This document shows positions 1 through 64,000 of a stretch of 64,000 nucleotides of DNA, one piece after another (position 1 is the stretch's first letter; each line of letters starts with the position of its first letter). This DNA comes from Bacteroidota bacterium. GTDB taxonomy: Bacteria; Bacteroidota; Bacteroidia; 2-12-FULL-35-15. The stretch spans positions 1 to 64,000 of the forward strand of contig JAQZBR010000004.1 in assembly GCA_029237775.1 (NCBI GenBank). The letters run 5' to 3'. Below the pieces are notes generated by a model. That model searched no databases. It was not told where the DNA came from and was given only the letters and a program-made list of their open reading frames with translations. The position numbers and the translations under genes are program-made.

Positions 1-141
1 TTATATTATCATAAAAGAGTTGAAGAAGGTAAACATAAAATGGTGGCGTTAAATATTATCCGGAACAAGATCGTATCGAGGATATTTGCAACGGTGAAAA
101 GAGGAACTCCTTATGTAGAAATAAGTAAGTTTGCTGCCTGA
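1..141 (+). CDS. IS110-family transposase, C-terminal fragment (cut by window start)
   Basis: The plus frame is open from base 1 to a TGA at 139-141 and encodes 46 residues. It contains YYHKRVEEGKHKMVALN, then IRNKIVSRIFATVKRGTPYV, and ends KFAA. This pattern (YY.RK..EGK.KM..LN..RNK...R.FA..KR.TPY) is typical of the end of the transposase domain of IS110/IS1111-family DEDD transposases. The start and catalytic part lie outside the window. The element's downstream end must fall between 142 and about 185, immediately next to the first attC-like site. IS110-family elements target specific sites, and one known subgroup inserts in integron attC sites, so the position is suggestive. Whether the copy is intact cannot be judged. 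Confidence 0.8.
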   Translation, partial: LYYHKRVEEGKHKMVALNIIRNKIVSRIFATVKRGTPYVEISKFAA

Positions 142-180
142 AAAACATTGTAGAAAAAACTTGTTTTTGATCTTGGAATG

Positions 181-345
181 CGGCTAGGCATCAGTTGCGG
201 ATTTGAAAAGCAAAATTGTCTTGACCGATAAACTTGATTAAAAGTACAAAAGGAAATTAGCAAATGCCAGAAATTTCGCGAAGCAACCAAATTTGCATTT
301 GCGAACTTGCAGAAAGCCGCAATTGTGATTAGCCGGTGTTAGGCG
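181..345 (-). repeat. attC-like site a (distal end, next to IS110)
   Basis: On the minus strand the site starts with the core GCCTAAC (344-338), a perfect match to RYYYAAC. The outer arms GGCTAATCACAATTGCGG (minus strand, about 335-318) and GGCTAGGCATCAGTTGCGG (plus strand, about 182-200) pair imperfectly. The inner hairpin GCAAATGC (260-267) / GCATTTGC (295-302) is shared with sites b and d. The far end lacks the expected AACG-TTAG junction and instead runs into the IS110-side sequence, so this site is probably interrupted or degenerate. Confidence 0.65.
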
Positions 346-996
346 ATGGGCACTTTAGGTCTATTAGTCAGATCGGAAACAAAGCAAAGTAATGATAGCG
401 CTTTTAAGCTGTTCATTTCTGTTCCATAAGTCATATTGAGTCCGTGCATGCACTCATGTCTGTTTAAGTCCGATGAGTAATTTTTCTTGTTTTCCGTAAA
501 ACTGTCGATGCCACGAATTTTTGTAATTACCTCAATAAGATATTCTGAGCTTTGAGCTTCAGCAAGTTGTTTCTTCAGTCTCGCCTTGTCTTTTGAGATC
601 TTGAATAAGTTTCCTTCAAATATTCCGTCTGCCTGTGATAAGAAAAGGAGAGTTGAAGCAGCGTATAACTTTTTATTATGACAATGTAAAGCTTGTTTTA
701 AAAGTTCGGCACGTTTCAGGGTTGTTACTCGATAATTTTAAAATAAAATATTTTCTGTTAGATTTATAAAATTTCATCATTGCAAGGTCAACGTTGCTGT
801 CTTTTTTTAATAGCGCATTAGCTGCACCAGAAAAAATGTCTCCGAGTCTCATATCCATTGACACATACCAGCCTTTGTCTGCTAAAATGTCTAGGCACTT
901 TTTAAAATTATGGTCTAGTTTTTTAACAGCAGTACCGAAGTCTCTAGCGAATTTGTCAAACTCGCTAAAACTTGCTTTCATTGGTTCTACAATCAT
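339..996 (-). pseudogene. Cassette 5 gene, frameshifted (unknown family)
   Basis: The 5' half reads from ATG 996 (MIVEPMKASFSEFDKFA...). It stays in frame for about 85 codons and then runs out of frame to a stop at 676. From about 735 a second frame is open down to a TAA at 341-339 and carries RAELLKQALHCHNKKLYA, then LLFLSQADGIFEGNLFKI. Its stop lies inside the GCCTAAC core of attC-like site a. Together the two halves would form one protein of about 215 residues, so a single frameshift in the A/T-rich stretch near 735-760 is the simplest reading. The ALxxHxxxxYxxxxLLFLxQADGI pattern resembles a widespread uncharacterised family; I cannot name a function. A sequencing error in the homopolymer runs is possible. 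Confidence 0.6.
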
Positions 997-1020
997 TCTT
1001 AGGATGTTTTTGTTGCCTTG

Positions 1021-1201
1021 CGCCTAACGTTCCGCAGCTTTGCGCTGTGCGGGATTCAAAGCACAACATTGTCTTAACTGAAAAACTTGGATTAAATGTA
1101 CAAAAGTAAATTAGCAAATGCCAAGAATTTCGCGAAGCAACCAAATTTAGCATTTGCGAACTAGCACGCTGCCCGCATAGCTCAAAGGTGCTGTTAGCAG
1201 T
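1021..1201 (-). repeat. attC-like site b
   Basis: Minus-strand order is ACTGCTAAC (1201-1193), the body, then AACG|TTAGGCG with the junction at 1028/1027. Outer stem arms are GCAGCTTTGCGCTGTGCGGG (1034-1053) and CCCGCATAGCTCAAAGGTGC (1172-1191). They pair with two or three extra unpaired bases on one side, as in the extrahelical bases of classical attC sites. The inner hairpin is GCAAATGC (1114-1121) / GCATTTGC (1150-1157). The body is nearly identical to site d. The in-array arms CGCCTAAC and GTTAGCAG are not complementary beyond CTAAC/GTTAG, as expected when each half belongs to a different cassette. Confidence 0.75.
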
Positions 1202-1537
1202 TGACCGGCCACACAGATTTCCGGGTGCGGTCGGGAAGAAGTCAGTTTATAAATAAAACGTCTACACACAGATTTACCAAGAAATTCCGGGAAAAACTGT
1301 CAAGCCGCGCGAGAAAATAAAACCTTTGATAATAATAAAATTATTCATTGGTTAAAAAACATTTCTGCGCTTGAGTCCGTCACGCCACAAAGAAAACACA
1401 GCTGTCTTACACTACGTAAAAGTCCACGGATACAAACACGTCTAAGCGCGAATAAAAAATTGTCAAAAGGTTTTGTTGGAAGCTAACGAGATCTTAAATT
1501 CTCACTAAGATGTCAATTTAAAAACTTCTGCCGGTTT
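1202..1537 (-). other. Cassette 4 payload without a recognisable gene
   Basis: This 336-bp payload sits between TTAGCAGT (1194-1201) and its complement ACTGCTAA (1538-1545). I see no convincing gene in it on either strand. The longest ATG frame I found on the minus strand encodes only 24 hydrophobic residues (MNNFIIIKGF...ISW). It may carry a small RNA, a promoter or a decayed gene. ORF-less cassettes are known from chromosomal integrons of other phyla. Confidence 0.6.
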
Positions 1538-1672
1538 ACTGCTAACGTTTCGCGCACTGGCGCTGTTTGGGTTCCTTACTATGTCTTTAATTCTGGAACC
1601 TGATCACAAAGCTAACTCAAATTTGTATTTCGAAGTGAAATGCCCAAATAGCGCCAGTGCGCTGTTAGGTGC
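1538..1672 (-). repeat. attC-like site c (strongest stem)
   Basis: On the minus strand the site starts GCACCTAAC (1672-1664); its in-array junction GTTAGGT (1664-1670, plus strand) matches GTTRRRY exactly. The arms at 1552-1571 (GCGCACTGGCGCTGTTTGGG) and 1643-1662 (CCCAAATAGCGCCAGTGCGC) pair over 20 bp with a single G-T wobble. The enclosed 71 bases include ACTCAAATTTGTATTTCGAA. The site is shorter than b and d and differs in sequence, although the terminal cores follow the same rule. Confidence 0.75.
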
Positions 1673-2195
1673 TGGTGTTCATTAAGGATTTCATGTCGTC
1701 AATTGGTCGGCCGTAATCTCTTTTCCCAGGTCTGCTCGCGCTAACAATAGTGTCGTTAAGCTTCCCATTAATATAAGTAATACTCTTGTTCCGCCAGTCA
1801 AAGAATTCATGTTGAACCTTAAACTGGTAAATAAATTCATTCAGTGTTCCAATAGCTTTTCTGTCGTTATTAGTTCTAGCAAGTCGAACCGGTAACAGTC
1901 GTTGCATAAGTATTAAAGCGTCAGTTCTCTCAATAACACTGTCAAATGTTAACTGTTCAATTAAACGGTCAATGAATATACTGTCGAATTTACTTAGGTC
2001 GGCTTTTTTAATGCGCGGCAGAATTACAACATAATATGTCTTATTATTAATGAACATCAAATATTTCTCTCGATCGTAAATAATAAGATGTCCATTCCAA
2101 TCACCAAACTTATTTTCTGTGGAACTATCAACAGTCGTCAGATTTGTCTGACCAACAAAGTCTTTAAGTTTATTTGAGCAGTATATTGTCGTCAT
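1665..2195 (-). CDS. Cassette 3: DUF6933-like protein
   Basis: The protein has 176 residues, starts MTTIYCSNKLKDFVG and contains GDWNGHLIIYDREKYLMFIN followed by TYYVVILPRIKKADLSK. The layout (short N-terminal strand, a W..HL...RRK-type segment, then NxxTxYxVVL) resembles the DUF6933 family, which has no known biochemical role. The gene fills its cassette: ATG lies 17 bp inside the TTAGGTGC boundary. The stop TAA (1667-1665) is part of the attC core GCACCTAAC, so the coding frame ends inside the recombination site. No signal peptide or membrane segment is evident. The family call is from memory of the motif and is moderate; the existence of the gene is near certain. Confidence 0.75.
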   Translation of the reverse strand: MTTIYCSNKLKDFVGQTNLTTVDSSTENKFGDWNGHLIIYDREKYLMFINNKTYYVVILPRIKKADLSKFDSIFIDRLIEQLTFDSVIERTDALILMQRLLPVRLARTNNDRKAIGTLNEFIYQFKVQHEFFDWRNKSITYINGKLNDTIVSASRPGKRDYGRPIDDMKSLMNTST

Positions 2196-2204
2196 TTAAC
2201 ACTT

Positions 2205-2383
2205 GCACCTAACGTTTCGCAGCTTTGCGCTGTGCGGGATTCAAAGCACAACACTGTCTTAACTGAAAACTTTATTAAATGTACAAAAGTAAATTAGCAA
2301 ATGCCAAGAATTTCGCGAAGCACCTTAATTTGCATTTGCGAACTAGCACGAACCCCGCATAGCTCAAAGGTGCTGTTAGTACC
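2205..2383 (-). repeat. attC-like site d
   Basis: Minus-strand order is GGTACTAAC (2383-2375), the body, then AACG|TTAGGTGC with the junction at 2213/2212. The body is almost the same as site b: arms GCAGCTTTGCGCTGTGCGGG and CCCGCATAGCTCAAAGGTGC, with inner hairpin GCAAATGC (2297-2304) / GCATTTGC (2332-2339). The near identity of b and d next to unrelated payloads argues for recent spread or homogenisation of one attC type. Confidence 0.75.
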
Positions 2384-2391
2384 AGTTATTT

Positions 2392-2829
2392 CTATTCTGT
2401 CTCAGGGAACCACCAACCTTCGTGTCTATGTTTATATTCTTTTCCTCTGTCGTCAATAATTTTTATCTCGCAAGTAAATGGATTTTCAGTGTATCTGTTG
2501 TCGCTTGGAAATGGTCTCGTTTTTTGAAGGTCGAATTCTATGGTCATTATCGCAACACTTACAAAATCCATTGTCGACCCGCTGCTTTTTACTAGGTCAG
2601 GAAACCATTTATTCCAATTTTCAATCGAGCTACGAATAGTGTCGGTCAGCAATAATTCAGGGCTTGCAGTATTTTTTAAAATGTCAACCTCAAGTCGGTT
2701 AAAGTTTGTCTTGCGAGCTTGTTTTAATAAATGTCCAAGGAAATAGTCATTACCAATGTGATTCATTAAGCTAATGAACGAATGTCCGAAATTGTGAGAT
2801 ACACTTTTTAATGGTTTGTGACTTGTCAT
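2392..2829 (-). CDS. Cassette 2, second gene: unknown 145-residue protein
   Basis: The protein starts MTSHKPLKSVSHNFGHSFIS. Its middle is helical, and it ends with a strand-rich segment containing CEIKIIDDRGKEYKHRHEGW and then WFPETE. I do not recognise the family. No signal peptide or membrane span is visible, so it is probably cytosolic. Its ATG overlaps the stop of the upstream gene by one base (TAATG), which implies translational coupling. The two genes share one cassette, so they probably function together. A toxin/immunity or toxin/antitoxin pair is one possibility, without direct support. Confidence 0.75.
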   Translation of the reverse strand: MTSHKPLKSVSHNFGHSFISLMNHIGNDYFLGHLLKQARKTNFNRLEVDILKNTASPELLLTDTIRSSIENWNKWFPDLVKSSGSTMDFVSVAIMTIEFDLQKTRPFPSDNRYTENPFTCEIKIIDDRGKEYKHRHEGWWFPETE

Positions 2830-3077
2830 TATTTATTTCCTATTAACTTCTTCAGCATATAGTTACACGCCTCACTTTCGTCTGTGAAGTTTTGAATTGA
2901 GTGTTTTTCTCCTCTTTCTCTGAAATAAACTTCGTATTCGATTGTGTATTTCCCACGCTTCATAGTCAAAGAAACTTTTTCATTGTCGTCTGTCGAACCA
3001 TAAAGTCCGTGCAGATAGTATTGGTCTGCAGGAATTTTCAATTCTGTCAATTTATTATGGAGTTGTTCGATTGTCAT
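2829..3077 (-). CDS. Cassette 2, first gene: unknown 82-residue protein
   Basis: The small charged protein reads MTIEQLHNKLTELKIPADQY, followed by LHGLYGSTDDNEKVSLTMKR and EYEVYFRERGEKHS. It then has an acidic patch (TDESEACNYM) and a basic end. Its size and fold-like pattern (N-terminal helix, four strands, C-terminal helix) resemble small immunity-type proteins, but I cannot assign a family. ATG lies 15 bases inside the cassette boundary TTAGTACCA (3092-3084). It overlaps the downstream 145-residue gene by one base. Confidence 0.75.
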   Translation of the reverse strand: MTIEQLHNKLTELKIPADQYYLHGLYGSTDDNEKVSLTMKRGKYTIEYEVYFRERGEKHSIQNFTDESEACNYMLKKLIGNK

Positions 3078-3084
3078 TATAATT

Positions 3085-3220
3085 GGTACTAACGTTTTGC
3101 GGCCTGGCGCTCGTGCGGGTTTTTAACTAAGATCACAATTGCGGAGCTGTATTTCAAATGTACTCAAATTTGTCTTGCGGAGCAAGTTGCCAGCATGACG
3201 CCAGACCGCTGTTAGTAGCA
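3085..3220 (-). repeat. attC-like site e
   Basis: Minus-strand order is TGCTACTAAC (3220-3211), the body, then AACG|TTAGTACC with the junction at 3093/3092. Arms GCGGCCTGGCGCTCGTGC (about 3100-3117) and GCATGACGCCAGACCGC (about 3193-3209) pair with a few mismatches. The body lacks the GCAAATGC inner hairpin of sites a, b and d and is closer in length to site c. The terminal 7-mers TACTAAC and GTTAGTA deviate from the strict RYYYAAC/GTTRRRY consensus. Confidence 0.7.
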
Positions 3221-3224
3221 GGCT

Positions 3225-4220
3225 TTACTTTTGTCGTTTTATTGCTACGCAGCGAAATCCTAACCACAGTTCAGGTTTCGTATATATTATTTCTGTCTTG
3301 TTATAGCTGTCTTTAGCATGATGAAAATAGCTGCCACCTTTTGCGACACCCTTTTTTAATGTCATTTCAGCCACGTTTCCTTGCACATTCCAAACGTCTT
3401 TTAAATTCTTGTGTCGGCTGGATTTCGAAAGAACATGTGAATAGCCATTTATACTTCGTCTTCCATAATCTAATTGATCGTCCTTGTCAATTGTTTTGGG
3501 AGCAAGGGCTCCTTTGTAATTAAAGTTAGACGTTTTTTTTTCATTAATACTGTCAGTTTGCGAATTCATTCTTACAAACTCTTCTTCTGTCGGGAGTCTG
3601 TAGATGCATGCATAGTCGTAGTCAATGGTCGTAATACCTCTGGAAGTGGAATCAATTTTAGGAAGCCACCTAAGACTGTCTAAAGTTGTTCTCCATTTGC
3701 AGAAAGCGACAGCTTGGTCGTAACTTATTCCAGCAATCGGGTGTTGAAGATAGTTTCTCAAATTCTTTCTGCTCTTTTTATCTTTTATAAGAGCAGAATT
3801 GAATGGAATAAATGCAAAGCCATCCAATGAACGAATTCTTAATAAGTCACAGGTCGTACACTTTGTAAATAGGTCGTGATTTTGGGTGCTTATTATAAAC
3901 TCATTTATTGGAAGAAGTGTTGAATCCAGTGGACTGTTTTTTAGTTGGTTCTGAATACTTTCAGGTATCTTTCTAGCAGTTGTTGTTATGGGTTTAGTCA
4001 AATCGCTATAATAAATATAGTTCAGCCATTCGCCAATTGTTATCTCAGTTTGCTCGGCAAGAAAGTCTTCTTTTATTGCTAAGAAACCCCAACGTCCGCG
4101 ATGGAAATTCCAATAGGAGTTAATACTGTCATTTTTAGCATACTGGTCTTTTGACTTGTCATTTTGTCCAAATGTTAGTGTACAACTTAGAAGAAAAATA
4201 AATGATAAAAGAGTCTTCAT
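3225..4220 (-). CDS. Cassette 1: FGE-sulfatase-domain protein, secreted
   Basis: The protein has 331 residues. A Sec signal peptide (MKTLLSFIFLLSCTLTFGQ) precedes a formylglycine-generating-enzyme/SUMF1-type domain. Visible hallmarks are EDFLAEQTEITIGEWLNYIY near the start, GISYDQAVAFCKWR, YRLPTEEEFVRM, WNVQGNVAEM, KGGSYFHH and WLGFRCV at the C-terminus. Proteins of this fold in Bacteroidota include gliding/T9SS components such as GldJ/GldK as well as unrelated enzymes; enzymatic formylglycine formation is not implied. There is no lipobox cysteine at the signal cleavage site. The gene starts 26 bases inside the cassette boundary, and its stop is 5 bases before the attC core. It is the largest payload and the one closest to the recombinase. 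Confidence 0.8.
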   Translation of the reverse strand: MKTLLSFIFLLSCTLTFGQNDKSKDQYAKNDSINSYWNFHRGRWGFLAIKEDFLAEQTEITIGEWLNYIYYSDLTKPITTTARKIPESIQNQLKNSPLDSTLLPINEFIISTQNHDLFTKCTTCDLLRIRSLDGFAFIPFNSALIKDKKSRKNLRNYLQHPIAGISYDQAVAFCKWRTTLDSLRWLPKIDSTSRGITTIDYDYACIYRLPTEEEFVRMNSQTDSINEKKTSNFNYKGALAPKTIDKDDQLDYGRRSINGYSHVLSKSSRHKNLKDVWNVQGNVAEMTLKKGVAKGGSYFHHAKDSYNKTEIIYTKPELWLGFRCVAIKRQK

Positions 4221-4237
4221 GTGATAGTCTTTAAGCT

Positions 4238-4349
4238 TGCTACTAACTTACTTATATAACCGGTTTTTCCACCTCTAACCCCACAATTACCTCTCTTTTT
4301 GGCTGGCTTTCCCCGGTTTTCATTTTTTGGAATCCCGTATTATTTTTTG
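4238..4349 (-). other. attI-like junction region
   Basis: The recombinase stop is at 4350 and the first cassette boundary G|TTAGTAGCA is at 4247/4246 (minus strand), leaving about 100 bp for an attachment site. TTAGTAGCA here (4246-4238) is complementary to the 3' core of cassette 1 (3212-3220), which sets the cassette edge. Unlike the attC sites there is no long palindrome. Two CCGGTTTT copies (4260-4267, 4313-4320) and two ACCTCT copies (4271-4276, 4289-4294), plus palindrome AACCGGTT (4258-4265), could be recombinase-binding repeats like those of attI. This is inference from layout. Confidence 0.45.
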
Positions 4350-5477
4350 TTAAAATTTCAATTTTAGCTTCTCGATCGGACTCAAAACCCTGCTTAATCC
4401 ATCATTCGTTACATGCGTATAGATCTGAGTCGTTTTCGGACTCTTATGCCCCAACAACTCTTGTATATAACGCAGGTTAGTTCCTCCTTCCAGCAAATGT
4501 GTCGCATAGCTGTGTCGCAATGTATGCAAGCTAACACTTTTCTTTATCCCTGCCAACTTTTTGGCCTTGTGAAACACTTCTTCCAGACTACTCTCAGTAT
4601 ATTTTCCAGCCTTCTGCCCCTCGAATAAATAGTGTTGTGGTTTGTACTCCTTGTAATAGAGACGAAGCATCTCCAGGATCATTTCTGATAAAGGAACCAT
4701 CCTGTCTTTCTTCCCCTTTGCTGCTTTTATGGATATGAACATACGCTTCGAATCAATATCCTCCAACCGCAAATTCAATAGCTCACTCCTCCGTAACCCG
4801 CCCGAATAGATCAGCGCAAGCATCGTTTTATGTTTAATATTCTCCAGGCTGTTCAGCATACCCGCAACTTCCTCCGGACTTAATATCACCGGGAGAACAA
4901 ATGACCTTTTGGGCCGGTGAATTTCTTCTGCATTAAGTTTTCGGCTCTGAATGGTCCTGAAAAATAACTTCAACGCATTCACCACCTGATTCTGGTAAGA
5001 AGCAGATAAGCCATTCTTTAAAATATAGTCATTATTATATCTGATCACATCCTCATTGCTGATCTCCGCTAAAGCCCTGTCATTACAGAATTTCAAAAAC
5101 GATTTCAGCGCCTCCACATAAGTAAGGATTGTACTTTCGCTATACCTTCTTGAACTCATCCAGCTCTTAAACCTTTCTATATCTGCCAACACTTCTTCAG
5201 ATAATATTGTATCCTTCAATGGTTCCCGCTGCTCCGCTATTTTCGCCAACTTTTCCTTTAATCCCGGGGCCATCAGCCTTGCCTTCTCTTTAAAGATCTC
5301 CTTCGACCTTGTAAGCATCTCCGCTTTAAATAACACGTACCACCCCTTATAAGTGCGGCTCCAGCTCGCTCCCGGCAATGTCTTGACAAGGCTTGTCAGC
5401 TCAGTATCGTACGGAAATTTAAATAGCAGGATCTGTTTTCCTTTGTGATTAACTATATCTAAAATTACTTCTTTCAT
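4350..5477 (-). CDS. Tyrosine recombinase, candidate integrase of the cassette array
   Basis: The protein has 375 residues. An N-terminal extra domain (1-75, with TYKGWYVLF) precedes a SAM-like core-binding domain (about 97-180) and the catalytic domain (195-375). The catalytic set is complete: R229 (GGLRRSELL), K254 (AAKGKKDR), H318-x-x-R321 (HTLRHSYATHLLE), H344 (ELLGHKS) and Y353 (QIYTHV). The end HVTNDGLSRVLSPIEK recalls the HVLNRG..GV.SP ending of integron integrases. The R-to-HxxR spacing is only 89 residues, as in XerC/D, so the IntI-specific insertion is absent. It is transcribed towards the cassettes. It may integrate and excise the cassettes; a phage-type or Xer-like role unrelated to the array cannot be excluded. 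Confidence 0.9.
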   Translation of the reverse strand: MKEVILDIVNHKGKQILLFKFPYDTELTSLVKTLPGASWSRTYKGWYVLFKAEMLTRSKEIFKEKARLMAPGLKEKLAKIAEQREPLKDTILSEEVLADIERFKSWMSSRRYSESTILTYVEALKSFLKFCNDRALAEISNEDVIRYNNDYILKNGLSASYQNQVVNALKLFFRTIQSRKLNAEEIHRPKRSFVLPVILSPEEVAGMLNSLENIKHKTMLALIYSGGLRRSELLNLRLEDIDSKRMFISIKAAKGKKDRMVPLSEMILEMLRLYYKEYKPQHYLFEGQKAGKYTESSLEEVFHKAKKLAGIKKSVSLHTLRHSYATHLLEGGTNLRYIQELLGHKSPKTTQIYTHVTNDGLSRVLSPIEKLKLKF

Positions 5478-5571
5478 AATGCGGCTAATATATTAAAAGC
5501 TGCATTCTCCCGATAGCCAATTATCTGATTGCTATTATCCGTTGCAAGGCTTTAAACTCAAAACATTTCAG

Positions 5572-5579
5572 TATTTTTG
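5572..5579 (+). promoter_or_regulatory. Bacteroidota -7 element upstream of lhgO
   Basis: TATTTTTG fits TAnnTTTG, 18 bases before the GTG start. No clear -33 TTTG at the usual spacing was found. Confidence 0.45.
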
Positions 5580-5597
5580 CATAAATTTTAAATTCCT

Positions 5598-6818
5598 GTG
5601 GAAAACAATCATTTCGACATAATCATAGTGGGTGGCGGCATTGTCGGACTCGCGTCTGCATACAAGATCAATCTAAAATATCCTGAGAAAAAAATTCTTG
5701 TTCTTGAAAAAGAAAAGGAAGTAGCCGCTCATCAAACAGGTCATAATTCAGGTGTTATCCATTCCGGATTGTATTACAAACCCGGCTCCTATAAAGCTAA
5801 AAATTGTGTTGATGGAAGGCGTGAGCTTGTCGCTTTCGCGAAAGAACACAATATCAAACACGATATCTGCGGAAAAATTGTTGTCGCCACCGATCCGTCT
5901 GAGCTTGCGCACATGAATAAAGTTTATAACAACGGCATCGCAAATGGTGTTGAAGGGGTTGAAAAAATTGATGCTAAAAGAATCAGGGAAATCGAACCCT
6001 ATTGTGTCGGGATCGAAGGGCTCTGGGTTCCATGTACCGGAATCATTGATTATGCAGATGTCTCTAGAAAATACGTTGAGCTTATCCATTCTAAATTTAA
6101 AGGGAGTAAGGTGTTGACTGATCACGAAGTGACAGCCTTCGAAAAACATAACAGCCATACTTCTGTCATCACTCCCAAAGGTACGTTCAAAGGAAATTAC
6201 ATCATTACCTGTGCCGGACTGCAAAGTGACCGCATCGCGAAAAAAGAAGGTGCAAAGACCGATGCCGCTATCGTAGGTTTCCGTGGTGATTACTTTGACC
6301 TTACCGACAAAGGGCTAAGCAAAGTGAAGAATTTAATTTACCCTGTTCCAAACCCCAAATACCCTTTCCTTGGTGTGCATTTCACGCGGATGATCCATGG
6401 TGGTACCGAATGCGGACCTAATGCCGTTTTTGTTTTCAAACGCGAAGGTTATGGCAAAACAGATTTTTCTTTAACAGATACGGCTGAAGCATTTGCCTTC
6501 AGAGGTACCTGGAAATTCTTTGCAAAGAATATGAAATTCGGATGGGATGAATATCGTGGTGCTTTTTCCAAAACATTTTTCCTGAAGCGTCTCCGCAAAT
6601 TAATTCCTACACTCGAAATGGATGACCTGAAGCCTGGACGTGCCGGAGTGCGCGCAATGGCTTTGGCTCCGGAAGGTGAGATGATCGATGATTTTAAAAT
6701 TGAAGTAAATGGCAATGCAATTCACGTTTTGAATGCACCATCACCGGCTGCAACTTCTTCTCTGGCGATCGGCACCGCCATCCAGCAAATGGCCACGGAG
6801 CATTTTAATTTGTCTTAA
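5598..6818 (+). CDS. lhgO: L-2-hydroxyglutarate oxidase
   Basis: FAD-dependent oxidase of 406 residues that oxidises L-2-hydroxyglutarate to 2-oxoglutarate. The dinucleotide-binding motif IIIVGGGIVGLASAY lies near residues 8-22, followed by LVLEKEKEVAAHQTGHNSGV and IHSGLYYKPGSYKAKNC, the family signature around the flavin. The C-terminus has GRAGVRAMAL and the FAD-closing segment NAPSPAATSSLAIG. Length matches the family (about 400). The start is GTG at 5598, fixed by the FDIIIVGGG strand beginning five residues later. It stands alone, divergent from the recombinase gene. Confidence 0.92.
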   Translation: MENNHFDIIIVGGGIVGLASAYKINLKYPEKKILVLEKEKEVAAHQTGHNSGVIHSGLYYKPGSYKAKNCVDGRRELVAFAKEHNIKHDICGKIVVATDPSELAHMNKVYNNGIANGVEGVEKIDAKRIREIEPYCVGIEGLWVPCTGIIDYADVSRKYVELIHSKFKGSKVLTDHEVTAFEKHNSHTSVITPKGTFKGNYIITCAGLQSDRIAKKEGAKTDAAIVGFRGDYFDLTDKGLSKVKNLIYPVPNPKYPFLGVHFTRMIHGGTECGPNAVFVFKREGYGKTDFSLTDTAEAFAFRGTWKFFAKNMKFGWDEYRGAFSKTFFLKRLRKLIPTLEMDDLKPGRAGVRAMALAPEGEMIDDFKIEVNGNAIHVLNAPSPAATSSLAIGTAIQQMATEHFNLS

Positions 6819-6941
6819 AAATAAGTAAGCATTTCATCCAACAAACTGGCTGCAACAATAAATACATCCTATGTGCTGTGAAATAGCTGGTTCCCACGCG
6901 TTCGATTTGGAATTTCTCATGAAATTTTGCGCCTTTTTACG

Positions 6942-6949
6942 TATATTTG
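6942..6949 (+). promoter_or_regulatory. Bacteroidota -7 element of the toxin-antitoxin operon
   Basis: TATATTTG is a perfect TAnnTTTG, only four bases before the ATG at 6954. The transcript would be nearly leaderless, and this decides the start over an in-frame upstream ATG at 6927. Confidence 0.6.
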
Positions 6950-6953
6950 TGCT

Positions 6954-7148
6954 ATGAAAGCAATGGTCATTACACCAAAAAATTCAGCCGAATATAAGTT
7001 CATTAATGACTTATTAAATAAGCTTGGTATTTCGTCAGCCACCATGACTGAAGAGGAATTGGAAGATATTGGTCTTTCTAAACTGCTTAAATCGGTTGAT
7101 AAAACTAAAAAAGCAAGCAAGAAGTCGATCATGCAAAAACTGAAGTAA
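6954..7148 (+). CDS. Antitoxin of a RelE/ParE-type module
   Basis: The 64-residue protein starts MKAMVITPKNSAEYKFINDL. Its acidic helix TMTEEELEDIG is followed by a very basic tail (KTKKASKKSIMQKLK). Short proteins of this kind directly before a RelE-fold toxin bind and neutralise it and often autoregulate the operon; no DNA-binding domain can be recognised from sequence alone here. The stop overlaps the toxin ATG (TAATG at 7146-7150). I chose the ATG at 6954 because the promoter-like TATATTTG lies between it and the upstream ATG. Confidence 0.75.
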   Translation: MKAMVITPKNSAEYKFINDLLNKLGISSATMTEEELEDIGLSKLLKSVDKTKKASKKSIMQKLK

Positions 7149-7414
7149 TGCAGGTCGAGTTTCTAAGTAAATTCTCTAAGGATATTGATCACATTTCAGT
7201 CAAATCCGTCAGAACAAATTTGTCCAGGTTGATCGATTTGATCGAGTCCGAAGAAAATCTGAATAATATTCCTCACCTTAAAAAACTTGCTGGTCACAGA
7301 TCGGCATATAGAGTTCGACTCGGTGATTATAGAGTTGGTTTTTTTTACGAAAACCATAAAGTCATTTTCGCAGGAGTGATTCACCGAAAAGACATTTATA
7401 AAGTTTTTCCGTAA
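7148..7414 (+). CDS. RelE/ParE-superfamily toxin
   Basis: The protein has 88 residues. The N-terminal strand and helix (MQVEFLSKFSKDIDHISVK) are followed by the strand pattern LKKLAGHRSAYRVRLGDYRV, then GFFYENHKVIFAGVIHRKDI and YKVFP. The core R.....YR.R.GDYRVGF...........HR..IYK is the hallmark of this fold. Members cleave ribosome-bound mRNA (RelE) or poison gyrase (ParE); which applies is not decidable here. It is translationally coupled to the antitoxin by a one-base overlap. Confidence 0.85.
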   Translation: MQVEFLSKFSKDIDHISVKSVRTNLSRLIDLIESEENLNNIPHLKKLAGHRSAYRVRLGDYRVGFFYENHKVIFAGVIHRKDIYKVFP

Positions 7415-7448
7415 GTTTTTGTTAAGAAATACATTATCTATATTCACC

Positions 7449-8372
7449 TTGAAAAAAAAGTACCTTTTAATATTTCTAATAACGTTTTGCAGCAATGCAT
7501 ACTCGTTTTCCGGTGCTCATGATTCGGTACCATACGTGAAAGCCGCAGGTATTATGTCTTCTACGCTTGTACGCACAACAGGCTCCTATAAATTATATGA
7601 TATAACTATTGATGCATTTGATCCGCAAGGAAATAAAATGCCGGTAAGAGTCCATTTTTTTGAAAACAAAAAACCGGGTAAGCTGCCCATGCTCTTAATG
7701 ATCCCTCCTATCCATGGCGTTACAGCCAGGGAAAAAAAAGTGAGCGAACATTTCATCTCCTGCGGTTATCACTCAGTTGTGCTCGAACCTGTTAAAGACA
7801 TTACCGACAGCTCCCTGACCTTAAATAATTTTAATAACAGCCTGCTCTCTTTTGTTAGTGCTGTCCGCTCAACAATAGATGTGTTTGAAGCAAAAGAACA
7901 GGTCGATCCTAAAAATTTGTTTGTCTGGGCGGCTAGTATGGGAGCATGCTATGGGAGTATTGCGGTAAGCCTGGATAAACGGATTAACGCTGCCATTTTC
8001 ATCGTTGGGGGAACTCCTATTGCCAACATCGTGACCGAATCACAGCAGGAGAATGTAGCCAAATACAGGCGCGAGCGAATGCAGGAAGAACATCTTGATT
8101 CCATCGAAGCATTCCGGAATAAGCTAAGAGAGAATATCGCCATCGAAGTGGCACAATTTGCCAAACAAAGAAGCTCCTCTGATCTGATGTTCGTCATTGC
8201 ACTTAAAGACCACAGTGTTCCCACCCAATATCAGTTTCAGCTGGCAAAAGCTTTTGGCGACAATGCTACCGTGATCCAGAATAATGCCGGGCATGCAGCC
8301 ACCATATTAAAGATGCATCTTTCAAACCTCGATCAGTTCTCGGATTTTACAAATAGTAAACTAAAACACTGA
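7449..8372 (+). CDS. Secreted alpha/beta hydrolase
   Basis: The signal peptide KKKYLLIFLITFCSNAYS is followed by an alpha/beta-hydrolase domain. Putative catalytic residues are the serine in WAASMGACYG (nucleophile elbow, AxSxG variant), the aspartate in IALKDHSVP and the histidine in NNAGHAAT. The oxyanion region is MIPPIHGV. The TTG at 7449 puts the start right at the lysine-rich n-region; an alternative TTG lies at 7419. It probably acts on esters or amides in the periplasm; the substrate is unknown. It starts 34 bases after the toxin gene and is followed after two bases by a small membrane protein. Confidence 0.75.
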   Translation: MKKKYLLIFLITFCSNAYSFSGAHDSVPYVKAAGIMSSTLVRTTGSYKLYDITIDAFDPQGNKMPVRVHFFENKKPGKLPMLLMIPPIHGVTAREKKVSEHFISCGYHSVVLEPVKDITDSSLTLNNFNNSLLSFVSAVRSTIDVFEAKEQVDPKNLFVWAASMGACYGSIAVSLDKRINAAIFIVGGTPIANIVTESQQENVAKYRRERMQEEHLDSIEAFRNKLRENIAIEVAQFAKQRSSSDLMFVIALKDHSVPTQYQFQLAKAFGDNATVIQNNAGHAATILKMHLSNLDQFSDFTNSKLKH

Positions 8373-8374
8373 AA

Positions 8375-8737
8375 ATGAAAATTGCACTTCTTTACCTGAT
8401 GTCGGTTATCTATTTTGCAGCAGGTGTCTATCACTTCGTAAACGCAAAAATGTATCTCCGCATCATGCCTAAAGCTTTGCCTCTGAACACTCATCTTCCG
8501 CTGGTATACATCAGCGGTGTCTGTGAGATAATTGTTGCTCTGCTTTTGATCCCCGAAAGCACGCGCCCGCTCGGAGCCTGGCTCACCATTGCATTGCTTA
8601 TCGCTGTGTTTCCTGCCAATATTCAGATGCTTATCTCATTCTATCAAAAACAACATTCTGCATTATGGATCGCAGTATTAAGAATTCCTTTACAATTCGT
8701 TCTCATCTGGTGGGCCTGGCTTTATACTAAAAACTAA
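8375..8737 (+). CDS. DoxX/MauE-like four-helix membrane protein
   Basis: The 120-residue protein has four predicted transmembrane segments: ALLYLMSVIYFAAGVYHFVN, LPLVYISGVCEIIVALLLI, WLTIALLIAVFPANIQMLI and a C-terminal one around VLRIPLQFVLIWWAWLY. The motif AGVYHFVN and the PLVYISGVCEI helix are typical of the DoxX-like family (PF13564/PF07681 type). Biochemical roles of these proteins are poorly known. It follows the hydrolase after two bases, so the two are probably co-transcribed. Confidence 0.75.
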   Translation: MKIALLYLMSVIYFAAGVYHFVNAKMYLRIMPKALPLNTHLPLVYISGVCEIIVALLLIPESTRPLGAWLTIALLIAVFPANIQMLISFYQKQHSALWIAVLRIPLQFVLIWWAWLYTKN

Positions 8738-8755
8738 AGATCTGCATTCAAATCT

Positions 8756-8763
8756 TATCTTTG
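8756..8763 (+). promoter_or_regulatory. Bacteroidota -7 element upstream of the 945-residue OMP gene
   Basis: TATCTTTG (TAnnTTTG) lies 61 bases before the ATG at 8825. No TTTG at -33 spacing was seen. Confidence 0.45.
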
Positions 8764-8824
8764 TATTTACCGGATTAAACCATCAGCGGTAAGATCTGTC
8801 TCTAAGTATTTCAATTACTGTTCA

Positions 8825-11662
8825 ATGAAGCGTAGCTCAATTATTTTTTTCTTTCTTCTTTTTTCCTCACTATCTGCATTCGCACAAAACACACTTAGTG
8901 GCTCTTTAACCGATAAGTCTGACAATTCACCTTTGATCGGTGCGAGTGCCGTTCTTTTATTCCCTTCCGACTCTTCAATTTACAAAGGCGCTTCCGCAGA
9001 TGTGAATGGCCGTTACAACATTGAGAATGTTAAAGCCGGAAAATATATCCTGAAGATCACTTACATAGGTTACAATGATCATTTCCGTGACCTCCAAATG
9101 CCCGCAACCTCCCTTAACCTTGAAAACATTGCAATGCAGTCATCCAGCCGCCTTTTGAAGGACGTGCTCATCGAAGAGAAAGCTACCACGGCAGTTCAAA
9201 AAGGCGATACAACGCAATACAATGCAAACAGCTACAAAACAAATCCCGATGCAAATGCTGAAGATCTCATCACTAAGATGTCCGGTATAACCACTACGAA
9301 CGGGAAGATCCAGGCGCATGGTGAAGATGTTAAAAAAGTATTGGTGGATGGAAAGCCTTTTTTCGGTGATGATCCGAATGCAGTTCTTAAAAATTTACCG
9401 GCTGAAGTGATAGATAAAATTCAGGTTTTCGATCAGCAAAGTGATCAGTCAAAATTCACAGGCGTGAATGACGGCAACACTTCCAAAGCGATCAACATCA
9501 TCACAAAGCCGGGTATGAAGAATGGAACATTCGGTAAAGCATATGCAGGATACGGTTATGATAATGTCTACAAAGCCGGACTCAATCTGAACTTCTTTAA
9601 AGGCGATCGCAGACTTTCAATTGTATCGCAATCAAACAACATCAATGAACAAAATTTTTCTTCGGAAGATCTTGCCGGAGTAATGAGTTCCGGTCAAGGG
9701 GGCGGAGGCCGCGGCATGCAGGGTGGCGGACCTGGCGGGCCGGGTGGAGGAAACTGGGGTGGCGGGAACAACAGCAGCAACTTCCTTGTGAACGCAAAGA
9801 ATGGCATTTCAACCACTCACGCTTTCGGAATTAATTACAGTGACAAATGGGCGAAGAAGCTGGAGCTCAGCGCCAGTTACTTTTTAAATAGCAGCGATAA
9901 TAAGGCGGTACAGTTTACAAACCGTCAATACCTGCTCGCTTCAGATTCAGGACAGGTATATAAAGAAAACAACGTCAACAGTTCCATCAATACCAATCAC
10001 CGCTTTAACATGAGGCTGGAATGGAAGTTAGATACAAACAACTCTGTTACCATCACACCAAAACTCTCCCTGCAACAAAACTCGGGAAAGAGCGAACTCT
10101 CAGGCACTAACTCTATTCAGGATGATACGCTTAACAATACGAACAGTTTGTTTAACTCTGAGACGAATGCTTTTAATTTTTCCAACGACATTCTGCTTCA
10201 GCATAAGTTCAGCAAGCAGGGACGTACCATTTCTCTCAATTTAAGTACAGCTTTAAATACTACTGATGCGAACAGTGATCTGCATTCAATGAACAACTAT
10301 TATAACGATTCGAGCTTTATCTCCAACCTTTTTGATCAGGAATCAACGCTCATAAAAAAAGGATCAACGCTTGGTGCTAACCTGACCTACACAGAGCCTG
10401 CAGGTAAGAAAGGCATAGTTCAGATCAGTTATTCGAATTCTTTTAACCAAACCGATAACGATAAAAAGACCTACAATTATTCAGCAGTAAATGACGATTA
10501 CAACGATCTGGATTCTTCCTTATCAAATGTTTTTAAAAGTAATTACACAACACATAAAGCAGGACTGGGTTATCGGGTCAACGCTGCTAAACTGATGATG
10601 ATGGTTGGGGTAAACTATCAGTATGCCGTTTTATCTGCTGATCAGTCTTTTCCATCTACGTATAAGCTGGAACGTCAATTCAACAACATTCTTCCAAACG
10701 GAATGCTCAGGTATAATTTTTCGGCTAAGAAAACATTACGCATCTTTTACAGAAGCTCTACCACCCAACCTGCCATCGATCAATTACAAAATGTTCTGAA
10801 CAATACAAATCCAACTCAATTGAGTATTGGCAATCCTGATCTAAAACAGAATTACGACAATTCTGTTTTTGTGCGTTACGGGTCAAGTAATACTGAAAAG
10901 GGGACATCTTTTTTTGCAATGATCTCAGGCACATACACTATGGATTATATCGCGAACAGTACATATACTGCTACAAAAGATACGGTAAGGAATGGCATCT
11001 TGTTGTTGAGAGGGACACAGATCACAAAGCCGGTGAATGTGGATGGCTACACAAGCATGCGAAGCTTTATCACTTATGGCTTTCCATTCAGCCAGATCAA
11101 ATCAAACCTGAACATTAACGCTAATGCGGCTTTCATTAAAACACCCGGGTTTGTAAACGATAAGATCAACTATTCAAATTCACAAACTTACGGTGGAGGG
11201 ATTTCTGTGAGCAGCAATTTCAGCACAAAAATAGATTTTTCCCTTTCCACTAATCTTACCTATAATATCGTGGAGAACACGATCAGTAAAAAGCTGAACT
11301 CGCAATATTACAATCAGAACAGCAAGGCGAAGATCAACCTGATATTCCTGAAAAGTATTGTGCTTACTTCCGAGCTTACTCACCAGTATTACAAAGGTCT
11401 TTCGGAAGGCTACAATCAGAATTATTTGCTGTGGAATGCAGGCCTTGGTTATAAATTCCTTAAGGATCAGAAAGCCGAGATCCGTTTAACCGTAAATGAC
11501 ATACTTGAACAAAACACAAGCATCACAAGAAATACAACAGAAACTTACATTGAAGATGTGCAGACAAATTTACTGCAACGTTATTTCATGCTCACTTTTT
11601 CGTACAACATCCGTTATTTTAAAAAGCCGGCAGAAAACAATCCTGATAAAAAAGCTAAATAA
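8825..11662 (+). CDS. Outer-membrane beta-barrel protein, TonB-receptor-like, with carboxypeptidase-type N-domain
   Basis: The protein has 945 residues. A signal peptide (MKRSSIIFFFLLFSSLSAFA) is followed by a carboxypeptidase regulatory-like domain (about 22-110, GSLTDKSDNSPLIGASAVLL), a plug-like segment (about 120-235, with AEDLITKMSGITTTNGKIQA) and a long barrel rich in alternating Tyr/Asn/Ser strands. No TonB box is obvious. An extended glycine-rich loop (about 294-320, GGGGRGMQGGGPGGPGGG) is inserted after the plug. The family is common in Bacteroidota and thought to import or assemble large substrates; the substrate is unknown. Its stop is directly next to the convergent downstream gene. 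Confidence 0.85.
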   Translation: MKRSSIIFFFLLFSSLSAFAQNTLSGSLTDKSDNSPLIGASAVLLFPSDSSIYKGASADVNGRYNIENVKAGKYILKITYIGYNDHFRDLQMPATSLNLENIAMQSSSRLLKDVLIEEKATTAVQKGDTTQYNANSYKTNPDANAEDLITKMSGITTTNGKIQAHGEDVKKVLVDGKPFFGDDPNAVLKNLPAEVIDKIQVFDQQSDQSKFTGVNDGNTSKAINIITKPGMKNGTFGKAYAGYGYDNVYKAGLNLNFFKGDRRLSIVSQSNNINEQNFSSEDLAGVMSSGQGGGGRGMQGGGPGGPGGGNWGGGNNSSNFLVNAKNGISTTHAFGINYSDKWAKKLELSASYFLNSSDNKAVQFTNRQYLLASDSGQVYKENNVNSSINTNHRFNMRLEWKLDTNNSVTITPKLSLQQNSGKSELSGTNSIQDDTLNNTNSLFNSETNAFNFSNDILLQHKFSKQGRTISLNLSTALNTTDANSDLHSMNNYYNDSSFISNLFDQESTLIKKGSTLGANLTYTEPAGKKGIVQISYSNSFNQTDNDKKTYNYSAVNDDYNDLDSSLSNVFKSNYTTHKAGLGYRVNAAKLMMMVGVNYQYAVLSADQSFPSTYKLERQFNNILPNGMLRYNFSAKKTLRIFYRSSTTQPAIDQLQNVLNNTNPTQLSIGNPDLKQNYDNSVFVRYGSSNTEKGTSFFAMISGTYTMDYIANSTYTATKDTVRNGILLLRGTQITKPVNVDGYTSMRSFITYGFPFSQIKSNLNINANAAFIKTPGFVNDKINYSNSQTYGGGISVSSNFSTKIDFSLSTNLTYNIVENTISKKLNSQYYNQNSKAKINLIFLKSIVLTSELTHQYYKGLSEGYNQNYLLWNAGLGYKFLKDQKAEIRLTVNDILEQNTSITRNTTETYIEDVQTNLLQRYFMLTFSYNIRYFKKPAENNPDKKAK

Positions 11663-12832
11663 CTAATTCACTCGTGATTCAGATATGTAGTTTGTCTTTA
11701 CAAATGTTTTATTCTCAACCTGATCTGCTATTGTGATAAACATTTTTGGCCAGTCAACACCCGATCCTTTTTGTCCAAGCCTTACAATAATTAACTTCTT
11801 GGCTGGATTCACATAAACATATTGCCCCAGCATTCCCCTTGCGTAAAAATCACCTTTATCCGATGCTATCCACCACTGATGCTGATAATTCCAGGCACTT
11901 CCTTCCGTAGTGTCTATGGTAGTACATGCTTTTATCCATTCTTTTGAAACAACCTGTCGGCCGTTCCAATTTCCTTCATTCATATACAATCTTCCAAGTT
12001 TTGCATAATCGCGTGCTCGTGCATTCAGGCAGCAAAACGTTTTTTCCACGCCATTCCTTTCGCGGTCAAGGCTCCAGGTAGCATCAAATTCCATCCCCAA
12101 CGGATGCCATATCCTTTCCTGCAAATATTCGGTAACCGACTTAGTTTCTAAAGCGCGTTCGAGTACTACACCCAGCAGCTCAGCATTTACACTGGAATAT
12201 TCAAACTTCTTCCCCGGCTCAAACTTCAATTTCAATTTGCACACTTTTTTACGAATATTAATTCCGTAATAATATTCCACATTGCTTTTTCTTAAATGGT
12301 AGAAATCTTCGCTGAACGCTATACCGGATGTCATCTGCAATAGATGCTTGATCTTTACCTTATCAAAAGCTCTACATTTTAATTCCGGTATATAATTGGT
12401 TATCGGCTCTTCAACAGACTTGATATATCCATCATCGATCGCGCAGCCAACCAGCGTTGATGTGACTGCTTTCGCAATAGAGAATGAAGGAACCTGGGAG
12501 GATGCATTAAAATTATTGAAATACTTTTCATATCGGATCGTATCATCCTGAATGATCAGAAAAGCAAGCGTATTTCTTTTCAAAAGGAAAGAATCAAAAG
12601 AAAACTTATATCCATTATACCCCATGACATTCAGGTTCGAAATAAGTTGTTCCTCGTTTTGTGAACTAGTAAAAATAAATTTATCATCATGTGCGAATGC
12701 AGTGCGGAAAGGAAAGATCTTATGATCATTTACATCAGGCAGATTGTAAACAATTGTCCTTCCCATTTCACACGAACATAAGAACGTTAGTAAACATAAA
12801 AAGTACACGGATTTATAAATAGAAACCTTCAT
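11663..12832 (-). CDS. Lipoprotein serine hydrolase, beta-lactamase class C family
   Basis: The 389-residue protein has a lipoprotein signal (KSVYFLCLLTFLCSC, with the lipidated Cys probably at the SC pair). The beta-lactamase-related domain carries SFSIAKAVTS (the SxxK serine and lysine), FEYSSVNAELLG (Y-x-S in place of YxN) and HQWWIASDKGDFYARGMLGQ towards the end. Relatives are DD-peptidases, esterases and class C enzymes; a true beta-lactamase activity is not implied. It converges on the outer-membrane protein gene with no intergenic space. Confidence 0.85.
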   Translation of the reverse strand: MKVSIYKSVYFLCLLTFLCSCEMGRTIVYNLPDVNDHKIFPFRTAFAHDDKFIFTSSQNEEQLISNLNVMGYNGYKFSFDSFLLKRNTLAFLIIQDDTIRYEKYFNNFNASSQVPSFSIAKAVTSTLVGCAIDDGYIKSVEEPITNYIPELKCRAFDKVKIKHLLQMTSGIAFSEDFYHLRKSNVEYYYGINIRKKVCKLKLKFEPGKKFEYSSVNAELLGVVLERALETKSVTEYLQERIWHPLGMEFDATWSLDRERNGVEKTFCCLNARARDYAKLGRLYMNEGNWNGRQVVSKEWIKACTTIDTTEGSAWNYQHQWWIASDKGDFYARGMLGQYVYVNPAKKLIIVRLGQKGSGVDWPKMFITIADQVENKTFVKTNYISESRVN

Positions 12833-12881
12833 TTCCCCCTCCTTCTCAGTAAATATTGGTACTCACAAACTTGCAGATACG

Positions 12882-12916
12882 AAAAAAGACCTTCCATTGC
12901 TGAAAGATCTTTTTTC
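12882..12916 (-). terminator. Possible terminator after the 151-residue lipoprotein gene
   Basis: AAAAAAGA (about 12882-12889) pairs with TCTTTTTT (12908-12915) around an imperfect CTTCC/GAAAG stem, 15 bases downstream of the stop at 12931 on the minus strand. Confidence 0.4.
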
Positions 12917-12930
12917 AGAATAAACGTCAC

Positions 12931-13386
12931 CTACTTTTTTGTCAAAACAAGTGACATTGATCCATCATCCCCTCTCGATCCCTTCATCTTAAGCATTACA
13001 GCTGTCTGCTCCTCAATCTTCCAGTCAGTGCAGTTTAACAGATTCATAGGATCCACATCACCGAAATCCAATGATAAGCTCTGGTGATCACCAACAACAC
13101 CTTTCGACCACTTTCCTGTCAGCATCTTTCCTGTCCCTGCTGCTACCACTACACCTTCACCCTTAAATGTCAATGTATATGGAGTGTAAAAATCCGTATG
13201 ATCTACTCCATTCAATTCATATGCTGTAACCGCCCAGTTCCCGCGCATATTCGGATCTTCAGCATCTGTTGATCCGGCTTGACCTGTTTGTCCTACCGAT
13301 AATGGTTTCACTTCATCCTTTGAACATGATGCTAAACCTAAAGCCATCATCATGGCTACTCCTATTGTGATAAATTGATTTTTCAT
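12931..13386 (-). CDS. Small lipoprotein, lipocalin-like (paralogue 1)
   Basis: The 151-residue protein has lipobox LGLASC (MMALGLASCSKDE), then a Gly/Asp-rich linker and DPNMRGNWAVTAYELNGVDH, and several strands ending MSLVLTKK. The GNWAV segment after a DP..R/DAF lead is shared with the lipoprotein at 24599-25018, so the two are distant paralogues. This class of about 130-150 residues resembles the lipocalin-like or DUF5004 families of Bacteroidota; no function is known. It is probably anchored in the outer membrane. Confidence 0.7.
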   Translation of the reverse strand: MKNQFITIGVAMMMALGLASCSKDEVKPLSVGQTGQAGSTDAEDPNMRGNWAVTAYELNGVDHTDFYTPYTLTFKGEGVVVAAGTGKMLTGKWSKGVVGDHQSLSLDFGDVDPMNLLNCTDWKIEEQTAVMLKMKGSRGDDGSMSLVLTKK

Positions 13387-13582
13387 GACTTGTTTCCTTT
13401 CTAGTTAATTTCATATTAAAAGGGACAAAACGATTGCCACAGCGGCCCATTTTCAGGGCTCTATCGTTTAACAGGATAAAAAAAAAGCTAAAAAGGAATT
13501 CCTGTGATTTAAAGATTTTTCAATTCTGATTGGCCCTGGGGAAAAACGGACCGGGTGGGAACATGCGATTCCACATAAAACA

Positions 13583-13609
13583 AAAACTCCGGGGAATTCC
13601 CGGAGTTTT
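13583..13609 (-). terminator. Rho-independent terminator of alaS
   Basis: AAAACTCCGGG (13583-13593) and CCCGGAGTTTT (13599-13609) form a perfect 11-bp stem with loop GAATT, five bases after the alaS stop on the minus strand. Confidence 0.85.
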
Positions 13610-13613
13610 ATGA

Positions 13614-16271
13614 TTAATTCAAATATGTTTTTGCTTTCTCAAGTGCTTTACCGATCCCTTGTGGATTGGTTCCTCCTGCTGTTGCATAAAAGGCTTGTCC
13701 GCCACCACCGCCCTGGATCTCTTTTCCTAATTCACGAACAATTGTGCCTGCATTCAGATTTTTATCTTTCACAAGATTATCAGATATAATAATGGAAATG
13801 CTCGGCTTCCCTTTTACTTCCGCACCAAGAACCATAAACAGATTATCCACCTGACTTCTCAATTCAAAAGAAAGATCTTTTATAGCATCAGCAGAATCAA
13901 GCTCAATACGCTCCGCAATAAAGTTCACACCATTGATTAATTGTTTCTTATTCATCAACTCGGCTTTCAACCCTTTCGCTTTTTCACGCAGCATCTGATC
14001 GATCTGTTTTTGGAGTGCGGAGTTTTCTTCCATCAAGCCCTGAACACTTTTAATTACATCCTTCGGATTTTTCAATAAGGCTTTCAATTCATGCACTAAC
14101 GCACTTTGCTGATTAAAGAATTCTTCAGCCTTAACGGAAGTGATCGCTTCGATCCTTCTGATACCTGCAGCCACTGCACCTTCGGAACTGATCTTGAATA
14201 ACCCGATCTGTCCTGTTGCGGGAACGTGAGTTCCACCGCAAAGTTCAACTGAATAGTTTTTATCAAATGTAACAACGCGCACAACATCACCATACTTCTC
14301 ACCAAACAACGCCATAGCGCCAAGCTTACGCGCTTCGTCTATCGGCATTTCTTTAATGTCAGAAACTATATTCTCTCTGATCTTCTGATTAACGATTGCC
14401 TCGATCTGCGCAATCTCTTCATCTGTAACTTTAGAAAAATGGGAGAAATCGAAACGCAGGTGCTCATCATTTACAAGAGAACCTTTTTGCTCAACATGTG
14501 TTCCTAAAACCTGACGTAAAGCTGCATGCAGCAAATGTGTAGCGCTGTGATTGTTTTCTGTTAAGCCTCTTCGTTCCGCATTCACTTTCGCAATAAAAGA
14601 ATGTCCGAAATTTTCAGGAAGCTTATCCGCGAAATGAATGATGATCCCGTTTTCCTTTTTTGTATCAACAATGTTAATTTTTTCATTAGCTGACTCAAGC
14701 ACACCAATATCACCAACCTGTCCTCCACTCTCCGCATAGAACGGTGTTTGGTCCAACACTAACTGAAATTGCTCCTTGCCTTTGGCTTTTACTTTTCTGT
14801 ATTGAATGATCTTAACTTCACTTTCAAGCGTTTTATAACCAACAAAAGAACGTCCGCCTTCCTCGGCTTTTCTGCCTTCAACAAGCAGCCAGTCACCTGT
14901 ATCAACTGCCGTTGCTTCACGTGAACGGTTTTTCTGTTTTTCCAATTCTTTTTGGAATCCTGCTTCATCAATGCTTAATTCATAGCCGCGTGCGATCAGT
15001 GATGTTAAGTCGACAGGGAAACCATACGTATCATATAACTCAAAAACGATCGCACCATCAACAATTTTCTTTTTCTCTTTGATCGTATTAGCACATACCT
15101 GATCGATACGTTTCAAGCCATTCTCGAGTGTCCTGAAAAATGAAATTTCTTCCTCACGGATCACTTTTTCAACAAGTAATTTTTGTGAAACTAACTCCGG
15201 AAATGCATGTCCCAACTGATTTGCAAGAACAGGAACCAAACGGAACATAAAAGGCTCTTTCAGATTTAATGACTGATATCCGTAACGGATCGCTCTGCGC
15301 AAGATCCTTCTGATCACATAACCTGCGCCTGTATTCGAAGGTAGTTGACCGTCAGCAATGCTGAATGAGATCGCACGGATATGATCTGCGATAACACGCA
15401 TTGCAATATTTATGATCAGCTGCTTCTTATGCTCTTCTTCATTTTCCGGCTTGTAGCGATGTCCGGATAATTCCTCCAGCTTATCAATTACCGGTTTGAA
15501 GACATCAGTATCATAATTGGATTGTTTTCCCTGTAACACACGCACCAATCGCTCAAAGCCCATGCCCGTATCAACATGCTGTTTCGGCAATTTAATAAGT
15601 GAGCCATCTGCTTTGCGTTCAAATTCCATGAATACGTTGTTCCAGATCTCGATCACCTGCGGGTCATCATTGTTCACACGTGAAGCTCCCGGTACTTTCG
15701 CGATCTCTTCTTTCGTGCGCCCATCGTAATGGATCTCGGTACACGGACCGCAAGGGCCCATATCGCCCATTTCCCAGAAGTTATCCTTTTTGTTTCCCCT
15801 CAAAATTCGTTCTGCAGGAATAAATTGTTTCCAGATATCATAAGCTTCCTGGTCAAATCCAAGCCCGTCATCTGTACTGCCTTCAAACACCGTAACATAT
15901 AAACGATCCTTCTCAATTTTATAAACGTCTGTCAGTAATTCCCATGCCCACGTTATAGCATCTTTCTTAAAATAATCCCCAAAGCTCCAGTTACCGAGCA
16001 TTTCAAACATGGTATGATGATAAGTATCAACACCAACCTCTTCAAGATCGTTATGTTTTCCGCTTACGCGAAGACATTTCTGCGTATCCGCAACACGTGG
16101 AAATTTGATCGGTGCGTTACCAAGGAAGAGATCCTTAAAGGGCGCCATCCCGCTGTTATTGAACATCAATGTCGGATCATTCTTCACAACCATTGGAGCC
16201 GAAGGAACGATCTCGTGCCCTTTTGATTTGAAAAAATCTAAAAATGTCTGCCTTACTTTACTTGATTCCAT
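13614..16271 (-). CDS. alaS: Alanine--tRNA ligase
   Basis: The 885-residue class II synthetase charges tRNA-Ala. Visible parts are the catalytic core ([40 protein letters not shown] and [10 protein letters not shown]), the editing domain with [10 protein letters not shown] (zinc-binding HxxxH) and [13 protein letters not shown], and the C-terminal C-Ala domain ending in [14 protein letters not shown]. Length fits bacterial AlaRS (876 in E. coli). The ATG is preceded directly by a TTCGTAA-type repeat block (16272-16305), and a strong terminator follows. It is divergent from the M23 peptidase gene. Confidence 0.97.
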
Positions 16272-16305
16272 CTATGAATTACGAATTTTTACGATTTTAC
16301 GAATC
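16272..16305 (-). repeat. TTCGTAA-rich block abutting the alaS start
   Basis: On the minus strand GATTCGTAAAATCGTAAAAA is followed by TTCGTAATTCATAG and then the ATG. Near-identical blocks directly precede the start codons of hldD and the LutA-like gene in this window. Confidence 0.7.
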
Positions 16306-16457
16306 GCTGTGTGGATGAACAATCCAACTTCGAAACGTTTTGATTAACTTACTTCTATCCCCTTTACTCCTACCTCCCTACTCCTCACTCCCCACTGCAA
16401 ACGGATTGCAAATTTAGTTTATTTGCGTAAATTCGCGTTAAGCAGAGCCATTATTTA

Positions 16458-17429
16458 ATGAGCAAGATCAAATATAAATTCAACACCAAATCCCTGACCT
16501 ATGAAAAGGATACAGTTCCTTTCCGTAAAAGGGTATGGCAGGCTTTATCTTACCTTGCCACCGGACTTGTATTCGCCACGATCACCATTTTACTTGCGTA
16601 CAAATACCTTGATTCTCCAAAGGAAAAGCAGCTGCAGCGCGAGATCAACGAGCTTACCCTTCAGTATGAGCTTTTAAACAGCAGAATGACTGAAGTGACC
16701 GAAGTGCTTGATGATATTCAGGAACGTGACAACAATGTTTACCGCACCATCTTTGAAGCTGAACCAATCCCTGCAAGTATTCGCAAGGCCGGCTTTGGCG
16801 GTGTCGACCGTTATAAAGAGCTGCAGGGATACAACAATTCCGACCTGATGATCGAAACCACCAAGAACCTGGATAGGATCAGCAAACAATTATATATCCA
16901 GTCGAAGTCGTTCGATGAGGTTGCAAAACTTGTCAAAAACAAAGCGAAGCTTTTGGCCTCGATCCCCGCAATACAACCGATCAGCAATCTGGACTTAAGG
17001 CATCAGCCCGGTGGCTTCGGATGGCGCACGCATCCTATCTATAAAACACCCGAATTTCATCCGGGAATGGATTACGCAGCAGCAGAAGGAACGGAGATCT
17101 ACGCTACGGGCGATGGCGTTGTTGCACGTGCTGATGATATGGCTCAGGGATATGGAAATCACGTGGTGATCGATCACGGGTACGGGTATGAAACCTTGTA
17201 TGGACACATGGTGAAATATGTTGTACGCGCAGGTCAACAAGTGAAGCGCGGACAGCTGATCGGTTATGTCGGAAGCACAGGTTTGTCAACAGCACCGCAC
17301 GTGCATTATGAAGTAAGAAAAAATGGCGGTATTGTGAATCCTATCAATTTCTACTATAACGACCTTACACCCGAACAATATCAGAAGCTAATCCAGCTTT
17401 CTGAGCAATCTTCTCAATCCTTCGATTAA
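16458..17429 (+). CDS. M23-family (LytM) metallopeptidase
   Basis: The 323-residue protein has a basic N-terminus, one transmembrane helix (about 30-50, LSYLATGLVFATITILLAYK), a periplasmic coiled coil (about 55-100) and a C-terminal M23 domain (about 180-300). Zinc ligands are visible: H201 and D205 in FHPGMDYA and H283 in APHVHYEV, with H281 as the catalytic partner. Such enzymes cut peptide crosslinks in peptidoglycan or act as scaffolds during cell elongation or division. All key residues are intact, so an active endopeptidase is likely. Confidence 0.9.
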   Translation: MSKIKYKFNTKSLTYEKDTVPFRKRVWQALSYLATGLVFATITILLAYKYLDSPKEKQLQREINELTLQYELLNSRMTEVTEVLDDIQERDNNVYRTIFEAEPIPASIRKAGFGGVDRYKELQGYNNSDLMIETTKNLDRISKQLYIQSKSFDEVAKLVKNKAKLLASIPAIQPISNLDLRHQPGGFGWRTHPIYKTPEFHPGMDYAAAEGTEIYATGDGVVARADDMAQGYGNHVVIDHGYGYETLYGHMVKYVVRAGQQVKRGQLIGYVGSTGLSTAPHVHYEVRKNGGIVNPINFYYNDLTPEQYQKLIQLSEQSSQSFD

Positions 17430-17453
17430 TGACATCAGGAAGCGGAAAATTTT

Positions 17454-17461
17454 TATATTTG
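17454..17461 (+). promoter_or_regulatory. Bacteroidota -7 element upstream of the MerR gene
   Basis: TATATTTG (TAnnTTTG) precedes the MerR-type gene by 65 bases. A hairpin TCCCGATAGTTATCGGGA (17478-17495) lies between them in the leader. Confidence 0.45.
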
Positions 17462-17526
17462 TTTAGAACATTCTCCATCCCGATAGTTATCGGGACAAAA
17501 AATCACTAATTCAACAAATCCCTTAC

Positions 17527-17886
17527 TTGCCTTACAAGGAAACAGATACCGTTAAGCTCTACTACACTATTGGTGAGGTATCTGAAATGTTCAATGTGAA
17601 TCCCTCACTTGTACGTTTTTGGGAAAAAGAATTTGATGTACTGAAACCTAAAAAGAATAAAAAAGGCAACCGGTTATTCACTCCCGAGGATCTCGATAAT
17701 TTTAAGATCATTCATAATCTCGTAAAGGAACAGGGATTAACACTTGAAGGAGCAAAAAAATACCTGAAAGAGAACCGGAAAGCTGTCAAGCATGAATTGA
17801 AAACTGAAAAATCGCAGTTTTCCGAGATTGAAAATAAACTGAAGAAGATCAAGAATAAGCTTGTCGCTTTACAAGAGAAACTATAG
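17527..17886 (+). CDS. MerR-family transcriptional regulator
   Basis: The 119-residue protein has an N-terminal winged helix-turn-helix: YYTIGEVSEMFNVNPSLVRF, then WEKEFDVLKPKKNKKGNRLF and TPEDLDNF. A coiled-coil dimerisation helix follows (EQGLTLEGAKKYLKENRKA) and a lysine-rich tail. It has no effector-binding domain or conserved cysteines, which places it with the short MerR proteins common in Bacteroidota whose signal is unknown. The start is TTG at 17527, supported by the short distance to the HTH. It follows the M23 gene in the same direction with its own promoter-like element. Confidence 0.85.
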   Translation: MPYKETDTVKLYYTIGEVSEMFNVNPSLVRFWEKEFDVLKPKKNKKGNRLFTPEDLDNFKIIHNLVKEQGLTLEGAKKYLKENRKAVKHELKTEKSQFSEIENKLKKIKNKLVALQEKL

Positions 17887-17985
17887 TTAATTTTTACTGT
17901 TACCGCGGGCGGTCATTCGAGGTCTCCGCATTTCTACGAAAAGTATTGTGAAAGTGTGCAGCATTGCACAAACAAAAGTTACTCT

Positions 17986-18951
17986 TTAATAATATTTTTT
18001 TCCTTCCAGATAATTCTCAACATAATCTTTTACACCTTCTTCCAGTGTATGAAAAGGTTTATCATATCCGATCAATTTAAGCTTCGACATATTAGCTTCA
18101 GTGAAGTACTGATATTTATCACGTATATCAGCAGGGGTATCAATAAATTCGATTTTTGGCTCTTTATTTAGCCCGGCAAAAGTATTCTTCACAAGATCAA
18201 CAAATGTGCGTGCTTTACCGGATCCCAGATTATACAAGCCCGAATCTTTGCGGTGGTGAAGTAAAAAGTAACATACCTCAACGAGATCTTTCACATACAC
18301 GAAATCGCGCAGCTGTTCGCCATCTTTATAATCCGGATTGTGCGAACGGAATAGTTTCACTTCACCTTTTTCTTTGATCTGTTTATGTGCATGCATAATG
18401 ACAGACGCCATTCTTCCTTTGTGATATTCGTTCGGACCGTAAACATTAAAGAATTTTAATCCTGCCCAGAAATACGGCTTGCGCTCCTGCTTCAATGCCC
18501 ATTTATCAAAATCATTCTTGGAATCACCATAAGGATTTAAAGGCTTCAGCTTTTCAACTATATCGTGATCATCGTTATATCCAAATTCACCAAGACCATA
18601 AGTCGCTGCAGAAGAAGCATACACCAGAGGCAAACCGAACTCAACACAAACATTCCAGATGTCTTTTGTATAATTAAGGTTGAGCTTATCAAAGATCTCT
18701 TTATTAAATTCCGTTGTGTCTGTTCGTGCGCCAATATGAAAAACAAACTGAACGAGACGTTGATTTTCCTTTAACCATTTAACGAACTCATCGCGATGAA
18801 CTTTTTGGTTATAAACTTTGCCCTCAAGATTTTTCATCTTTTCAAGATCAGAAAAGTCATCAACGATAATGAGGTCATTAAAGCCTTCTTTGTTTAGCTT
18901 ACTTACCAAACAACTTCCAATAAAGCCTGCTGCACCTGTTACAATAATCAT
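17986..18951 (-). CDS. hldD: ADP-L-glycero-D-manno-heptose 6-epimerase
   Basis: SDR-family epimerase of 321 residues making ADP-L-glycero-D-manno-heptose for the lipopolysaccharide inner core. The NADP-binding motif TGAAGFIG is at residues 5-12, the acidic/aromatic loop is IIVDDFSD, and the active site is Y141-x-x-x-K145 (NPYGDSKNDFDKW). FFNVYGPNEYHKGRMASV is the family-typical segment, and KDGEQLRDFVYVKD contacts the sugar nucleotide. A TTCGTAA-rich repeat block directly precedes the ATG. It is encoded alone. Confidence 0.92.
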   Translation of the reverse strand: MIIVTGAAGFIGSCLVSKLNKEGFNDLIIVDDFSDLEKMKNLEGKVYNQKVHRDEFVKWLKENQRLVQFVFHIGARTDTTEFNKEIFDKLNLNYTKDIWNVCVEFGLPLVYASSAATYGLGEFGYNDDHDIVEKLKPLNPYGDSKNDFDKWALKQERKPYFWAGLKFFNVYGPNEYHKGRMASVIMHAHKQIKEKGEVKLFRSHNPDYKDGEQLRDFVYVKDLVEVCYFLLHHRKDSGLYNLGSGKARTFVDLVKNTFAGLNKEPKIEFIDTPADIRDKYQYFTEANMSKLKLIGYDKPFHTLEEGVKDYVENYLEGKKYY

Positions 18952-18953
18952 AT

Positions 18954-18987
18954 CTACGAATTACAAATTTTTACGATTTTACGAATC
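18954..18987 (-). repeat. TTCGTAA-rich block abutting the hldD start
   Basis: On the minus strand GATTCGTAAAATCGTAAAAA is followed by TTTGTAATTCGTAG, two bases before ATG. It differs from the alaS block at only a couple of positions. Confidence 0.7.
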
Positions 18988-19007
18988 TGCACTTACTCTC
19001 TGCGCGA

Positions 19008-19036
19008 GGGTCATCCTGAACTTGTTTCAGGATCTG
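19008..19036. repeat. REP-like hairpin 1
   Basis: ATCCTGAA (19013-19020) and TTCAGGAT (19026-19033) form an 8-bp stem around CTTGT. The same hairpin recurs at 21199-21219 and, with one arm altered, near 55849-55869. Confidence 0.65.
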
Positions 19037-19075
19037 AGCGTAAGGATTGAAACTAGCAATGCCACAAACTCCACA

Positions 19076-19936
19076 CTACGAACTACTTTTAACAAACAAC
19101 TCCTCTTCAACCTTCCCAATCACCCCTAATTCCATCGCCTTATCAAACAATAATTTCACTGCGCGCTTACCCTCCTCACCAAGATCAACTGAATATTTAT
19201 TTACATAAAGATCAATGTGCTTATACATCACCTCTTCACTCATTTCCTGAGCATTTTGTTTTACAAATTCTAAGCTCGATTTAGGATTTGCAAATGCATA
19301 TTCAACACTTCTGCGGATCACACGATCTACTTTTTGTTTTAATTCCAGTGGCAATTCACGCCTCACAACAATTCCTCCTAATGGTATGGGTGCATTCGCT
19401 AAAGACTCCCAATATTCACCGAGATCAATTATCTTTTTCAAACCTTTCCGCTCATAAGTGAACCTGTTTTCATGAATGATCAAACCTGCATCGACTTTTC
19501 CCTGCAACACCGCATCTTCAATTTCAGAAAAAAGAGTTTCCGGTTTATTTTTTGCGGTCGGAAATGCCAGCGATAAAAGAAAATTAGCGGTCGTATATTT
19601 TCCGGGGATTGCGATTTTAGTATCACTCTGAATTTGAAATATGGAATTTGCAATTAAAAGCGGTCCGCAATTATTCCCCAAAGCACTGCCTGCATTTAAC
19701 AACTGATACTTTTTTGTTAAATATGCATATGCATGATAACTGAGCTTTGTAATTGAAAGCTCGCCTTTAAATGCCTTTTGATTCAAGGCTTCCACATCTT
19801 CCATCACAACTTCAAAACTCAATCCTTCTGTATCTACCTTTCCGTGAATCATAGCATCAAAGATGAAACAATCGTTCGGACAAGGACTAAATCCTATAGT
19901 TAATGGGGCGTTGGTAGTCGGAGTTGGCGAGTTCAC
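19076..19936 (-). CDS. mqnD: 1,4-dihydroxy-6-naphthoate synthase (futalosine pathway)
   Basis: The 286-residue MqnD-type protein converts cyclic dehypoxanthine futalosine to 1,4-dihydroxy-6-naphthoate in menaquinone synthesis. It has a periplasmic-binding-protein-like fold; visible family motifs are IGFSPCPNDCFIFDAM near the start, SITKLSYHAYAYL, GNNCGPLLIA and DAGLIIHENRFTYERKGLKK. The GTG start overlaps the mqnB stop by one base (TAGTG), implying translational coupling. mqnA lies 11 kb away at 30734; mqnC and mqnE are not in the window. Confidence 0.92.
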   Translation of the reverse strand: MNSPTPTTNAPLTIGFSPCPNDCFIFDAMIHGKVDTEGLSFEVVMEDVEALNQKAFKGELSITKLSYHAYAYLTKKYQLLNAGSALGNNCGPLLIANSIFQIQSDTKIAIPGKYTTANFLLSLAFPTAKNKPETLFSEIEDAVLQGKVDAGLIIHENRFTYERKGLKKIIDLGEYWESLANAPIPLGGIVVRRELPLELKQKVDRVIRRSVEYAFANPKSSLEFVKQNAQEMSEEVMYKHIDLYVNKYSVDLGEEGKRAVKLLFDKAMELGVIGKVEEELFVKSSS

Positions 19937-20592
19937 TATATTGACGAAATAAATTCTACTAATTTTTCATTTAAATTTTTGATAGCTAATGGAATGTTCC
20001 ACGCATCACGATTTCTTTTCTCAACATAATTGGAAACAGCTCTTAGCTGCACGTATGGAATTCTCTCCTGCTCGCAGGCAAACATGAACGCAGCACCTTC
20101 CATACTTTCCACATAAGGATGCATACGATCATACACTTTTTGTATACTTGATTCATTGCCATGTGTTGTATTTACTGTGATCCCGTTTACTTTAGGAAGT
20201 CTTTCGAGCACTTCGCTCAAAGCTCCGCTCCTGTTGATCAGCTTCGTAATTCCGGGCAGCTGCATATCTTCCAAAGAAAGAAAACTGACATCATCTTCTG
20301 CTCCCAGCTCCGAAAAAGCGTCTTCACTTATATTGACCACATCACCTATCTCAAGATTCTTGTTAAAGCTTCCACATATCCCGGCATTTATCGCCAGATC
20401 ATAACTTTCGTCCAAAACCTTTCCGGTAAAATAAGCGGTGGCTACCATTCCAACTCCTGTGATCAAAAAATCAATTTCGATGCCGTTGAATGCGCCTGAA
20501 ATAAAATTGCTTTCTGCATTGCGCAGGACAGCCATGGCGCCAATTAGCGGCTCCACTTCAAAACGCGTAGCTGAAACGATGAGGATCTTCAT
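19936..20592 (-). CDS. mqnB: Futalosine hydrolase
   Basis: The 218-residue nucleosidase removes hypoxanthine from futalosine. It belongs to the nucleoside phosphorylase/MTA-SAH nucleosidase fold: the N-terminal strand ILIVSATRFEVEPL, GVGMVATAYFTG, the glycine-rich loop AINAGICGSF, the VESMEGAAFMFACEQ motif whose Met-Glu binds ribose, and the C-terminal RAVSNYVEKRNRDAW. It is the first gene of an mqnB-mqnD operon with a one-base overlap. The ATG at 20592 immediately precedes the first beta strand. Confidence 0.9.
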   Translation of the reverse strand: MKILIVSATRFEVEPLIGAMAVLRNAESNFISGAFNGIEIDFLITGVGMVATAYFTGKVLDESYDLAINAGICGSFNKNLEIGDVVNISEDAFSELGAEDDVSFLSLEDMQLPGITKLINRSGALSEVLERLPKVNGITVNTTHGNESSIQKVYDRMHPYVESMEGAAFMFACEQERIPYVQLRAVSNYVEKRNRDAWNIPLAIKNLNEKLVEFISSI

Positions 20593-20703
20593 TCAGGTTT
20601 ATACTTTGTGTAAAGATACAAATCATTTATGTTTACTTGTTTAAACAAAATCCAACCCTATTTTGTTTGCCTTAGTGACGGACTCTTAAATCCATTATAT
20701 AAC

Positions 20704-20711
20704 TATATTTG
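20704..20711 (+). promoter_or_regulatory. Bacteroidota -7 element of the PTPS gene
   Basis: TATATTTG (TAnnTTTG) lies 19 bases before the ATG at 20731. It lies inside the longer in-frame extension that starts at 20629, so it supports the downstream start. Confidence 0.5.
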
Positions 20712-20730
20712 CAGTACATACTTAAGCATT

Positions 20731-21147
20731 ATGATATACATTACCAGAAGAGAACATTTTAATGCAGCTCATAAACTGCATAACCCGGCATGGAGCGAAG
20801 AGAAGAATAATGAGGTCTTCGGGAAGTGCGCAAATCCGAACTGGCACGGACATAATTACAATCTTTTCGTTACCGTTAAAGGACCTGTAAATGCGGAAAC
20901 CGGTTATTCGGCAAACCTGAAAGATATCTCCACCATCATCAGAACACACATTACAGAAAAGCTCGATCATAAAAACTTAAATATGGATGTTGATTTCCTG
21001 AAAGGAATGATGCCTTCAACCGAAAACGTTGCTATCGCTATCTGGAAACAGCTGACCCCCCATATTGATGCCTTGGGAATCAAGCTTCATTCGGTGAAGC
21101 TTTATGAAACTGAAAATAATTATGTTGAGTATTTAGGGGAAGAGTAG
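20731..21147 (+). CDS. 6-pyruvoyl-tetrahydropterin synthase / QueD-family protein
   Basis: The 138-residue enzyme acts on 7,8-dihydroneopterin triphosphate, the product of FolE encoded just downstream. Zinc-binding histidines are H14 (REHFNAAH), H39 and H41 (NPNWHGHNY); the catalytic cysteine is C33 in FGKCANPNW. The C-terminal glutamate lies in KLYETENNYVEY, and LDHKNLN carries the family Asp-His. It may be QueD (6-carboxytetrahydropterin for queuosine) or a PTPS; sequence alone does not separate these. The ATG at 20731 matches the usual family N-terminus and follows a promoter-like TATATTTG. Confidence 0.88.
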   Translation: MIYITRREHFNAAHKLHNPAWSEEKNNEVFGKCANPNWHGHNYNLFVTVKGPVNAETGYSANLKDISTIIRTHITEKLDHKNLNMDVDFLKGMMPSTENVAIAIWKQLTPHIDALGIKLHSVKLYETENNYVEYLGEE

Positions 21148-21156
21148 TGTGTGAGC

Positions 21157-21224
21157 CGTCATTCTGTCCCGAACTTCGGGATCAGAATCTAAGCGCGGAT
21201 CCTGAAACAAGTTCAGGATGACCG
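21157..21224. repeat. REP-like double hairpin 2
   Basis: The unit begins GTCATTCTG, holds a small hairpin TCCCGAACTTCGGGA (21167-21181), then AGAATCT and a second hairpin ATCCTGAA (21199-21206) / TTCAGGAT (21212-21219), ending GACC. The outer ends GTCATTCTG and CAGGATGAC are themselves inverted. Confidence 0.7.
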
Positions 21225-21273
21225 ACACTCCTAAATTCTCCAATTCAACAATTCACTAAATCAACAATTGAGT

Positions 21274-21897
21274 ATGGGCCACGATGAATTTGATGAAGTA
21301 GACGGATATCAGAAGATAGACCGCTATAATCTTAAAGTAGTTAATGAAATTGCTTCTAAATACAAAATCATCCTAACGGATATCGGTGAGGATCCTTCAC
21401 GTGAAGGTTTGCTTAAAACGCCTGAGCGAGTAGCAAAAGCAATGCAATATCTTACTCATGGGTACGATCTTAATCCTGAAGAGATCCTTCGTTCGGCAAT
21501 GTTCAAAGAGGATTACAAACAAATGGTGATCGTTAAGGATATCGAAGTCTACAGCATGTGTGAGCATCATTTACTCCCTTTTTTCGGAAAGGCACATGTA
21601 GCATACATTCCGAATGGCTGTGTTGTGGGCTTAAGCAAGATCCCGCGTGTTGTTGACGCTTTCGCGAGACGATTACAGGTTCAGGAACGACTCACAACCG
21701 AGATCCGGGATTGTATCGAAAACACAATGAAGCCTTTGGGTGTTGCCGTTGTGATCGAATGCTCACACCTATGTATGCAGATGAGAGGTATCCAGAAACA
21801 AAACTCAGTTACCACTACTTCTGCCTTTACCGGAGAATTTCTGAAAGACACTACCCGTTCAGAATTTATAAGTCTGATCGGCTCCAGGCTGCATTAA
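21274..21897 (+). CDS. folE: GTP cyclohydrolase I
   Basis: The enzyme (207 residues from ATG 21274; a TTG two codons upstream is the alternative start) converts GTP to 7,8-dihydroneopterin triphosphate. Zinc ligands and active site are visible: [20 protein letters not shown] (Cys and His), [20 protein letters not shown], and [17 protein letters not shown] with the second zinc Cys. Regions and length fit type IA enzymes (about 200-220). Located directly after the PTPS/QueD gene, it supplies that enzyme's substrate; it also feeds folate synthesis. Confidence 0.95.
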
Positions 21898-21912
21898 TAA
21901 TAAACTGACAAT

Positions 21913-21944
21913 TTTGCATTTCGCGTCAATCGGTATTATCTTTG
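21913..21944 (+). promoter_or_regulatory. Two-part Bacteroidota promoter of the Bax-inhibitor gene
   Basis: TTTG (21913-21916) and TATCTTTG (21937-21944) are separated by 20 bases, a good fit to the TTTG / TAnnTTTG promoter. The ATG follows 34 bases downstream. Confidence 0.65.
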
Positions 21945-21978
21945 TACTGCGAAATCGCTAAAAAATTAAAATATAACT

Positions 21979-22710
21979 ATGGAAACCAACAATTTCAATT
22001 ACATACAGTCGGAAGAAGTTTCTTCTACAATGTCGAAAACCTTTATGGCAAGCGTCTTTTCGTGGATGTCGGCTGCATTGGTGATCACTTCTATCGTTGC
22101 ATATTACTTCGGTGTTGATGCAAATCTTATGTCGATCCTGAGAACTACCGACTCAATGGGTTATTATCACAATACCATCATGGGTTATGTAGTGATGTTC
22201 TCTCCATTAGCCATCATTTTCGGAATGGGTTACGGTATGAGAAAAATGTCCTACCCGATTGTATTAGGACTTTTCTTATTGTTTGCTGCCCTTATGGGAG
22301 CAAGCTTAAGCTACATTTTCCTTGCTTACACGCACACATCGATCCTTAGTGTATTCCTTTCAGCTGCCGGTATGTTTGGCTTGATGGCTGTTGTAGGATA
22401 TACGACTAAAACTGACCTTACCAAGTTCGGAAGCATCATGACAATGGCATTTTTCGGGATCCTTATTGCTTCCCTGATCAACATCTTTTTAAGAAGCGAT
22501 GGTTTGGATTATATCATCAGCTTCATCGGTGTATTGGTATTCGTAGGTTTAACAGCTTATGATGTACAGAAATTAAAACGCATCGGTGCAGGAGTTGAAT
22601 ACGGAACAGAAGAAACAAAGAAGCTGGTATTATGGGGCGCTTTAGACCTTTACCTTGATTTCATTAACTTATTCTTATTCCTGCTTCGTTTGTTTGGCGA
22701 CAGAAAATAG
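21979..22710 (+). CDS. Bax inhibitor-1/YccA-family membrane protein
   Basis: The 243-residue protein has seven hydrophobic segments after a soluble N-terminus (first helix about FMASVFSWMSAALVITSIVA; last about LYLDFINLFLFLLRLFG). Family marks are SLSYIFLAYTHTSILSVFLS, TAYDVQKLKR and WGALDLYLDFINLFLFLLRL. In bacteria YccA-type members interact with FtsH, and BI-1 homologues may conduct calcium; the role here is inferred only at family level. It has its own promoter and terminator, so it is monocistronic. Confidence 0.9.
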   Translation: METNNFNYIQSEEVSSTMSKTFMASVFSWMSAALVITSIVAYYFGVDANLMSILRTTDSMGYYHNTIMGYVVMFSPLAIIFGMGYGMRKMSYPIVLGLFLLFAALMGASLSYIFLAYTHTSILSVFLSAAGMFGLMAVVGYTTKTDLTKFGSIMTMAFFGILIASLINIFLRSDGLDYIISFIGVLVFVGLTAYDVQKLKRIGAGVEYGTEETKKLVLWGALDLYLDFINLFLFLLRLFGDRK

Positions 22711-22728
22711 ACACAATTAATTGTGGAT

Positions 22729-22763
22729 AAAAAAGAGCCCTGAGTAAATTCGGGGCTCTTTTT
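22729..22763 (+). terminator. Terminator after the Bax-inhibitor gene
   Basis: AAAAGAGCCC (22731-22740) pairs with GGGCTCTTTT (22753-22762) and is followed by further T residues. Confidence 0.8.
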
Positions 22764-22828
22764 ATTTCATTAATATTGATACAGAATGTACTATTAACTT
22801 TTTTACAAATAACATTTAACAAAAAACT

Positions 22829-23713
22829 ATGAAGGCATACGTATTCCCCGGACAAGGCTCACAATTCTCAGGAATGGGAAAAGATCTTTATGAAAGCTCC
22901 GACATTGCAAAAAGAATGTTTGAAGAAGCAAATAACATCCTTGGTTTCAGAATCTCTGATACCATGTTCGGTGGGACTGACGAAGAATTGAAACAGACAA
23001 AAATTACGCAACCTGCCATATTTCTCCATTCAGTGATCATGGCGCGTGTTATGGAAAACCGGATGCACCCTCAAATGGTGGCAGGCCATAGCCTCGGTGA
23101 ATTTTCAGCGTTAGTGGCGAATAAAACATTGTCCTTCGAAGATGCACTTCAATTGGTTTATAAACGTGCTCTTGCCATGCAAAATGCGTGTGAGCTAAAC
23201 CCATCTACAATGGCAGCTGTATTAAACCTTGACGATAAGATCATTGAAGACATTTGTGCGGATATTTCCTCAGAAGGACAAGTGGTTGTTGCCGCAAATT
23301 ATAATTGTCCTGGCCAGCTGGTAATTTCCGGGACAATTACCGGAGTTACTGTTGCATGCGAAAGACTGAAAGCTGCAGGTGCAAAACGCGCTTTAGTTCT
23401 TCCTGTTGGAGGAGCTTTCCACTCACCTTTAATGGAACCTGCGAGAGTGGAGCTGGAAGCTGCAATCAACTCAACAAAATTTAACGACCCTATCTGTCCG
23501 GTTTATCAGAACGTGACAGCACACGCAGTTTCTAACCCGACTGAGATCCAGAAGAATTTGATCCAACAGTTGACAGCGCCTGTGAAATGGACTCAAACCA
23601 TTCAGCAAATGATCAATGATGGGGCTACCTCTTTCACTGAAGTTGGACCGGGCAAAGTTTTACAGGGATTGGTTAAGAAGGTAAATCCGGCAATGGAAGC
23701 TGCCAGTATTTAG
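22829..23713 (+). CDS. fabD: Malonyl-CoA--ACP transacylase
   Basis: The 294-residue enzyme loads malonyl groups on acyl carrier protein for fatty-acid synthesis. The N-terminal VFPGQGSQFSGMG, the nucleophile serine in AGHSLGEFSALVA, the substrate arginine helix near YKRALAMQNA and the catalytic histidine in GGAFHSPLMEPA are present. The C-terminal EVGPGKVLQGLVKK closes the fold. Length is slightly under the E. coli protein (309). It stands alone between two terminators' reach. Confidence 0.95.
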   Translation: MKAYVFPGQGSQFSGMGKDLYESSDIAKRMFEEANNILGFRISDTMFGGTDEELKQTKITQPAIFLHSVIMARVMENRMHPQMVAGHSLGEFSALVANKTLSFEDALQLVYKRALAMQNACELNPSTMAAVLNLDDKIIEDICADISSEGQVVVAANYNCPGQLVISGTITGVTVACERLKAAGAKRALVLPVGGAFHSPLMEPARVELEAAINSTKFNDPICPVYQNVTAHAVSNPTEIQKNLIQQLTAPVKWTQTIQQMINDGATSFTEVGPGKVLQGLVKKVNPAMEAASI

Positions 23714-23925
23714 GGATTGGTTAAGGAGATTAGTTTATTGGGGAGCAGTTAACTCAGCATCTGAGTTGCTTCGATCACCCAACTATCAACCAAGCATAGG
23801 CTAATCTACTAATACCTAATCAACCATTGACTAATGACCATTGACTTACATTGGCATAACCTTTTCTCCCTTACCGGTAAACAATATCAGAGCGGAGCGA
23901 TCCGTTTCTGTTGAAAACCACAAAA

Positions 23926-24567
23926 ATGAAAAAGCTTTTATTATTTTCAATTACACTTTTAATAACCTATCAAGGGCACGCGCAGTTTATTAATAGCCTC
24001 GGACTTACCGTTGGCGCAACCGCAGCTAATCAGCGATTCATGCTTCGTGAACCGGCATCAACATCCCGCAAGGGTTATGTATTTGGGCCAAATGCAAGCA
24101 TTTTTCTTGAAATGATGCAGCATGATAATGTAAGATGGGTCACTGAGATCCAATACAACACAAAAGGGTCTACCGATAAACGCGAAAGCGCGAGCTATGC
24201 AAACAGCCTGCAATATCTTTCCTGGAATAATTACCTGAAGTTTCGCTACGAAATGTACAGTATCATACCGTATGTGATGGTTGGCCCTCGTCTCGACTAT
24301 ACACTTTCCCAGGCTTCAGGTTCACCGGAAGTTACCGGGTCTTATCTTCCGTTGCATCTAAGTCTGGCAGCAGGAGGCGGGCTTGAGTTAGTCAGTTATA
24401 CCAACTTTAAGTTTTTCGTAGAAGCTTTTTATGTTCCGGATCTGATGCCCGCCTATGTTGATCCTGCCTTACATATCAAAAACAAAGACATCGAGTTAAG
24501 GATCGGGGTGAAATATGAATTTGGAGGCAGAAAAGAAAGTTGCAACACGCCAACGTATGTAGAATAA
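23926..24567 (+). CDS. Outer-membrane beta-barrel protein (PorT-like)
   Basis: The 213-residue protein has a signal peptide (KKLLLFSITLLITYQGHAQ) followed by antiparallel strands typical of an eight-stranded barrel: LGLTVGATAANQRF, WVTEIQYNTKGST, KFRYEMYSIIPYVMVGPRLDY and the terminal ELRIGVKYEF. The family (porin/PorT-like, PF13568) is common in Bacteroidota; a few members assist T9SS but most are uncharacterised. ATG 23926 is preferred to an in-frame TTG at 23911 because it starts directly at the signal peptide. Confidence 0.75.
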   Translation: MKKLLLFSITLLITYQGHAQFINSLGLTVGATAANQRFMLREPASTSRKGYVFGPNASIFLEMMQHDNVRWVTEIQYNTKGSTDKRESASYANSLQYLSWNNYLKFRYEMYSIIPYVMVGPRLDYTLSQASGSPEVTGSYLPLHLSLAAGGGLELVSYTNFKFFVEAFYVPDLMPAYVDPALHIKNKDIELRIGVKYEFGGRKESCNTPTYVE

Positions 24568-24602
24568 AAAAATCCCCTTCGTTTTGAAGGGGATTTTTTT
24601 AT
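24566..24602. terminator. Bidirectional terminator between convergent genes
   Basis: AAATCCCCTTC (about 24570-24580) pairs with GAAGGGGATTT (24586-24596), flanked by A and T runs. It serves the beta-barrel gene on the plus strand and the lipoprotein gene on the minus strand. Confidence 0.85.
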
Positions 24603-25018
24603 TTAGTGAGCACCGCGGTGACTGTATCGACAGATGCTCCCTGGTTGACCCAATACGTTATGTTCAGCCTCCCTGAATTCGCAAGAACTCCTGCCCCAGA
24701 AAAACTGTTCCCTTCAACTATTTGCGAAGGGATCGTCAGAGTGCTTCCACTCACTGTTCCTCTGATCTTTGTATGAGTACCCCATAAATATGCGATCAGC
24801 AAATACGAAGCATTGCTCGAATCGCTGATTGTAAGATTATAGGTGGAGGCTCCTGTTTCTGTGCTATTTTCCGACACAGCCCAATTGCCATTGAATGCAT
24901 CACGGGGGTCCGTTGCTCCGGGTGTAGACGGTTCAGGCTCCTCTTCCTTTTCACATCCTGAAAATAATAAAGCGCTGCATAAGCTGCCCGCCAATATAAA
25001 AGGAATGATCTTTTTCAT
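24599..25018 (-). CDS. Small lipoprotein, lipocalin-like (paralogue 2)
   Basis: The 139-residue protein starts MKKIIPFILAGSLCSALLFS, with lipidation Cys in FSGCEKEEE, followed by a Pro/Glu/Thr linker, DPRDAFNGNWAVSENSTETG and a set of short beta strands ending TAVLTK. The DP.DAF.GNWAV core matches the lipoprotein at 12931-13386. The fold is probably a small beta-barrel or sandwich; the ligand is unknown. It lies 16 bases downstream of purB on the same strand and could be co-transcribed. Confidence 0.7.
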   Translation of the reverse strand: MKKIIPFILAGSLCSALLFSGCEKEEEPEPSTPGATDPRDAFNGNWAVSENSTETGASTYNLTISDSSNASYLLIAYLWGTHTKIRGTVSGSTLTIPSQIVEGNSFSGAGVLANSGRLNITYWVNQGASVDTVTAVLTK

Positions 25019-25034
25019 TTGACTAGTTTTATTA

Positions 25035-26381
25035 TCAGATCCCTGTATAATTTGATGGGGAGATCTTTTTTAATTCTTTCTTAACGTTATCATTCACGTT
25101 TAAAGTATCAATGAATACAGAAATACTTTCCTTCGTGATATGTGTATTCGTACGTGTAAGCTCTTTTAATGCTTCGTACGGCTTCGGATACCCTTCTCTT
25201 CGTAAAACCGTCTGTAATGCCTCCGCAACCACTGCCCAGTTATTCTCCAGATCCCTTTCAAAAGCCTCTTTGTTAAGAATAAGCTTATCAAGGCCTTTTA
25301 AGAGAGACTTATAAGCAATCAAGCTGTGTGCCAGAGGAACACCCACATTCCGAAGGACCGTTGAATCTGTAAGGTCGCGCTGTAAACGCGAAATTGGCAA
25401 TTTGGCTGACAAATGTTCAAAAATGGCGTTGGCAATACCCAAATTTCCTTCTGAATTTTCAAAATCGATCGGATTTACTTTATGAGGCATCGCTGAGGAG
25501 CCTATTTCACCCGCTTTGATCTTTTGCTTGAAATAATCCATTGACACATAGGTCCAGATATCACGGTCAAGATCGATAATGATATTATTAATTCGTTTCA
25601 ACGCATCACAATATGCAGCGAAATTGTCGTAGTGCTCAATTTGTGTTGTCGGGTAAGAACGGTGAAGTCCGAGTGATTTGTTTACAAACTCATTCGCAAA
25701 CTTCAACCAGTCAATTTCCGGATAAGCCACGTGGTGAGCATTCATGTTTCCGGTCGCGCCCCCGAATTTAGCTCCATAAGGAACAGCATTCAATTGCTTG
25801 ATCTGTTGCTCAAGCCTCGCCACAAACACCTGTATCTCTTTCCCTAAACGTGTTGGCGATGCCGGCTGCCCGTGCGTGCGCGCCAGCATAGAAACATCTT
25901 TCCATTCAGCTGCCAGAGAAGAAAGCTTGTTGGTCACTTCTTTGAGAGCAGGAAGAAGGCATTCATTCATTGCATCCTTTACAGAATAAGGGATGGCTGT
26001 ATTATTAATATCCTGAGATGTTAAACCGAAATGGATAAATTCCTTTTGCTCGTTCAGATTTAAAGCTTCGAATTTTTCCTTGATGAAATATTCAACGGCT
26101 TTCACGTCATGATTCGTGATCTTCTCAATGTCTTTGATCTTTTGAGCATCTGCCTCCGACATGTTTTTATAGATATCCCGAAGCGCAGGATATAAGCCCT
26201 TATCAAAACCTTTAAGCTGAGGCAAAGGTAACTCGCATAAAGCGATGAAATATTCGATTTCGACCAGCACACGGTATTTGATAAGTGCGGCTTCCGAAAA
26301 ATAATCAGCAAGCTTTTCTGTAGTATTCCGGTAGCGCCCATCAACAGGTGAAATGGCAGTCAGTTTGGTCAGTTCGTTCAT
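25035..26381 (-). CDS. purB: Adenylosuccinate lyase
   Basis: The 448-residue enzyme of the fumarase/aspartase superfamily cleaves SAICAR and adenylosuccinate in purine synthesis. The N-terminal LTAISPVDGRYRNTTEKLAD and the conserved HFGLTSQDINNTAIPYSVKD, ARTHGQPASPTRLGKEIQVF and flexible signature loop GSSAMPHKVNPIDFENSEGN are all intact. Length and layout match the E. coli-type enzyme (456). The ATG is fixed by the conserved N-terminus. Confidence 0.96.
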   Translation of the reverse strand: MNELTKLTAISPVDGRYRNTTEKLADYFSEAALIKYRVLVEIEYFIALCELPLPQLKGFDKGLYPALRDIYKNMSEADAQKIKDIEKITNHDVKAVEYFIKEKFEALNLNEQKEFIHFGLTSQDINNTAIPYSVKDAMNECLLPALKEVTNKLSSLAAEWKDVSMLARTHGQPASPTRLGKEIQVFVARLEQQIKQLNAVPYGAKFGGATGNMNAHHVAYPEIDWLKFANEFVNKSLGLHRSYPTTQIEHYDNFAAYCDALKRINNIIIDLDRDIWTYVSMDYFKQKIKAGEIGSSAMPHKVNPIDFENSEGNLGIANAIFEHLSAKLPISRLQRDLTDSTVLRNVGVPLAHSLIAYKSLLKGLDKLILNKEAFERDLENNWAVVAEALQTVLRREGYPKPYEALKELTRTNTHITKESISVFIDTLNVNDNVKKELKKISPSNYTGI

Positions 26382-26485
26382 TTTACGTTTCTAAAAAAGA
26401 GGAACGAAGATATGAAAAAAAGAGGCGCCTGTTTTAAATTAGAATTCCTTCATACCCTTATTTTTTTTATTGGGTTTCCACTAAA

Positions 26486-26522
26486 TAAAAAAGCGGGACG
26501 CCCCAAAAGAGCACCCCGCTTT
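26486..26522 (-). terminator. Terminator after the DUF4190-type lipoprotein gene
   Basis: On the minus strand AAAGCGGG (26522-26515) pairs with CCCGCTTT (26497-26490), followed by further T residues. The gene's stop is at 26540. Confidence 0.7.
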
Positions 26523-26539
26523 CAAACAAACCATATCTT

Positions 26540-27193
26540 CTAGTATACGCGGATGATATAAGTGGCCAGAATAATTCCGATGATCCCGCAGATCAAACCA
26601 ATCCAGGCAAATGTATTTCCTTTATATGTACCTTCTCCTTTTCGAATTTTGTGAATCGCAATCAAACCGAAAATGATCGCAAGCAGTCCAAGCACAAAAG
26701 CTCCGTAATATGCAAACAATGAAATGATCCCCAAAACGAAGCTAGCAATAGCAAGTCTGTTTGTATGAGCTTCCGCATCGGGCATCATCATTTTTAAACC
26801 TGTCTTAAATCCCGATTTAAATGCAGCAGCCTTGCTTCCGCTTTGAATTCGCATTATATCTTCAGGCGAATCTTCTTTAATTAATTTGTCTTTCCAGCTT
26901 TTTTTCTTTTCCGGTGCAACTTGTTTCGTTGCAGGATTTTCCACGGCTGCTGTTATTGTTTTTTCTTCAGCAACCGCTGCGGGAGCTTCTTCCACAGCCG
27001 CAACATTTACATTTTCCTCAGATTGAACAGCGGCAACAGCCTCTTCTTTTATTGTTTCATTTTGTTTTACATCTTTTTTATGATTCCACTGAATACTGTA
27101 TCCATCGCGGTACACACGCTTTTGGACCGAACACGATGAAAGGAAATACATCAGGAATAATATAAGACTTGGTAGTAGTAATAGCTTTTTCAT
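26540..27193 (-). CDS. Lipoprotein with C-terminal DUF4190-like membrane domain
   Basis: The 217-residue protein has lipobox FLSSCSVQKR, then an Ala/Glu/Val-rich disordered linker (about 45-100, with AAVQSEENVNVAAVEEAP), and a C-terminal two-helix domain: LAIASFVLGIISLFAYYGAF, VLGLLAIIFGLIAIHKIRKG and a third segment FAWIGLICGIIGIILATYII. The helix pattern with the IAIHKIRKGEGTYKG loop is typical of DUF4190. The function is unknown. A lipobox combined with several inner-membrane helices suggests inner-membrane location with the N-terminus outside. Confidence 0.7.
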   Translation of the reverse strand: MKKLLLLPSLILFLMYFLSSCSVQKRVYRDGYSIQWNHKKDVKQNETIKEEAVAAVQSEENVNVAAVEEAPAAVAEEKTITAAVENPATKQVAPEKKKSWKDKLIKEDSPEDIMRIQSGSKAAAFKSGFKTGLKMMMPDAEAHTNRLAIASFVLGIISLFAYYGAFVLGLLAIIFGLIAIHKIRKGEGTYKGNTFAWIGLICGIIGIILATYIIRVY

Positions 27194-27504
27194 GATCTTG
27201 ATTTTTAATGATGAATGAATTATTATTAATTCACAATTATAACTTCGTGCCAGGTGATTGGTAGTTGGGAATTACGAGATTGGGGGGATTAGGGATTAGG
27301 GATTGGGGGACTGGGGCATTAGAAGTTTGGCTAATGGGCAGTTTATAAAAATCATAAGGATCCGCGTTCCATAAACTATAAGAATATACGCTAACCCTTC
27401 CACCGAAGGAGTCCTACAGAGAAGAAGAAAAAGATTCTGCGTAAATAATAAATACGGTAAAGCAAACACAGATTGGTATATTCGTATAGATTCGTTATCC
27501 GTAC
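27194..27504. other. 311-bp intergenic stretch with a G-tract (possible G-quadruplex) cluster
   Basis: No gene is visible. The plus strand has six G-runs between 27282 and 27316 (runs of 6, 3, 3, 5 and 4, spaced by ATTA, ATT and ACT), so an intramolecular G-quadruplex is possible. The GGGATTAGGGATTAGGGATT part looks telomere-like but is only three units long. The rest is A/T-rich and without hairpins I would call. It lies upstream of the minus-strand lipoprotein gene at 27193 and downstream of the TonB receptor gene. Confidence 0.5.
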
Positions 27505-29889
27505 CTAAAACTCTATCCTATACCCCGCATACGGAAACAAACCCAACTGATACTCTCTGTTCATTTCATGCGTTTCCACATTATACTTCTCTCGAAGGAT
27601 ATTTGCCGTGTTGAATATATTTTCGACCACCACAAACACTACCTGCGAAGTCTTTTTGCGGTTTGTCTTGAAAGACAGCTTTACATCAAAGCGGGAATAG
27701 TCTTTATACTTTTTCGTGAAAGCCTGATCATCATTATAAATTGCTTCGTTATATAAAATTGATTTACTCACGTCAACCGGTGTGTAACGATTACCTCCGG
27801 CAAGGGTGTATTTCAGATCGAAGGAGAGACTTCGGTTTTTGCTTTTTCCGAGATTCATCTCATACCCTCCTAACACATTCAAAACATACCCGGCATTGTA
27901 GCTTGTGTTGTGCGTCACACCATTGCTTCCTTTATACTTTGAATCGTACACTGAAGATGTCAGCAAAAAATAATAATGTTTGCTAAAGAATTTCTCTAAT
28001 GTAAATTCCAAACCGTAATTCTCTCCCGTCCCATTATTTTCAAGTGTATCAACCAAGGGGATTCCCTCCAGCGCATTCCCCACATTGATCATGCTGAATG
28101 ATGAATTCCAGTTTTTCTGCACCGGAATATTATATAGGTACTGATAATATCCTTCGAGCTTGAACCTGAAATTCGCGGCAAAGTTTATATCATAACCAGC
28201 TATCAGGTGATGACTTTTACTCAGGTCAAGATTTCGGTTGCTCTTATAATAACTATCCGTGGAAGGAATATAGGTGTCATAGAAATAATAGATGACAGGC
28301 TGCATCTGGCTATGCATGCCGTAACCCAGACTGACATTCTGCTTTTCTGAAAGTTTATATTTTAAACCAAACCGCGGTTCGATCGCATAGGTGTTGTTTA
28401 ACAGAAAATCCTGAAAATGCAATCCGGTATTCACCGTTAATTTATCTGATGGCCGCCACTGCCAATGAATGAAAGACTGTATCAATCCTGCGTTCGAATT
28501 CTTCACATTCAGATCGTAAATGTATTTGCCGTATTCAGGATAATATGTATACGATTTTGCATTGAAAAAAATTGACTGATATGTTGCTCCTACCTTAAAC
28601 AAATGACGTGCGTTCATCTTAGCCGTCACCGTGTAATTTGCGATCGCATTTCCTTCGGTCGATTTATTTTTCGAATCCCTGAATTTTGATCCATCAACCG
28701 GAGAAAGCGTATCGATGTAGGCATCCAGGTCGCTGGCCGAAACCGATAATGAAAGCTTGCCTGAAACTTTAGGATTAAAGAAATACAAATGTGAAATACC
28801 TGTTGCTCCCATCCCAGATTTAAAAACAAGATCTTCTCCTTTGGAAATGTATGACCAGTCGCCAGGTTTTAATTCACTGTCAAGAAGCTGCAACTTACCA
28901 ACACCACCGATTCCCCATAACTGAAATGTTCCTGCTTTTGTAGGGAAATGAAATTTATAGGAGAGATCCTGGTAATCCGGACTCGCAGAAACACCAAATC
29001 TGATTCCAAGCTTATTGAAGATCTCCAACGTTGAATAACGATAATTTATCAGGTAAGAGCTTCCGTTCTTTTTCGAAATCGGTCCTTCTGCACCAAGCTC
29101 CACCCCGTTAATCCCGAGCTGCCCTGTGAATTCATTCTTCTCATTATTTCCGTTGCGAAGTTTGATATCAAACACTGCGGCATTCTTGTTTCCGTATTCA
29201 GCAGGAAATGCCCCTGTTAAGAAATCAGAATTGCCAAGCACATTATTGTTAAGCATACTGATAGGCCCGCCCGTTGCTCCTTGTGCAGAGAAATGATTCG
29301 GGTTAGGAATATCAACTCCTTCCAAACGCCATAACACCCCGAGCGGTGAATTACCCCGCACAATGATATCGTTCCGTGCATCATTCCCACTGGAAACACC
29401 TGCATAATTCGCAACCATTTTACTGGGATCTCCCCTGCTTCCCGCGTATCTTCCTGTCTCCTCTGCCTGAAAGCTTCTTGCGCTTATTGTTGCCAGATCA
29501 TTATTAGCTTTTGTTTTATCTTTTTCTGCTGTTATTTCAACAACTTCAGATGTGTAGACCTTTTCCCGAAGCTCAATGTTCAATACGACTTCTTTACCGG
29601 AAGTCACAATAATATTATTAAGTACTGCTTCTTCGTAACCAATGGATGTTACTTTGATTGCCCTTCTTCCGACAGAAACATTTTCAAGACGAAATCTTCC
29701 TTCAACATCAGTGACGGAACCTATCAAGGTATCAGAGTTTAACAGAACAATATTAGCTCCGATGATCTCAGCTTTTGAATCAGCATCGATTATTCTTCCC
29801 CGAATTGTTTGTGTATAAGTTTGCGCTGTCGCGAAGGAAACCGCCAGACAAAATAAAATGAGAAATCTTATTTTTAAAATACATTTCAT
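27505..29889 (-). CDS. TonB-dependent receptor with carboxypeptidase regulatory-like domain
   Basis: The 794-residue protein has a signal peptide ending SFATA, a carboxypeptidase regulatory-like domain (about 27-110, with RIIDADSKAEIIGANIVLLN and IGYEEAVLNN), a plug domain (about 120-235, with NDIIVRGNSPLGVLWRLEGV, NNNVLGNSDFLTGAFPAEYG) and a 22-strand-type barrel ending GLFPYAGYRIEF. The terminal aromatic residue fits outer-membrane insertion. It imports an unknown substrate; no SusD partner or other transport genes are adjacent. Confidence 0.88.
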   Translation of the reverse strand: MKCILKIRFLILFCLAVSFATAQTYTQTIRGRIIDADSKAEIIGANIVLLNSDTLIGSVTDVEGRFRLENVSVGRRAIKVTSIGYEEAVLNNIIVTSGKEVVLNIELREKVYTSEVVEITAEKDKTKANNDLATISARSFQAEETGRYAGSRGDPSKMVANYAGVSSGNDARNDIIVRGNSPLGVLWRLEGVDIPNPNHFSAQGATGGPISMLNNNVLGNSDFLTGAFPAEYGNKNAAVFDIKLRNGNNEKNEFTGQLGINGVELGAEGPISKKNGSSYLINYRYSTLEIFNKLGIRFGVSASPDYQDLSYKFHFPTKAGTFQLWGIGGVGKLQLLDSELKPGDWSYISKGEDLVFKSGMGATGISHLYFFNPKVSGKLSLSVSASDLDAYIDTLSPVDGSKFRDSKNKSTEGNAIANYTVTAKMNARHLFKVGATYQSIFFNAKSYTYYPEYGKYIYDLNVKNSNAGLIQSFIHWQWRPSDKLTVNTGLHFQDFLLNNTYAIEPRFGLKYKLSEKQNVSLGYGMHSQMQPVIYYFYDTYIPSTDSYYKSNRNLDLSKSHHLIAGYDINFAANFRFKLEGYYQYLYNIPVQKNWNSSFSMINVGNALEGIPLVDTLENNGTGENYGLEFTLEKFFSKHYYFLLTSSVYDSKYKGSNGVTHNTSYNAGYVLNVLGGYEMNLGKSKNRSLSFDLKYTLAGGNRYTPVDVSKSILYNEAIYNDDQAFTKKYKDYSRFDVKLSFKTNRKKTSQVVFVVVENIFNTANILREKYNVETHEMNREYQLGLFPYAGYRIEF

Positions 29890-29896
29890 AGCGGGG

Positions 29897-29904
29897 CAAA
29901 GTTA
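29897..29904 (-). promoter_or_regulatory. Bacteroidota -7 element of the TonB receptor gene
   Basis: On the minus strand TAACTTTG (TAnnTTTG) lies seven bases before the ATG at 29889, giving a nearly leaderless transcript. Confidence 0.45.
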
Positions 29905-29963
29905 TTAATTAGCCTATCCTCGGCCGAATTTCCATTGAAAATAATTATCTGTATTTTTACCGA

Positions 29964-30725
29964 ATGTTAGGTGAGCTCATTTCCGGTATTAGCTCTTACG
30001 GTGCCGCAGTAAGAATCATCAGAGAGAATAAACTCTGGTGGTATTTTCTATTTCCTTTAGTGATCATGATCCTTTTGATAATCGGAGGCACTGAGCTAAT
30101 AACTAATTTTTCCGGCTGGCTTGAAGGACACCTTCTTCCCTGGCTAAATCTTGGTGAAAGCAGCGATAAGCTAGTCCGAGAATATTCCGGCCCGCTTAAT
30201 TTTCTCATCAGCATTGCATTAAAGATTCTATTCTTTCTGCTTTTCTCCACTATCCTGAAATACCTTGTACTGATCCTTTTGTCTCCGGTGCTTGCTCTTT
30301 TATCTCAGCGTGTTGACGAAATCATCACCAAAAAGAAATATCCGTTCAGCCCGGTACAATTTCTTAAAGATACAATTAGAGCGTGTCTAATCTCAGTGAG
30401 GAATATGTTCATTCAGCTTGGTTTGCTGCTTTGCTGTTCTATACTCATGATGATTCCGTTGATTGGCTGGATTGCACCGGCAGTGATCGTTTTCATCAAT
30501 TATTATTTTTATGGATTTGCAATGATCGATTACACAAATGAGCGGTATAATCTTAACGTAAAAGCCAGCACAACATTTGTAAGAAAACACAAAGGCCTTG
30601 CTGTCGGAAATGGTTTTGTATTTTCCGTCATTTTCGCAATTCCGTTCGCAGGAGTGATCTTTGCTCCCATTTTAGCTACTGTTGCTGCAACTATCGTGTC
30701 TGTTGAAGCACATCAAAAAAATTAA
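29964..30725 (+). CDS. EI24/CysZ-like integral membrane protein
   Basis: The 253-residue protein has four to five hydrophobic segments: LWWYFLFPLVIMILLIIGGT, FLISIALKILFFLLFSTIL with LVLILLSPVLALLS, LLLCCSILMMIPLIGWIAPA and a C-terminal FVFSVIFAIPFAGVIFAPIL. The P-L-I-G-W/A-P and N-x-Y-F-Y-G-F-A-M-I-D-Y motifs are typical of the EI24 domain (CysZ family). CysZ imports sulfate in some proteobacteria, but a sulfate role is not shown here. It is followed after eight bases by mqnA. Confidence 0.8.
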   Translation: MLGELISGISSYGAAVRIIRENKLWWYFLFPLVIMILLIIGGTELITNFSGWLEGHLLPWLNLGESSDKLVREYSGPLNFLISIALKILFFLLFSTILKYLVLILLSPVLALLSQRVDEIITKKKYPFSPVQFLKDTIRACLISVRNMFIQLGLLLCCSILMMIPLIGWIAPAVIVFINYYFYGFAMIDYTNERYNLNVKASTTFVRKHKGLAVGNGFVFSVIFAIPFAGVIFAPILATVAATIVSVEAHQKN

Positions 30726-30733
30726 ATTTACTG

Positions 30734-31486
30734 ATGCATAAGATTAAAATATCGGCAGTTTCATATCTGAATTCAAAACCTTTTATTTACGGACTGGAGC
30801 ATTCTGATCTCATCAGTGAGATCGACCTTCAGCTCGACATGCCCTCGGTTTGCGCTCAAAAGCTTATCGATAACAAAGTTGATATCGGACTGATCCCGGT
30901 TGCAGTGATACCTTCATTGCCTGAATCTCATATTATCAGCGATTATTGCATTGGTGCAGTTGGAAAAGTTGCCTCAGTGATGCTTTACAGCAAAGTCCCG
31001 TTAACCGAAATATCCAAGGTCCTACTCGATTATCAGTCGCGCACCTCCGTTACACTCGTAAAAGTGCTTGCGCAGAATTATTGGAAGATCGGGCCTCAAT
31101 GGATAAAGGCCGAAGCCGACTATGAAACCCTGATTTCCGGGACAACGGCAGCGGTCATAATTGGCGATCGCACCTTCGGGATCGAGGACAACTATGAATA
31201 TGTGTACGATCTTGCAGAGGAGTGGCAAAAATTCACACAATTACCCTTCGTTTTCGCATGTTGGGTTTCCAATAAGCAAATAGACGATGCTTTCATTTCA
31301 TCTTTTAATCAAGCGCTAAAAACGGGCCTTGATGCACGCACTCAAATTATACCTCAGCTGCAGGCTTCAGGAACATATAAGACAGATGTGCAACACTATC
31401 TCACCAAAAGCATTGATTACGTGTTCGATCAGCCCAAAAAGCAGGCGCTGGAACTATTTTTGTCATACATGGGTAAACTGACTTAA
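30734..31486 (+). CDS. mqnA: Chorismate dehydratase (futalosine pathway)
   Basis: The 250-residue MqnA converts chorismate to 3-enolpyruvyl-benzoate, the first step of the futalosine route to menaquinone. The N-terminus KIKISAVSYLNSKPFIYGLE is characteristic, followed by DMPSVCAQKLIDNKVDIGLI, SVMLYSKVPL and the C-terminal DYVFDQPKKQALELFLSYM. The fold is that of a periplasmic binding protein, like MqnD. It is eight bases behind the EI24-type gene and about 11 kb from mqnB-mqnD, so the pathway is split over at least two loci. Confidence 0.92.
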   Translation: MHKIKISAVSYLNSKPFIYGLEHSDLISEIDLQLDMPSVCAQKLIDNKVDIGLIPVAVIPSLPESHIISDYCIGAVGKVASVMLYSKVPLTEISKVLLDYQSRTSVTLVKVLAQNYWKIGPQWIKAEADYETLISGTTAAVIIGDRTFGIEDNYEYVYDLAEEWQKFTQLPFVFACWVSNKQIDDAFISSFNQALKTGLDARTQIIPQLQASGTYKTDVQHYLTKSIDYVFDQPKKQALELFLSYMGKLT

Positions 31487-31490
31487 AGTT

Positions 31491-31520
31491 TTTGTAATCT
31501 GCCATAAATGAATATATTTG
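31491..31520 (+). promoter_or_regulatory. Two-part Bacteroidota promoter of the PD40 gene
   Basis: TTTG (31491-31494) and TATATTTG (31513-31520) are 18 bases apart; the ATG follows 31 bases later. The -33 part begins a few bases after the mqnA stop. Confidence 0.65.
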
Positions 31521-31551
31521 TTTTTATAGTTTTTATTAATCAACAACCTTT

Positions 31552-33192
31552 ATGATGAAGAAAATTATCCTTATTTCCGCCTTATTTGTGTTTGCTGTAA
31601 GCACTCTCTCCGCGCAGAAGCAAAATGTGATCGAAAAGGGGGAAGATATCGCTAAAATGACCCTTGCCCAGCAAAGCTATTATGGCGCTGATTATGTAAA
31701 AGCAATAAGCTTGTATAAAGATGTTCTTGCCGGTAAGCCGAATGATGCAAATGTGATCGGGCGTATCGGCCAGTGCTATTATGCTATGGGGCAAATGAAT
31801 GATGCGCAGGAAAATCTTGAGAAAGCTAAGAGCATTGACGAAAAGGCATTCCAGGAAACTTCTCTTCTTCTCGGAAAGATCTATCATCAGAACGGAAAGC
31901 TTGATGAAGCGCTTACCGAATTCAACTTTTACAAAACTCTTGTTGGTGATGGAAAAGCTGCAAAAGAAAATGATATCGATATGCACATCCGCCAGGTGAA
32001 CACTGCCAAAGAACAAATGGCAAAACCTGTTGACGTGAAAGTTGAAGGTATGGGAGATAATATCAATTCTGAATACGATGACAAATCACCTATGGTTTCC
32101 GCTGATGGCAAAACGTTGATCTACACGTCACGCAGGCCAGGTAAATCGAGCGCACTTGATAAAGAAGGTGATGGACGTTACTTCGAAGACATTTATGTTT
32201 CTCACTGGGATACAACAAAAAAAGCATGGACTGATGCTGAGCTGATCCCCGGCTCCATTAATACCGAAGGCCACGATGCCTGCACAAGCATTTCCCCTGA
32301 CGGAAAACAGATCTATATTTATAAGAATGATATTGAAGGTGAATCAAGAGGCGGTGACATCTACGTTTCAAGGTTAAGCTCCTCAGGAAAATGGGGTGCG
32401 GCAAAATCAATGGGTAAGCCGATCAATAGTACGTATTTTGAGGGTGGCGGATGCATTGCTCCTGACGGTAAATCTTTCTACTTCGTTTCAGAGCGTGAAG
32501 GAGGATTTGGTCAGGCGGATATCTATGTGATCAAAAAGAAGACACGCACAGAATGGGATAAACCTGAAAACATTGGAGCTGATATAAATACTGCTGAAGA
32601 CGAAGGAGGATTATTCCTTGCGCCAGATGGAAAGACTTTATTCTTCACTTCAAAAGGCCACAACTCCATGGGAGGCTATGACATTTTCAAAACGGTGAAT
32701 GAAAATGGTAAATGGACAACACCAGTTAATCTTGGATATCCAATTAACACAATCAACAATGACCTGTGTTTTTCTCTTGGCATTGATACTAAAACAGGTT
32801 ACTTCACGAGCGACAGAAAAGGCGGACTTGGTGAGCGCGATCTTTACAAAGTTGATCTGAGCAACTACCCTGTACTGGAAAAAGACATGAAAGCAAAAGT
32901 TGTGAATAACGGTCCGGTGATGGCGATCTTAAGAGGAGATGTATTCGATGCAACTAAAGGAACCGCTATGGAAGCTGAGATAACCATTTATGATGACGCA
33001 GGACAAAAAGTTGGCAGCACCACTTCAAGCGCTGAAGGCGGAGAATACTTCATCACTCTTCAGGCAAATAAAACGTATCAGGTAAAAATTGACACGGATG
33101 GCTTTAAGCCTATTGATGAAAAGGTAGAGATCAAAGCCGCTAAGGAAGGCCCTACAACAGTGGTGAAGCACTACCTGCTGTACAAGAAATAA
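31552..33192 (+). CDS. TPR / PD40 beta-propeller envelope protein
   Basis: The 546-residue protein has a signal peptide (KKIILISALFVFAVSTLSAQ), two to three TPR repeats (about 35-130, with ANVIGRIGQCYYAMGQMNDA), a six-bladed WD40-like PD40 propeller (about 165-430; repeats of the form SxDGKxxYxxS, e.g. SPDGKQIYI and APDGKSFYFVSERE), and a C-terminal carboxypeptidase-like domain (about 455-546). The order matches T9SS/OmpA-related proteins such as PorE, but the terminal OmpA domain is absent. It is probably a periplasmic or surface scaffold. It has its own promoter and terminator. Confidence 0.82.
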   Translation: MMKKIILISALFVFAVSTLSAQKQNVIEKGEDIAKMTLAQQSYYGADYVKAISLYKDVLAGKPNDANVIGRIGQCYYAMGQMNDAQENLEKAKSIDEKAFQETSLLLGKIYHQNGKLDEALTEFNFYKTLVGDGKAAKENDIDMHIRQVNTAKEQMAKPVDVKVEGMGDNINSEYDDKSPMVSADGKTLIYTSRRPGKSSALDKEGDGRYFEDIYVSHWDTTKKAWTDAELIPGSINTEGHDACTSISPDGKQIYIYKNDIEGESRGGDIYVSRLSSSGKWGAAKSMGKPINSTYFEGGGCIAPDGKSFYFVSEREGGFGQADIYVIKKKTRTEWDKPENIGADINTAEDEGGLFLAPDGKTLFFTSKGHNSMGGYDIFKTVNENGKWTTPVNLGYPINTINNDLCFSLGIDTKTGYFTSDRKGGLGERDLYKVDLSNYPVLEKDMKAKVVNNGPVMAILRGDVFDATKGTAMEAEITIYDDAGQKVGSTTSSAEGGEYFITLQANKTYQVKIDTDGFKPIDEKVEIKAAKEGPTTVVKHYLLYKK

Positions 33193-33212
33193 AATCCGGC
33201 TAACACAAAAAA

Positions 33213-33246
33213 ATAAAATCCTCTTTAACCGGAGGATTTTTTTTGC
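33213..33246. terminator. Bidirectional terminator between PD40 gene and histidine kinase
   Basis: AAAATCCTC (33215-33223) pairs with GAGGATTTT (33232-33240), with T-runs on the plus strand and A-runs on the other side. The genes on both sides converge on it. Confidence 0.8.
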
Positions 33247-33247
33247 T

Positions 33248-36200
33248 CTATTCAGCAGGCAGATACACGAAAAATTCTGTTCCCTTTCCTGGTTCACTTT
33301 GCACTGAAATCAAACCTTTATGATTTTCCACTATCTTTTTGCAAAGTGCAAGCCCTATACCTGTTCCGGTATATTCCTGGTTTCCGTGAAGGCGTTTAAA
33401 AATAGTAAAGATCTGATCCGAATATTGTTGTTCAAATCCTATCCCGTTATCTTTAAAGATCAGCTCTATATATTTTTTACCGGGAACCAGATCAGCATTC
33501 TCCGGCATCGCATCAGCTTCAATAAATTCATAAGTTATTGATATCACCGGCTCATCATTGGAAAATTTAATGGAGTTGCCGATCAGGTTAGAAAACAGCT
33601 GATTCAGCTGAAGACTTATCCCTTTTATTACTGGTAGTTCAGTATGAGTAATGACCGTTTTTGTTTCCTGGATGAGCAACTCATAATCAGATTTAACATG
33701 TTCGATGATCTCGTTCAAATTAACCATCTCGAAATGATCGTTATCGCGGGATAAACGGCTGTAATTTAAAACTGCCCTGATAAGATCAGCCATCCTTTTC
33801 GCGGAGGAGTCGATCTTGCCGAAATATTTTTTTACTGCCGCTTCATCATGAAGGTTTTTTTGAACGAGCTCAGAAAAGGTCCGGATCTTCCTCAATGGTT
33901 CCTGCAGATCATGGCTGGCCACATAGCTGAATGATTCAAGTTCTCTATTACTTCTTTCGAGTTCCAGATTCTTTTCCTCCAATATGCGATTAGTGTGTTC
34001 AAGTGTTGCTGCAGCTTTTACAATTGCTGTATTATCATGACTCAACACCAAAACTCCATATACCTCATTCCGATGATCCTTCAGGGGAATGTAATAATTA
34101 TCAAAATGTTTATCAAAGACCGCAGACTTGTAATGCGATGCATGAACAAGCTTTCCTTTTAATGCCTCCTGAAGGTCGGCATACATCCCCGACTCCATTA
34201 TTTCAGGATATATCTCATAGATCTTCTTTCCTATCAGATCACTCTTTTGAGCCGAGTAAAGATCATACGCTTTTTTATTCAGCTTTACATATCTGAGCTC
34301 TGTATCTAAAACTGCAATTATATCCACAGAAGCATCTAGAATAGTATCAACGAATTCTTTCTGCTCCTGCAGTTCATTGTTTCTTTTATTGAGTTCTGAA
34401 GTGCGTTCAAGCACCTTTCTTTCGAGCTCCTCGCGTGCCATCTTCTTTTCCTGAATATCAATGCAGGAACCGATAAACCCAAGAAACTCTCCTTCCACAT
34501 TATACCGCGGTGTGCCTTCATCCGACAACCAGCGGTACTGGCCATCATGCCTGAGCATCCTGTACTCAATCGAAAATTTCTTTTTCGCTTCAAATGCGGA
34601 ATGATAAACACTCAAAGTTCTTTCGACATCATTGGGATGCAGTCCGCTCACCCATCCGTCTCCTAATTCTTCCGCCAGGCTGCGTCCGGTAAAGTCAAGC
34701 CAGCCTTTATTAAAAAAATCACATTTTTTCGTTTTGTCGGAAGTCCAGATCATAACCGGAGCAGTGTCAGCAACCGTCTTAAAGCGCTTTTCGCTCTCCT
34801 CCAACTCCCGGATCATGTTTTTTTCATCCGTTATATCCGTTACCGTTCCATACATTTTATCCGGCTTACCTTTATCATCAAAGATTACTTTACCATGAAG
34901 CCGTATCCAGTGAACTGAAGAATCAGGCCAGATAACCCTCGATTCATAAAATAAGGTTCCGTTTAAAAAAGCTTCATCATGTGCCCTTACCCTGCCTCCT
35001 TTGTCGTCAGGATGAATACGCGCAGCAAAACTTTCCTGTGTCAGACTTCTCTCGTCAGTGTAACCAAAAATTTCTGCCACACGCTTTGAAAAAAGGAACT
35101 CTGAAGTTTTTATATTCCAGTCGTACGTTCCCATTTTGGAAGCTTCTATTGCAAGACGCATTCTTTGCTCCTTGTCCCGAAGCCTTATTTCCATATTGTG
35201 TGATTCTGTAATGTCTATTAACGTTCCGATAAAGCGTTCCGGCTTTTCTGAATCATTGAATAAAACTTTTCCTGTTGCATGGACCCATCGTAGTGCGCCA
35301 TCAGAATAACGAACGATCCTGTGCTTGATATCATACCTTCCTGAACCCTCGGGGTTCATGGCTTCCTGAATTTTCGATAATGCGTACCCTTTATCTTCAG
35401 GATAGATAAGATCTGCAAACAGCTGAAAATCGATTTTAGGGCCGTCCGGAAAATCATAAATTGCCCGGCATTCATCCGACCAGGTCAACTCTCCTGTTCC
35501 GGGAAAATAGTCCCATGTTCCAAGACGAGTGGTTTCAATTGCCATTCTCAGCCGCTCTTCACTTTCTTCTATTCTGCTGAGCGTATTTACAAGCGGAGTT
35601 ATTTCATCCGCCATAGCCATGATACCGCTTATGTTTCCGTCTTCTTCACGAAGAGCTTCATAAACGAACTTTACATATATCGTTTCTAGCTTTCCATTAC
35701 GATGTAATGTGGCCGGCATTTTATGGGAAACGAATGGTTCTCCGGTAGTATAAACATTTCTGAGAAGCTCTTCAAATGATTGGCCGGCTATCTCCGGCAA
35801 AGCCTTCATAACAGGCTTGTCTTGCACCTGTTCACGGGTTTTCCCCCATAATTCGAGCATGAGCTCATTCGCAGTATCTACTATGAAGTCAGGTCCCTTG
35901 AAAATACAAAGTGCAATCGGAGCTTTTAAAAAAAGGTTGGCGAGCTGCTTGTCGCGTAAGGCCAGGATTTTTTTCTCAGAAATTGCCTTTTCCGTTGTTT
36001 CTTTGATAGTGACATATACACCCGCAATTAAACCATGGTTGTATAAAGGATAATATGAAACCGAAAAAAAACACTCTTCCTCGAAGCCATCGCGGTCAAG
36101 TTCTATACGGAGATTCTTAATTTTCCCTTTTTCACCTGAACGAAAACACCGCTCGATTTTATCACCCATAACTTCCCACACACCTGGCAAAACCTGGCCT

Positions 36201-36469
36201 CCCGGCTTACCCAACACAGCCGGGTGGTTTTTTCCTATGAGCTTTGAGTATGAGTGATTGTATACGCGGATCATTTCCGCGCCCCAGTAAATTATTACTG
36301 CGAATTCAGAATTCATTGCAATGTTCAGGGCGGATCTTAAGCTTTCGGGCCAGGTATCAAATTGTCCAAGTGCAGTTTCTTCCCATTGAAACGATTTAAT
36401 GAACTGAAGATAGTCCTCATTGCCCTCGGAGATAGGCTCATTTACAATATCTTTATCCCGCTTTACCAT
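33248..36469 (-). CDS. Multi-PAS sensor histidine kinase 1
   Basis: The 1073-residue protein has an N-terminal PAS-like sensor (about 25-165) followed by about five PAS/PAC units (around 175-300, 305-430, 435-555, 560-685 and 715-835) and no transmembrane segment, so it is a soluble kinase. The HisKA box is FSYVASHDLQEPLRKIRTFS (phosphorylated His), and the HATPase part has FKDNGIGFEQQY and TGTGIGLALCKKIVENHKG. The upstream response regulator gene overlaps it by one base (TAATG). The input signal is unknown. Confidence 0.92.
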   Translation of the reverse strand: MVKRDKDIVNEPISEGNEDYLQFIKSFQWEETALGQFDTWPESLRSALNIAMNSEFAVIIYWGAEMIRVYNHSYSKLIGKNHPAVLGKPGGQVLPGVWEVMGDKIERCFRSGEKGKIKNLRIELDRDGFEEECFFSVSYYPLYNHGLIAGVYVTIKETTEKAISEKKILALRDKQLANLFLKAPIALCIFKGPDFIVDTANELMLELWGKTREQVQDKPVMKALPEIAGQSFEELLRNVYTTGEPFVSHKMPATLHRNGKLETIYVKFVYEALREEDGNISGIMAMADEITPLVNTLSRIEESEERLRMAIETTRLGTWDYFPGTGELTWSDECRAIYDFPDGPKIDFQLFADLIYPEDKGYALSKIQEAMNPEGSGRYDIKHRIVRYSDGALRWVHATGKVLFNDSEKPERFIGTLIDITESHNMEIRLRDKEQRMRLAIEASKMGTYDWNIKTSEFLFSKRVAEIFGYTDERSLTQESFAARIHPDDKGGRVRAHDEAFLNGTLFYESRVIWPDSSVHWIRLHGKVIFDDKGKPDKMYGTVTDITDEKNMIRELEESEKRFKTVADTAPVMIWTSDKTKKCDFFNKGWLDFTGRSLAEELGDGWVSGLHPNDVERTLSVYHSAFEAKKKFSIEYRMLRHDGQYRWLSDEGTPRYNVEGEFLGFIGSCIDIQEKKMAREELERKVLERTSELNKRNNELQEQKEFVDTILDASVDIIAVLDTELRYVKLNKKAYDLYSAQKSDLIGKKIYEIYPEIMESGMYADLQEALKGKLVHASHYKSAVFDKHFDNYYIPLKDHRNEVYGVLVLSHDNTAIVKAAATLEHTNRILEEKNLELERSNRELESFSYVASHDLQEPLRKIRTFSELVQKNLHDEAAVKKYFGKIDSSAKRMADLIRAVLNYSRLSRDNDHFEMVNLNEIIEHVKSDYELLIQETKTVITHTELPVIKGISLQLNQLFSNLIGNSIKFSNDEPVISITYEFIEADAMPENADLVPGKKYIELIFKDNGIGFEQQYSDQIFTIFKRLHGNQEYTGTGIGLALCKKIVENHKGLISVQSEPGKGTEFFVYLPAE

Positions 36470-36849
36470 TAAACGTTATTCCTCAGACAAAACTTAAGGG
36501 TTTCCGACAATTCACTGACGCTTGTTGGTTTAACTATGAATCCGGCTGCTCCGGATTTTTTGGTAGCAGCAACCGCCTCAGGCTCCGCTGACGTAGAATA
36601 CATGTAAACAGGAACTGATTGCATTCCTTCTATTTTCTTTATTTCCTGAAGACATGTATTCCCGTTCATTCTCGGCATATTCATATCAATGAAAATAAGG
36701 TCGGGCTTATAATTTCCTTCTGTGAGTTTTTTGATTGCTTCAACTCCATCGCTTGCGAATTCGCATTTTACAGATTCCCCGATTTCATCCAATGCCATGC
36801 AAAAAATTTCCTGGTCATCCGGATCGTCATCTATTAAAAAACAATTCAT
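36469..36849 (-). CDS. Single-domain response regulator 1
   Basis: The 126-residue receiver has no output domain. The acidic pocket FLIDDDPDDQEIF, phospho-acceptor D55 in LIFIDMNMPRMNG, the switch Ser/Thr in YMYSTSAEP and Lys in FIVKPTS are present. Such Rcp1-type receivers shuttle phosphoryl groups or bind partner proteins. It is encoded directly upstream of kinase 1 with a TAATG overlap, so the two are partners. Confidence 0.92.
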   Translation of the reverse strand: MNCFLIDDDPDDQEIFCMALDEIGESVKCEFASDGVEAIKKLTEGNYKPDLIFIDMNMPRMNGNTCLQEIKKIEGMQSVPVYMYSTSAEPEAVAATKKSGAAGFIVKPTSVSELSETLKFCLRNNV

Positions 36850-36979
36850 TTTTTTAATGCCTTATTTAGATTAAAACTCTTGCTGTTGCTCAAATATATA
36901 TGAAAAAGAAGGCTGAATTACAGGCACTGTTTTTGAATCACATGCTTTTTTTAATACGGGGAATTTGTTCTACAAGAAC

Positions 36980-39349
36980 TTACAGAACCGGAAAATAAAT
37001 ATAGAAAGCTGTGCCTTTTCCGGGTTCACTCTTAACAAAAATATGGCCCTGGTGATTATCAACTACCTTTTTAACGATTGCCAAACCGATACCTGCACCC
37101 GGATATAAATGGGAAGTCTGAAGGCGTTTGAACATCTTGAAGATCTGCTCAGCATATTTTTGCTCGAATCCTATTCCATTGTCTTTAAATATAAGCTCAA
37201 CATACTTGTTTACTTTCGAGTGAGTATGCAGATCAACTCCTTTTGTTAGAATAATTTTGGAAGAAATAGTTACTGTCGGTTTTTTATCCGCGAATTTAAG
37301 TGAGTTGGAAAGGATGCAGGAAAACAATTGTTTTAACTGACGGTAACTACCTTCTACGGGAAGTAAGTTTGCGCAATTGATTGTCGCTTTTTTCATGTCG
37401 ATCACCGGCTGTAATTCTGCAGTTACATCTTCGAGAACAGTATTCAGGTCGATCTCTTTAAACCTTTCATCATTCCGTGACAAAACGCTGAAATTAAGAA
37501 CAGCCCGAATGATGTCTGACATCGACCTTGAAGCCTTGGAAACATTATCAATGTATTCTTTAACAAGCGTTTCATCTTTTATATTCTTTTTGATGAGGCC
37601 GGTAAACATCTGAATCTTTCTTAATGGTTCCTGAAGATCATGGTTTGCAATGTACCTGAAGGACTCCAGCTCGCGGTTATTTTTTTCAAGAACTAAATTC
37701 TTCTCCTCAAGCTTTTTATTGGCTGCTATTAATCTTTCCGATGCTTCAACAATGTATCCGTTATCGTGAGCAACAGTGAGAACTCCAAACACCTTGCCCT
37801 CATTATCTTTTAAAGGTATCATCGAAACTTCAAAATATCCTTTCAGGATCGGTGAGCGATAATTAAAATTATGAATGGTCTCACCTTTTAACGCACGCTT
37901 CAGATCTCTTAAAAATTCTGATTTCGCAAGTTGTGGGAATGCTTTATCTACTCGTTTTCCAATGATCTTTTCAGGCTTCTTCTTATAGGCCTGCAGACCA
38001 TGTTCATTCATGATAACATAATTTAGCTTGGTATCGAAAACTGCTATATTATCAATTGAGGAGTTGATCACACTTTCTGATAATTCCTTCTGACGATTCA
38101 GGAGATCGTTTTTGATCATCAACTCCTTTGTTCGTTCTTTTACTTTCTTCTCCAAATGCTCTGCGATCATTTTCTGCTCGGTCACATCGAGTGCTGTGCC
38201 GTACATCCTTTGAGGATTACGATTCCTGTCAAAAATTATCCGGCCACTGAATTTGATCCATCGAATATGTTTGTCAGGCCTTACTATTCGCGCTTCATAA
38301 AACAAAACACCGGTCCTTAAGGATTCTTCGATAGCATGGATCCTGATTTTCTTATCATCGGGATGTATCGCGTCTACGAAGTCTTTGTGCGTGATTTTAG
38401 CCTTCTTTGAATAACCGTATATTTTGGACAGACGTTCAGAATAAACAAAATCCCGCGTATTCATGTTCCATTCAAATGACCCCATCTCTGCAGCATCCAT
38501 TGCCAACTTTAATCGTGCTTCACTCTCCTCGGATTGTTTACGCAAATTAACCTGCTCCGAAACATCATAACCAAACACTAAGATCCCGGTTGTTTCTTTC
38601 TTGCGGTTTATTATCGGCTTGTAGATAAAATTCACAAATGCTTTTTCCTGTATACCTTTTCCTTTGTCAAAAAAGATCGGGATCTCTTTTCCTGAAAACG
38701 ATCTTTGTCTCAGATAAACTTTATCCAAAAGCTCAAATACACCCTGACCTTCGAGTTCCGGCATTGCTGATCTGATATCTTTTCCTTTCAGCTCGCGGTC
38801 GCCAATAATTTGTTTATAGTACGGATTTACAAGTTGAAATGTATGTTGAGGGCCTTTCAACACGCAGAACAGGCCGGGAGCCTGCATAAAAAAGTCTGAC
38901 AATGTCTGGTGTTCCTGCATCAGGTCAGCATTTCTCTCCTGCATCTTCTTATTCAGAGTCTCCCCTTTATTTGCGAGATAGATGATATCCTCCCCCTTCT
39001 TCATCTGCTCACCGATCTTTTCCTTAACCTGCTTCAACAAAACGCCCAATTGCTCAGAAAGATCTTCTACGCTTTTATACGTATCTTCATATGGATAGTC
39101 AGACTTCCCTTCCTGTCGATATTTCACGCAATCTGAAATTTTATTATGGATCTCTGTATGTATCCGTTCAAGAGCATGGACCTCAGCAACATTCTTATAA
39201 AGAACAATTCCTCTTGTATAAAGCCATTGCCCCAAAGTACAGTCGTAATGATAACACGGCTTTAATTCAGCTTTCTTATAAAGAAAAGAATGAAGGTCTT
39301 CCTTTAATCGTAAATGATTACCATTTTCTACCTCAAGGTCAATTGTCAT
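36980..39349 (-). CDS. PAS sensor histidine kinase 2 with N-terminal CZB-like domain
   Basis: The 789-residue protein begins with a helical domain (about 10-125) containing HYDCTLGQWLYTRG and VHALERIHTEIHNKI. The H-x2-C-x-LG-x-W plus H-x3-H pattern fits the zinc-binding CZB domain of chemoreceptors and diguanylate cyclases. PAS units follow (about 145-265, 275-400, 430-545), then HisKA (FRYIANHDLQEPLRKIQMFT) and HATPase (FKDNGIGFEQKY, GAGIGLAIVKKV). There are no membrane segments. The layout mirrors kinase 1 in its C-terminal half. Zinc- or hypochlorite-type sensing is known for other CZB proteins; here it is inference. Confidence 0.88.
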   Translation of the reverse strand: MTIDLEVENGNHLRLKEDLHSFLYKKAELKPCYHYDCTLGQWLYTRGIVLYKNVAEVHALERIHTEIHNKISDCVKYRQEGKSDYPYEDTYKSVEDLSEQLGVLLKQVKEKIGEQMKKGEDIIYLANKGETLNKKMQERNADLMQEHQTLSDFFMQAPGLFCVLKGPQHTFQLVNPYYKQIIGDRELKGKDIRSAMPELEGQGVFELLDKVYLRQRSFSGKEIPIFFDKGKGIQEKAFVNFIYKPIINRKKETTGILVFGYDVSEQVNLRKQSEESEARLKLAMDAAEMGSFEWNMNTRDFVYSERLSKIYGYSKKAKITHKDFVDAIHPDDKKIRIHAIEESLRTGVLFYEARIVRPDKHIRWIKFSGRIIFDRNRNPQRMYGTALDVTEQKMIAEHLEKKVKERTKELMIKNDLLNRQKELSESVINSSIDNIAVFDTKLNYVIMNEHGLQAYKKKPEKIIGKRVDKAFPQLAKSEFLRDLKRALKGETIHNFNYRSPILKGYFEVSMIPLKDNEGKVFGVLTVAHDNGYIVEASERLIAANKKLEEKNLVLEKNNRELESFRYIANHDLQEPLRKIQMFTGLIKKNIKDETLVKEYIDNVSKASRSMSDIIRAVLNFSVLSRNDERFKEIDLNTVLEDVTAELQPVIDMKKATINCANLLPVEGSYRQLKQLFSCILSNSLKFADKKPTVTISSKIILTKGVDLHTHSKVNKYVELIFKDNGIGFEQKYAEQIFKMFKRLQTSHLYPGAGIGLAIVKKVVDNHQGHIFVKSEPGKGTAFYIYFPVL

Positions 39350-39390
39350 ATTCAGGGAATTAGCACTATTCTAATGAAGGGATACTGAAA

Positions 39391-39813
39391 TCAGATCTCA
39401 TTATCATGGGTTCGACTGTGTGCCTTCTCATTATTGAATATGCCGGTAAGTATGGATGCTAATTCCATTATACTTGTAGGCTTGACTATAAAGTCCTTCG
39501 CGCCAAGTTTTTTAGTCTGCATAACAGTTGTTGGATCTGCCGTAGTCGAATACATAAATACAGGAATATGGTCGAGCTGCTTAAGCTGTTTGATCTTTTC
39601 CAGACATTCCACCCCATCCATCCGGGGCATGTTGACATCCAGGAATATGATATCCGGCCGGACCGAGCCGTTTTTAAGCTTTTCTAAAGCATCCACCCCA
39701 TCAGATGCAAAAGTGCATAAAATGGTAGGATCCACTTCCTCAACTATTATGGAAAATATCTTCTGGTCATCAATATCATCATCAATCAAAAAGCATTTAA
39801 GGGAGGTAGCCAT
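39391..39813 (-). CDS. Single-domain response regulator 2
   Basis: The 140-residue receiver has CFLIDDDIDDQKIF, phospho-acceptor D59 in IIFLDVNMPRMDG, MYSTTADPTT and FIVKPTSIMELA. It is close to response regulator 1 over the whole domain (same IDDD.DDQ.IF and NMPRM.G..CL..IK blocks), so the two probably arose by duplication together with their kinases. The gap to kinase 2 is 41 bases. The extra C-terminal tail (NNEKAHSRTHDNEI) is not conserved. Confidence 0.92.
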   Translation of the reverse strand: MATSLKCFLIDDDIDDQKIFSIIVEEVDPTILCTFASDGVDALEKLKNGSVRPDIIFLDVNMPRMDGVECLEKIKQLKQLDHIPVFMYSTTADPTTVMQTKKLGAKDFIVKPTSIMELASILTGIFNNEKAHSRTHDNEI

Positions 39814-40059
39814 TTTTGTGATTTTAAAGTTATCTCAAGGACGTTTTATCAATAATTCCAAAGAAAAATACATGCCTGAAACCTAGACCAAATACGTATT
39901 TTTATCGACTAAAATTCAAAACTATACTATAAATGTGATTTTGTCAAGTAAAAACACCCAAATATTTTCGATTAGTTAATAAAAATTATAGACGAGCAAC
40001 CTATTCTACACTTTAAACAATTGTGGGATCCAGGCACAATGTTTTCATTCGGAATAAAA

Positions 40060-40082
40060 AAGCCACCCTTGTGGGGTGGCTT
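40060..40082 (-). terminator. Terminator of gdhA
   Basis: AAGCCACCC (40060-40068) pairs with GGGTGGCTT (40074-40082); on the minus strand it is followed by T residues, 26 bases after the stop. Confidence 0.85.
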
Positions 40083-40107
40083 ATTCATTATAAAGAATAA
40101 TTACTGA

Positions 40108-41385
40108 CTAGTATATACCCTTAGCTTTAATACCAAACTCAACTTTCATCAGAGCTGTGATATAGGCGCCAATACGCATCGTTGTTTTGTATTGCTTACC
40201 GTTGTTCCATACATGCTCAAAAGCATTGCTCATGCAAGCGTCATGTTTAGCGTTAACTTCTTCTTCAGACCAGTAATAACCGTAATTATTCTGAACCCAC
40301 TCGAAATAAGAAACCGTAACACCGCCTCCGTTAGCAAGGATATCCGGAACAACAACAATCCCTTTTTCCTGAAGTATTGCATCTGCTTCGGGAGTTGTGG
40401 GCCCGTTAGCTCCTTCAACAATTAATTTAGCTTTGATGTCAAGAGCAATCTCTCCTGTAATTACATTCTGTAAAGCAGCCGGAACAAGAACATCAACTTT
40501 TGCAGTTAACAATTCATGCGGTTTGATCTCAACTCCACCGGTAAATCCTTTTAACACATTACCGTTTTCCTTTACATAACGTAGTGCCGCCTGGATATCA
40601 ATTCCTTTTTCATTCCATAAAGTAGTTGTATGGTCACCGATCGCACAAATAACCATCCCCTGCTCGTTAAGCAAACGCGCTGCATGTGAACCAACATTAC
40701 CAAAACCCTGAACAGCACATGTAACAGTTTTCGGGTCAAGGTTCATTTTCTTCAATGCTGCTAATGTTGAAACCATTACACCTCTTCCGGTTGCAGCGTC
40801 ACGGCCTAATGAACCGCCCATTCCCACAGGCTTACCTGTAGTCACACCAGGAAAATTACCGCGGTGAACCTTATTGTATGCGTCAACAAGCCATGCCATT
40901 TCACGTCCGCTTGTTCCCATATCAGGAGCCGGAATATCTCTTGAAGGACCAAACACATCAGCCATTGCTGTTGTATAAGCCTTTGTTAAACGCTCTAATT
41001 CTCCAACACTCATCTTTCTTGGATCACACTTGATACCGCCTTTTGCTCCCCCGTATGGAAGGTTAGCAACCGCGCATTTGAAGGTCATCCATGCCGATAA
41101 AGCCTTCACCTCATCATCATTAACGTCCATAGCATAACGAATACCGCCTTTTGATGGCCCTAAAACTGTAGAATGAACTGTTCTGAATCCTTCAAAAACT
41201 TCAACCTTACCGTTATCCATCATGATCGGAAGGCTAACCTTCACCTGCTTTTGTGGATTTCTTAAAATATTTGCAACATCATCTGATAAACCATAAATTT
41301 TTGCAGCAACATCAAGTCTGGCTAAAACTGCATCAAACATACTGTCGTGTTGTTCTGCTGTTGTGGTGTTTGTTTTTGTCGTCAT
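40108..41385 (-). CDS. gdhA: Glutamate dehydrogenase (Glu/Leu/Phe/Val family)
   Basis: The 425-residue hexameric-type dehydrogenase interconverts glutamate and 2-oxoglutarate plus ammonium. The catalytic-lysine motif is PYGGAKGGIKCDP, the substrate region HSTVLGPSKGGIRYA, and the NAD(P)-binding glycine motif VQGFGNVGSHAARLL. The C-terminal ILANGGGVTVSYFEWVQN closes the fold. Length matches the NAD-type bacterial/archaeal GDH (about 415-425). Cofactor preference cannot be fixed from sequence alone. It has a clear terminator and stands alone. Confidence 0.93.
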   Translation of the reverse strand: MTTKTNTTTAEQHDSMFDAVLARLDVAAKIYGLSDDVANILRNPQKQVKVSLPIMMDNGKVEVFEGFRTVHSTVLGPSKGGIRYAMDVNDDEVKALSAWMTFKCAVANLPYGGAKGGIKCDPRKMSVGELERLTKAYTTAMADVFGPSRDIPAPDMGTSGREMAWLVDAYNKVHRGNFPGVTTGKPVGMGGSLGRDAATGRGVMVSTLAALKKMNLDPKTVTCAVQGFGNVGSHAARLLNEQGMVICAIGDHTTTLWNEKGIDIQAALRYVKENGNVLKGFTGGVEIKPHELLTAKVDVLVPAALQNVITGEIALDIKAKLIVEGANGPTTPEADAILQEKGIVVVPDILANGGGVTVSYFEWVQNNYGYYWSEEEVNAKHDACMSNAFEHVWNNGKQYKTTMRIGAYITALMKVEFGIKAKGIY

Positions 41386-41526
41386 AATTTTATTGTTAAG
41401 TTCCTCCCAGGAACAATTAAGGTCTGCGAATTTAAAAAAAATAATAAACTAAGCGAAACGGAATCGCTAAATATGGCATTTACTTCGTTTAATGCTTTAA
41501 TATCACTTCCCTTTATCAGGAAGGCT

Positions 41527-42339
41527 TTACATCTTCACCAGATACAAATATGTGAATACAAAAGGTATAGCCATTAATAAGCTGTCAAAACGATCAAGTA
41601 TACCGCCATGCCCCGGTAATAATGTGCCTGAATCTTTCACGCCAATACTTCTTTTGTATAGCGACTCCACAAGATCGCCAAGCGTTCCGATAACGATCAA
41701 TATTGATGCTATAATAAACCAATCCGTTCGATCAATTGCTGTGTACCAGCCTGAGATAATATAAGTGACCAGATAAGCTATAAATGCCCCACCGATACAT
41801 CCTTCCCAGGATTTACCCGGAGAAACCCTGGGAAGAAGCTTGCGATTGCCGAAAGCAGATCCCGACAAATAGGCACCTGAATCATTGCTCCAGAGAACAA
41901 GCCAGCACCCAAATAAAATTTCGAAATTGTAGTTTCCATTGAAGTTCAGGATGTGGTGAAGGAGCGAAAAAGGAAGCGCCACATAAATTACTCCAAGGAA
42001 GGTGATGGCAATGTTTCCAAAAGGATTTTCCTTTTTCAGAAACAATTCGATCATGAAGATTATAAATAAAAAAGGAATGTTTAGCGCTAAAAGCCTTTTG
42101 TCGTAATGCCCACCGACAATCACCGCGTTGCTTGCAAACAATAAAGCTCCTGCAAATGTTCCCGCGCGTTTCTGGGGATTATTTCCTGCCTTTTCTGAAA
42201 GCTTGTAAAACTCCCAAAGGCCGAGGACGGTAATAACAAAAAATAAAATTGAGAAGCTCAGGTGACTGTAATACGTACAGCCTAAGAGAACGGCAACAAA
42301 TCCGGCAGCTGTAAGAGTACGTTTGAAAAAATTGTTCAC
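41527..42339 (-). CDS. cdsA: Phosphatidate cytidylyltransferase
   Basis: The 270-residue membrane enzyme makes CDP-diacylglycerol from phosphatidate and CTP. It has about eight transmembrane segments (e.g. FFKRTLTAAGFVAVLLGCTY and LSFSILFFVITVLGLWEFY). The C-terminal family signature SGTLLPGHGGILDRFDSLL, preceded by FGNRKLLPRVSPGKSWEGCI, is intact. It is last in the conserved minus-strand order rsfS-ftsH-LUD-cdsA. Confidence 0.93.
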   Translation of the reverse strand: MNNFFKRTLTAAGFVAVLLGCTYYSHLSFSILFFVITVLGLWEFYKLSEKAGNNPQKRAGTFAGALLFASNAVIVGGHYDKRLLALNIPFLFIIFMIELFLKKENPFGNIAITFLGVIYVALPFSLLHHILNFNGNYNFEILFGCWLVLWSNDSGAYLSGSAFGNRKLLPRVSPGKSWEGCIGGAFIAYLVTYIISGWYTAIDRTDWFIIASILIVIGTLGDLVESLYKRSIGVKDSGTLLPGHGGILDRFDSLLMAIPFVFTYLYLVKM

Positions 42340-42424
42340 CTGATTATTTTTTCCGCGCTCCGACTACGGATCTTTAAAATGCATTCTGATTTATGCTGTG
42401 TCGTGCCCAGCAATAAAATGTTAT

Positions 42425-43078
42425 CTATTCTGCCTGAAGGTCATCTATCATGAATACAAAGATCTCTCTCGGCCCATGAGCGCCCTGCACCAATGTTTTT
42501 TCAATATCAGCTGTACGGCTGGGCCCTGTGATAGTACTGATCATTGATGGCAGCTGACTGTTATATTTTTCCTTGATGAATTTAAGCCCATCCTTCACAT
42601 TGCTTACCAGCTGAGAGGTATAAGCTACAACTACATGAAAATTAGAGTAGACAGGAATTCTTCGTCCGGACAATTGTTTTGAACTCACCATCACGCTTCC
42701 CGTGCGCGCAATCAGACATTCGCAAAATGTAAGGCCGATATCCGTTTTTAAAAGATCTTCTTCTTTATCAGAAAATTTAATATTCCCTTTTGCAAGAAGT
42801 GTTTTGATCTCAGGCTCGAGAGTAAATATATTTTCCCAGTTATTATCCTTTACGAAGAAATCAAAATTTTCAATGAATTCCCCTTCATTCTCACAAAAAA
42901 CAAATTTACCGTTCAATGCTGAAAAATTCTGAGCAAACTGGATCTCCAGCGGCTCTTCCGAAATCGCAAAAATCTCGGATTCCTTATCCACGTCACCAAT
43001 TTCCTGTGGCGATTTATGGATCAGAGCTTTGCGTATTTTCTTTAAGATCTTTTCTTTTGAAGTAGTACTGTCCTGCAT
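42425..43078 (-). CDS. LUD-domain protein (LutC-like)
   Basis: The protein has 217 residues from ATG 43078 (an in-frame ATG at 43114 would add twelve). The N-terminal helix MQDSTTSKEKILKKIRKALI is followed by a LUD domain with TFCECLIARTGSVMVSS, VVVAYTSQLVSNVKDGLKFI and GPSRTADIEKTLVQGAHGPR. In firmicutes LutC works with LutA and LutB to oxidise lactate. Here it sits between ftsH and cdsA, a position often seen in Bacteroidota, and no lutB is nearby, so its role may be different. I chose 43078 because relatives begin at this helix. Confidence 0.82.
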   Translation of the reverse strand: MQDSTTSKEKILKKIRKALIHKSPQEIGDVDKESEIFAISEEPLEIQFAQNFSALNGKFVFCENEGEFIENFDFFVKDNNWENIFTLEPEIKTLLAKGNIKFSDKEEDLLKTDIGLTFCECLIARTGSVMVSSKQLSGRRIPVYSNFHVVVAYTSQLVSNVKDGLKFIKEKYNSQLPSMISTITGPSRTADIEKTLVQGAHGPREIFVFMIDDLQAE

Positions 43079-43150
43079 TATAGAATGATGATCTGTAATG
43101 CTAAAAGCCATCATAAAGCTTTAAGCGTTGCGAATATACGAACTGTATAA

Positions 43151-43185
43151 AAGCAAAAATACAGGCAGGGCCTGTATTTTTGCTT
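43151..43185 (-). terminator. Perfect hairpin between ftsH and the LUD gene
   Basis: AAGCAAAAATACAGG (43151-43165) and CCTGTATTTTTGCTT (43171-43185) form a perfect 15-bp stem with a 5-base loop, 12 bases after the ftsH stop. The U-rich 3' side on the minus strand fits termination, possibly partial since the LUD gene follows. Confidence 0.7.
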
Positions 43186-43196
43186 AACTTATTAAC

Positions 43197-45254
43197 CTAA
43201 AATAAGGTATTTGATGGCTTATCCGGTTCAGTATTTTTAGGCTTCTCTTCTTTCTTCTCGTCACTTTCTTTTGCCTTTTCAATTTCTCCCTGAGTGTTCG
43301 AATCCAGTTTGAGTAACGGTATCTCCTCCACATCGAAAGGACGCTTACCAAAGATCGTTTCAAGATCTTCTTTAAAGATCACCTCTTTTTCCAGAAGCTT
43401 TTCAGCAAGCATTGTCAATAAGTGCTTGTTATCTGTAAGGATCTTTTTTGCTCTTACGTATGCAAGCTCGATCATTTTGCTTGCTTCTTCGTCTATCGTT
43501 TGTGCAGTCTTTTCGCTATAAGGCTTGGTGAAACCATATTCATTTGCACCGGTAGAATCGTAATAACTCAAATTACCGATCTTATCATTCAGTCCATATA
43601 CGCTGATCATTGCGTAAGCTTGTTTTGTAACCTTTTCAAGATCACTTAAAGCACCTGTGGAGATCTTGCCGAAAATGATCTCTTCAGCAGCACGTCCGCC
43701 AAGTGTGGCGCACATTTCGTCCATCAGCTGCTCAGTTGTTGTGATCTGGCGCTCCTCAGGAAGATACCATGCTGCACCGAGTGAACGCCCGCGGGGAACA
43801 ATGGTTACTTTGATCAATGGATGCGCATGCTCCAGCAACCAGCTGGTGGAAGCATGTCCCGCCTCATGATATGCGATCACCTTTTTCTCATGTGTAGAGA
43901 TGATCTTGTTTTTCTTTTCCAAGCCACCAATGATACGATCAACCGCATCAAGGAAATCCTGCTTTTCAATTGTTTTCTTATCGTGTCGTGCAGCAATCAA
44001 TGCAGCTTCATTACAAATATTGGCGATGTCAGCACCCGAAAATCCCGGAGTTTGTTTTGCAAGGAAATCCACATCAACTGATGCATCAAGCTTCAATGGT
44101 TTTAAATGCACCTTAAAGATGTCTTTACGCTCATTCAGATCCGGCATATCCACATAGATCTGACGATCGAAACGGCCAGCACGCATTAAAGCGCGGTCAA
44201 GGATATCAGCACGGTTAGTTGCTGCAAGAATGATCACTCCGCTGTTCGTACCGAAACCGTCCATTTCAGTTAATAAAGCATTCAATGTGTTCTCACGCTC
44301 GTCATTTGCTCCCTGCGCAGGAGATTTGCCGCGCGCTCTTCCGATCGCATCGATCTCATCAATGAAAATGATACAAGGAGATTTTTCTTTTGCCTGACGG
44401 AAAAGATCACGTACACGTGAAGCACCAACACCGACAAACATTTCCACGAAGTCAGAACCTGATAAAGAGAAGAACGGAACCTTCGCTTCTCCTGCAACAG
44501 CTTTCGCAAGCAATGTTTTACCTGTACCCGGAGGTCCTACGAGCAATGCCCCTTTCGGGATCTTAGCGCCAAGTGCAGTATATTTTTTAGGATTCTTGAG
44601 GAAGTCAACGATCTCTTTGATCTCCACTTTTGCACCTTCAAGACCTGCAACATCATTAAATGTAATATTAACGTTTGTGTCTTTATCAAAAAGCTGAGCA
44701 CGTGATTTACCGATATTGAAGATCTGTCCGGCACCGCCTGAACCGCCACCCATTCTTCGCATGATCACGATCCAGATCACAACCATTAAGATGATCGGAA
44801 GGATCCAGCCTAATGCATCATACCAGTCGGTCCGTGTTTCTGTTTTCGGGTAAATGATTTCGTTAGGTAAAAAATCTTTCTGCTTCTCGTTCACTATCGT
44901 GGAGAAGTTATCAGGAATCCCTGTGATCTTATAATGAGGCCCGTTCGGAGTAAGCTTATCTGCTGCATAAGCAGGGTTATTCAGAAATTCTTTTTTAAGA
45001 TACACCTCAGCAACGCGCTCATTGGAAATGATCACAATCTTGTCCACCTGATGCTGCTTAAGCATGGTTTCATAAAAAACTGCAGATGGAACTTCTTTGA
45101 TTCCACCTTTGAAGTTGATCACCTGGAAAGCGATCAAGGCGACAGCTATAATTCCATAGATCCAGTAAAAATTAAAAGGAGCTTTTGGAAGATTTGGTTT
45201 TTTAGGGAATTTATCTTTAGGAATGTTTTCCTGGTCTTGTTTTTGGTCGCTCAT
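43197..45254 (-). CDS. ftsH: ATP-dependent zinc metalloprotease FtsH
   Basis: The 685-residue membrane-bound AAA+ protease degrades misfolded membrane proteins and regulatory targets. It has two transmembrane helices (about 30-48 [19 protein letters not shown] and about 148-165 [19 protein letters not shown]) around a periplasmic domain. The AAA+ part has Walker [19 protein letters not shown], Walker [13 protein letters not shown] and arginine finger region [10 protein letters not shown]; the M41 protease has HEAGHAS (zinc). The charged C-tail ([16 protein letters not shown]) is typical of Bacteroidota. It lies 11 bases after rsfS. Confidence 0.97.
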
Positions 45255-45265
45255 ATATCTTCTGA

Positions 45266-45859
45266 TTAATTTTCAAATGCAATTTCTTTTGTTTCGGCAT
45301 CCGCCCACAAAGATTCAAGGTTATAAAAATCACGTATGTGAGATTGAAAAACATGTACCACTACGGTGACATAATCTATCAGGATCCATTCTGAATTCTC
45401 AAAACCTTCTGATCTGTATGGTTTATCGCCTGTAGTCTTTCTTACCATTTCCTGTATCGATTCAGCTATAGCATTCACCTGTGTGTTTGAATCCGCCTGA
45501 CAGATAATGAAATAATCACATACACGATTATGGATCGACTGGAGGTTCATCACAGTGATGTTTTTCCCTTTGATCTCAAGAATACCCTCAACAACTGCAT
45601 CGGCTAACTTTTCAGTCGGGCCCTTCACAGTTTTCGGAGCTGCTTTCTTAGGTTCAGATTTTTTTGGTGAAGATGCTTTTTTAGGAGCGGATACTTTTTT
45701 TGCTACGGCCTTTTTAACTGTTTTAACAGCTTTGGAAGGTGTTTTGAGACTTTCTTTTTTTACTGCTTTTGCAGTTTTTTTAGGAGCAGATTTTACCGCG
45801 GTTTTTTTAACAGCTTTTGCTGCTTTTTTTGCCGGAGTTTTTTTAATAGTTTTCGCCAT
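45266..45859 (-). CDS. rsfS: Ribosomal silencing factor RsfS with histone-H1-like N-terminal tail
   Basis: RsfS binds ribosomal protein uL14 and blocks 30S/50S joining in slow growth. The C-terminal half (about 85-197) is the full domain: LADAVVEGILEIKGKNITVM, VCDYFIICQADSNTQVNAIA, SEGFENSEWILIDYVTVVVH and FYNLESLWADAE. The first about 80 residues are an extension of Lys/Ala/Pro/Val repeats (such as TPAKKAAKAVKK, SAPKKTAKAVKK and APKKASSPKK), unlike the usual 105-125-residue protein. The ATG at 45859 is used; the upstream codon is TTG. It heads the operon rsfS-ftsH. Confidence 0.9.
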   Translation of the reverse strand: MAKTIKKTPAKKAAKAVKKTAVKSAPKKTAKAVKKESLKTPSKAVKTVKKAVAKKVSAPKKASSPKKSEPKKAAPKTVKGPTEKLADAVVEGILEIKGKNITVMNLQSIHNRVCDYFIICQADSNTQVNAIAESIQEMVRKTTGDKPYRSEGFENSEWILIDYVTVVVHVFQSHIRDFYNLESLWADAETKEIAFEN

Positions 45860-45937
45860 CAATTTTTATATAAATTCATACTTTTAACCGGTAATGGATC
45901 TGGACAAAAATAATCAAATCTTTCGCAAAGCTGCCCT

Positions 45938-46696
45938 ATGAAAACTTTATTTACAGGACAGCATGCAGTCCATTTAACCGCAGTTGATTCTACCAACAGT
46001 TATGCCAGCGAAATGTTGCGCCAAATGAGGCCAAGTGAAGGGACAATTATCTACACTTTTGAGCAAACTCAGGGACGCGGACAAAGAGGTAATACATGGT
46101 ACAGCGAACCCAACAAGAACATAGCTCTCAGCCTTATTTTACACCCAAGCTTCCTTAAGATCTCGGAGCAGTTTTTACTCACTAAAATGGTGTCTCTTGC
46201 AGTGTCTGACTTAATGGCAGAATTGCTTCCGGAACAGCGATCAGAAGTTAAAATAAAATGGCCAAATGATATATATGTTGCCAGCCGAAAAATTGCGGGC
46301 ATACTGATAGAAAACACACTCGTATCTCAACACATACAAAGCTCCGTGATTGGAATCGGGATGAATGTCAACCAAACGGAATTTAGTGTCGAAAGCGGAA
46401 AGCCTGTTTCTCTGAAAATGCACTCAGGACAAGAGTATGATCTAAAACTGATAATTGATCGGCTGTGTGAGTTTATAGAGGCAAGATATCTTCAGCTCAA
46501 GGCAAGAAAAATGGAAGGGCTTGACCATACTTATTTACAGCGGTTATATCAGATCAATGAGTGGAAGAGTTACACGTCAGGGGATGAGGAATTTGAAGGA
46601 AGGATACTAAGTGTTTCAAATGAGGGAAAGTTGCAGGTGGAGCTGCAGAGCGGTGACGTGAAAGGGTTTGATTTGAAGGAGATAGGGTTGCGTTAA
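45938..46696 (+). CDS. birA: Biotin--[acetyl-CoA-carboxylase] ligase
   Basis: The 252-residue enzyme attaches biotin to carrier proteins such as AccB. The catalytic domain shows TQGRGQRGNTWYSEPNKNIA (biotinyl-AMP loop), VKIKWPNDIYVASRKIAGIL with the catalytic Lys region, and VIGIGMNVNQTEF, followed by a C-terminal SH3-like domain (EFEGRILSVSNEGKLQVEL). It lacks the N-terminal helix-turn-helix of E. coli BirA, so it is not a repressor. It is divergent from rsfS with 78 bases between. Confidence 0.93.
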   Translation: MKTLFTGQHAVHLTAVDSTNSYASEMLRQMRPSEGTIIYTFEQTQGRGQRGNTWYSEPNKNIALSLILHPSFLKISEQFLLTKMVSLAVSDLMAELLPEQRSEVKIKWPNDIYVASRKIAGILIENTLVSQHIQSSVIGIGMNVNQTEFSVESGKPVSLKMHSGQEYDLKLIIDRLCEFIEARYLQLKARKMEGLDHTYLQRLYQINEWKSYTSGDEEFEGRILSVSNEGKLQVELQSGDVKGFDLKEIGLR

Positions 46697-46719
46697 AATT
46701 CTATTATTCTTAGTCGCTT

Positions 46720-47325
46720 TCACTCAAGTTTAACAAAATCTTTTAAATCAAAATACTCCTCTCTCCAAAATTTGCTCTGGTTTGTAAAATCAAATGAAAA
46801 CTTGTTTGCAGAAGTAATTCTTTGTTTTTCATTTTTATATAATTGGATCAATCCATCCATTTCTGAAGTCGGTTTTTGTTCACCAAGTCTTCCGTTGTTG
46901 TTTAACGAAAGGTGGCCCACAAGTTTAAAATTGGCGTTGATTAAACTATCGCGAATAAAGGCCCCGTCCAGCATAATTTGATAACCTTTTTCGTTTTGGG
47001 GATTTTCAATCTTTCGTCCTATAAATTTTTTATGAAGAATAGAATCGATAGTTGGTTTTGTTGTTGATTCATAGTCGGTGAATAGCAGGCAGTACCAAAT
47101 TCCGCCTTCATATCTGGAAAAGTCAAAAACTATTCCTGCTCCATAAGTTAAACTGTCAATTTTAAATTCCAGACAGTCTCCTTTTTTAAATAACAGTTCA
47201 TTTTGATCGATGGTCTGACTTACGTTTTTGTCGGAGGGCACTTTGCCATTGCAAGCAGTTAACACTGCTGTCAGTAGTAACAACAGTCTTGTCAATATGC
47301 TTGTTTTTAAGGGTCGGCCAGCCAT
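46720..47325 (-). CDS. Lipoprotein of unknown function
   Basis: The 201-residue protein has a lipoprotein signal peptide with Cys in LTACNGKVPSDK. The rest is mixed: QNELLFKKGDCLEFKIDSLT and YGAGIVFDFSRYEGGIWYCL suggest a small beta-rich N-domain. The later part (NANFKLVGHLSLNNNGRLGE, YKNEKQRITSANKFSF) is charged. I do not recognise the family. It is followed by birA in convergent orientation (24 bp) and preceded by the citrate synthase terminator. Confidence 0.7.
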   Translation of the reverse strand: MAGRPLKTSILTRLLLLLTAVLTACNGKVPSDKNVSQTIDQNELLFKKGDCLEFKIDSLTYGAGIVFDFSRYEGGIWYCLLFTDYESTTKPTIDSILHKKFIGRKIENPQNEKGYQIMLDGAFIRDSLINANFKLVGHLSLNNNGRLGEQKPTSEMDGLIQLYKNEKQRITSANKFSFDFTNQSKFWREEYFDLKDFVKLE

Positions 47326-47356
47326 CTTCGCTAAACTTGTTAAAATATAAGGAAAG

Positions 47357-47386
47357 AAAAAGGACCATCTTCCGATGGTCCTTTTC
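47357..47386 (-). terminator. Terminator of the citrate synthase gene
   Basis: AAAAGGACCATC (47358-47369) and GATGGTCCTTTT (47374-47385) form a perfect 12-bp stem with loop TTCC, directly after the stop at 47388. Confidence 0.88.
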
Positions 47387-47387
47387 T

Positions 47388-48719
47388 TTACGCTTTTGCT
47401 GCAGTAGCTGCTGCGATCTTTTTCTTGATTCCTTCTGTAGTAATGGAACCCGGTCTTTCGATTGGATGACCCAAAGCTCTGTCCCAGATCAATGATGCCA
47501 GTACCCCAAGTGCACGCGAAACACCGAACAATACTGTATAGAACTCATGCTCAACCATTCCGTAGTGCGTTAATAATACACCTGAGTGCGAATCAACATT
47601 TGGCCAAGGGTTTTTGATCTTGCCAGTGCTCTCAAGGATCGGAGGAGCAACTTTGTAAACCATCTGAACGATTTCACAAAGATCATCAGCACCCTGAGGC
47701 TTGATGTAACGGTTATAGAAATCCTGCTGTGCTGTGAAACGAGGATCTGTCTTGCGAAGAACTGCATGTCCGTAACCCGGAACTACTTTCCCATCTGCAA
47801 GCGTCTTCTTAATATAATCTTCGATCTGTTTTTCAGTTGGCAATCCTCCACCTAACTCTTCTCTTAATTCAAGGATCCAGCTTAACACTTCCTGGTTAGC
47901 CAGTCCATGTAAAGGACCCGCTAAGCCGTTCATGCCCGCTGCGAAAGATAAATAAGGATCACTTAAAGCTGAACCTACCAAGTGAGTTGTGTGTGCAGAT
48001 ACATTTCCTCCCTCGTGATCTACGTGAATGGTCATGTACATGCGCATTAAGCGCTTCATGTCGAAAGACTCGTACCCCATCATGTGAGCAAGGTTAGCTG
48101 CCCAGTCTAATTTAGGATCCGGTTCGATATGTTCTCCGTTCTTATATTTTCTGCGATAGATATAAGCTGCAACACGCGGTAAACGTGCGATCAGATTCAT
48201 TGAATCTTCGTAGGTATAATCCCAGTAGTCTTTTTTGCTGATACCTTTTTTGTAAGCTGCGGCAAACACAGATTCAGTCTGCATTGCCATGATAGCCATT
48301 ACAAACTGTGTCATCGGATGCGTTGAAGCAGGCATCTTATCAAGCACATCAAAAACATGCTTAGGTACGATAGCTCTGCGAGCCCACATGTTACCCAAGT
48401 TCAGAACATCTTCCTGCGTTGGAAGCTCACCAAGAAGCATCAGGTAAAATATACCCTCAGGCAATGGCTCAGTGCCGCCTGGAGCTTTTGGAAGTTTTTC
48501 ACGAAGTTCAGGAATGGTATATCCGCGGAAACGGATTCCTTCTTCAGGATCAAGCTTTGATGTTTCAGTTACAAGGCCAACGATGCCCTTCATACCCTGG
48601 TAAACCTGTGCTACTGTGTATTCGCCCAACTTCACATCACCCTTTTCTTTGATGAGTTGTTTAACTTCTGCGGCCATCGGGCCTGCCTTTGCTGCGAATT
48701 TTTCTTTTAATGAATCCAT
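47388..48719 (-). CDS. Citrate synthase (eukaryote-like type)
   Basis: The 443-residue enzyme condenses acetyl-CoA and oxaloacetate in the citric acid cycle. The active-site motif HVDHEGGNVSAHTTHLVGSA, the AGPLHGLANQEVLSWILEL helix, GYGHAVLRKTDPRF and the C-terminal GVSRALGVLASLIWDRALG with RPGS are intact. Length and motif wording resemble mitochondrial-type enzymes more than E. coli GltA, a pattern seen in many Bacteroidota. It is terminated strongly; enolase lies upstream on the same strand with a 207-bp gap. Confidence 0.94.
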   Translation of the reverse strand: MDSLKEKFAAKAGPMAAEVKQLIKEKGDVKLGEYTVAQVYQGMKGIVGLVTETSKLDPEEGIRFRGYTIPELREKLPKAPGGTEPLPEGIFYLMLLGELPTQEDVLNLGNMWARRAIVPKHVFDVLDKMPASTHPMTQFVMAIMAMQTESVFAAAYKKGISKKDYWDYTYEDSMNLIARLPRVAAYIYRRKYKNGEHIEPDPKLDWAANLAHMMGYESFDMKRLMRMYMTIHVDHEGGNVSAHTTHLVGSALSDPYLSFAAGMNGLAGPLHGLANQEVLSWILELREELGGGLPTEKQIEDYIKKTLADGKVVPGYGHAVLRKTDPRFTAQQDFYNRYIKPQGADDLCEIVQMVYKVAPPILESTGKIKNPWPNVDSHSGVLLTHYGMVEHEFYTVLFGVSRALGVLASLIWDRALGHPIERPGSITTEGIKKKIAAATAAKA

Positions 48720-48926
48720 ATTATTTGAGTTTGGACTGATGTTTCGTTATTTCCGAAAGGTAAATGCTTTTTATGAGATTTGAAAACGGATCATAATAAT
48801 TATTTTATAATTGATTTTTTCATGGCTTTCGCTCGTTCTCGATACATTTTTTCTTGCAGAAAAAACACTCGAACTGACAAACACACAGCCTAAATCAACC
48901 AGTCTACCAATTCCTAATTAACTAAT

Positions 48927-50246
<1,320 letters not shown>

Positions 50247-50266
50247 TTATACTTTTAAAAGCAGAC

Positions 50267-50274
50267 CAAAAGTA
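50267..50274 (-). promoter_or_regulatory. Bacteroidota -7 element of eno
   Basis: On the minus strand TACTTTTG fits TAnnTTTG, 44 bases before the enolase ATG. A -33 TTTG was not found at the usual spacing. Confidence 0.5.
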
Positions 50275-50423
50275 AAAATAAAACTGTTATACCCTCTGCT
50301 TTTTTAAAGTCATAATAAGATTTTCTCCTGGAAAGGAGATATGAACAATCCCGGATGAAAAGTTCAGTTAGACACTCAGTAATTATACTTTCTATTTTGG
50401 GTAAATTCGCTAAAAACATAGTT

Positions 50424-50978
50424 ATGATCTGCATAATCGATTTCGGCAGTCCCAAAATTCCCGATATTGTTGAAAGCCTTGCCAAACTAGGCCGGACCTT
50501 CAGAGTTGTTCCCTGGGAAAACAGCCACATGATTGAAAAAGAAAGGGCAACCGCTTTAATACTTAGCGGTTCTCCGCTTTTGATAGGCAATACGGATATT
50601 GAACCGCATATAAAAAGATACGAATTCATTAAAACCACCAGCTTGCCGGTGCTTGGCATCTGTTATGGCCATCAGTTCCTTGGTGTGATTCACGGTTCCG
50701 ATCATTTTAAGGGGGAGGAAATCCGAAAGCTTACTGAAATCAAGATCATTGAAAAAGACCATCTTTTCAAAGGTTTTGAAAACAGTGTGATCATGAAGGA
50801 GGATCATACCGAAGGCATCACTTTGCCCCCCGGATTTATCCATTTAGCGAGTTCCGATAAATACGAAGTGGAAGCAATGAAACATCCGGAGAAAAATATC
50901 TATGGTGTTCAGTTTCATCCGGAGGTTTCGGGAGATAACGGAATGCAGTTACTTACCAACTTTTGCGAATTGATATAA
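50424..50978 (+). CDS. Class I glutamine amidotransferase (GuaA-like glutaminase domain)
   Basis: The 184-residue protein contains only the glutaminase domain. The nucleophile cysteine is in GICYGHQFLG, and the His-Glu pair is in YGVQFHPEVSG. The N-terminal strand MICIIDFGSPKIPDIVESL starts at 50424, which I prefer to the ATG at 50355 because the family begins here. It resembles the amidotransferase half of GMP synthetase, but no ATP-pyrophosphatase partner is adjacent. It is three bases upstream of the Spm-type membrane gene, so they are probably co-transcribed; the acceptor is unknown. Confidence 0.8.
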   Translation: MICIIDFGSPKIPDIVESLAKLGRTFRVVPWENSHMIEKERATALILSGSPLLIGNTDIEPHIKRYEFIKTTSLPVLGICYGHQFLGVIHGSDHFKGEEIRKLTEIKIIEKDHLFKGFENSVIMKEDHTEGITLPPGFIHLASSDKYEVEAMKHPEKNIYGVQFHPEVSGDNGMQLLTNFCELI

Positions 50979-50981
50979 CAC

Positions 50982-52214
50982 ATGGTTTTAAATTACATCT
51001 GGCTGGGGTTTTTCATTGTTGCCTTTATTGTTGCGCTTTTCAAGCTCATCTTTACAGGCGATACACAGATCTTTTCCACAATAGTCACAGGAAGTTTTGA
51101 TTCAGCAAAGACAGCTTTCGAGATCTCGATCGGACTTACAGGTATGATGGCCTTTTGGCTGGGAATCATGAAAGTCGCGGAGGAGGCCGGAGCTATCAGA
51201 CTGCTATCAAGGATCGTTTCACCCTTTTTCAGCCGCGTATTTCCGGGTATTCCGAAGGATCATCCTGCTTCAGGGCATATCCTGATGAACTTTTCTGCCA
51301 ACATGCTTGGACTGGGAAATGCCGCAACTCCTTTGGGATTGAAAGCAATGAACAGCATGCAAGAGCTCAACCCGCAGAAAGACACTGCTTCCAACGCCCA
51401 GATCATGTTCCTTGTGCTCAACACCGCGGGGCTTACCATCATACCGGTGAGTGTGATGGTTTATCGTTCACAGGCAGATGCCGCAAATCCTTCTGATGTA
51501 TTTATTCCTATTCTGCTTGCTACATTCGCAGGAACATTAGCCGGCTTTTTATCGGTGGCGATCCATCAAAAGATCAATCTTCTTGACCGGCTATTACTGA
51601 CATGTGTTCTTGGTTTCAGCTTGTTTGTCGGATGCCTCACCTGGTTCTTCACTACTTTACCTCAATCGCAGGTCGCAACAATATCAACTGTTTCAGGAAG
51701 TCTCATCATCTTTTCCCTGATCGTTCTTTTTCTTACGGGAGGATTAATTAAAAAGATCAATGTTTACGAGACCTTTATTGAAGGTGCTAAAGAAGGTTTC
51801 AACGTAGCGATAAAAGTGATTCCATATCTGGTAGCTATATTAGTTGGTGTGGCTGTTTTCAGGGCTTCAGGTGCAATGGATTTTCTTGTCGGAGGAATTT
51901 CCCTTTGCATTGCTGCATTAGGGATCAATACAGATTTTGTCCCGGCTCTTCCGACCGCTTTTATGAAATCCTTAAGCGGCAGCGGTGCGAACGGATTAAT
52001 GATCGATGTGATGAAACAGTACGGAGCAGATTCATTTGTCGGAAGGCTGGTGTGCACAATGCAGGGAGCGACTGATACAACATTTTATATCCTGGCTGTT
52101 TATTTCGGATCTGTGGGTATTAGAAAAACCAGGTACGCTTTAACCTGCGGATTGATCGCAGATCTTTTTGGAATGATAGCAGCGATCTTTATCTGCTATT
52201 TGTTCTTTCATTGA
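50982..52214 (+). CDS. Fused SpmA/SpmB-like nucleoside-recognition (Gate) membrane protein
   Basis: The 410-residue protein contains two Gate domains in one chain. The first half (about 40-200) has MMAFWLGIMKVAEEAGAIRL and MNFSANMLGLGNAATPLGLK, as in SpmA. The second half (about 265-410) has KVIPYLVAILVGVAVFRASG, SLSGSGANGLMIDVMKQYGA and MQGATDTTFYILAVYFGSVG, as in SpmB. In Bacillus the two are separate and linked to spore dehydration; non-sporulating bacteria carry the fused form with unknown function. Its 3' end overlaps the convergent GT39-type gene by 26 bases. Confidence 0.85.
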   Translation: MVLNYIWLGFFIVAFIVALFKLIFTGDTQIFSTIVTGSFDSAKTAFEISIGLTGMMAFWLGIMKVAEEAGAIRLLSRIVSPFFSRVFPGIPKDHPASGHILMNFSANMLGLGNAATPLGLKAMNSMQELNPQKDTASNAQIMFLVLNTAGLTIIPVSVMVYRSQADAANPSDVFIPILLATFAGTLAGFLSVAIHQKINLLDRLLLTCVLGFSLFVGCLTWFFTTLPQSQVATISTVSGSLIIFSLIVLFLTGGLIKKINVYETFIEGAKEGFNVAIKVIPYLVAILVGVAVFRASGAMDFLVGGISLCIAALGINTDFVPALPTAFMKSLSGSGANGLMIDVMKQYGADSFVGRLVCTMQGATDTTFYILAVYFGSVGIRKTRYALTCGLIADLFGMIAAIFICYLFFH

Positions 52215-53556
52215 TTTTCCCCTGCACTTTAACTTTTAGAAAGTAAATTCCCGCAGCGCTCAGCAGAGCCAGATATGGCATTACGGGAACACGAAATCTT
52301 GATTCGGTGACATACGGCAATGTGAGGTTGGCAAAACAAAAAATCAGTAAAAAAAGAATTGCAAAGAGAAATTTGTTTTCGTGCCTGACAAAAAAAACAA
52401 TTCCGCAAACGATCGATAAATAAAGAACAAATAAAACAAAGAGCTGCATAAAGACAACAGCTATTGTAAACCTGCTGTTGTGCTTGAACAGGTATTCAAA
52501 TATGGGATAATCTTTTGGAATTGTATTGTAGCCTGTTCCCCAGTTTCCAAGTTGTATATCTATGTATGCCCTGCAAGGCTTTAGAAAAAAGTGCATTAAC
52601 TGAATAGCATGATGCTTCAGTAAAATGTCCGGATGTTCCTTCATCAGGTTAAATGCATCCCTTTCAATATGCGCAGCATACTCGTAAGGCTGATGGTTAG
52701 CATCTCCTTTGAATGATTTAAAAGTCTTCCATCTGAGGATACTTTGTGATTCGGGCAACTTTCTGTTATACACTTCCGCATATATGGCTGCAGCCTGATA
52801 GTTCTGCATGTCGTGCTCTCTGATCACGCTTAAAAAATAATGGCCGAAGGTTACCTTATTACGAACGAGCCACGGGCTTACGATTACAAAAACCAAAGAA
52901 CTATATATTACTACATCCAAAAGAGCTCTTCTGAGTTGCTTTCTCAAAAAACAGAGTACTGAAAAAGAAAACAATATCGGCAAGAAGAATCCGATTGGCC
53001 TGCATAATATAGCCAGCCCGCAAAACAACGCGGATAACAACAGGTGCTTTCTTACTGAACCCTTTAAATATCTCACTAAATAAAAAACACAACAGATCAG
53101 GAGAAAGGTAAATAACGTCTCGGTCATTACTAAAGTATTCATCACAATCGAAGGGACATCTATAGCCAAAACAAATGCTGCCAGACATGCGATCCATTTT
53201 GACGAGGTTATTTCCATTGCTAGCTTATAGGTTAATAAACAGATCAACAAAGCAAGGAAAATCTGAAGACCAATGATAGCTAAGCCCTCAGGTCCGATGG
53301 ATTCGGACAAAATAATAAACAATGGGTACAAGGGTGTCCGGTAGTAATCAGGCTCAATCGGAAACTGATAACCCTGACTGAAGACCCCATTTGTGCGGAC
53401 ATTGAAGGCTATCTGCCAATAACCATAGGAATCAAAGACATAAATACCTTCCGGGTTTTTAAGAATTACGATAATAAAATAACATACTCTCAGAAGAAAT
53501 GCAAGCAGTATTATTATTAAGATGGGGTACTTTTTTAATAATGAATGCATCCTCAA
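52189..53556 (-). CDS. ArnT/PMT-like glycosyltransferase (GT39/GT83 fold)
   Basis: The 455-residue membrane protein has about ten to twelve hydrophobic helices (first YPILIIILLAFLLRVCYFII). The first periplasmic loop carries YVFDSYGYWQIAFNVRTNGV and FPIEPDYYRTPLYPLFIIL; the Asp in FDSYGYW corresponds to the catalytic acid of lipid-linked sugar transferases. Later segments include LFCGLAILCRPIGFFLPIL and the C-terminal LPYVTESRFRVPVMPYLALL, where RFR is family-typical. It transfers a sugar from a polyprenyl phosphate donor to an unknown acceptor. Its 3' end overlaps the convergent Spm-type gene. Confidence 0.82.
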   Translation of the reverse strand: MRMHSLLKKYPILIIILLAFLLRVCYFIIVILKNPEGIYVFDSYGYWQIAFNVRTNGVFSQGYQFPIEPDYYRTPLYPLFIILSESIGPEGLAIIGLQIFLALLICLLTYKLAMEITSSKWIACLAAFVLAIDVPSIVMNTLVMTETLFTFLLICCVFYLVRYLKGSVRKHLLLSALFCGLAILCRPIGFFLPILFSFSVLCFLRKQLRRALLDVVIYSSLVFVIVSPWLVRNKVTFGHYFLSVIREHDMQNYQAAAIYAEVYNRKLPESQSILRWKTFKSFKGDANHQPYEYAAHIERDAFNLMKEHPDILLKHHAIQLMHFFLKPCRAYIDIQLGNWGTGYNTIPKDYPIFEYLFKHNSRFTIAVVFMQLFVLFVLYLSIVCGIVFFVRHENKFLFAILFLLIFCFANLTLPYVTESRFRVPVMPYLALLSAAGIYFLKVKVQGKINERTNSR

Positions 53557-53564
53557 ATTGAAGC

Positions 53565-54494
53565 TCAGGGTTTATTCTTTCGGAGGTAAAGCACATCACC
53601 GGCTTTAGGTTCCTCACCGACTTCCATGTGATTCTTTTTATACAACTGCTTCAATTTAATTCCATGCAGCTGAGAAATTGAACGCATAGTTTCGCCCCGC
53701 TTCACCTTATGGAAAGGCTCTTTTGCCCTGTTGCGTTTAGGCTGCAGATAAAGCTTTTGTCCCGCAATCAATGTTGCATCCTTTTCAAGATCATTGAACT
53801 TATAAAGCTGCCAGAGATCCTTATCAGTATCGTGAGCTATTTTGTAAAAAGAATCCCCCGGCTTAACGATGATATATTTTATGAGATGAAAACGGAGGAT
53901 CTCCCTTGTTTCGAATTTTTCAGGCACAGAAGGCTTTTCGGCTACCATTGTTATGTTCGGCAATCCTTCTATCCTGTCATACTCGTAAAGCTTATGCGTT
54001 TCAATGAGCTCGACCAACCGCTTTGTATATTTCGGATCGGTAGCATATCCGGCAGTCTTCAGGCCTTCAGCCCAACCCTTATAATCATTCCTTTTTAATT
54101 GAAATAAGGCTGCATACCTCGGACGGCTTTTAAGAAATTGAGAATGGTCATTGTATGAATCCAATACAGAAGGATACTTTCGAAAGCATTCATCTTTTTC
54201 ATCATCATCTTTTATGTAGCTGGGGCCTCTCCACCCGACATGGCACTTTATTCCGAAATGATTATTCGCATATACAGCCAGGTCGCTGTTACCATTCCCG
54301 CTTTCAAGCATTCCCTGAGCAAGCGTAATACTTGCAGGAATGTTGTAAACCAGCATTTCATTAATAGCTTCATCTTTATAACTTTCAATATACGTTTCAG
54401 GCGTCATTTTTCTCTCAGCCGGCTGGCCGAAAGCAATGAAAACCGAAAGAATAAAAAGTATCGTGAAATGAATGTGCTTCATTATTACAAACAT
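53565..54494 (-). CDS. Glucosaminidase-domain protein with two LysM repeats
   Basis: The 309-residue protein has a signal peptide (KHIHFTILFILSVFIAFGQ), then a mannosyl-glycoprotein endo-beta-N-acetylglucosaminidase domain (about 30-180) with NIPASITLAQGMLESGNGNS, NNHFGIKCH and YPSVLDSYNDHSQFLKSRPR. The acidic residue in MLESG is the catalytic glutamate. Two LysM repeats follow (about 212-255 YIIVKPGDSFYKIAHDTDKD and about 265-307 HKVKRGETMRSISQLHGIKL). It cuts or binds peptidoglycan in cell separation. It precedes the GT39-type gene by 9 bases. Confidence 0.9.
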   Translation of the reverse strand: MFVIMKHIHFTILFILSVFIAFGQPAERKMTPETYIESYKDEAINEMLVYNIPASITLAQGMLESGNGNSDLAVYANNHFGIKCHVGWRGPSYIKDDDEKDECFRKYPSVLDSYNDHSQFLKSRPRYAALFQLKRNDYKGWAEGLKTAGYATDPKYTKRLVELIETHKLYEYDRIEGLPNITMVAEKPSVPEKFETREILRFHLIKYIIVKPGDSFYKIAHDTDKDLWQLYKFNDLEKDATLIAGQKLYLQPKRNRAKEPFHKVKRGETMRSISQLHGIKLKQLYKKNHMEVGEEPKAGDVLYLRKNKP

Positions 54495-54569
54495 AGCATT
54501 ATTTTGAACGGAGACGCGGTCCCGAAGGTTCGAATTTCCAACAATGTGTTGTTGATTTCACCGTGTTTA

Positions 54570-54611
54570 ACCGCAGAGAGCGCAGAATTATTCGCAGAGG
54601 GCCGCAGAGCT
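54570..54611. repeat. CGCAGA direct-repeat cluster
   Basis: Four copies of CGCAGA (54572, 54581, 54593, 54603) with spacings of 9-12 lie between two genes. The wording (CCGCAGAGAGCGCAGA...) is a low-complexity dispersed repeat; no function is known to me. Confidence 0.5.
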
Positions 54612-54662
54612 GGAGATATTTTACACAATTCGCAAAAAGCGCCCAGACTTTTAAAATTTCAT

Positions 54663-55586
54663 TTAATCCTTTGACTTAATTTTAAAACCGGCATTCCCTT
54701 GCAAACCACCTGTATGGACAGCAATTACAGTCTGGCCTTTCTGAAAATGATTCTTTTGCATAAGATCATAAATACCAAACATCATTTTTGATGTGTAAAC
54801 AAAATCGAGAGGAATGTTATGCAGCCTTTCAAATTCTTCAACGAATGCAATGAGCTGAGGAGTTCTCTTTGCGTATCCTCCGAAATGATAATCTTCATTG
54901 ATGCTCCAAGACTTATAAGCAGACGAAAACTCATGAAGCCATTTATCTACTTCATTCTGTAGATAATTTTCTCCCTTGAGGACCTGAAATCCTAAAGCCT
55001 TCTGCGCTACATCAAGTGAAAGAATTATTCCCGCAAGTGTTGTTCCTGTTCCGCAAGGACAACAAATCACATCGTAAGGAATTGTAATATAATTTCCTAT
55101 CTCGCTGCATCCTTTTATTCCCAAAGAATTTGCACCACCTTCCGGGATGATAAAGGAGTTGTTGATTTGGAGAATTGTTGATTTGGAGAATTGGGCTTTA
55201 TCGATAAAGTCAAAATTCTCTTTTAGTTTATAAATTTCTCTTGAGACAAAATGCAATTCCATTCCTTGTTCCATTGCAAATTTCAGTGTTGGATTAAGAT
55301 CACCTGTTTCATCTCCACGGATAATTCCGATCGTTTTAAAACCATACACTTTTCCGGCAACCGCAGTTGCGGCTATATGATTGGAGAATGCACCTCCAAA
55401 AGTTACAATGGCTTCTTTCTTTCGTTTCCTGGCTTCCTCAAGATTATATTTCAATTTGAAGAATTTATTTCCACCAAAATAGGGATGATTTAAATCCGTG
55501 CGCAACATGAATAATTTAACACCTGCGGCAATGGTTATTTCATCTTCAATCGGCTGTAATGGAATATCAAAAGAAAACTCCTGCAT
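54663..55586 (-). CDS. PLP enzyme of the ACC deaminase / D-cysteine desulfhydrase family
   Basis: The 307-residue fold-type II PLP enzyme has the Schiff-base lysine in FGGNKFFKLKYNLEEA, a substrate loop FGGAFSNHIAATAVAGKVYG, the phosphate-binding loop CCPCGTGTTLAGIILS and IAVHTGGLQGNAGFK at the end. It may deaminate 1-aminocyclopropane-1-carboxylate or D-cysteine, and most bacterial homologues favour D-cysteine. It is divergent from the small DUF5522-type gene, with 28 bases between. Confidence 0.85.
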   Translation of the reverse strand: MQEFSFDIPLQPIEDEITIAAGVKLFMLRTDLNHPYFGGNKFFKLKYNLEEARKRKKEAIVTFGGAFSNHIAATAVAGKVYGFKTIGIIRGDETGDLNPTLKFAMEQGMELHFVSREIYKLKENFDFIDKAQFSKSTILQINNSFIIPEGGANSLGIKGCSEIGNYITIPYDVICCPCGTGTTLAGIILSLDVAQKALGFQVLKGENYLQNEVDKWLHEFSSAYKSWSINEDYHFGGYAKRTPQLIAFVEEFERLHNIPLDFVYTSKMMFGIYDLMQKNHFQKGQTVIAVHTGGLQGNAGFKIKSKD

Positions 55587-55599
55587 TGGGTAAAAATAT

Positions 55600-55607
55600 T
55601 AAATTTG
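55600..55607 (+). promoter_or_regulatory. Bacteroidota -7 element of the DUF5522-type gene
   Basis: TAAATTTG (TAnnTTTG) lies seven bases before the ATG at 55615. Confidence 0.45.
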
Positions 55608-55614
55608 CAGGACA

Positions 55615-55794
55615 ATGGAGGGTTTTTCAAATCGCAGTAAACTTGAGCCTGATGAGTATTACTATAATGAAGACGGATATATCGTTTTCACGGAAAAATA
55701 TTTGTTAAAAAGGGGGTATTGCTGCCAGAACGGATGTAAACATTGTCCGTATGGATTTGACAAGAGTAAAGGGAGGATAGATAAAAAAAAATAG
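55615..55794 (+). CDS. DUF5522-type Cys-rich small protein, 59 residues
   Basis: ATG 55615 to TAG 55792-55794 encodes MEGFSNRSKLEPDEYYYNED, GYIVFTEKYLLKRGYCCQNG and CKHCPYGFDKSKGRIDKKK. The RGYCCQNGCKHCPYGF motif with four cysteines and a histidine is the hallmark of DUF5522 and fits metal binding. The E..YY...G..VFT..YL.KRG pattern is also typical. No function is known. It is divergent from the ACC deaminase-like gene and preceded by a -7 element, which supports it as a real gene despite its size. Confidence 0.85.
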   Translation: MEGFSNRSKLEPDEYYYNEDGYIVFTEKYLLKRGYCCQNGCKHCPYGFDKSKGRIDKKK

Positions 55795-55815
55795 GAACAT
55801 AGTCGTGTGGAAGGA

Positions 55816-55875
55816 GTCATTCTGAACTTGTTTCGAATCTGCGCGCGGATCCTGAAATGAGTTCAGGATGACCGG
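55816..55875. repeat. REP-like double hairpin 3
   Basis: The unit starts GTCATTCTGAACTTG, continues TTTCGAATCTGCGCGCGG, and closes with ATCCTGAAATGAGTTCAGGAT (written in two arms: ATCCTGAA and TTCAGGAT) and GACC. It is the same type as the units at 19008 and 21157, with one arm diverged. Confidence 0.65.
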
Positions 55876-55899
55876 TTCACAAAAACAACAAAAGTAATT

Positions 55900-57897
55900 A
55901 TGGATTTTAAATCACAAATATTACAGGGTATTCCAGATCAGTTACCCGAAGCAAAACCTTACGATGCAAACATTAACCACGCACCAAAAAGGAAAGACAT
56001 TCTGAATGCTGAAGAAAAAAAGCTGGCGATCAGAAATGCGCTACGTTACTTCGACAAAAAGCATCATGCAGTTCTGTCTAAAGAATTTGCTTCTGAACTA
56101 AAAGAGTACGGACGTATCTACATGTACCGCTTTCGTCCGGATTATAAAATACACGCGCGGCACCTTGATGATTATCCGCATAAATCAAGACAAGCAGCTG
56201 CGATCATGATGATGCTTCAGAACAATCTTGATTATGCTGTTGCACAACATCCGCATGAGTTGATCACATACGGTGGGAATGGCGCAGTATTCCAGAACTG
56301 GGCGCAGTATCTTCTCACGATGAAATACCTTGCTGAGATGACCGATGAGCAAACGCTCACCATGTACTCAGGGCATCCCATGGGATTATTTCCTTCACAT
56401 AAAGATGCACCGAGAGTTGTGATCACTAACGGAATGATGATCCCGAATTACAGCAAGCCTGATGACTGGGAGAAATTCAATGCTTTAGGAGTAACTCAGT
56501 ACGGACAAATGACCGCAGGTTCTTATATGTACATCGGGCCCCAGGGAATCGTTCATGGTACTACGATTACGGTAATGAACGCAGCAAGGAAAATTTCTAA
56601 CAGTGAGGAAGACAGAAAAGGAAAACTTTTTGTCACTTGCGGACTTGGCGGGATGAGCGGTGCTCAGCCTAAAGCAGGGAAAATCTCCGGCCTTGTTACC
56701 GTTGTAGCGGAGATCAATCCCAAAGCTACCAAAACAAGGCATTCACAGGGTTGGGTGGATGAAGTTCACGAAGACCTTAGTCAGTTAATTGAACGTATCA
56801 AAAAAGCCCAGGCTTCAAAAGAAGCCATATCACTGGCCTATCAGGGGAATGTTGTGGATCTGTGGGAACGACTGGTGAAAGAAGAGCTTAAGGTCGATAT
56901 CGGAACGGACCAAACATCACTTCATAATCCATGGGCAGGTGGTTATTATCCTGCGGGATTATCGTATGAGCAATCAAACGAGATGATGGCTAAGGATCCG
57001 GAGCGATTCAAAAAAGAAGTTCAAAATACACTCGTACGTCATGCAAACGCTGTAAACACACTTGCAGGCAAAGGAATGTATTTCTTCGATTATGGAAATG
57101 CATTTTTACTTGAGGCTTCGAGAGCCGGAGCTGATATCGTGAAGCCTGACGGAACTTTCATTTATAAATCATACGTTCAGGACATACTTGGTCCGATGTG
57201 CTTTGATTACGGTTTCGGCCCATTCAGATGGGTCTGCACATCCTGCGATCCAAAAGATCTTGCAACTACGGATCAATTAGCATTAGAAGTTCTTGAGAAA
57301 ATGTACACGTCAGCACCGGATGAGATCAAGCAACAGTTAAGCGATAACATCGTGTGGATCAAAGATGCGATGAAGAATAATTTAGTTGTCGGATCTCAGG
57401 CGCGCATCTTATATGCAGATGCGGAAGCCAGAGTTAAGATCGCGGAGGCATTTAACAATGCGATCAAATCAGGAAAGCTTTCTGCTCCTGTTGTTTTAGG
57501 AAGGGATCACCACGATGTATCAGGAACAGATTCACCCTACCGTGAAACTTCTAACATTTATGATGGTTCCAGCTTTACCGCTGACATGGCGGTTCAGAAT
57601 TTTGTCGGAGATGGATTCAGAGGTGCGACATGGATCTCATTGCATAATGGCGGTGGCGTTGGCTGGGGAGAGGTGATCAACGGAGGATTCGGGATGGTGC
57701 TTGATGGTACCGCTGACAGCGAAAGAAGATTGCGCTCAATGCTATTCTGGGATGTAAACAACGGCATTGCAAGAAGAAGCTGGGCGAGAAATGAAGAAGC
57801 ACTATTCGCTATTAAACGCGAAATGGAAAGAACTCCAGAAATGAAAGTGACATTGCCGAATATTGTTGATGATAAATTGCTGGAAGGGTTGTTTTAA
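55900..57897 (+). CDS. hutU: Urocanate hydratase
   Basis: The 665-residue NAD-dependent enzyme converts urocanate to imidazolone propionate in histidine degradation. Conserved parts are TMYSGHPMGLFPSHKDAPRV, GLGGMSGAQPKAGKISGL (NAD-binding glycines), DQTSLHNPWAGGYYPAG, GPFRWVCTSCDPKDL with the active-site Cys, and ISLHNGGGVGWGEVINGGFG. It is about 100 residues longer than the usual 555-residue enzyme, matching a long form found in Bacteroidota. No hutH, hutI or hutG is adjacent. Confidence 0.92.
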   Translation: MDFKSQILQGIPDQLPEAKPYDANINHAPKRKDILNAEEKKLAIRNALRYFDKKHHAVLSKEFASELKEYGRIYMYRFRPDYKIHARHLDDYPHKSRQAAAIMMMLQNNLDYAVAQHPHELITYGGNGAVFQNWAQYLLTMKYLAEMTDEQTLTMYSGHPMGLFPSHKDAPRVVITNGMMIPNYSKPDDWEKFNALGVTQYGQMTAGSYMYIGPQGIVHGTTITVMNAARKISNSEEDRKGKLFVTCGLGGMSGAQPKAGKISGLVTVVAEINPKATKTRHSQGWVDEVHEDLSQLIERIKKAQASKEAISLAYQGNVVDLWERLVKEELKVDIGTDQTSLHNPWAGGYYPAGLSYEQSNEMMAKDPERFKKEVQNTLVRHANAVNTLAGKGMYFFDYGNAFLLEASRAGADIVKPDGTFIYKSYVQDILGPMCFDYGFGPFRWVCTSCDPKDLATTDQLALEVLEKMYTSAPDEIKQQLSDNIVWIKDAMKNNLVVGSQARILYADAEARVKIAEAFNNAIKSGKLSAPVVLGRDHHDVSGTDSPYRETSNIYDGSSFTADMAVQNFVGDGFRGATWISLHNGGGVGWGEVINGGFGMVLDGTADSERRLRSMLFWDVNNGIARRSWARNEEALFAIKREMERTPEMKVTLPNIVDDKLLEGLF

Positions 57898-57961
57898 AAC
57901 CTCGCCCCGACCCAATCGAAGGAGAGGGTGTTTTGAACATTACACTTCGACAAATAAAAAA

Positions 57962-58831
57962 ATGAAGGTTACAGGATTTACGATAGCGCGAAATGTAATT
58001 AAATACGATTATCCGATCGTAGAGGCTATCAATTCCATTTTACCAATTTGTGACGAGGTTGTTGTTGCCGTAGGAAAATCGGATGATGATACACTCGCAC
58101 TGATCGTCTCCATAAATTCACCAAAGATCCGAATCATTGAAACCGTGTGGAATGAAAGTCTGCGCGAAGGCGGAAGAGTGCTTGCCGATGAAACGAATAA
58201 AGCTTTAGCAGCGATAGATCCTGATACCGACTGGTGTTTTTATATTCAGGGTGATGAAGTCATTCATGAAAAATATTTACCGGTGATCAAAGCTGCGATG
58301 CTTGAACACCTTCCGAATAAAGATGTGGAAGGATTACTGTTTAATTACACCCATTTTTATGGCTCCTATGACTTTGTCGGTGACTCAAGAATGTGGTACA
58401 GAAAAGAGATCCGCATAGTCAGGAATGATAAAAGCATCAGTTCTTACCGCGATGCACAGGGCTTCAGAAAGAATGCCCGTAAGCTAAATGTCAAACCAAT
58501 GGATGCGTGGGTTTATCATTACGGATGGGTTAAAAATCCTTCAGCGCAACAGGCAAAACAACAAAGCTTTAATAAGCTCTGGCATGATGACGAGTGGATG
58601 AAGAAGAACGTTCCTGATGTAAATGAGTTCGATTATTCACAGATTGATTCAGTCGCGAAGTTCAATGGCACGCATCCGGAGATTATGCAGGAGCGGATCA
58701 ATAAAATGAATTGGAAATTTTCTTTCGACCCAACAAAAAGAAAATTATCATTGAAGAAGAGAGTTTTATTTTTTATTGAGAAAACGTTTGGCTGGCGTGT
58801 TGGGGAATACAAGAATTATAAGATCATTTAA
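57962..58831 (+). CDS. Glycosyltransferase, family 2 type
   Basis: The 289-residue protein starts MKVTGFTIARNVIKYDYPIV, followed by EAINSILPICDEVVVAVGKS and DDDTLALIVSINSPKIRIIE. These match the nucleotide-binding first half of GT2 enzymes, with DTDWCFYIQGDEVIHEKYLP carrying the acidic donor-metal motif (D-x-D type replaced by QGDE). No membrane helix is present. It transfers a sugar from an unknown nucleotide donor. The upstream in-frame ATG at 57863 lies inside hutU, so 57962 is used. It is followed immediately by a lipoprotein gene. Confidence 0.85.
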   Translation: MKVTGFTIARNVIKYDYPIVEAINSILPICDEVVVAVGKSDDDTLALIVSINSPKIRIIETVWNESLREGGRVLADETNKALAAIDPDTDWCFYIQGDEVIHEKYLPVIKAAMLEHLPNKDVEGLLFNYTHFYGSYDFVGDSRMWYRKEIRIVRNDKSISSYRDAQGFRKNARKLNVKPMDAWVYHYGWVKNPSAQQAKQQSFNKLWHDDEWMKKNVPDVNEFDYSQIDSVAKFNGTHPEIMQERINKMNWKFSFDPTKRKLSLKKRVLFFIEKTFGWRVGEYKNYKII

Positions 58832-60253
58832 ATGAAAGCATTTACTTCTTCGCTACTCGCTTCCCTTGCTTTTTTCATGGCTTGCTCTTCAGAAACAAAA
58901 AAGGAAAGTCCCTCAACTCATATTGAGGAAAAGAAGGAAGTGCTTGTAATGGAAAACTTTCCGACCGGCCAGCTTATTGAAAAAGTAAATTGTAAAGAAG
59001 ACACTACTCAAAGCTATTGCCTTTACCTTCCGAAAGATTATGACACAACGAAAAGATACGCTGTCATTTACTGCTTTGATCCTCACAGTACCGGTAAATT
59101 ACCAGTCAGCAATTATAAAGAGCTTGCAGAAAAATACGCTTACATCTTGATAGGATCAAATAATTCGCAAAATGGAAATGCATGGGAACTCTCAAAAGCA
59201 CTCGCTAATAATATGTTCCGCGATAGCAAGACAAGGCTCACGATCGATCAAAACCGGATGTATCTTCTTGGTTTTTCAGGAGGAGCGCGAATAGCGAACG
59301 CACTTACGTTAACCGACAACACGATCAGCGGTGTGATATGTTGTGGTGCCGCTAATCCTGCAACAACTCCAGGATTTGAAAGAAGCAATTACACATTCAT
59401 GGGGATTGCGGGCAATGCGGATTTCAACTATACAGAAGTGAAGCGATATGAATTGCTTGATCTTGCAGCGAATAGAATCAAACATACTATTTTAACTTTT
59501 GATGGTAAGCACGAATGGCCTCCTATCAATATAATGGATGAGGCATTTTTATGGCAGCAACTTGATGACATGCGTAGAAATGCTGTTCCAAAGAGTGATT
59601 CGTTGATAAATGATGCTGTTGACCGGGCAAGAAAAAAACTGGAGGGCTTTGTCAAGACGAATAAAGATTATGAAGCGTACGAAGTTTGTAAACGTACTTT
59701 AAACTATTATGAAGGACTTACAGACCTGACTTATTTCTACGATGTGTACAAGAAACTTCAGACCAGTCAGAAGGTAAACAACCAATTAAAGAAAAACGAG
59801 CTCGACTGGACCAAAGAAGAAAAATTAAAAGAAGAATATTTGAATAATTTCCAGGTTCATGACTTTCCTTGGTGGCAGAAAGAGGTTGCATCCCTGAACC
59901 AACAAATAAAAAGCAGCAACGACAAGGAGGATGTACTTATAAAGAAACGCCTCTTAGGTTACCTGAGCCTGGTATGTTACATGCAAACTAATGGAGCCTT
60001 GAAAGAAAATAACCTTCAGGCTGCGGAATATTTCGATAACATGTATATGCTTATTGATCCAACAAATTCTGAAGCCTATTACTTTCAGGCTGAAATAAAA
60101 GCAAAGAAAGGTGACAAAGCAGGAGCAATCAAAGCCCTTGAAGATGCTGTTAAAAATGGCTTTGCAGATAAAAAGCGAATGGTGAGTGATAGCGCTTTGG
60201 CAGGGATAAGAAATGAGCCTGAATTTAAAAAGATTCAAGAAAAAGTAAAATAA
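58832..60253 (+). CDS. Lipoprotein with alpha/beta-hydrolase domain and TPR-like C-terminus
   Basis: The 473-residue protein has lipobox MACSSETKK at the end of a short signal. An alpha/beta-hydrolase/poly(3-hydroxybutyrate)-depolymerase-like domain follows (about 55-265): YCLYLPKDYDTTKRYAVIYC, nucleophile elbow LLGFSGGARIANAL, and KHTILTFDGKHEWPP with the histidine. The C-terminal half is helical (DAVDRARKKLEGFVKTNKDY to the TPR-like NSEAYYFQAEIKAKKGDKAG). Its substrate is unknown; the family includes esterases. Its ATG follows the glycosyltransferase stop directly. Confidence 0.75.
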   Translation: MKAFTSSLLASLAFFMACSSETKKESPSTHIEEKKEVLVMENFPTGQLIEKVNCKEDTTQSYCLYLPKDYDTTKRYAVIYCFDPHSTGKLPVSNYKELAEKYAYILIGSNNSQNGNAWELSKALANNMFRDSKTRLTIDQNRMYLLGFSGGARIANALTLTDNTISGVICCGAANPATTPGFERSNYTFMGIAGNADFNYTEVKRYELLDLAANRIKHTILTFDGKHEWPPINIMDEAFLWQQLDDMRRNAVPKSDSLINDAVDRARKKLEGFVKTNKDYEAYEVCKRTLNYYEGLTDLTYFYDVYKKLQTSQKVNNQLKKNELDWTKEEKLKEEYLNNFQVHDFPWWQKEVASLNQQIKSSNDKEDVLIKKRLLGYLSLVCYMQTNGALKENNLQAAEYFDNMYMLIDPTNSEAYYFQAEIKAKKGDKAGAIKALEDAVKNGFADKKRMVSDSALAGIRNEPEFKKIQEKVK

Positions 60254-60284
60254 TTTCAACCCACAAGAATCAGTGATTAGTTTT

Positions 60285-60968
60285 TCATCCTTTTTTTACT
60301 TTAGTATTTCTTCCTTTTAATCCTAATCCCACTTTAAACCCAAACTGAAATTCAGGAAACCAAAAAGAACGATTACTGTTGTTAATTAGTATTAAAGGAG
60401 GATCGTAATTTTCCCCTACCACATAAGTGTAATGATTCTTGGTAGAGTTACTGATATAGCTTATTCCTAAAGCTAGATACAAATCCCAATAAATACTTTT
60501 CCTATTTGCCAACACGCCTATCATTGCACATGCACTTTCTGCAAATCTCTTGTTAGAGGCATTGGTATATATAGCACCGTAACTTTCTCCCGGTTTACCA
60601 CCAACAAGAATATCCGTATTATTAAAATATTTATACTTGAATGTTAGCTTGCCACCCCAGTAAGCAGCGCCTTTTTTAGTAGGAAAGAATCTTTTTAAAG
60701 TAAGATCACTACCGTACCCTCGGTATCTCGCGCTTGTCAAATTGGGTAATAAAGCGGAAAAATCATCAATTCTCGAAGGGAAATAATAACTTAACCCTGT
60801 TTCACAGCTTCTTCTCTTTAATTTATTATGAAATTCTAATGAGAGATTTGCATTGTGAAACATGAGGCTTCCCAGGTTCATTTTTAAAATTGGAATCGGT
60901 CTTTCTTCCTGAGAGAAACAGTTATAATAGAAAAGAAAAGAGAATATGAATAGAACTTTTATTCTCAT
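60285..60968 (-). CDS. Putative outer-membrane protein, unknown
   Basis: The 227-residue protein has a signal peptide (IKVLFIFSFLFYYNCFSQ). Amphipathic strands follow, e.g. LKMNLGSLMFHNANLSLEFH, CETGLSYYFPSR, AAYWGGKLTFKYKYFNNTDI, YWDLYLALGISYISNSTKNH and WFPEFQFGFKVGLGLKGRN. The pattern suggests a beta-barrel of eight to ten strands. I do not recognise a family. It ends just after the convergent lipoprotein gene and follows the LutA-like gene on the same strand. Confidence 0.65.
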   Translation of the reverse strand: MRIKVLFIFSFLFYYNCFSQEERPIPILKMNLGSLMFHNANLSLEFHNKLKRRSCETGLSYYFPSRIDDFSALLPNLTSARYRGYGSDLTLKRFFPTKKGAAYWGGKLTFKYKYFNNTDILVGGKPGESYGAIYTNASNKRFAESACAMIGVLANRKSIYWDLYLALGISYISNSTKNHYTYVVGENYDPPLILINNSNRSFWFPEFQFGFKVGLGLKGRNTKVKKG

Positions 60969-60993
60969 CTTAATTTACTTTTAGTATCAAAGT

Positions 60994-61716
60994 CTAATCC
61001 CACCCGCTCGCAAGAACATCCACCAGATGCATCATCTTTATATTTTTCCCTTGCTTTTTCGCGTAGCCATCCATGTGCATCAGACAGGACACATCTGTTG
61101 AGATAACATATTCAGCTCCTGTTGCCAAAGCATTGTCAACCTTCTTCTCGCCCATTCCAACGGCAATCGGTTCGAACTTAACTGAGAAGCTTCCCCCGAA
61201 ACCGCAGCATGTTTCGACATCCGACATTTCGCGAAGTTCCAGTCCGCGAACTTTCTCAAGCAACAAACGCGGTTCACGCTTCACACCGTATTCGCGTAAA
61301 GCTGCGCATGAATCATGATAAGTTGCAACACCTTCCAGCTTCGCACCCAGATCAGTGATCTTTAAAACATTCACTAAAAAATCTGAGAATTCAAACATGT
61401 TTTTCTGGATCTGCTTGTATTCATTGTGCAAAACGGAATTATGAAACATTTCAGGATAGTAGTTCTTTACAAAGCCCGCGCAGGATGCTGACGGGGTGAT
61501 TATGTACCTGTCGTTCTGAAATTCACGGATAAATTTCTCCCCCACTTCCTTACACTCATCTCTGTATCCGGCATTGAATGCAGGTTGCCCGCAGCATGTC
61601 TGCTCCGGATTATAATTCACACCACAACCCAAACGCTCCAGGATCTTCACCATATTGGAAGCTGTCTCAGGATAGATCTGGTCAATAAAACAAGGAATAA
61701 ATATATCTACAATCAT
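60994..61716 (-). CDS. CCG-domain Fe-S-type protein, LutA/GlcF-like
   Basis: The 240-residue protein has two cysteine-rich CCG domains: EQTCCGQPAFNAGY with upstream FIPCFIDQIYP, and DVETCCGFGGSFSVK with upstream ATYHDSCAALREYG. LutA with LutB and LutC oxidises L-lactate via iron-sulfur clusters. Length is that of LutA (about 240). A LutC-like protein is encoded 18 kb away (42425-43078) and no LutB is in the window, so the function is likely related but unproven. A TTCGTAA-type repeat block abuts the ATG at 61716. Confidence 0.85.
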   Translation of the reverse strand: MIVDIFIPCFIDQIYPETASNMVKILERLGCGVNYNPEQTCCGQPAFNAGYRDECKEVGEKFIREFQNDRYIITPSASCAGFVKNYYPEMFHNSVLHNEYKQIQKNMFEFSDFLVNVLKITDLGAKLEGVATYHDSCAALREYGVKREPRLLLEKVRGLELREMSDVETCCGFGGSFSVKFEPIAVGMGEKKVDNALATGAEYVISTDVSCLMHMDGYAKKQGKNIKMMHLVDVLASGWD

Positions 61717-61717
61717 A

Positions 61718-61750
61718 CTACGAATACGAATTTTTACGAATTTACGAATC
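61718..61750 (-). repeat. TTCGTAA-rich block abutting the LutA-like start
   Basis: On the minus strand GATTCGTAAATTCGTAAAAA is followed by TTCGTATTCGTAGT, then ATG. It is the third copy of the block seen before alaS and hldD. Confidence 0.7.
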
Positions 61751-61781
61751 TGCGGGGATAGAAAACCGAATGTTTATAATT

Positions 61782-63074
61782 CTACCTTACATTATCGGTT
61801 TTAGGGATCGTTAACAGAACCAGAAAGCCGACTATAAAGAATGTGATCAGAGCAAGGATCGAGTTCCTCATTCCCCCTGTAACACCTTCTATAGCTCCAA
61901 AGGAAAGCATCCCGATCACTATTCCCACTTTTTCACACACATCATAAAAGCTAAAGAATGATGCGTTGTCTTCACGGATCGGTAATAATTTAGAGTAAGT
62001 GGAACGCGACAAAGCCTGGATCCCTCCCATTACCAAGCCAACCGAACAAGCTATCACATAAAAAGCATTCGGTGTATAAACGAACTGATATGTACAAATA
62101 CATATCGCGATCCAGATAAATAATGAAACTCCGAGAGCTTTAATATTCCCTATTTTGTTTGAAAGCCGCGAAAATAAAAACGCTCCCAATATCCCTACAA
62201 ACTGTATAAGCAGTACACTGATTATTAAATTTCCATCTTCTAACCCTGCTATTTCTTTCTTTGCAAATAAAACCGCCATCAGCATGACGGTTTGAACTCC
62301 CATGCTGTATATAAAAAATGCAATAAGGTATCTTTTCAGCTGTTTATACATCTTCAATTCATCCCAGACTTTTGCAAGCTCTCTGAACCCTTTCAAAACA
62401 ATATTCCCCTCTGTTGCCAGGGATCTTGTACCATTTGGTAATCTTGCAAAAGTAATTTGCGCAAAACCGATCCACCATACCGCAACCGAAATGAATGAAT
62501 ATTTAGCAGGCATTCCCATCGCTTTAATCGCAACCAGATTAAGAATAAGTAATATCGCGCTGCCAAAATAACCCATGCCAAATCCTTTTGCACTGATCTT
62601 GTCATGGTCCTGAGGAAATGCGATCTCAGGCAGATACGCGTTATAAAAAACTAAACTACCCCAGAATCCAACACTGGCAAGGAGGATCGACAGCATTCCA
62701 AAACCAAGGTGCTCTTTGCTGAAGAAAAACAATGAAGCACAGGAGAAAGATCCGAGAAAACAAAAGAATTGCATGAAACGCTTTTTATTTCCGCTGTAAT
62801 CTGCAATCCCCGATAACACCGGTGAAATTAAAGATACTATAACGAATGATAAAGCAACGACATAAGAGTAAAGCTCTGTATTGATAAACTCACAACCAAA
62901 CAAAGTAACCTTATCGCTAATGATCTGCCCCGCTTCATTCTTAACACTCGTCACTGCTTCATAAAAAATGGGAAAAATGGCTGTCGTAATAACTAGCGGA
63001 TAGGATGAATTCGCCCAGTCGTAAAATGTCCAGGCATTGATGAGCTTTTTATCACCCTTTTGCAATTGCGCCAT
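61782..63074 (-). CDS. MFS transporter, UMF1 (Atg22-like) type
   Basis: The 430-residue protein has about twelve membrane segments (e.g. SYVVALSFVIVSLISPVLSG, FFCFLGSFSCASLFFFSKE, AFYVIACSVGLVMGGIQALS). Family marks are AWTFYDWANSSYPLVITTAI at the N-terminus, PVLSGIADYSGNKKRFMQFF (the MFS loop motif) and GGIQALSRSTYSKLLP. UMF1-type carriers are common in Bacteroidota; amino-acid or other small-solute export is suspected from yeast Atg22, without proof here. It lies 65 bases upstream of the LutA-like gene. Confidence 0.87.
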   Translation of the reverse strand: MAQLQKGDKKLINAWTFYDWANSSYPLVITTAIFPIFYEAVTSVKNEAGQIISDKVTLFGCEFINTELYSYVVALSFVIVSLISPVLSGIADYSGNKKRFMQFFCFLGSFSCASLFFFSKEHLGFGMLSILLASVGFWGSLVFYNAYLPEIAFPQDHDKISAKGFGMGYFGSAILLILNLVAIKAMGMPAKYSFISVAVWWIGFAQITFARLPNGTRSLATEGNIVLKGFRELAKVWDELKMYKQLKRYLIAFFIYSMGVQTVMLMAVLFAKKEIAGLEDGNLIISVLLIQFVGILGAFLFSRLSNKIGNIKALGVSLFIWIAICICTYQFVYTPNAFYVIACSVGLVMGGIQALSRSTYSKLLPIREDNASFFSFYDVCEKVGIVIGMLSFGAIEGVTGGMRNSILALITFFIVGFLVLLTIPKTDNVR

Positions 63075-63113
63075 ATGTGAAAGATTAAAATGTGGTTCCT
63101 GTGTTCTGCAAAT

Positions 63114-64000
63114 TTATTCTTTTATTACCACAAACTCCATTCTGTTATTATTTGCTTTGTTTTCGTCTGTATCATTGGGTGCGAGAGGCTCTTCATTACC
63201 AACCCCTTTGTAAGTCATGGGGTTGATCACATCCTGCGATTTGAGATATTCAAAAATAGCTTTTGCCCGTTGTTTGGATAAACGCTTATCTGCTCCTTCA
63301 CCTTCTCCTGTATAAACGTGCCCAACGATCTCTATTTCCATGAAAGGATGCTGATTCAATGTATTGACAAGATGGTCAAGGAATTTATACGAAGCCTGTG
63401 TGAATTCGTCTGTTCCTTTAACAAATTCGATCTTTTCTATTTTTACTTTTTGTCCGGTATTAAAAATATCAGGAAATACGGGAAGGGCGTTTTTTATTTT
63501 GTCTTTGAAGACGGCAACACTATCAAAAGGAACACTTTTTTTCCGAAGGGAAATATCATCCAGGTAATAGTAAGCTTCCTTAAATTCAAACAAGCTCCAT
63601 TTATTTTTTTTTACAAAATCTTCCTTCATTTTCGTGCGGAAGTTACCGATGATCACATACTTCTCACCGCCATGAGCCCGGTAGTCTCCCTGTATCGTGA
63701 TCCAATTCAGGGTGCCGGAAATTCCTTTGTTATAGGTGGTATCAACCAATCCATCCTCTTCGAAGATCATCCCTACCTTAAACTCGTAATCTGAAAAATA
63801 AGCTCCCAGCTGTTTGATGGTAACAGTAACATTACTCGATTCAAGTAATCTGATGTACATTTTGAAGTGATATACCTGTCCCCGTTCCAGCGGCTCAAGC
63901 AATTTCACGTGCATGTATTCTTTGTAGTCTGCCTGAAAGCGGAGACCTACATAAGCGGTCCCTGTTCGTGCACCCTTATACTTTGAGGTATCCCTTTTTT
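63114..64000 (-). CDS. OmpA-family protein, C-terminal part (cut by window end)
   Basis: The minus-strand frame is open from the window end, with no stop upstream of ATG 63914 (upstream residues include GARTGTAYVGLRFQADYKEY), so the true start is outside. The C-terminal OmpA domain (about the last 115 residues) has the peptidoglycan-binding pattern MEIEIVGHVYTGEGEGADKR, LSKQRAKAIFEYLKSQ and NNRMEFVVI with the key Arg. The first part (LLEPLERGQVYHFKMYIRLL) is a beta-rich domain often found in Bacteroidota OmpA-like lipoproteins and T9SS-linked proteins. It follows no gene in view; the MFS gene is downstream. Confidence 0.85.
   Translation of the reverse strand, partial: KRDTSKYKGARTGTAYVGLRFQADYKEYMHVKLLEPLERGQVYHFKMYIRLLESSNVTVTIKQLGAYFSDYEFKVGMIFEEDGLVDTTYNKGISGTLNWITIQGDYRAHGGEKYVIIGNFRTKMKEDFVKKNKWSLFEFKEAYYYLDDISLRKKSVPFDSVAVFKDKIKNALPVFPDIFNTGQKVKIEKIEFVKGTDEFTQASYKFLDHLVNTLNQHPFMEIEIVGHVYTGEGEGADKRLSKQRAKAIFEYLKSQDVINPMTYKGVGNEEPLAPNDTDENKANNNRMEFVVIKE

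Follow-up and report, generated by a model that had tools for sequence, protein, structure and literature searches.

An integron-like cassette array in a Bacteroidota genome adjoins an IntI-related tyrosine recombinase without the IntI-specific insert

Integrons let bacteria exchange genes, for example those for antibiotic resistance or phage defence. Sedentary chromosomal integrons with a canonical IntI integrase (reference VchIntIA) are characterized by same-strand cassettes, attC hairpins at the cassette ends and an attI site beside the integrase gene. The bottom strand of a canonical attC site folds better than the top strand. Integron function has been tied to an insert specific to IntI (PMC7790495 and PMC8138268, both available in part). 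Integron integrases belong to one subgroup of simple tyrosine recombinases in which this insert is not fully conserved; the insert is called essential for integron function, and the available portions of that paper tie no insert-less member to attC arrays (PMC8138268). IntegronFinder uses a profile of the IntI-specific domain (PMC9668308), and a survey selected integrase matches by the same domain (PMC2426708), as far as the accessible text of each describes. Since surveys define integrons in this way, a class without the domain has, we infer, been passed over or counted as integrase-less clusters. Integrons are known from Bacteroidota, according to partial sources that report them in Salinibacter (PMC9024848) and list the phylum (PMC8618304). 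We found no paper describing an insert-less integron class of the kind reported here.

We analyzed a 64,000-nucleotide stretch of a Bacteroidota genome (the window). On its minus strand, positions 181–5477 hold a tyrosine recombinase gene, an attI-like site, five cassettes and four intact attC-like hairpins, the array extending to the left of that recombinase gene, from its 3' end side (Table 1). The sequence-only reading had placed here five same-strand cassettes with hairpin boundaries next to an intact tyrosine recombinase, and all of these were found at that position. Its account of the boundaries and payloads needed trimming: four attC-like boundaries are intact but the fifth is cut, and cassette 4, unlike the others, has no ORF of at least 60 aa. 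The source genome is a 12-contig draft, with three array segments at contig ends. Rfam gave no match to the window at gathering scores.

Table 1. Features of the cassette array and its surroundings (window positions)
Feature	Position	Strand	Details
IS110-family element, right end	1–180 (about)	+	inserted in attC 5; window and contig start here
attC 5	181–345	-	R' side cut by the IS110-family element; flush with the IS end
Cassette 5	339–1028	-	ORF 676–996 (106 aa), no family found
attC 4	1022–1199	-	finder score 18.0; R1 51.6 bits (outside training set)
Cassette 4	1193–1546	-	about 350 nt, no ORF of at least 60 aa; ends complementary 4/4
attC 3	1540–1670	-	finder score 23.6; R1 82 bits (in training set)
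Cassette 3	1664–2213	-	ORF 1665–2195 (176 aa), DUF6933, PF22016 E 2.7e-33; ends complementary 4/4
attC 2	2207–2381	-	finder score 22.1; R1 52.3 bits (outside training set)
Cassette 2	2375–3093	-	ORFs 2829–3077 (82 aa) and 2392–2829 (145 aa), no family above cut-off; ends complementary 4/4
attC 1	3087–3217	-	finder score 19.2; R1 81.3 bits (in training set)
Cassette 1	3211–4247	-	ORF 3225–4220 (331 aa), FGE-sulfatase (formylglycine-generating enzyme-like) domain, PF03781 E 2e-11; ends complementary
attI-like site	4233–4349	-	predicted crossover about 4246/4247, between ACCGGTTATATAAGTAA and GTTAGTAGC
Tyrosine recombinase	4350–5477	-	375 aa, intact frame; IntI-specific insert absent

The recombinase comprises an N-terminal, tentatively HARP-like domain (about residues 1–70), a SAM-like core-binding domain and a catalytic domain. 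Its catalytic residues R229, H318, R321, H344 and Y353 are invariant across 32 aligned members of its type, none of which contains the IntI-specific insert (I2 region). The NCBIfam model TIGR02249 matches the window protein in two stretches (profile positions 3–181 and 238–315; 216 bits, below the cut-off of 265) and leaves profile positions 182–237 unmatched. Between the matched blocks it has 22 residues, compared with 65 in VchIntIA (2a3v). Its best curated family is XerA (NF040815, 231.6 bits, cut-off 220); this model is named site-specific tyrosine recombinase/integron integrase, and a match to it alone leaves the function unsettled. The XerC/XerD cut-offs were not reached (TIGR02225, 195 of 330 bits; TIGR02224, 179 of 335 bits). 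The top Foldseek match is the IntI structure 2a3v (E 3e-16), and other structural matches, 4a8e and 5hxy, link it to the XerA/XerC/XerD recombinases. Its closest affinities are to IntI and XerA.

Phylogenetic placement of the recombinase used a quick method that left out archaeal XerA, and gain versus loss of the insert is unresolved by it. All 13 IntI rows formed one clade (support 100), with the window row outside it among 53 insert-less rows (support 83), and 15 XerC/D-like proteins of the same genomes formed a separate clade (support 99). Two long rows (L153 and L183) fell outside the insert-less group. The distance from the Arg motif to HxLRH is 133 in canonical IntI (13 measurable of 20 loci) and 91–96 in 63 of 81 measurable rows of the window type. 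This distance sets the insert-less type apart from IntI but not from XerC/D (94–104).

Sites were located with an inverted-arm finder that looks for an R''/R' core with paired arms (score of at least 16). Over the whole 64 kb it returned four matches, all within 1022–3217, and six dinucleotide shuffles of the same DNA returned 0, 0, 1, 0, 0 and 1. An attC covariance model (R1) likewise scores these four sites, on the minus strand, at 82, 81, 52 and 52 bits. With this core and its paired arms at the cassette ends, the four intact sites satisfy the definition of attC. Three of these sites escaped a gapless finder and a finder needing 6 of 7 R pairs, because adjoining R'' and R' derive from different cassettes. 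Clean AAC/GTT cores occur in 140 of 153 sites from the window and its relatives. All four window sites have a spacer of 1 nt at the R'' side and 5 nt at the R' side; this geometry was dropped as a class mark, as some canonical IntI arrays of the phylum share it on the other strand. We also read a two-arm motif, GTTWnnnGnAATT, in the L and R arms of the alignments, without a dedicated test.

A signal of cassette movement lies in the relation of each cassette to itself. Variable bases at the cassette start complement the cassette's own end at 4/4 positions in 74 of 92 cassettes, compared with 8/92 for the hairpin now occupied, 3/92 for reversed ends and 4.6% at random; the three window cassettes scored (2, 3 and 4) are all complementary. 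This complementarity spans 15 nt, with an A at position 11 in 91 of 92 cassettes (matched in 2%). Arm positions 5–7 are highly variable among cassettes, yet 86–89% matched within a cassette. Because the first 15 nt tend to complement the cassette's own last 15, a hairpin has a complete R arm only once its cassette has been excised as a circle, and computed folding of modelled circles gave a more stable bottom strand in 73 of 74. As far as sequence can tell, own-end complementarity is what excision and insertion by way of a folded strand leave behind. Together with the better-folding bottom strand and the top structural match to IntI, it is shared with canonical IntI integrons, but the insert-less window type differs from them in its 15-nt arms with a position-11 mismatch. 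Canonical IntI arrays of the phylum (19 pairs, six arrays) show complementarity that fades after about 11 nt, without such a mismatch.

Alternatively, the sites could be double-stranded Xer-like core sites in which the hairpin is incidental and strand folding has no role. We consider this unlikely, although it would suit a XerA-like recombinase without the I2 region, to which single-strand use has been tied, and, on our reading, the L arm motif is similar to that of the R arm, as expected of a duplex core site. A fixed duplex motif leaves unexplained why positions 5–7 vary among cassettes but match within them, and the obligatory position-11 mismatch arises only when the arms fold. In 18 of 21 inner-arm pairs, double changes also preserve the pairing, although this R1 covariation is partly circular because the training sites came from arm pairing.

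The place of attI is consistent across arrays. In the window, the predicted crossover lies 103 nt past the recombinase stop codon; it was called from the start of cassette 1 against its own end (15 nt complementary, score 16, runner-up 10). Recombinase and cassettes are co-directional in 27 of 37 placed arrays, with the predicted crossover 78–111 nt past the stop codon in 20 of the 27 and farther away in seven. Of the 10 divergent arrays, nine have it 102–221 nt ahead of the (matched) start and one has it farther away; the search found no attI in 2 of 39 arrays. The six canonical IntI arrays analysed differ from this mostly co-directional arrangement in having their sites 5' of IntI, the strand of those sites being assigned from spacer geometry. 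A second attI-like copy, without an adjoining recombinase, lies on contig C1 of the same genome (about 2745–2860).

Both components recur together. Among 198 genomes of the same class (inferred to be Bacteroidia), attC sites were detected in 141, the recombinase type in 108 and both in 97 (both/recombinase only/sites only/neither = 97/11/44/46, p = 2e-10). At the chosen recombinase cut-off, 11 of the 108 recombinase-bearing genomes lacked sites. The recombinase adjoins sites in 11 of 16 site-bearing genomes with few contigs, that is, in 11 of the 13 that hold it. Such arrays also adjoin recombinases of Flavobacterium (name inferred) and Chryseobacterium, including on a Chryseobacterium plasmid.

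These counts bear on a less probable explanation, to which we give very little weight: the cassettes could be those of an ordinary integron, mobilized by a canonical IntI located elsewhere or since lost, or by another tyrosine recombinase, beside an unrelated neighbour. Arrays without the insert-less recombinase do exist (44 of the 141 site-bearing genomes at the chosen cut-off), the genome studied is a 12-contig draft, and one genome (G076) has a XerC/D-like gene at a distance of 1.4 kb from a site, within an array region that also holds an insert-less recombinase. However, canonical IntI exceeded its cut-off in only 1 of 73 genomes of the class, yet sites occur in 141 of 198. One single-contig genome (G057) carries 20 sites over 35 kb beside an insert-less recombinase, with no IntI over the cut-off. 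Other classes of Bacteroidota commonly carry canonical IntI, but there R1 sites track the insert-less recombinase instead: in 40 genomes, sites were found in 8 of 9 with it and 6 of 31 without, compared with 6 of 20 with canonical IntI and 8 of 20 without. The fixed distance of attI from the insert-less recombinase likewise speaks against an unrelated neighbour.

The IS110-family element inserted in attC 5 recurs on contig C1, at the same position of another attC (99% identity), and related elements lie flush with R1 sites in two genomes of the same genus. Its family name derives from the C-terminal protein end and a complete frame in a related locus (L199), not from a family search. The truncated attC 5 falls under the R1 threshold at E 1; it shares 92% identity with intact sites elsewhere in this genome (contigs C1 and C2) and lies inside a stretch 96% identical to a C1 site cut in the same way. 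IS1111-attC elements (ISKpn4, ISPst6) similarly combine an IS110/IS1111-type insertion with one attC end, judging from the accessible part of PMC11187229, but the host sites of the window element are of the attC type found in insert-less recombinase arrays. Cassette 4 is homologous to a cassette of another array in the same genome (C1, about 946–1325; 73% over 205 nt). That the array is static and decayed, no longer recombining in this strain, is very unlikely: the interrupted attC 5, the three segments at contig ends and the impossibility of a strain comparison allow it, but the 375-aa frame is intact with its catalytic residues, the three scored window cassettes are 4/4 complementary, and two arrays of the genome have a non-coding cassette in common. 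In blastn (E 1e-5), window positions 1–14,000 had no DNA in common with five stretches from three same-genus genomes, apart from the recombinase gene in one, and in tblastn against the fetched loci the window cassette and flank proteins were absent among the matches listed.

We are left with an integron-type cassette platform whose recombinase is an IntI relative without the IntI-specific region, an interpretation we hold with considerable confidence although no recombination, circle or strain-level change was observed. Also counting against it are the genomes that have only sites or only the recombinase, the XerC/D-like gene near a site in G076, and the published tie between the insert and integron function. 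As an IntI-based integron in the strict sense, the locus fails on the I2 region and passes on attC, own-end complementarity and an attI beside the gene. The best reading, inferred from sequence, is a putative functional integron class with an IntI-related recombinase lacking the I2 region; recombination itself has not been demonstrated. The sequence-only reading had called the array integron-like and once mobile, which own-end complementarity, the fixed attI place, occurrence in more than 100 genomes and the shared non-coding cassette strongly support. Its suggestion that the system might be undescribed in Bacteroidota has to be narrowed, given the integrons already reported in the phylum and the canonical IntI of its other classes, to the recombinase, which is not IntI by the field's own definition.

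By inference, the attC bottom strand would become single stranded and fold, and the recombinase would bind the hairpin at its R and L arms and cleave beside the G of the conserved C-GTT, a position that we assume by analogy with IntI. Cassettes would be excised as circles and inserted at attI, about 100 nt from the recombinase gene, or into another attC. In the absence of the I2 helix, candidates for what lets the recombinase read the fold are the N-terminal HARP-like domain and, in the arm, the A at position 11 with its obligatory mismatch. HARP in SMARCAL1 is a binder of structured DNA. A profile of the N-terminal domain matched SMARCAL1 HARP (4o66) at 4e-4, and PF07443 (HARP) matched 9 of 32 members at E ≤ 1 (best 7e-8), the window protein not among them. 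A Foldseek search restricted to this domain found nothing at E 0.001, and only a weak match to 4o66 (E 0.12). HARP as a universal substitute for the insert was rejected: some attC-adjacent recombinases have no such domain, so it is not required in general.

On balance, we lean slightly towards a second integron class, sister to the IntI class and present in most Bacteroidia, in which an I2-less recombinase acts on folded single-stranded attC and many members carry a fold-reading HARP-like domain in the place of the insert; hairpin cassettes would then either predate the IntI insert or have arisen twice. If true, capturing genes in the manner of integrons would be standard among Bacteroidia. 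It would also bear on the view, as far as the available text of PMC7790495 sets it out, that the recombination of cassettes as single strands arrived together with the I2 helix. Comparing the two related recombinase groups makes that view testable.

The insert-less recombinase type is also present in Chryseobacterium and Kaistella, which belong to the same family as Riemerella. In Riemerella anatipestifer, aph(3')-IVb was acquired in the absence of homology at its flanks, and downstream of it lies a segment described as folding like attC, which resembles the present case; in the main text as available to us, the words recombinase and integrase are absent (PMC13148043). The payloads of the arrays include restriction, Shedu, AbiU and DndB-like genes, and the arrays may therefore serve in the exchange of phage defences. 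In PADLOC, the cassette 3 protein of the window has a match to PDC-S63, a candidate defence family (E 3.7e-14).

The contig end at which the window begins carries an integron-like cassette array. On the minus strand, a recombinase gene is followed by an attI-like array-head site and by cassettes 1 to 5, with attC-like cassette-end hairpins between them. The genome is a draft (12 contigs, 96.6% complete). The first cassettes carry a FGE-sulfatase-domain protein and two small ORFs of unknown kind, and the others a DUF6933 protein, no ORF of 60 aa, and an ORF of unknown kind. An inverted-arm search (R''/R' core plus paired arms, score ≥16) returned four matches in the 64-kb window, every one inside the array, and no more than one in any of six shuffles; the hairpins therefore exceed chance expectation. 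Outside the array, two small neighbouring genes (6927-7414) form a putative, and likely, toxin-antitoxin pair: one is an ORF of 73 aa, the other encodes a ParE-like toxin (Pfam E 1e-4, 23.2 bits, cut-off 23).

Features of the window array and copies of the IS110-family element
Feature	Position	Strand	Remark
Tyrosine recombinase	5477-4350	minus	
attI-like site	crossover near 4247	minus	from complementarity of cassette-1 start to own end
attC-like hairpin 1	3217-3087	minus	
attC-like hairpin 2	2381-2207	minus	
attC-like hairpin 3	1670-1540	minus	
attC-like hairpin 4	1199-1022	minus	
attC-like hairpin 5	345-181	minus	interrupted by right end of IS110-family element
IS110-family copy, window	1-180		
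IS110-family copy, L010	1-182		
IS110-family copy, L198	about 1096-2360		transposase frame split
IS110-family copy, L199	about 996-2270		

The sequence-only reading had proposed an integron-like, possibly mobile cassette array with a tyrosine recombinase at 181-5477, and sequence analysis bears this out in anatomy, recurrence, association and recombination signature. The locus resembles an integron, and it is very probable that it also functions as such. It lacks the protein feature that defines integrons of the canonical integrase, IntI, and we therefore class it apart, as an integron type built on an IntI-related recombinase, with enzyme, strand and fold inferred. We found no description of an insert-less recombinase with attC arrays in a search of the open literature that took in no bioRxiv preprints and only a minority of subscription papers. 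In the accessible parts of the cited sources, IntegronFinder 2.0 names one complete Bacteroidetes integron, in Salinibacter (PMC9024848), an integron-like subgroup has an only incompletely conserved insert (PMC8138268), and an attC-like fold adjoins an acquired gene in Riemerella (PMC13148043).

As judged from its residues, the recombinase is not an IntI. The integron integrase model TIGR02249 matched it in two stretches, skipping profile positions 182-237, and scored 216, below the cut-off of 265; the XerA model NF040815 was passed. The gap between matched blocks spans 22 residues, versus 65 in VchIntIA (PDB 2a3v), and the IntI-specific insert was found in none of 32 aligned members of this type, in which the five catalytic residues (Arg, His, Arg, His, Tyr) do not vary. 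Where measurable, the spacing between the catalytic Arg motif and HxLRH was 91-96 in this type (63 of 81 rows) and 133 in canonical IntI (13 of 20 loci); it is 94-104 in XerC/D. A quick-method tree of 83 rows placed 13 IntI rows in a single clade (support 100), 15 XerC/D rows in their own (99), and 53 insert-less rows together outside IntI (83), with two long insert-less rows outside both groups. The AlphaFold2 model (pLDDT 86.6) had VchIntIA as its top Foldseek match (E 3e-16); VIA-align gave Z 19.3 (rmsd 4.6, 253 aligned) against 2a3v and Z 23.7 (rmsd 7.8, 256 aligned) against the archaeal Xer 4a8e. Residues 1-70 are similar to HARP, a binder of structured DNA. Pfam PF07443 (HARP) matched 9 of the 32 members (best 7e-8) and not the window protein, a profile built from the N-terminal domain matched the SMARCAL1 HARP structure 4o66 at 4e-4, and the structural match to 4o66 was weak (E 0.12). 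Recombinases without this domain also adjoin attC.

The cassettes carry a recombination signature. At a cassette's start, GTT is followed by four variable bases; among 92 pairs of neighbouring sites, all four complemented the cassette's own R'' arm in 74, and the R'' arm of the site now occupied in 8 (controls: reversed 3/92, random 4.6%). Match per position was 0.85-0.95 at 4-9, 0.60 at 10, 0.02 at 11, 0.70-0.84 at 12-15 and 0.17-0.30 from 16 onward, and the start base at position 11 was A in 91/92; the cassettes therefore bear terminal inverted repeats of 15 nt in which one mismatch is obligatory. In canonical IntI arrays, by contrast, complementarity fades past ~11 and no such mismatch was seen, in a small comparison (19 pairs, six arrays) with sites chosen by eye from search output. 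In modelled cassette circles, the bottom strand was more stable than the top in 73/74 (means -32.4 and -28.1 kcal/mol). The cassette-1 start was placed from its complementarity to the end of the same cassette, with no reference to where the recombinase lies. It fell 78-111 nt past the recombinase stop in 20 of 27 co-directional arrays (103 nt in the window) and 102-221 nt ahead of the recombinase's matched start in 9 of 10 divergent ones. It lay farther off in the other eight (seven co-directional, one divergent), possibly through a missed first site, and no attI was located in 2 of 39 arrays.

Across genomes, the sites accompany this recombinase type. Among 80 loci with related recombinases (best 80 of 564), the search returned 37 matches in 245,638 bases 3' of the gene (shuffles, 2) and 14 in 403,508 bases 5' (shuffles, 5). 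A covariance model of the sites, R1 (29 sites; threshold E 0.001; at most 16 candidates scored per genome), matched 141/198 genomes and 93/120 genera of the window's class, inferred to be Bacteroidia, with a best E ≤1e-8 in ~129 genomes (counted by inspection). The recombinase profile (E 1e-58) matched 108 of the 198: 97 had both, 11 recombinase only, 44 sites only and 46 neither (odds ratio 9.2, p=2e-10). Dropping seven borderline recombinase matches gave 93, 8, 48 and 49 (p=2e-11); genome relatedness is uncorrected in both tests. Canonical IntI exceeded its cut-off in 1/73 genomes of this class versus 83/223 of other classes (p=2e-11), the latter frequency being above what the accessible part of the literature suggests for other Bacteroidota classes. 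In 40 other-class genomes, R1 matched 6/20 with canonical IntI versus 8/20 without, and 8/9 with the window's recombinase type versus 6/31 without (p=3e-4). The sites thus track the latter type, with no such tie to canonical IntI.

Among 16 few-contig genomes selected for having sites, the recombinase lay upstream on the same strand in nine (G000, the window's own; G057, G414, G076, G421, G111, G429, G033 and G402, there 5 kb away), was divergent in two (G002, G007), and lay elsewhere in G029 and G340; G166, G444 and G348 had none at E 1e-58. The single contig of G057 holds 20 sites over 35 kb adjoining the recombinase. In G076, a XerC/D-like gene likewise lies 1.4 kb from one site, and G402:C1 1205574-1206571 holds an additional frame resembling a recombinase, which scores 177 bits with profile A2 and overlaps or directly follows an R1 site.

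Within the window's genome, a second array on contig C1 (L010, 1-2860) has another copy of the window attI at its end. No recombinase adjoins this copy, which suggests that the two attI sites share a single recombinase. A third segment (L102 on contig C2, 1-4800) opens with a half attC adjoining the apparent other end of the IS110-family element that interrupts hairpin 5, and may therefore be the part of the window's or C1's array that lies beyond an assembly break. Four copies of one IS110-family group were found in 36 genomes searched, all, by inspection, flush with attC near the R' arm, the placement of IS1111-attC elements in canonical integrons.

Evidence bearing on mobility includes cassette content that recurs between arrays. 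A non-coding window cassette is homologous to one on C1 (73% over 205 nt), and a restriction-modification payload, excluding cassette ends, is common to cassettes of a pond MAG and G057 (78% over 3 kb); beyond it, these stretches share no similarity except 25 nt. The longest ORF lay on the array strand in 78 of 92 cassettes and on the opposite strand in 10; four had none of 60 aa. Three adjacent cassettes of Flavobacterium fragile (L041, 3100-4300), like window cassette 4, lack an array-strand ORF >20 aa, and such ORF-poor cassettes are possible RNA or regulatory cassettes. PADLOC returned defence matches for 7/8 cassette proteins picked for long ORFs (seven from G057, one from Flavobacterium limi). 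Phage-defence cassettes of the G057 array (L167-L168) include Eco47II restriction, DndB/DpdB-like, SduA (Shedu), type II methyltransferase, AbiU and a MutH-like restriction enzyme. On a Chryseobacterium plasmid, the recombinase is followed by six R1 sites (E ≤0.001) on its strand; within that array (L194, 18281-22682), R1 sites flank genes for an IS110 transposase and for the reverse transcriptase of a group II intron. A mobilizable Flagellimonas plasmid carries a dihydrofolate reductase family gene between two R1 sites (L196, 6913-7754), with erm(F) and a shorter recombinase relative nearby.
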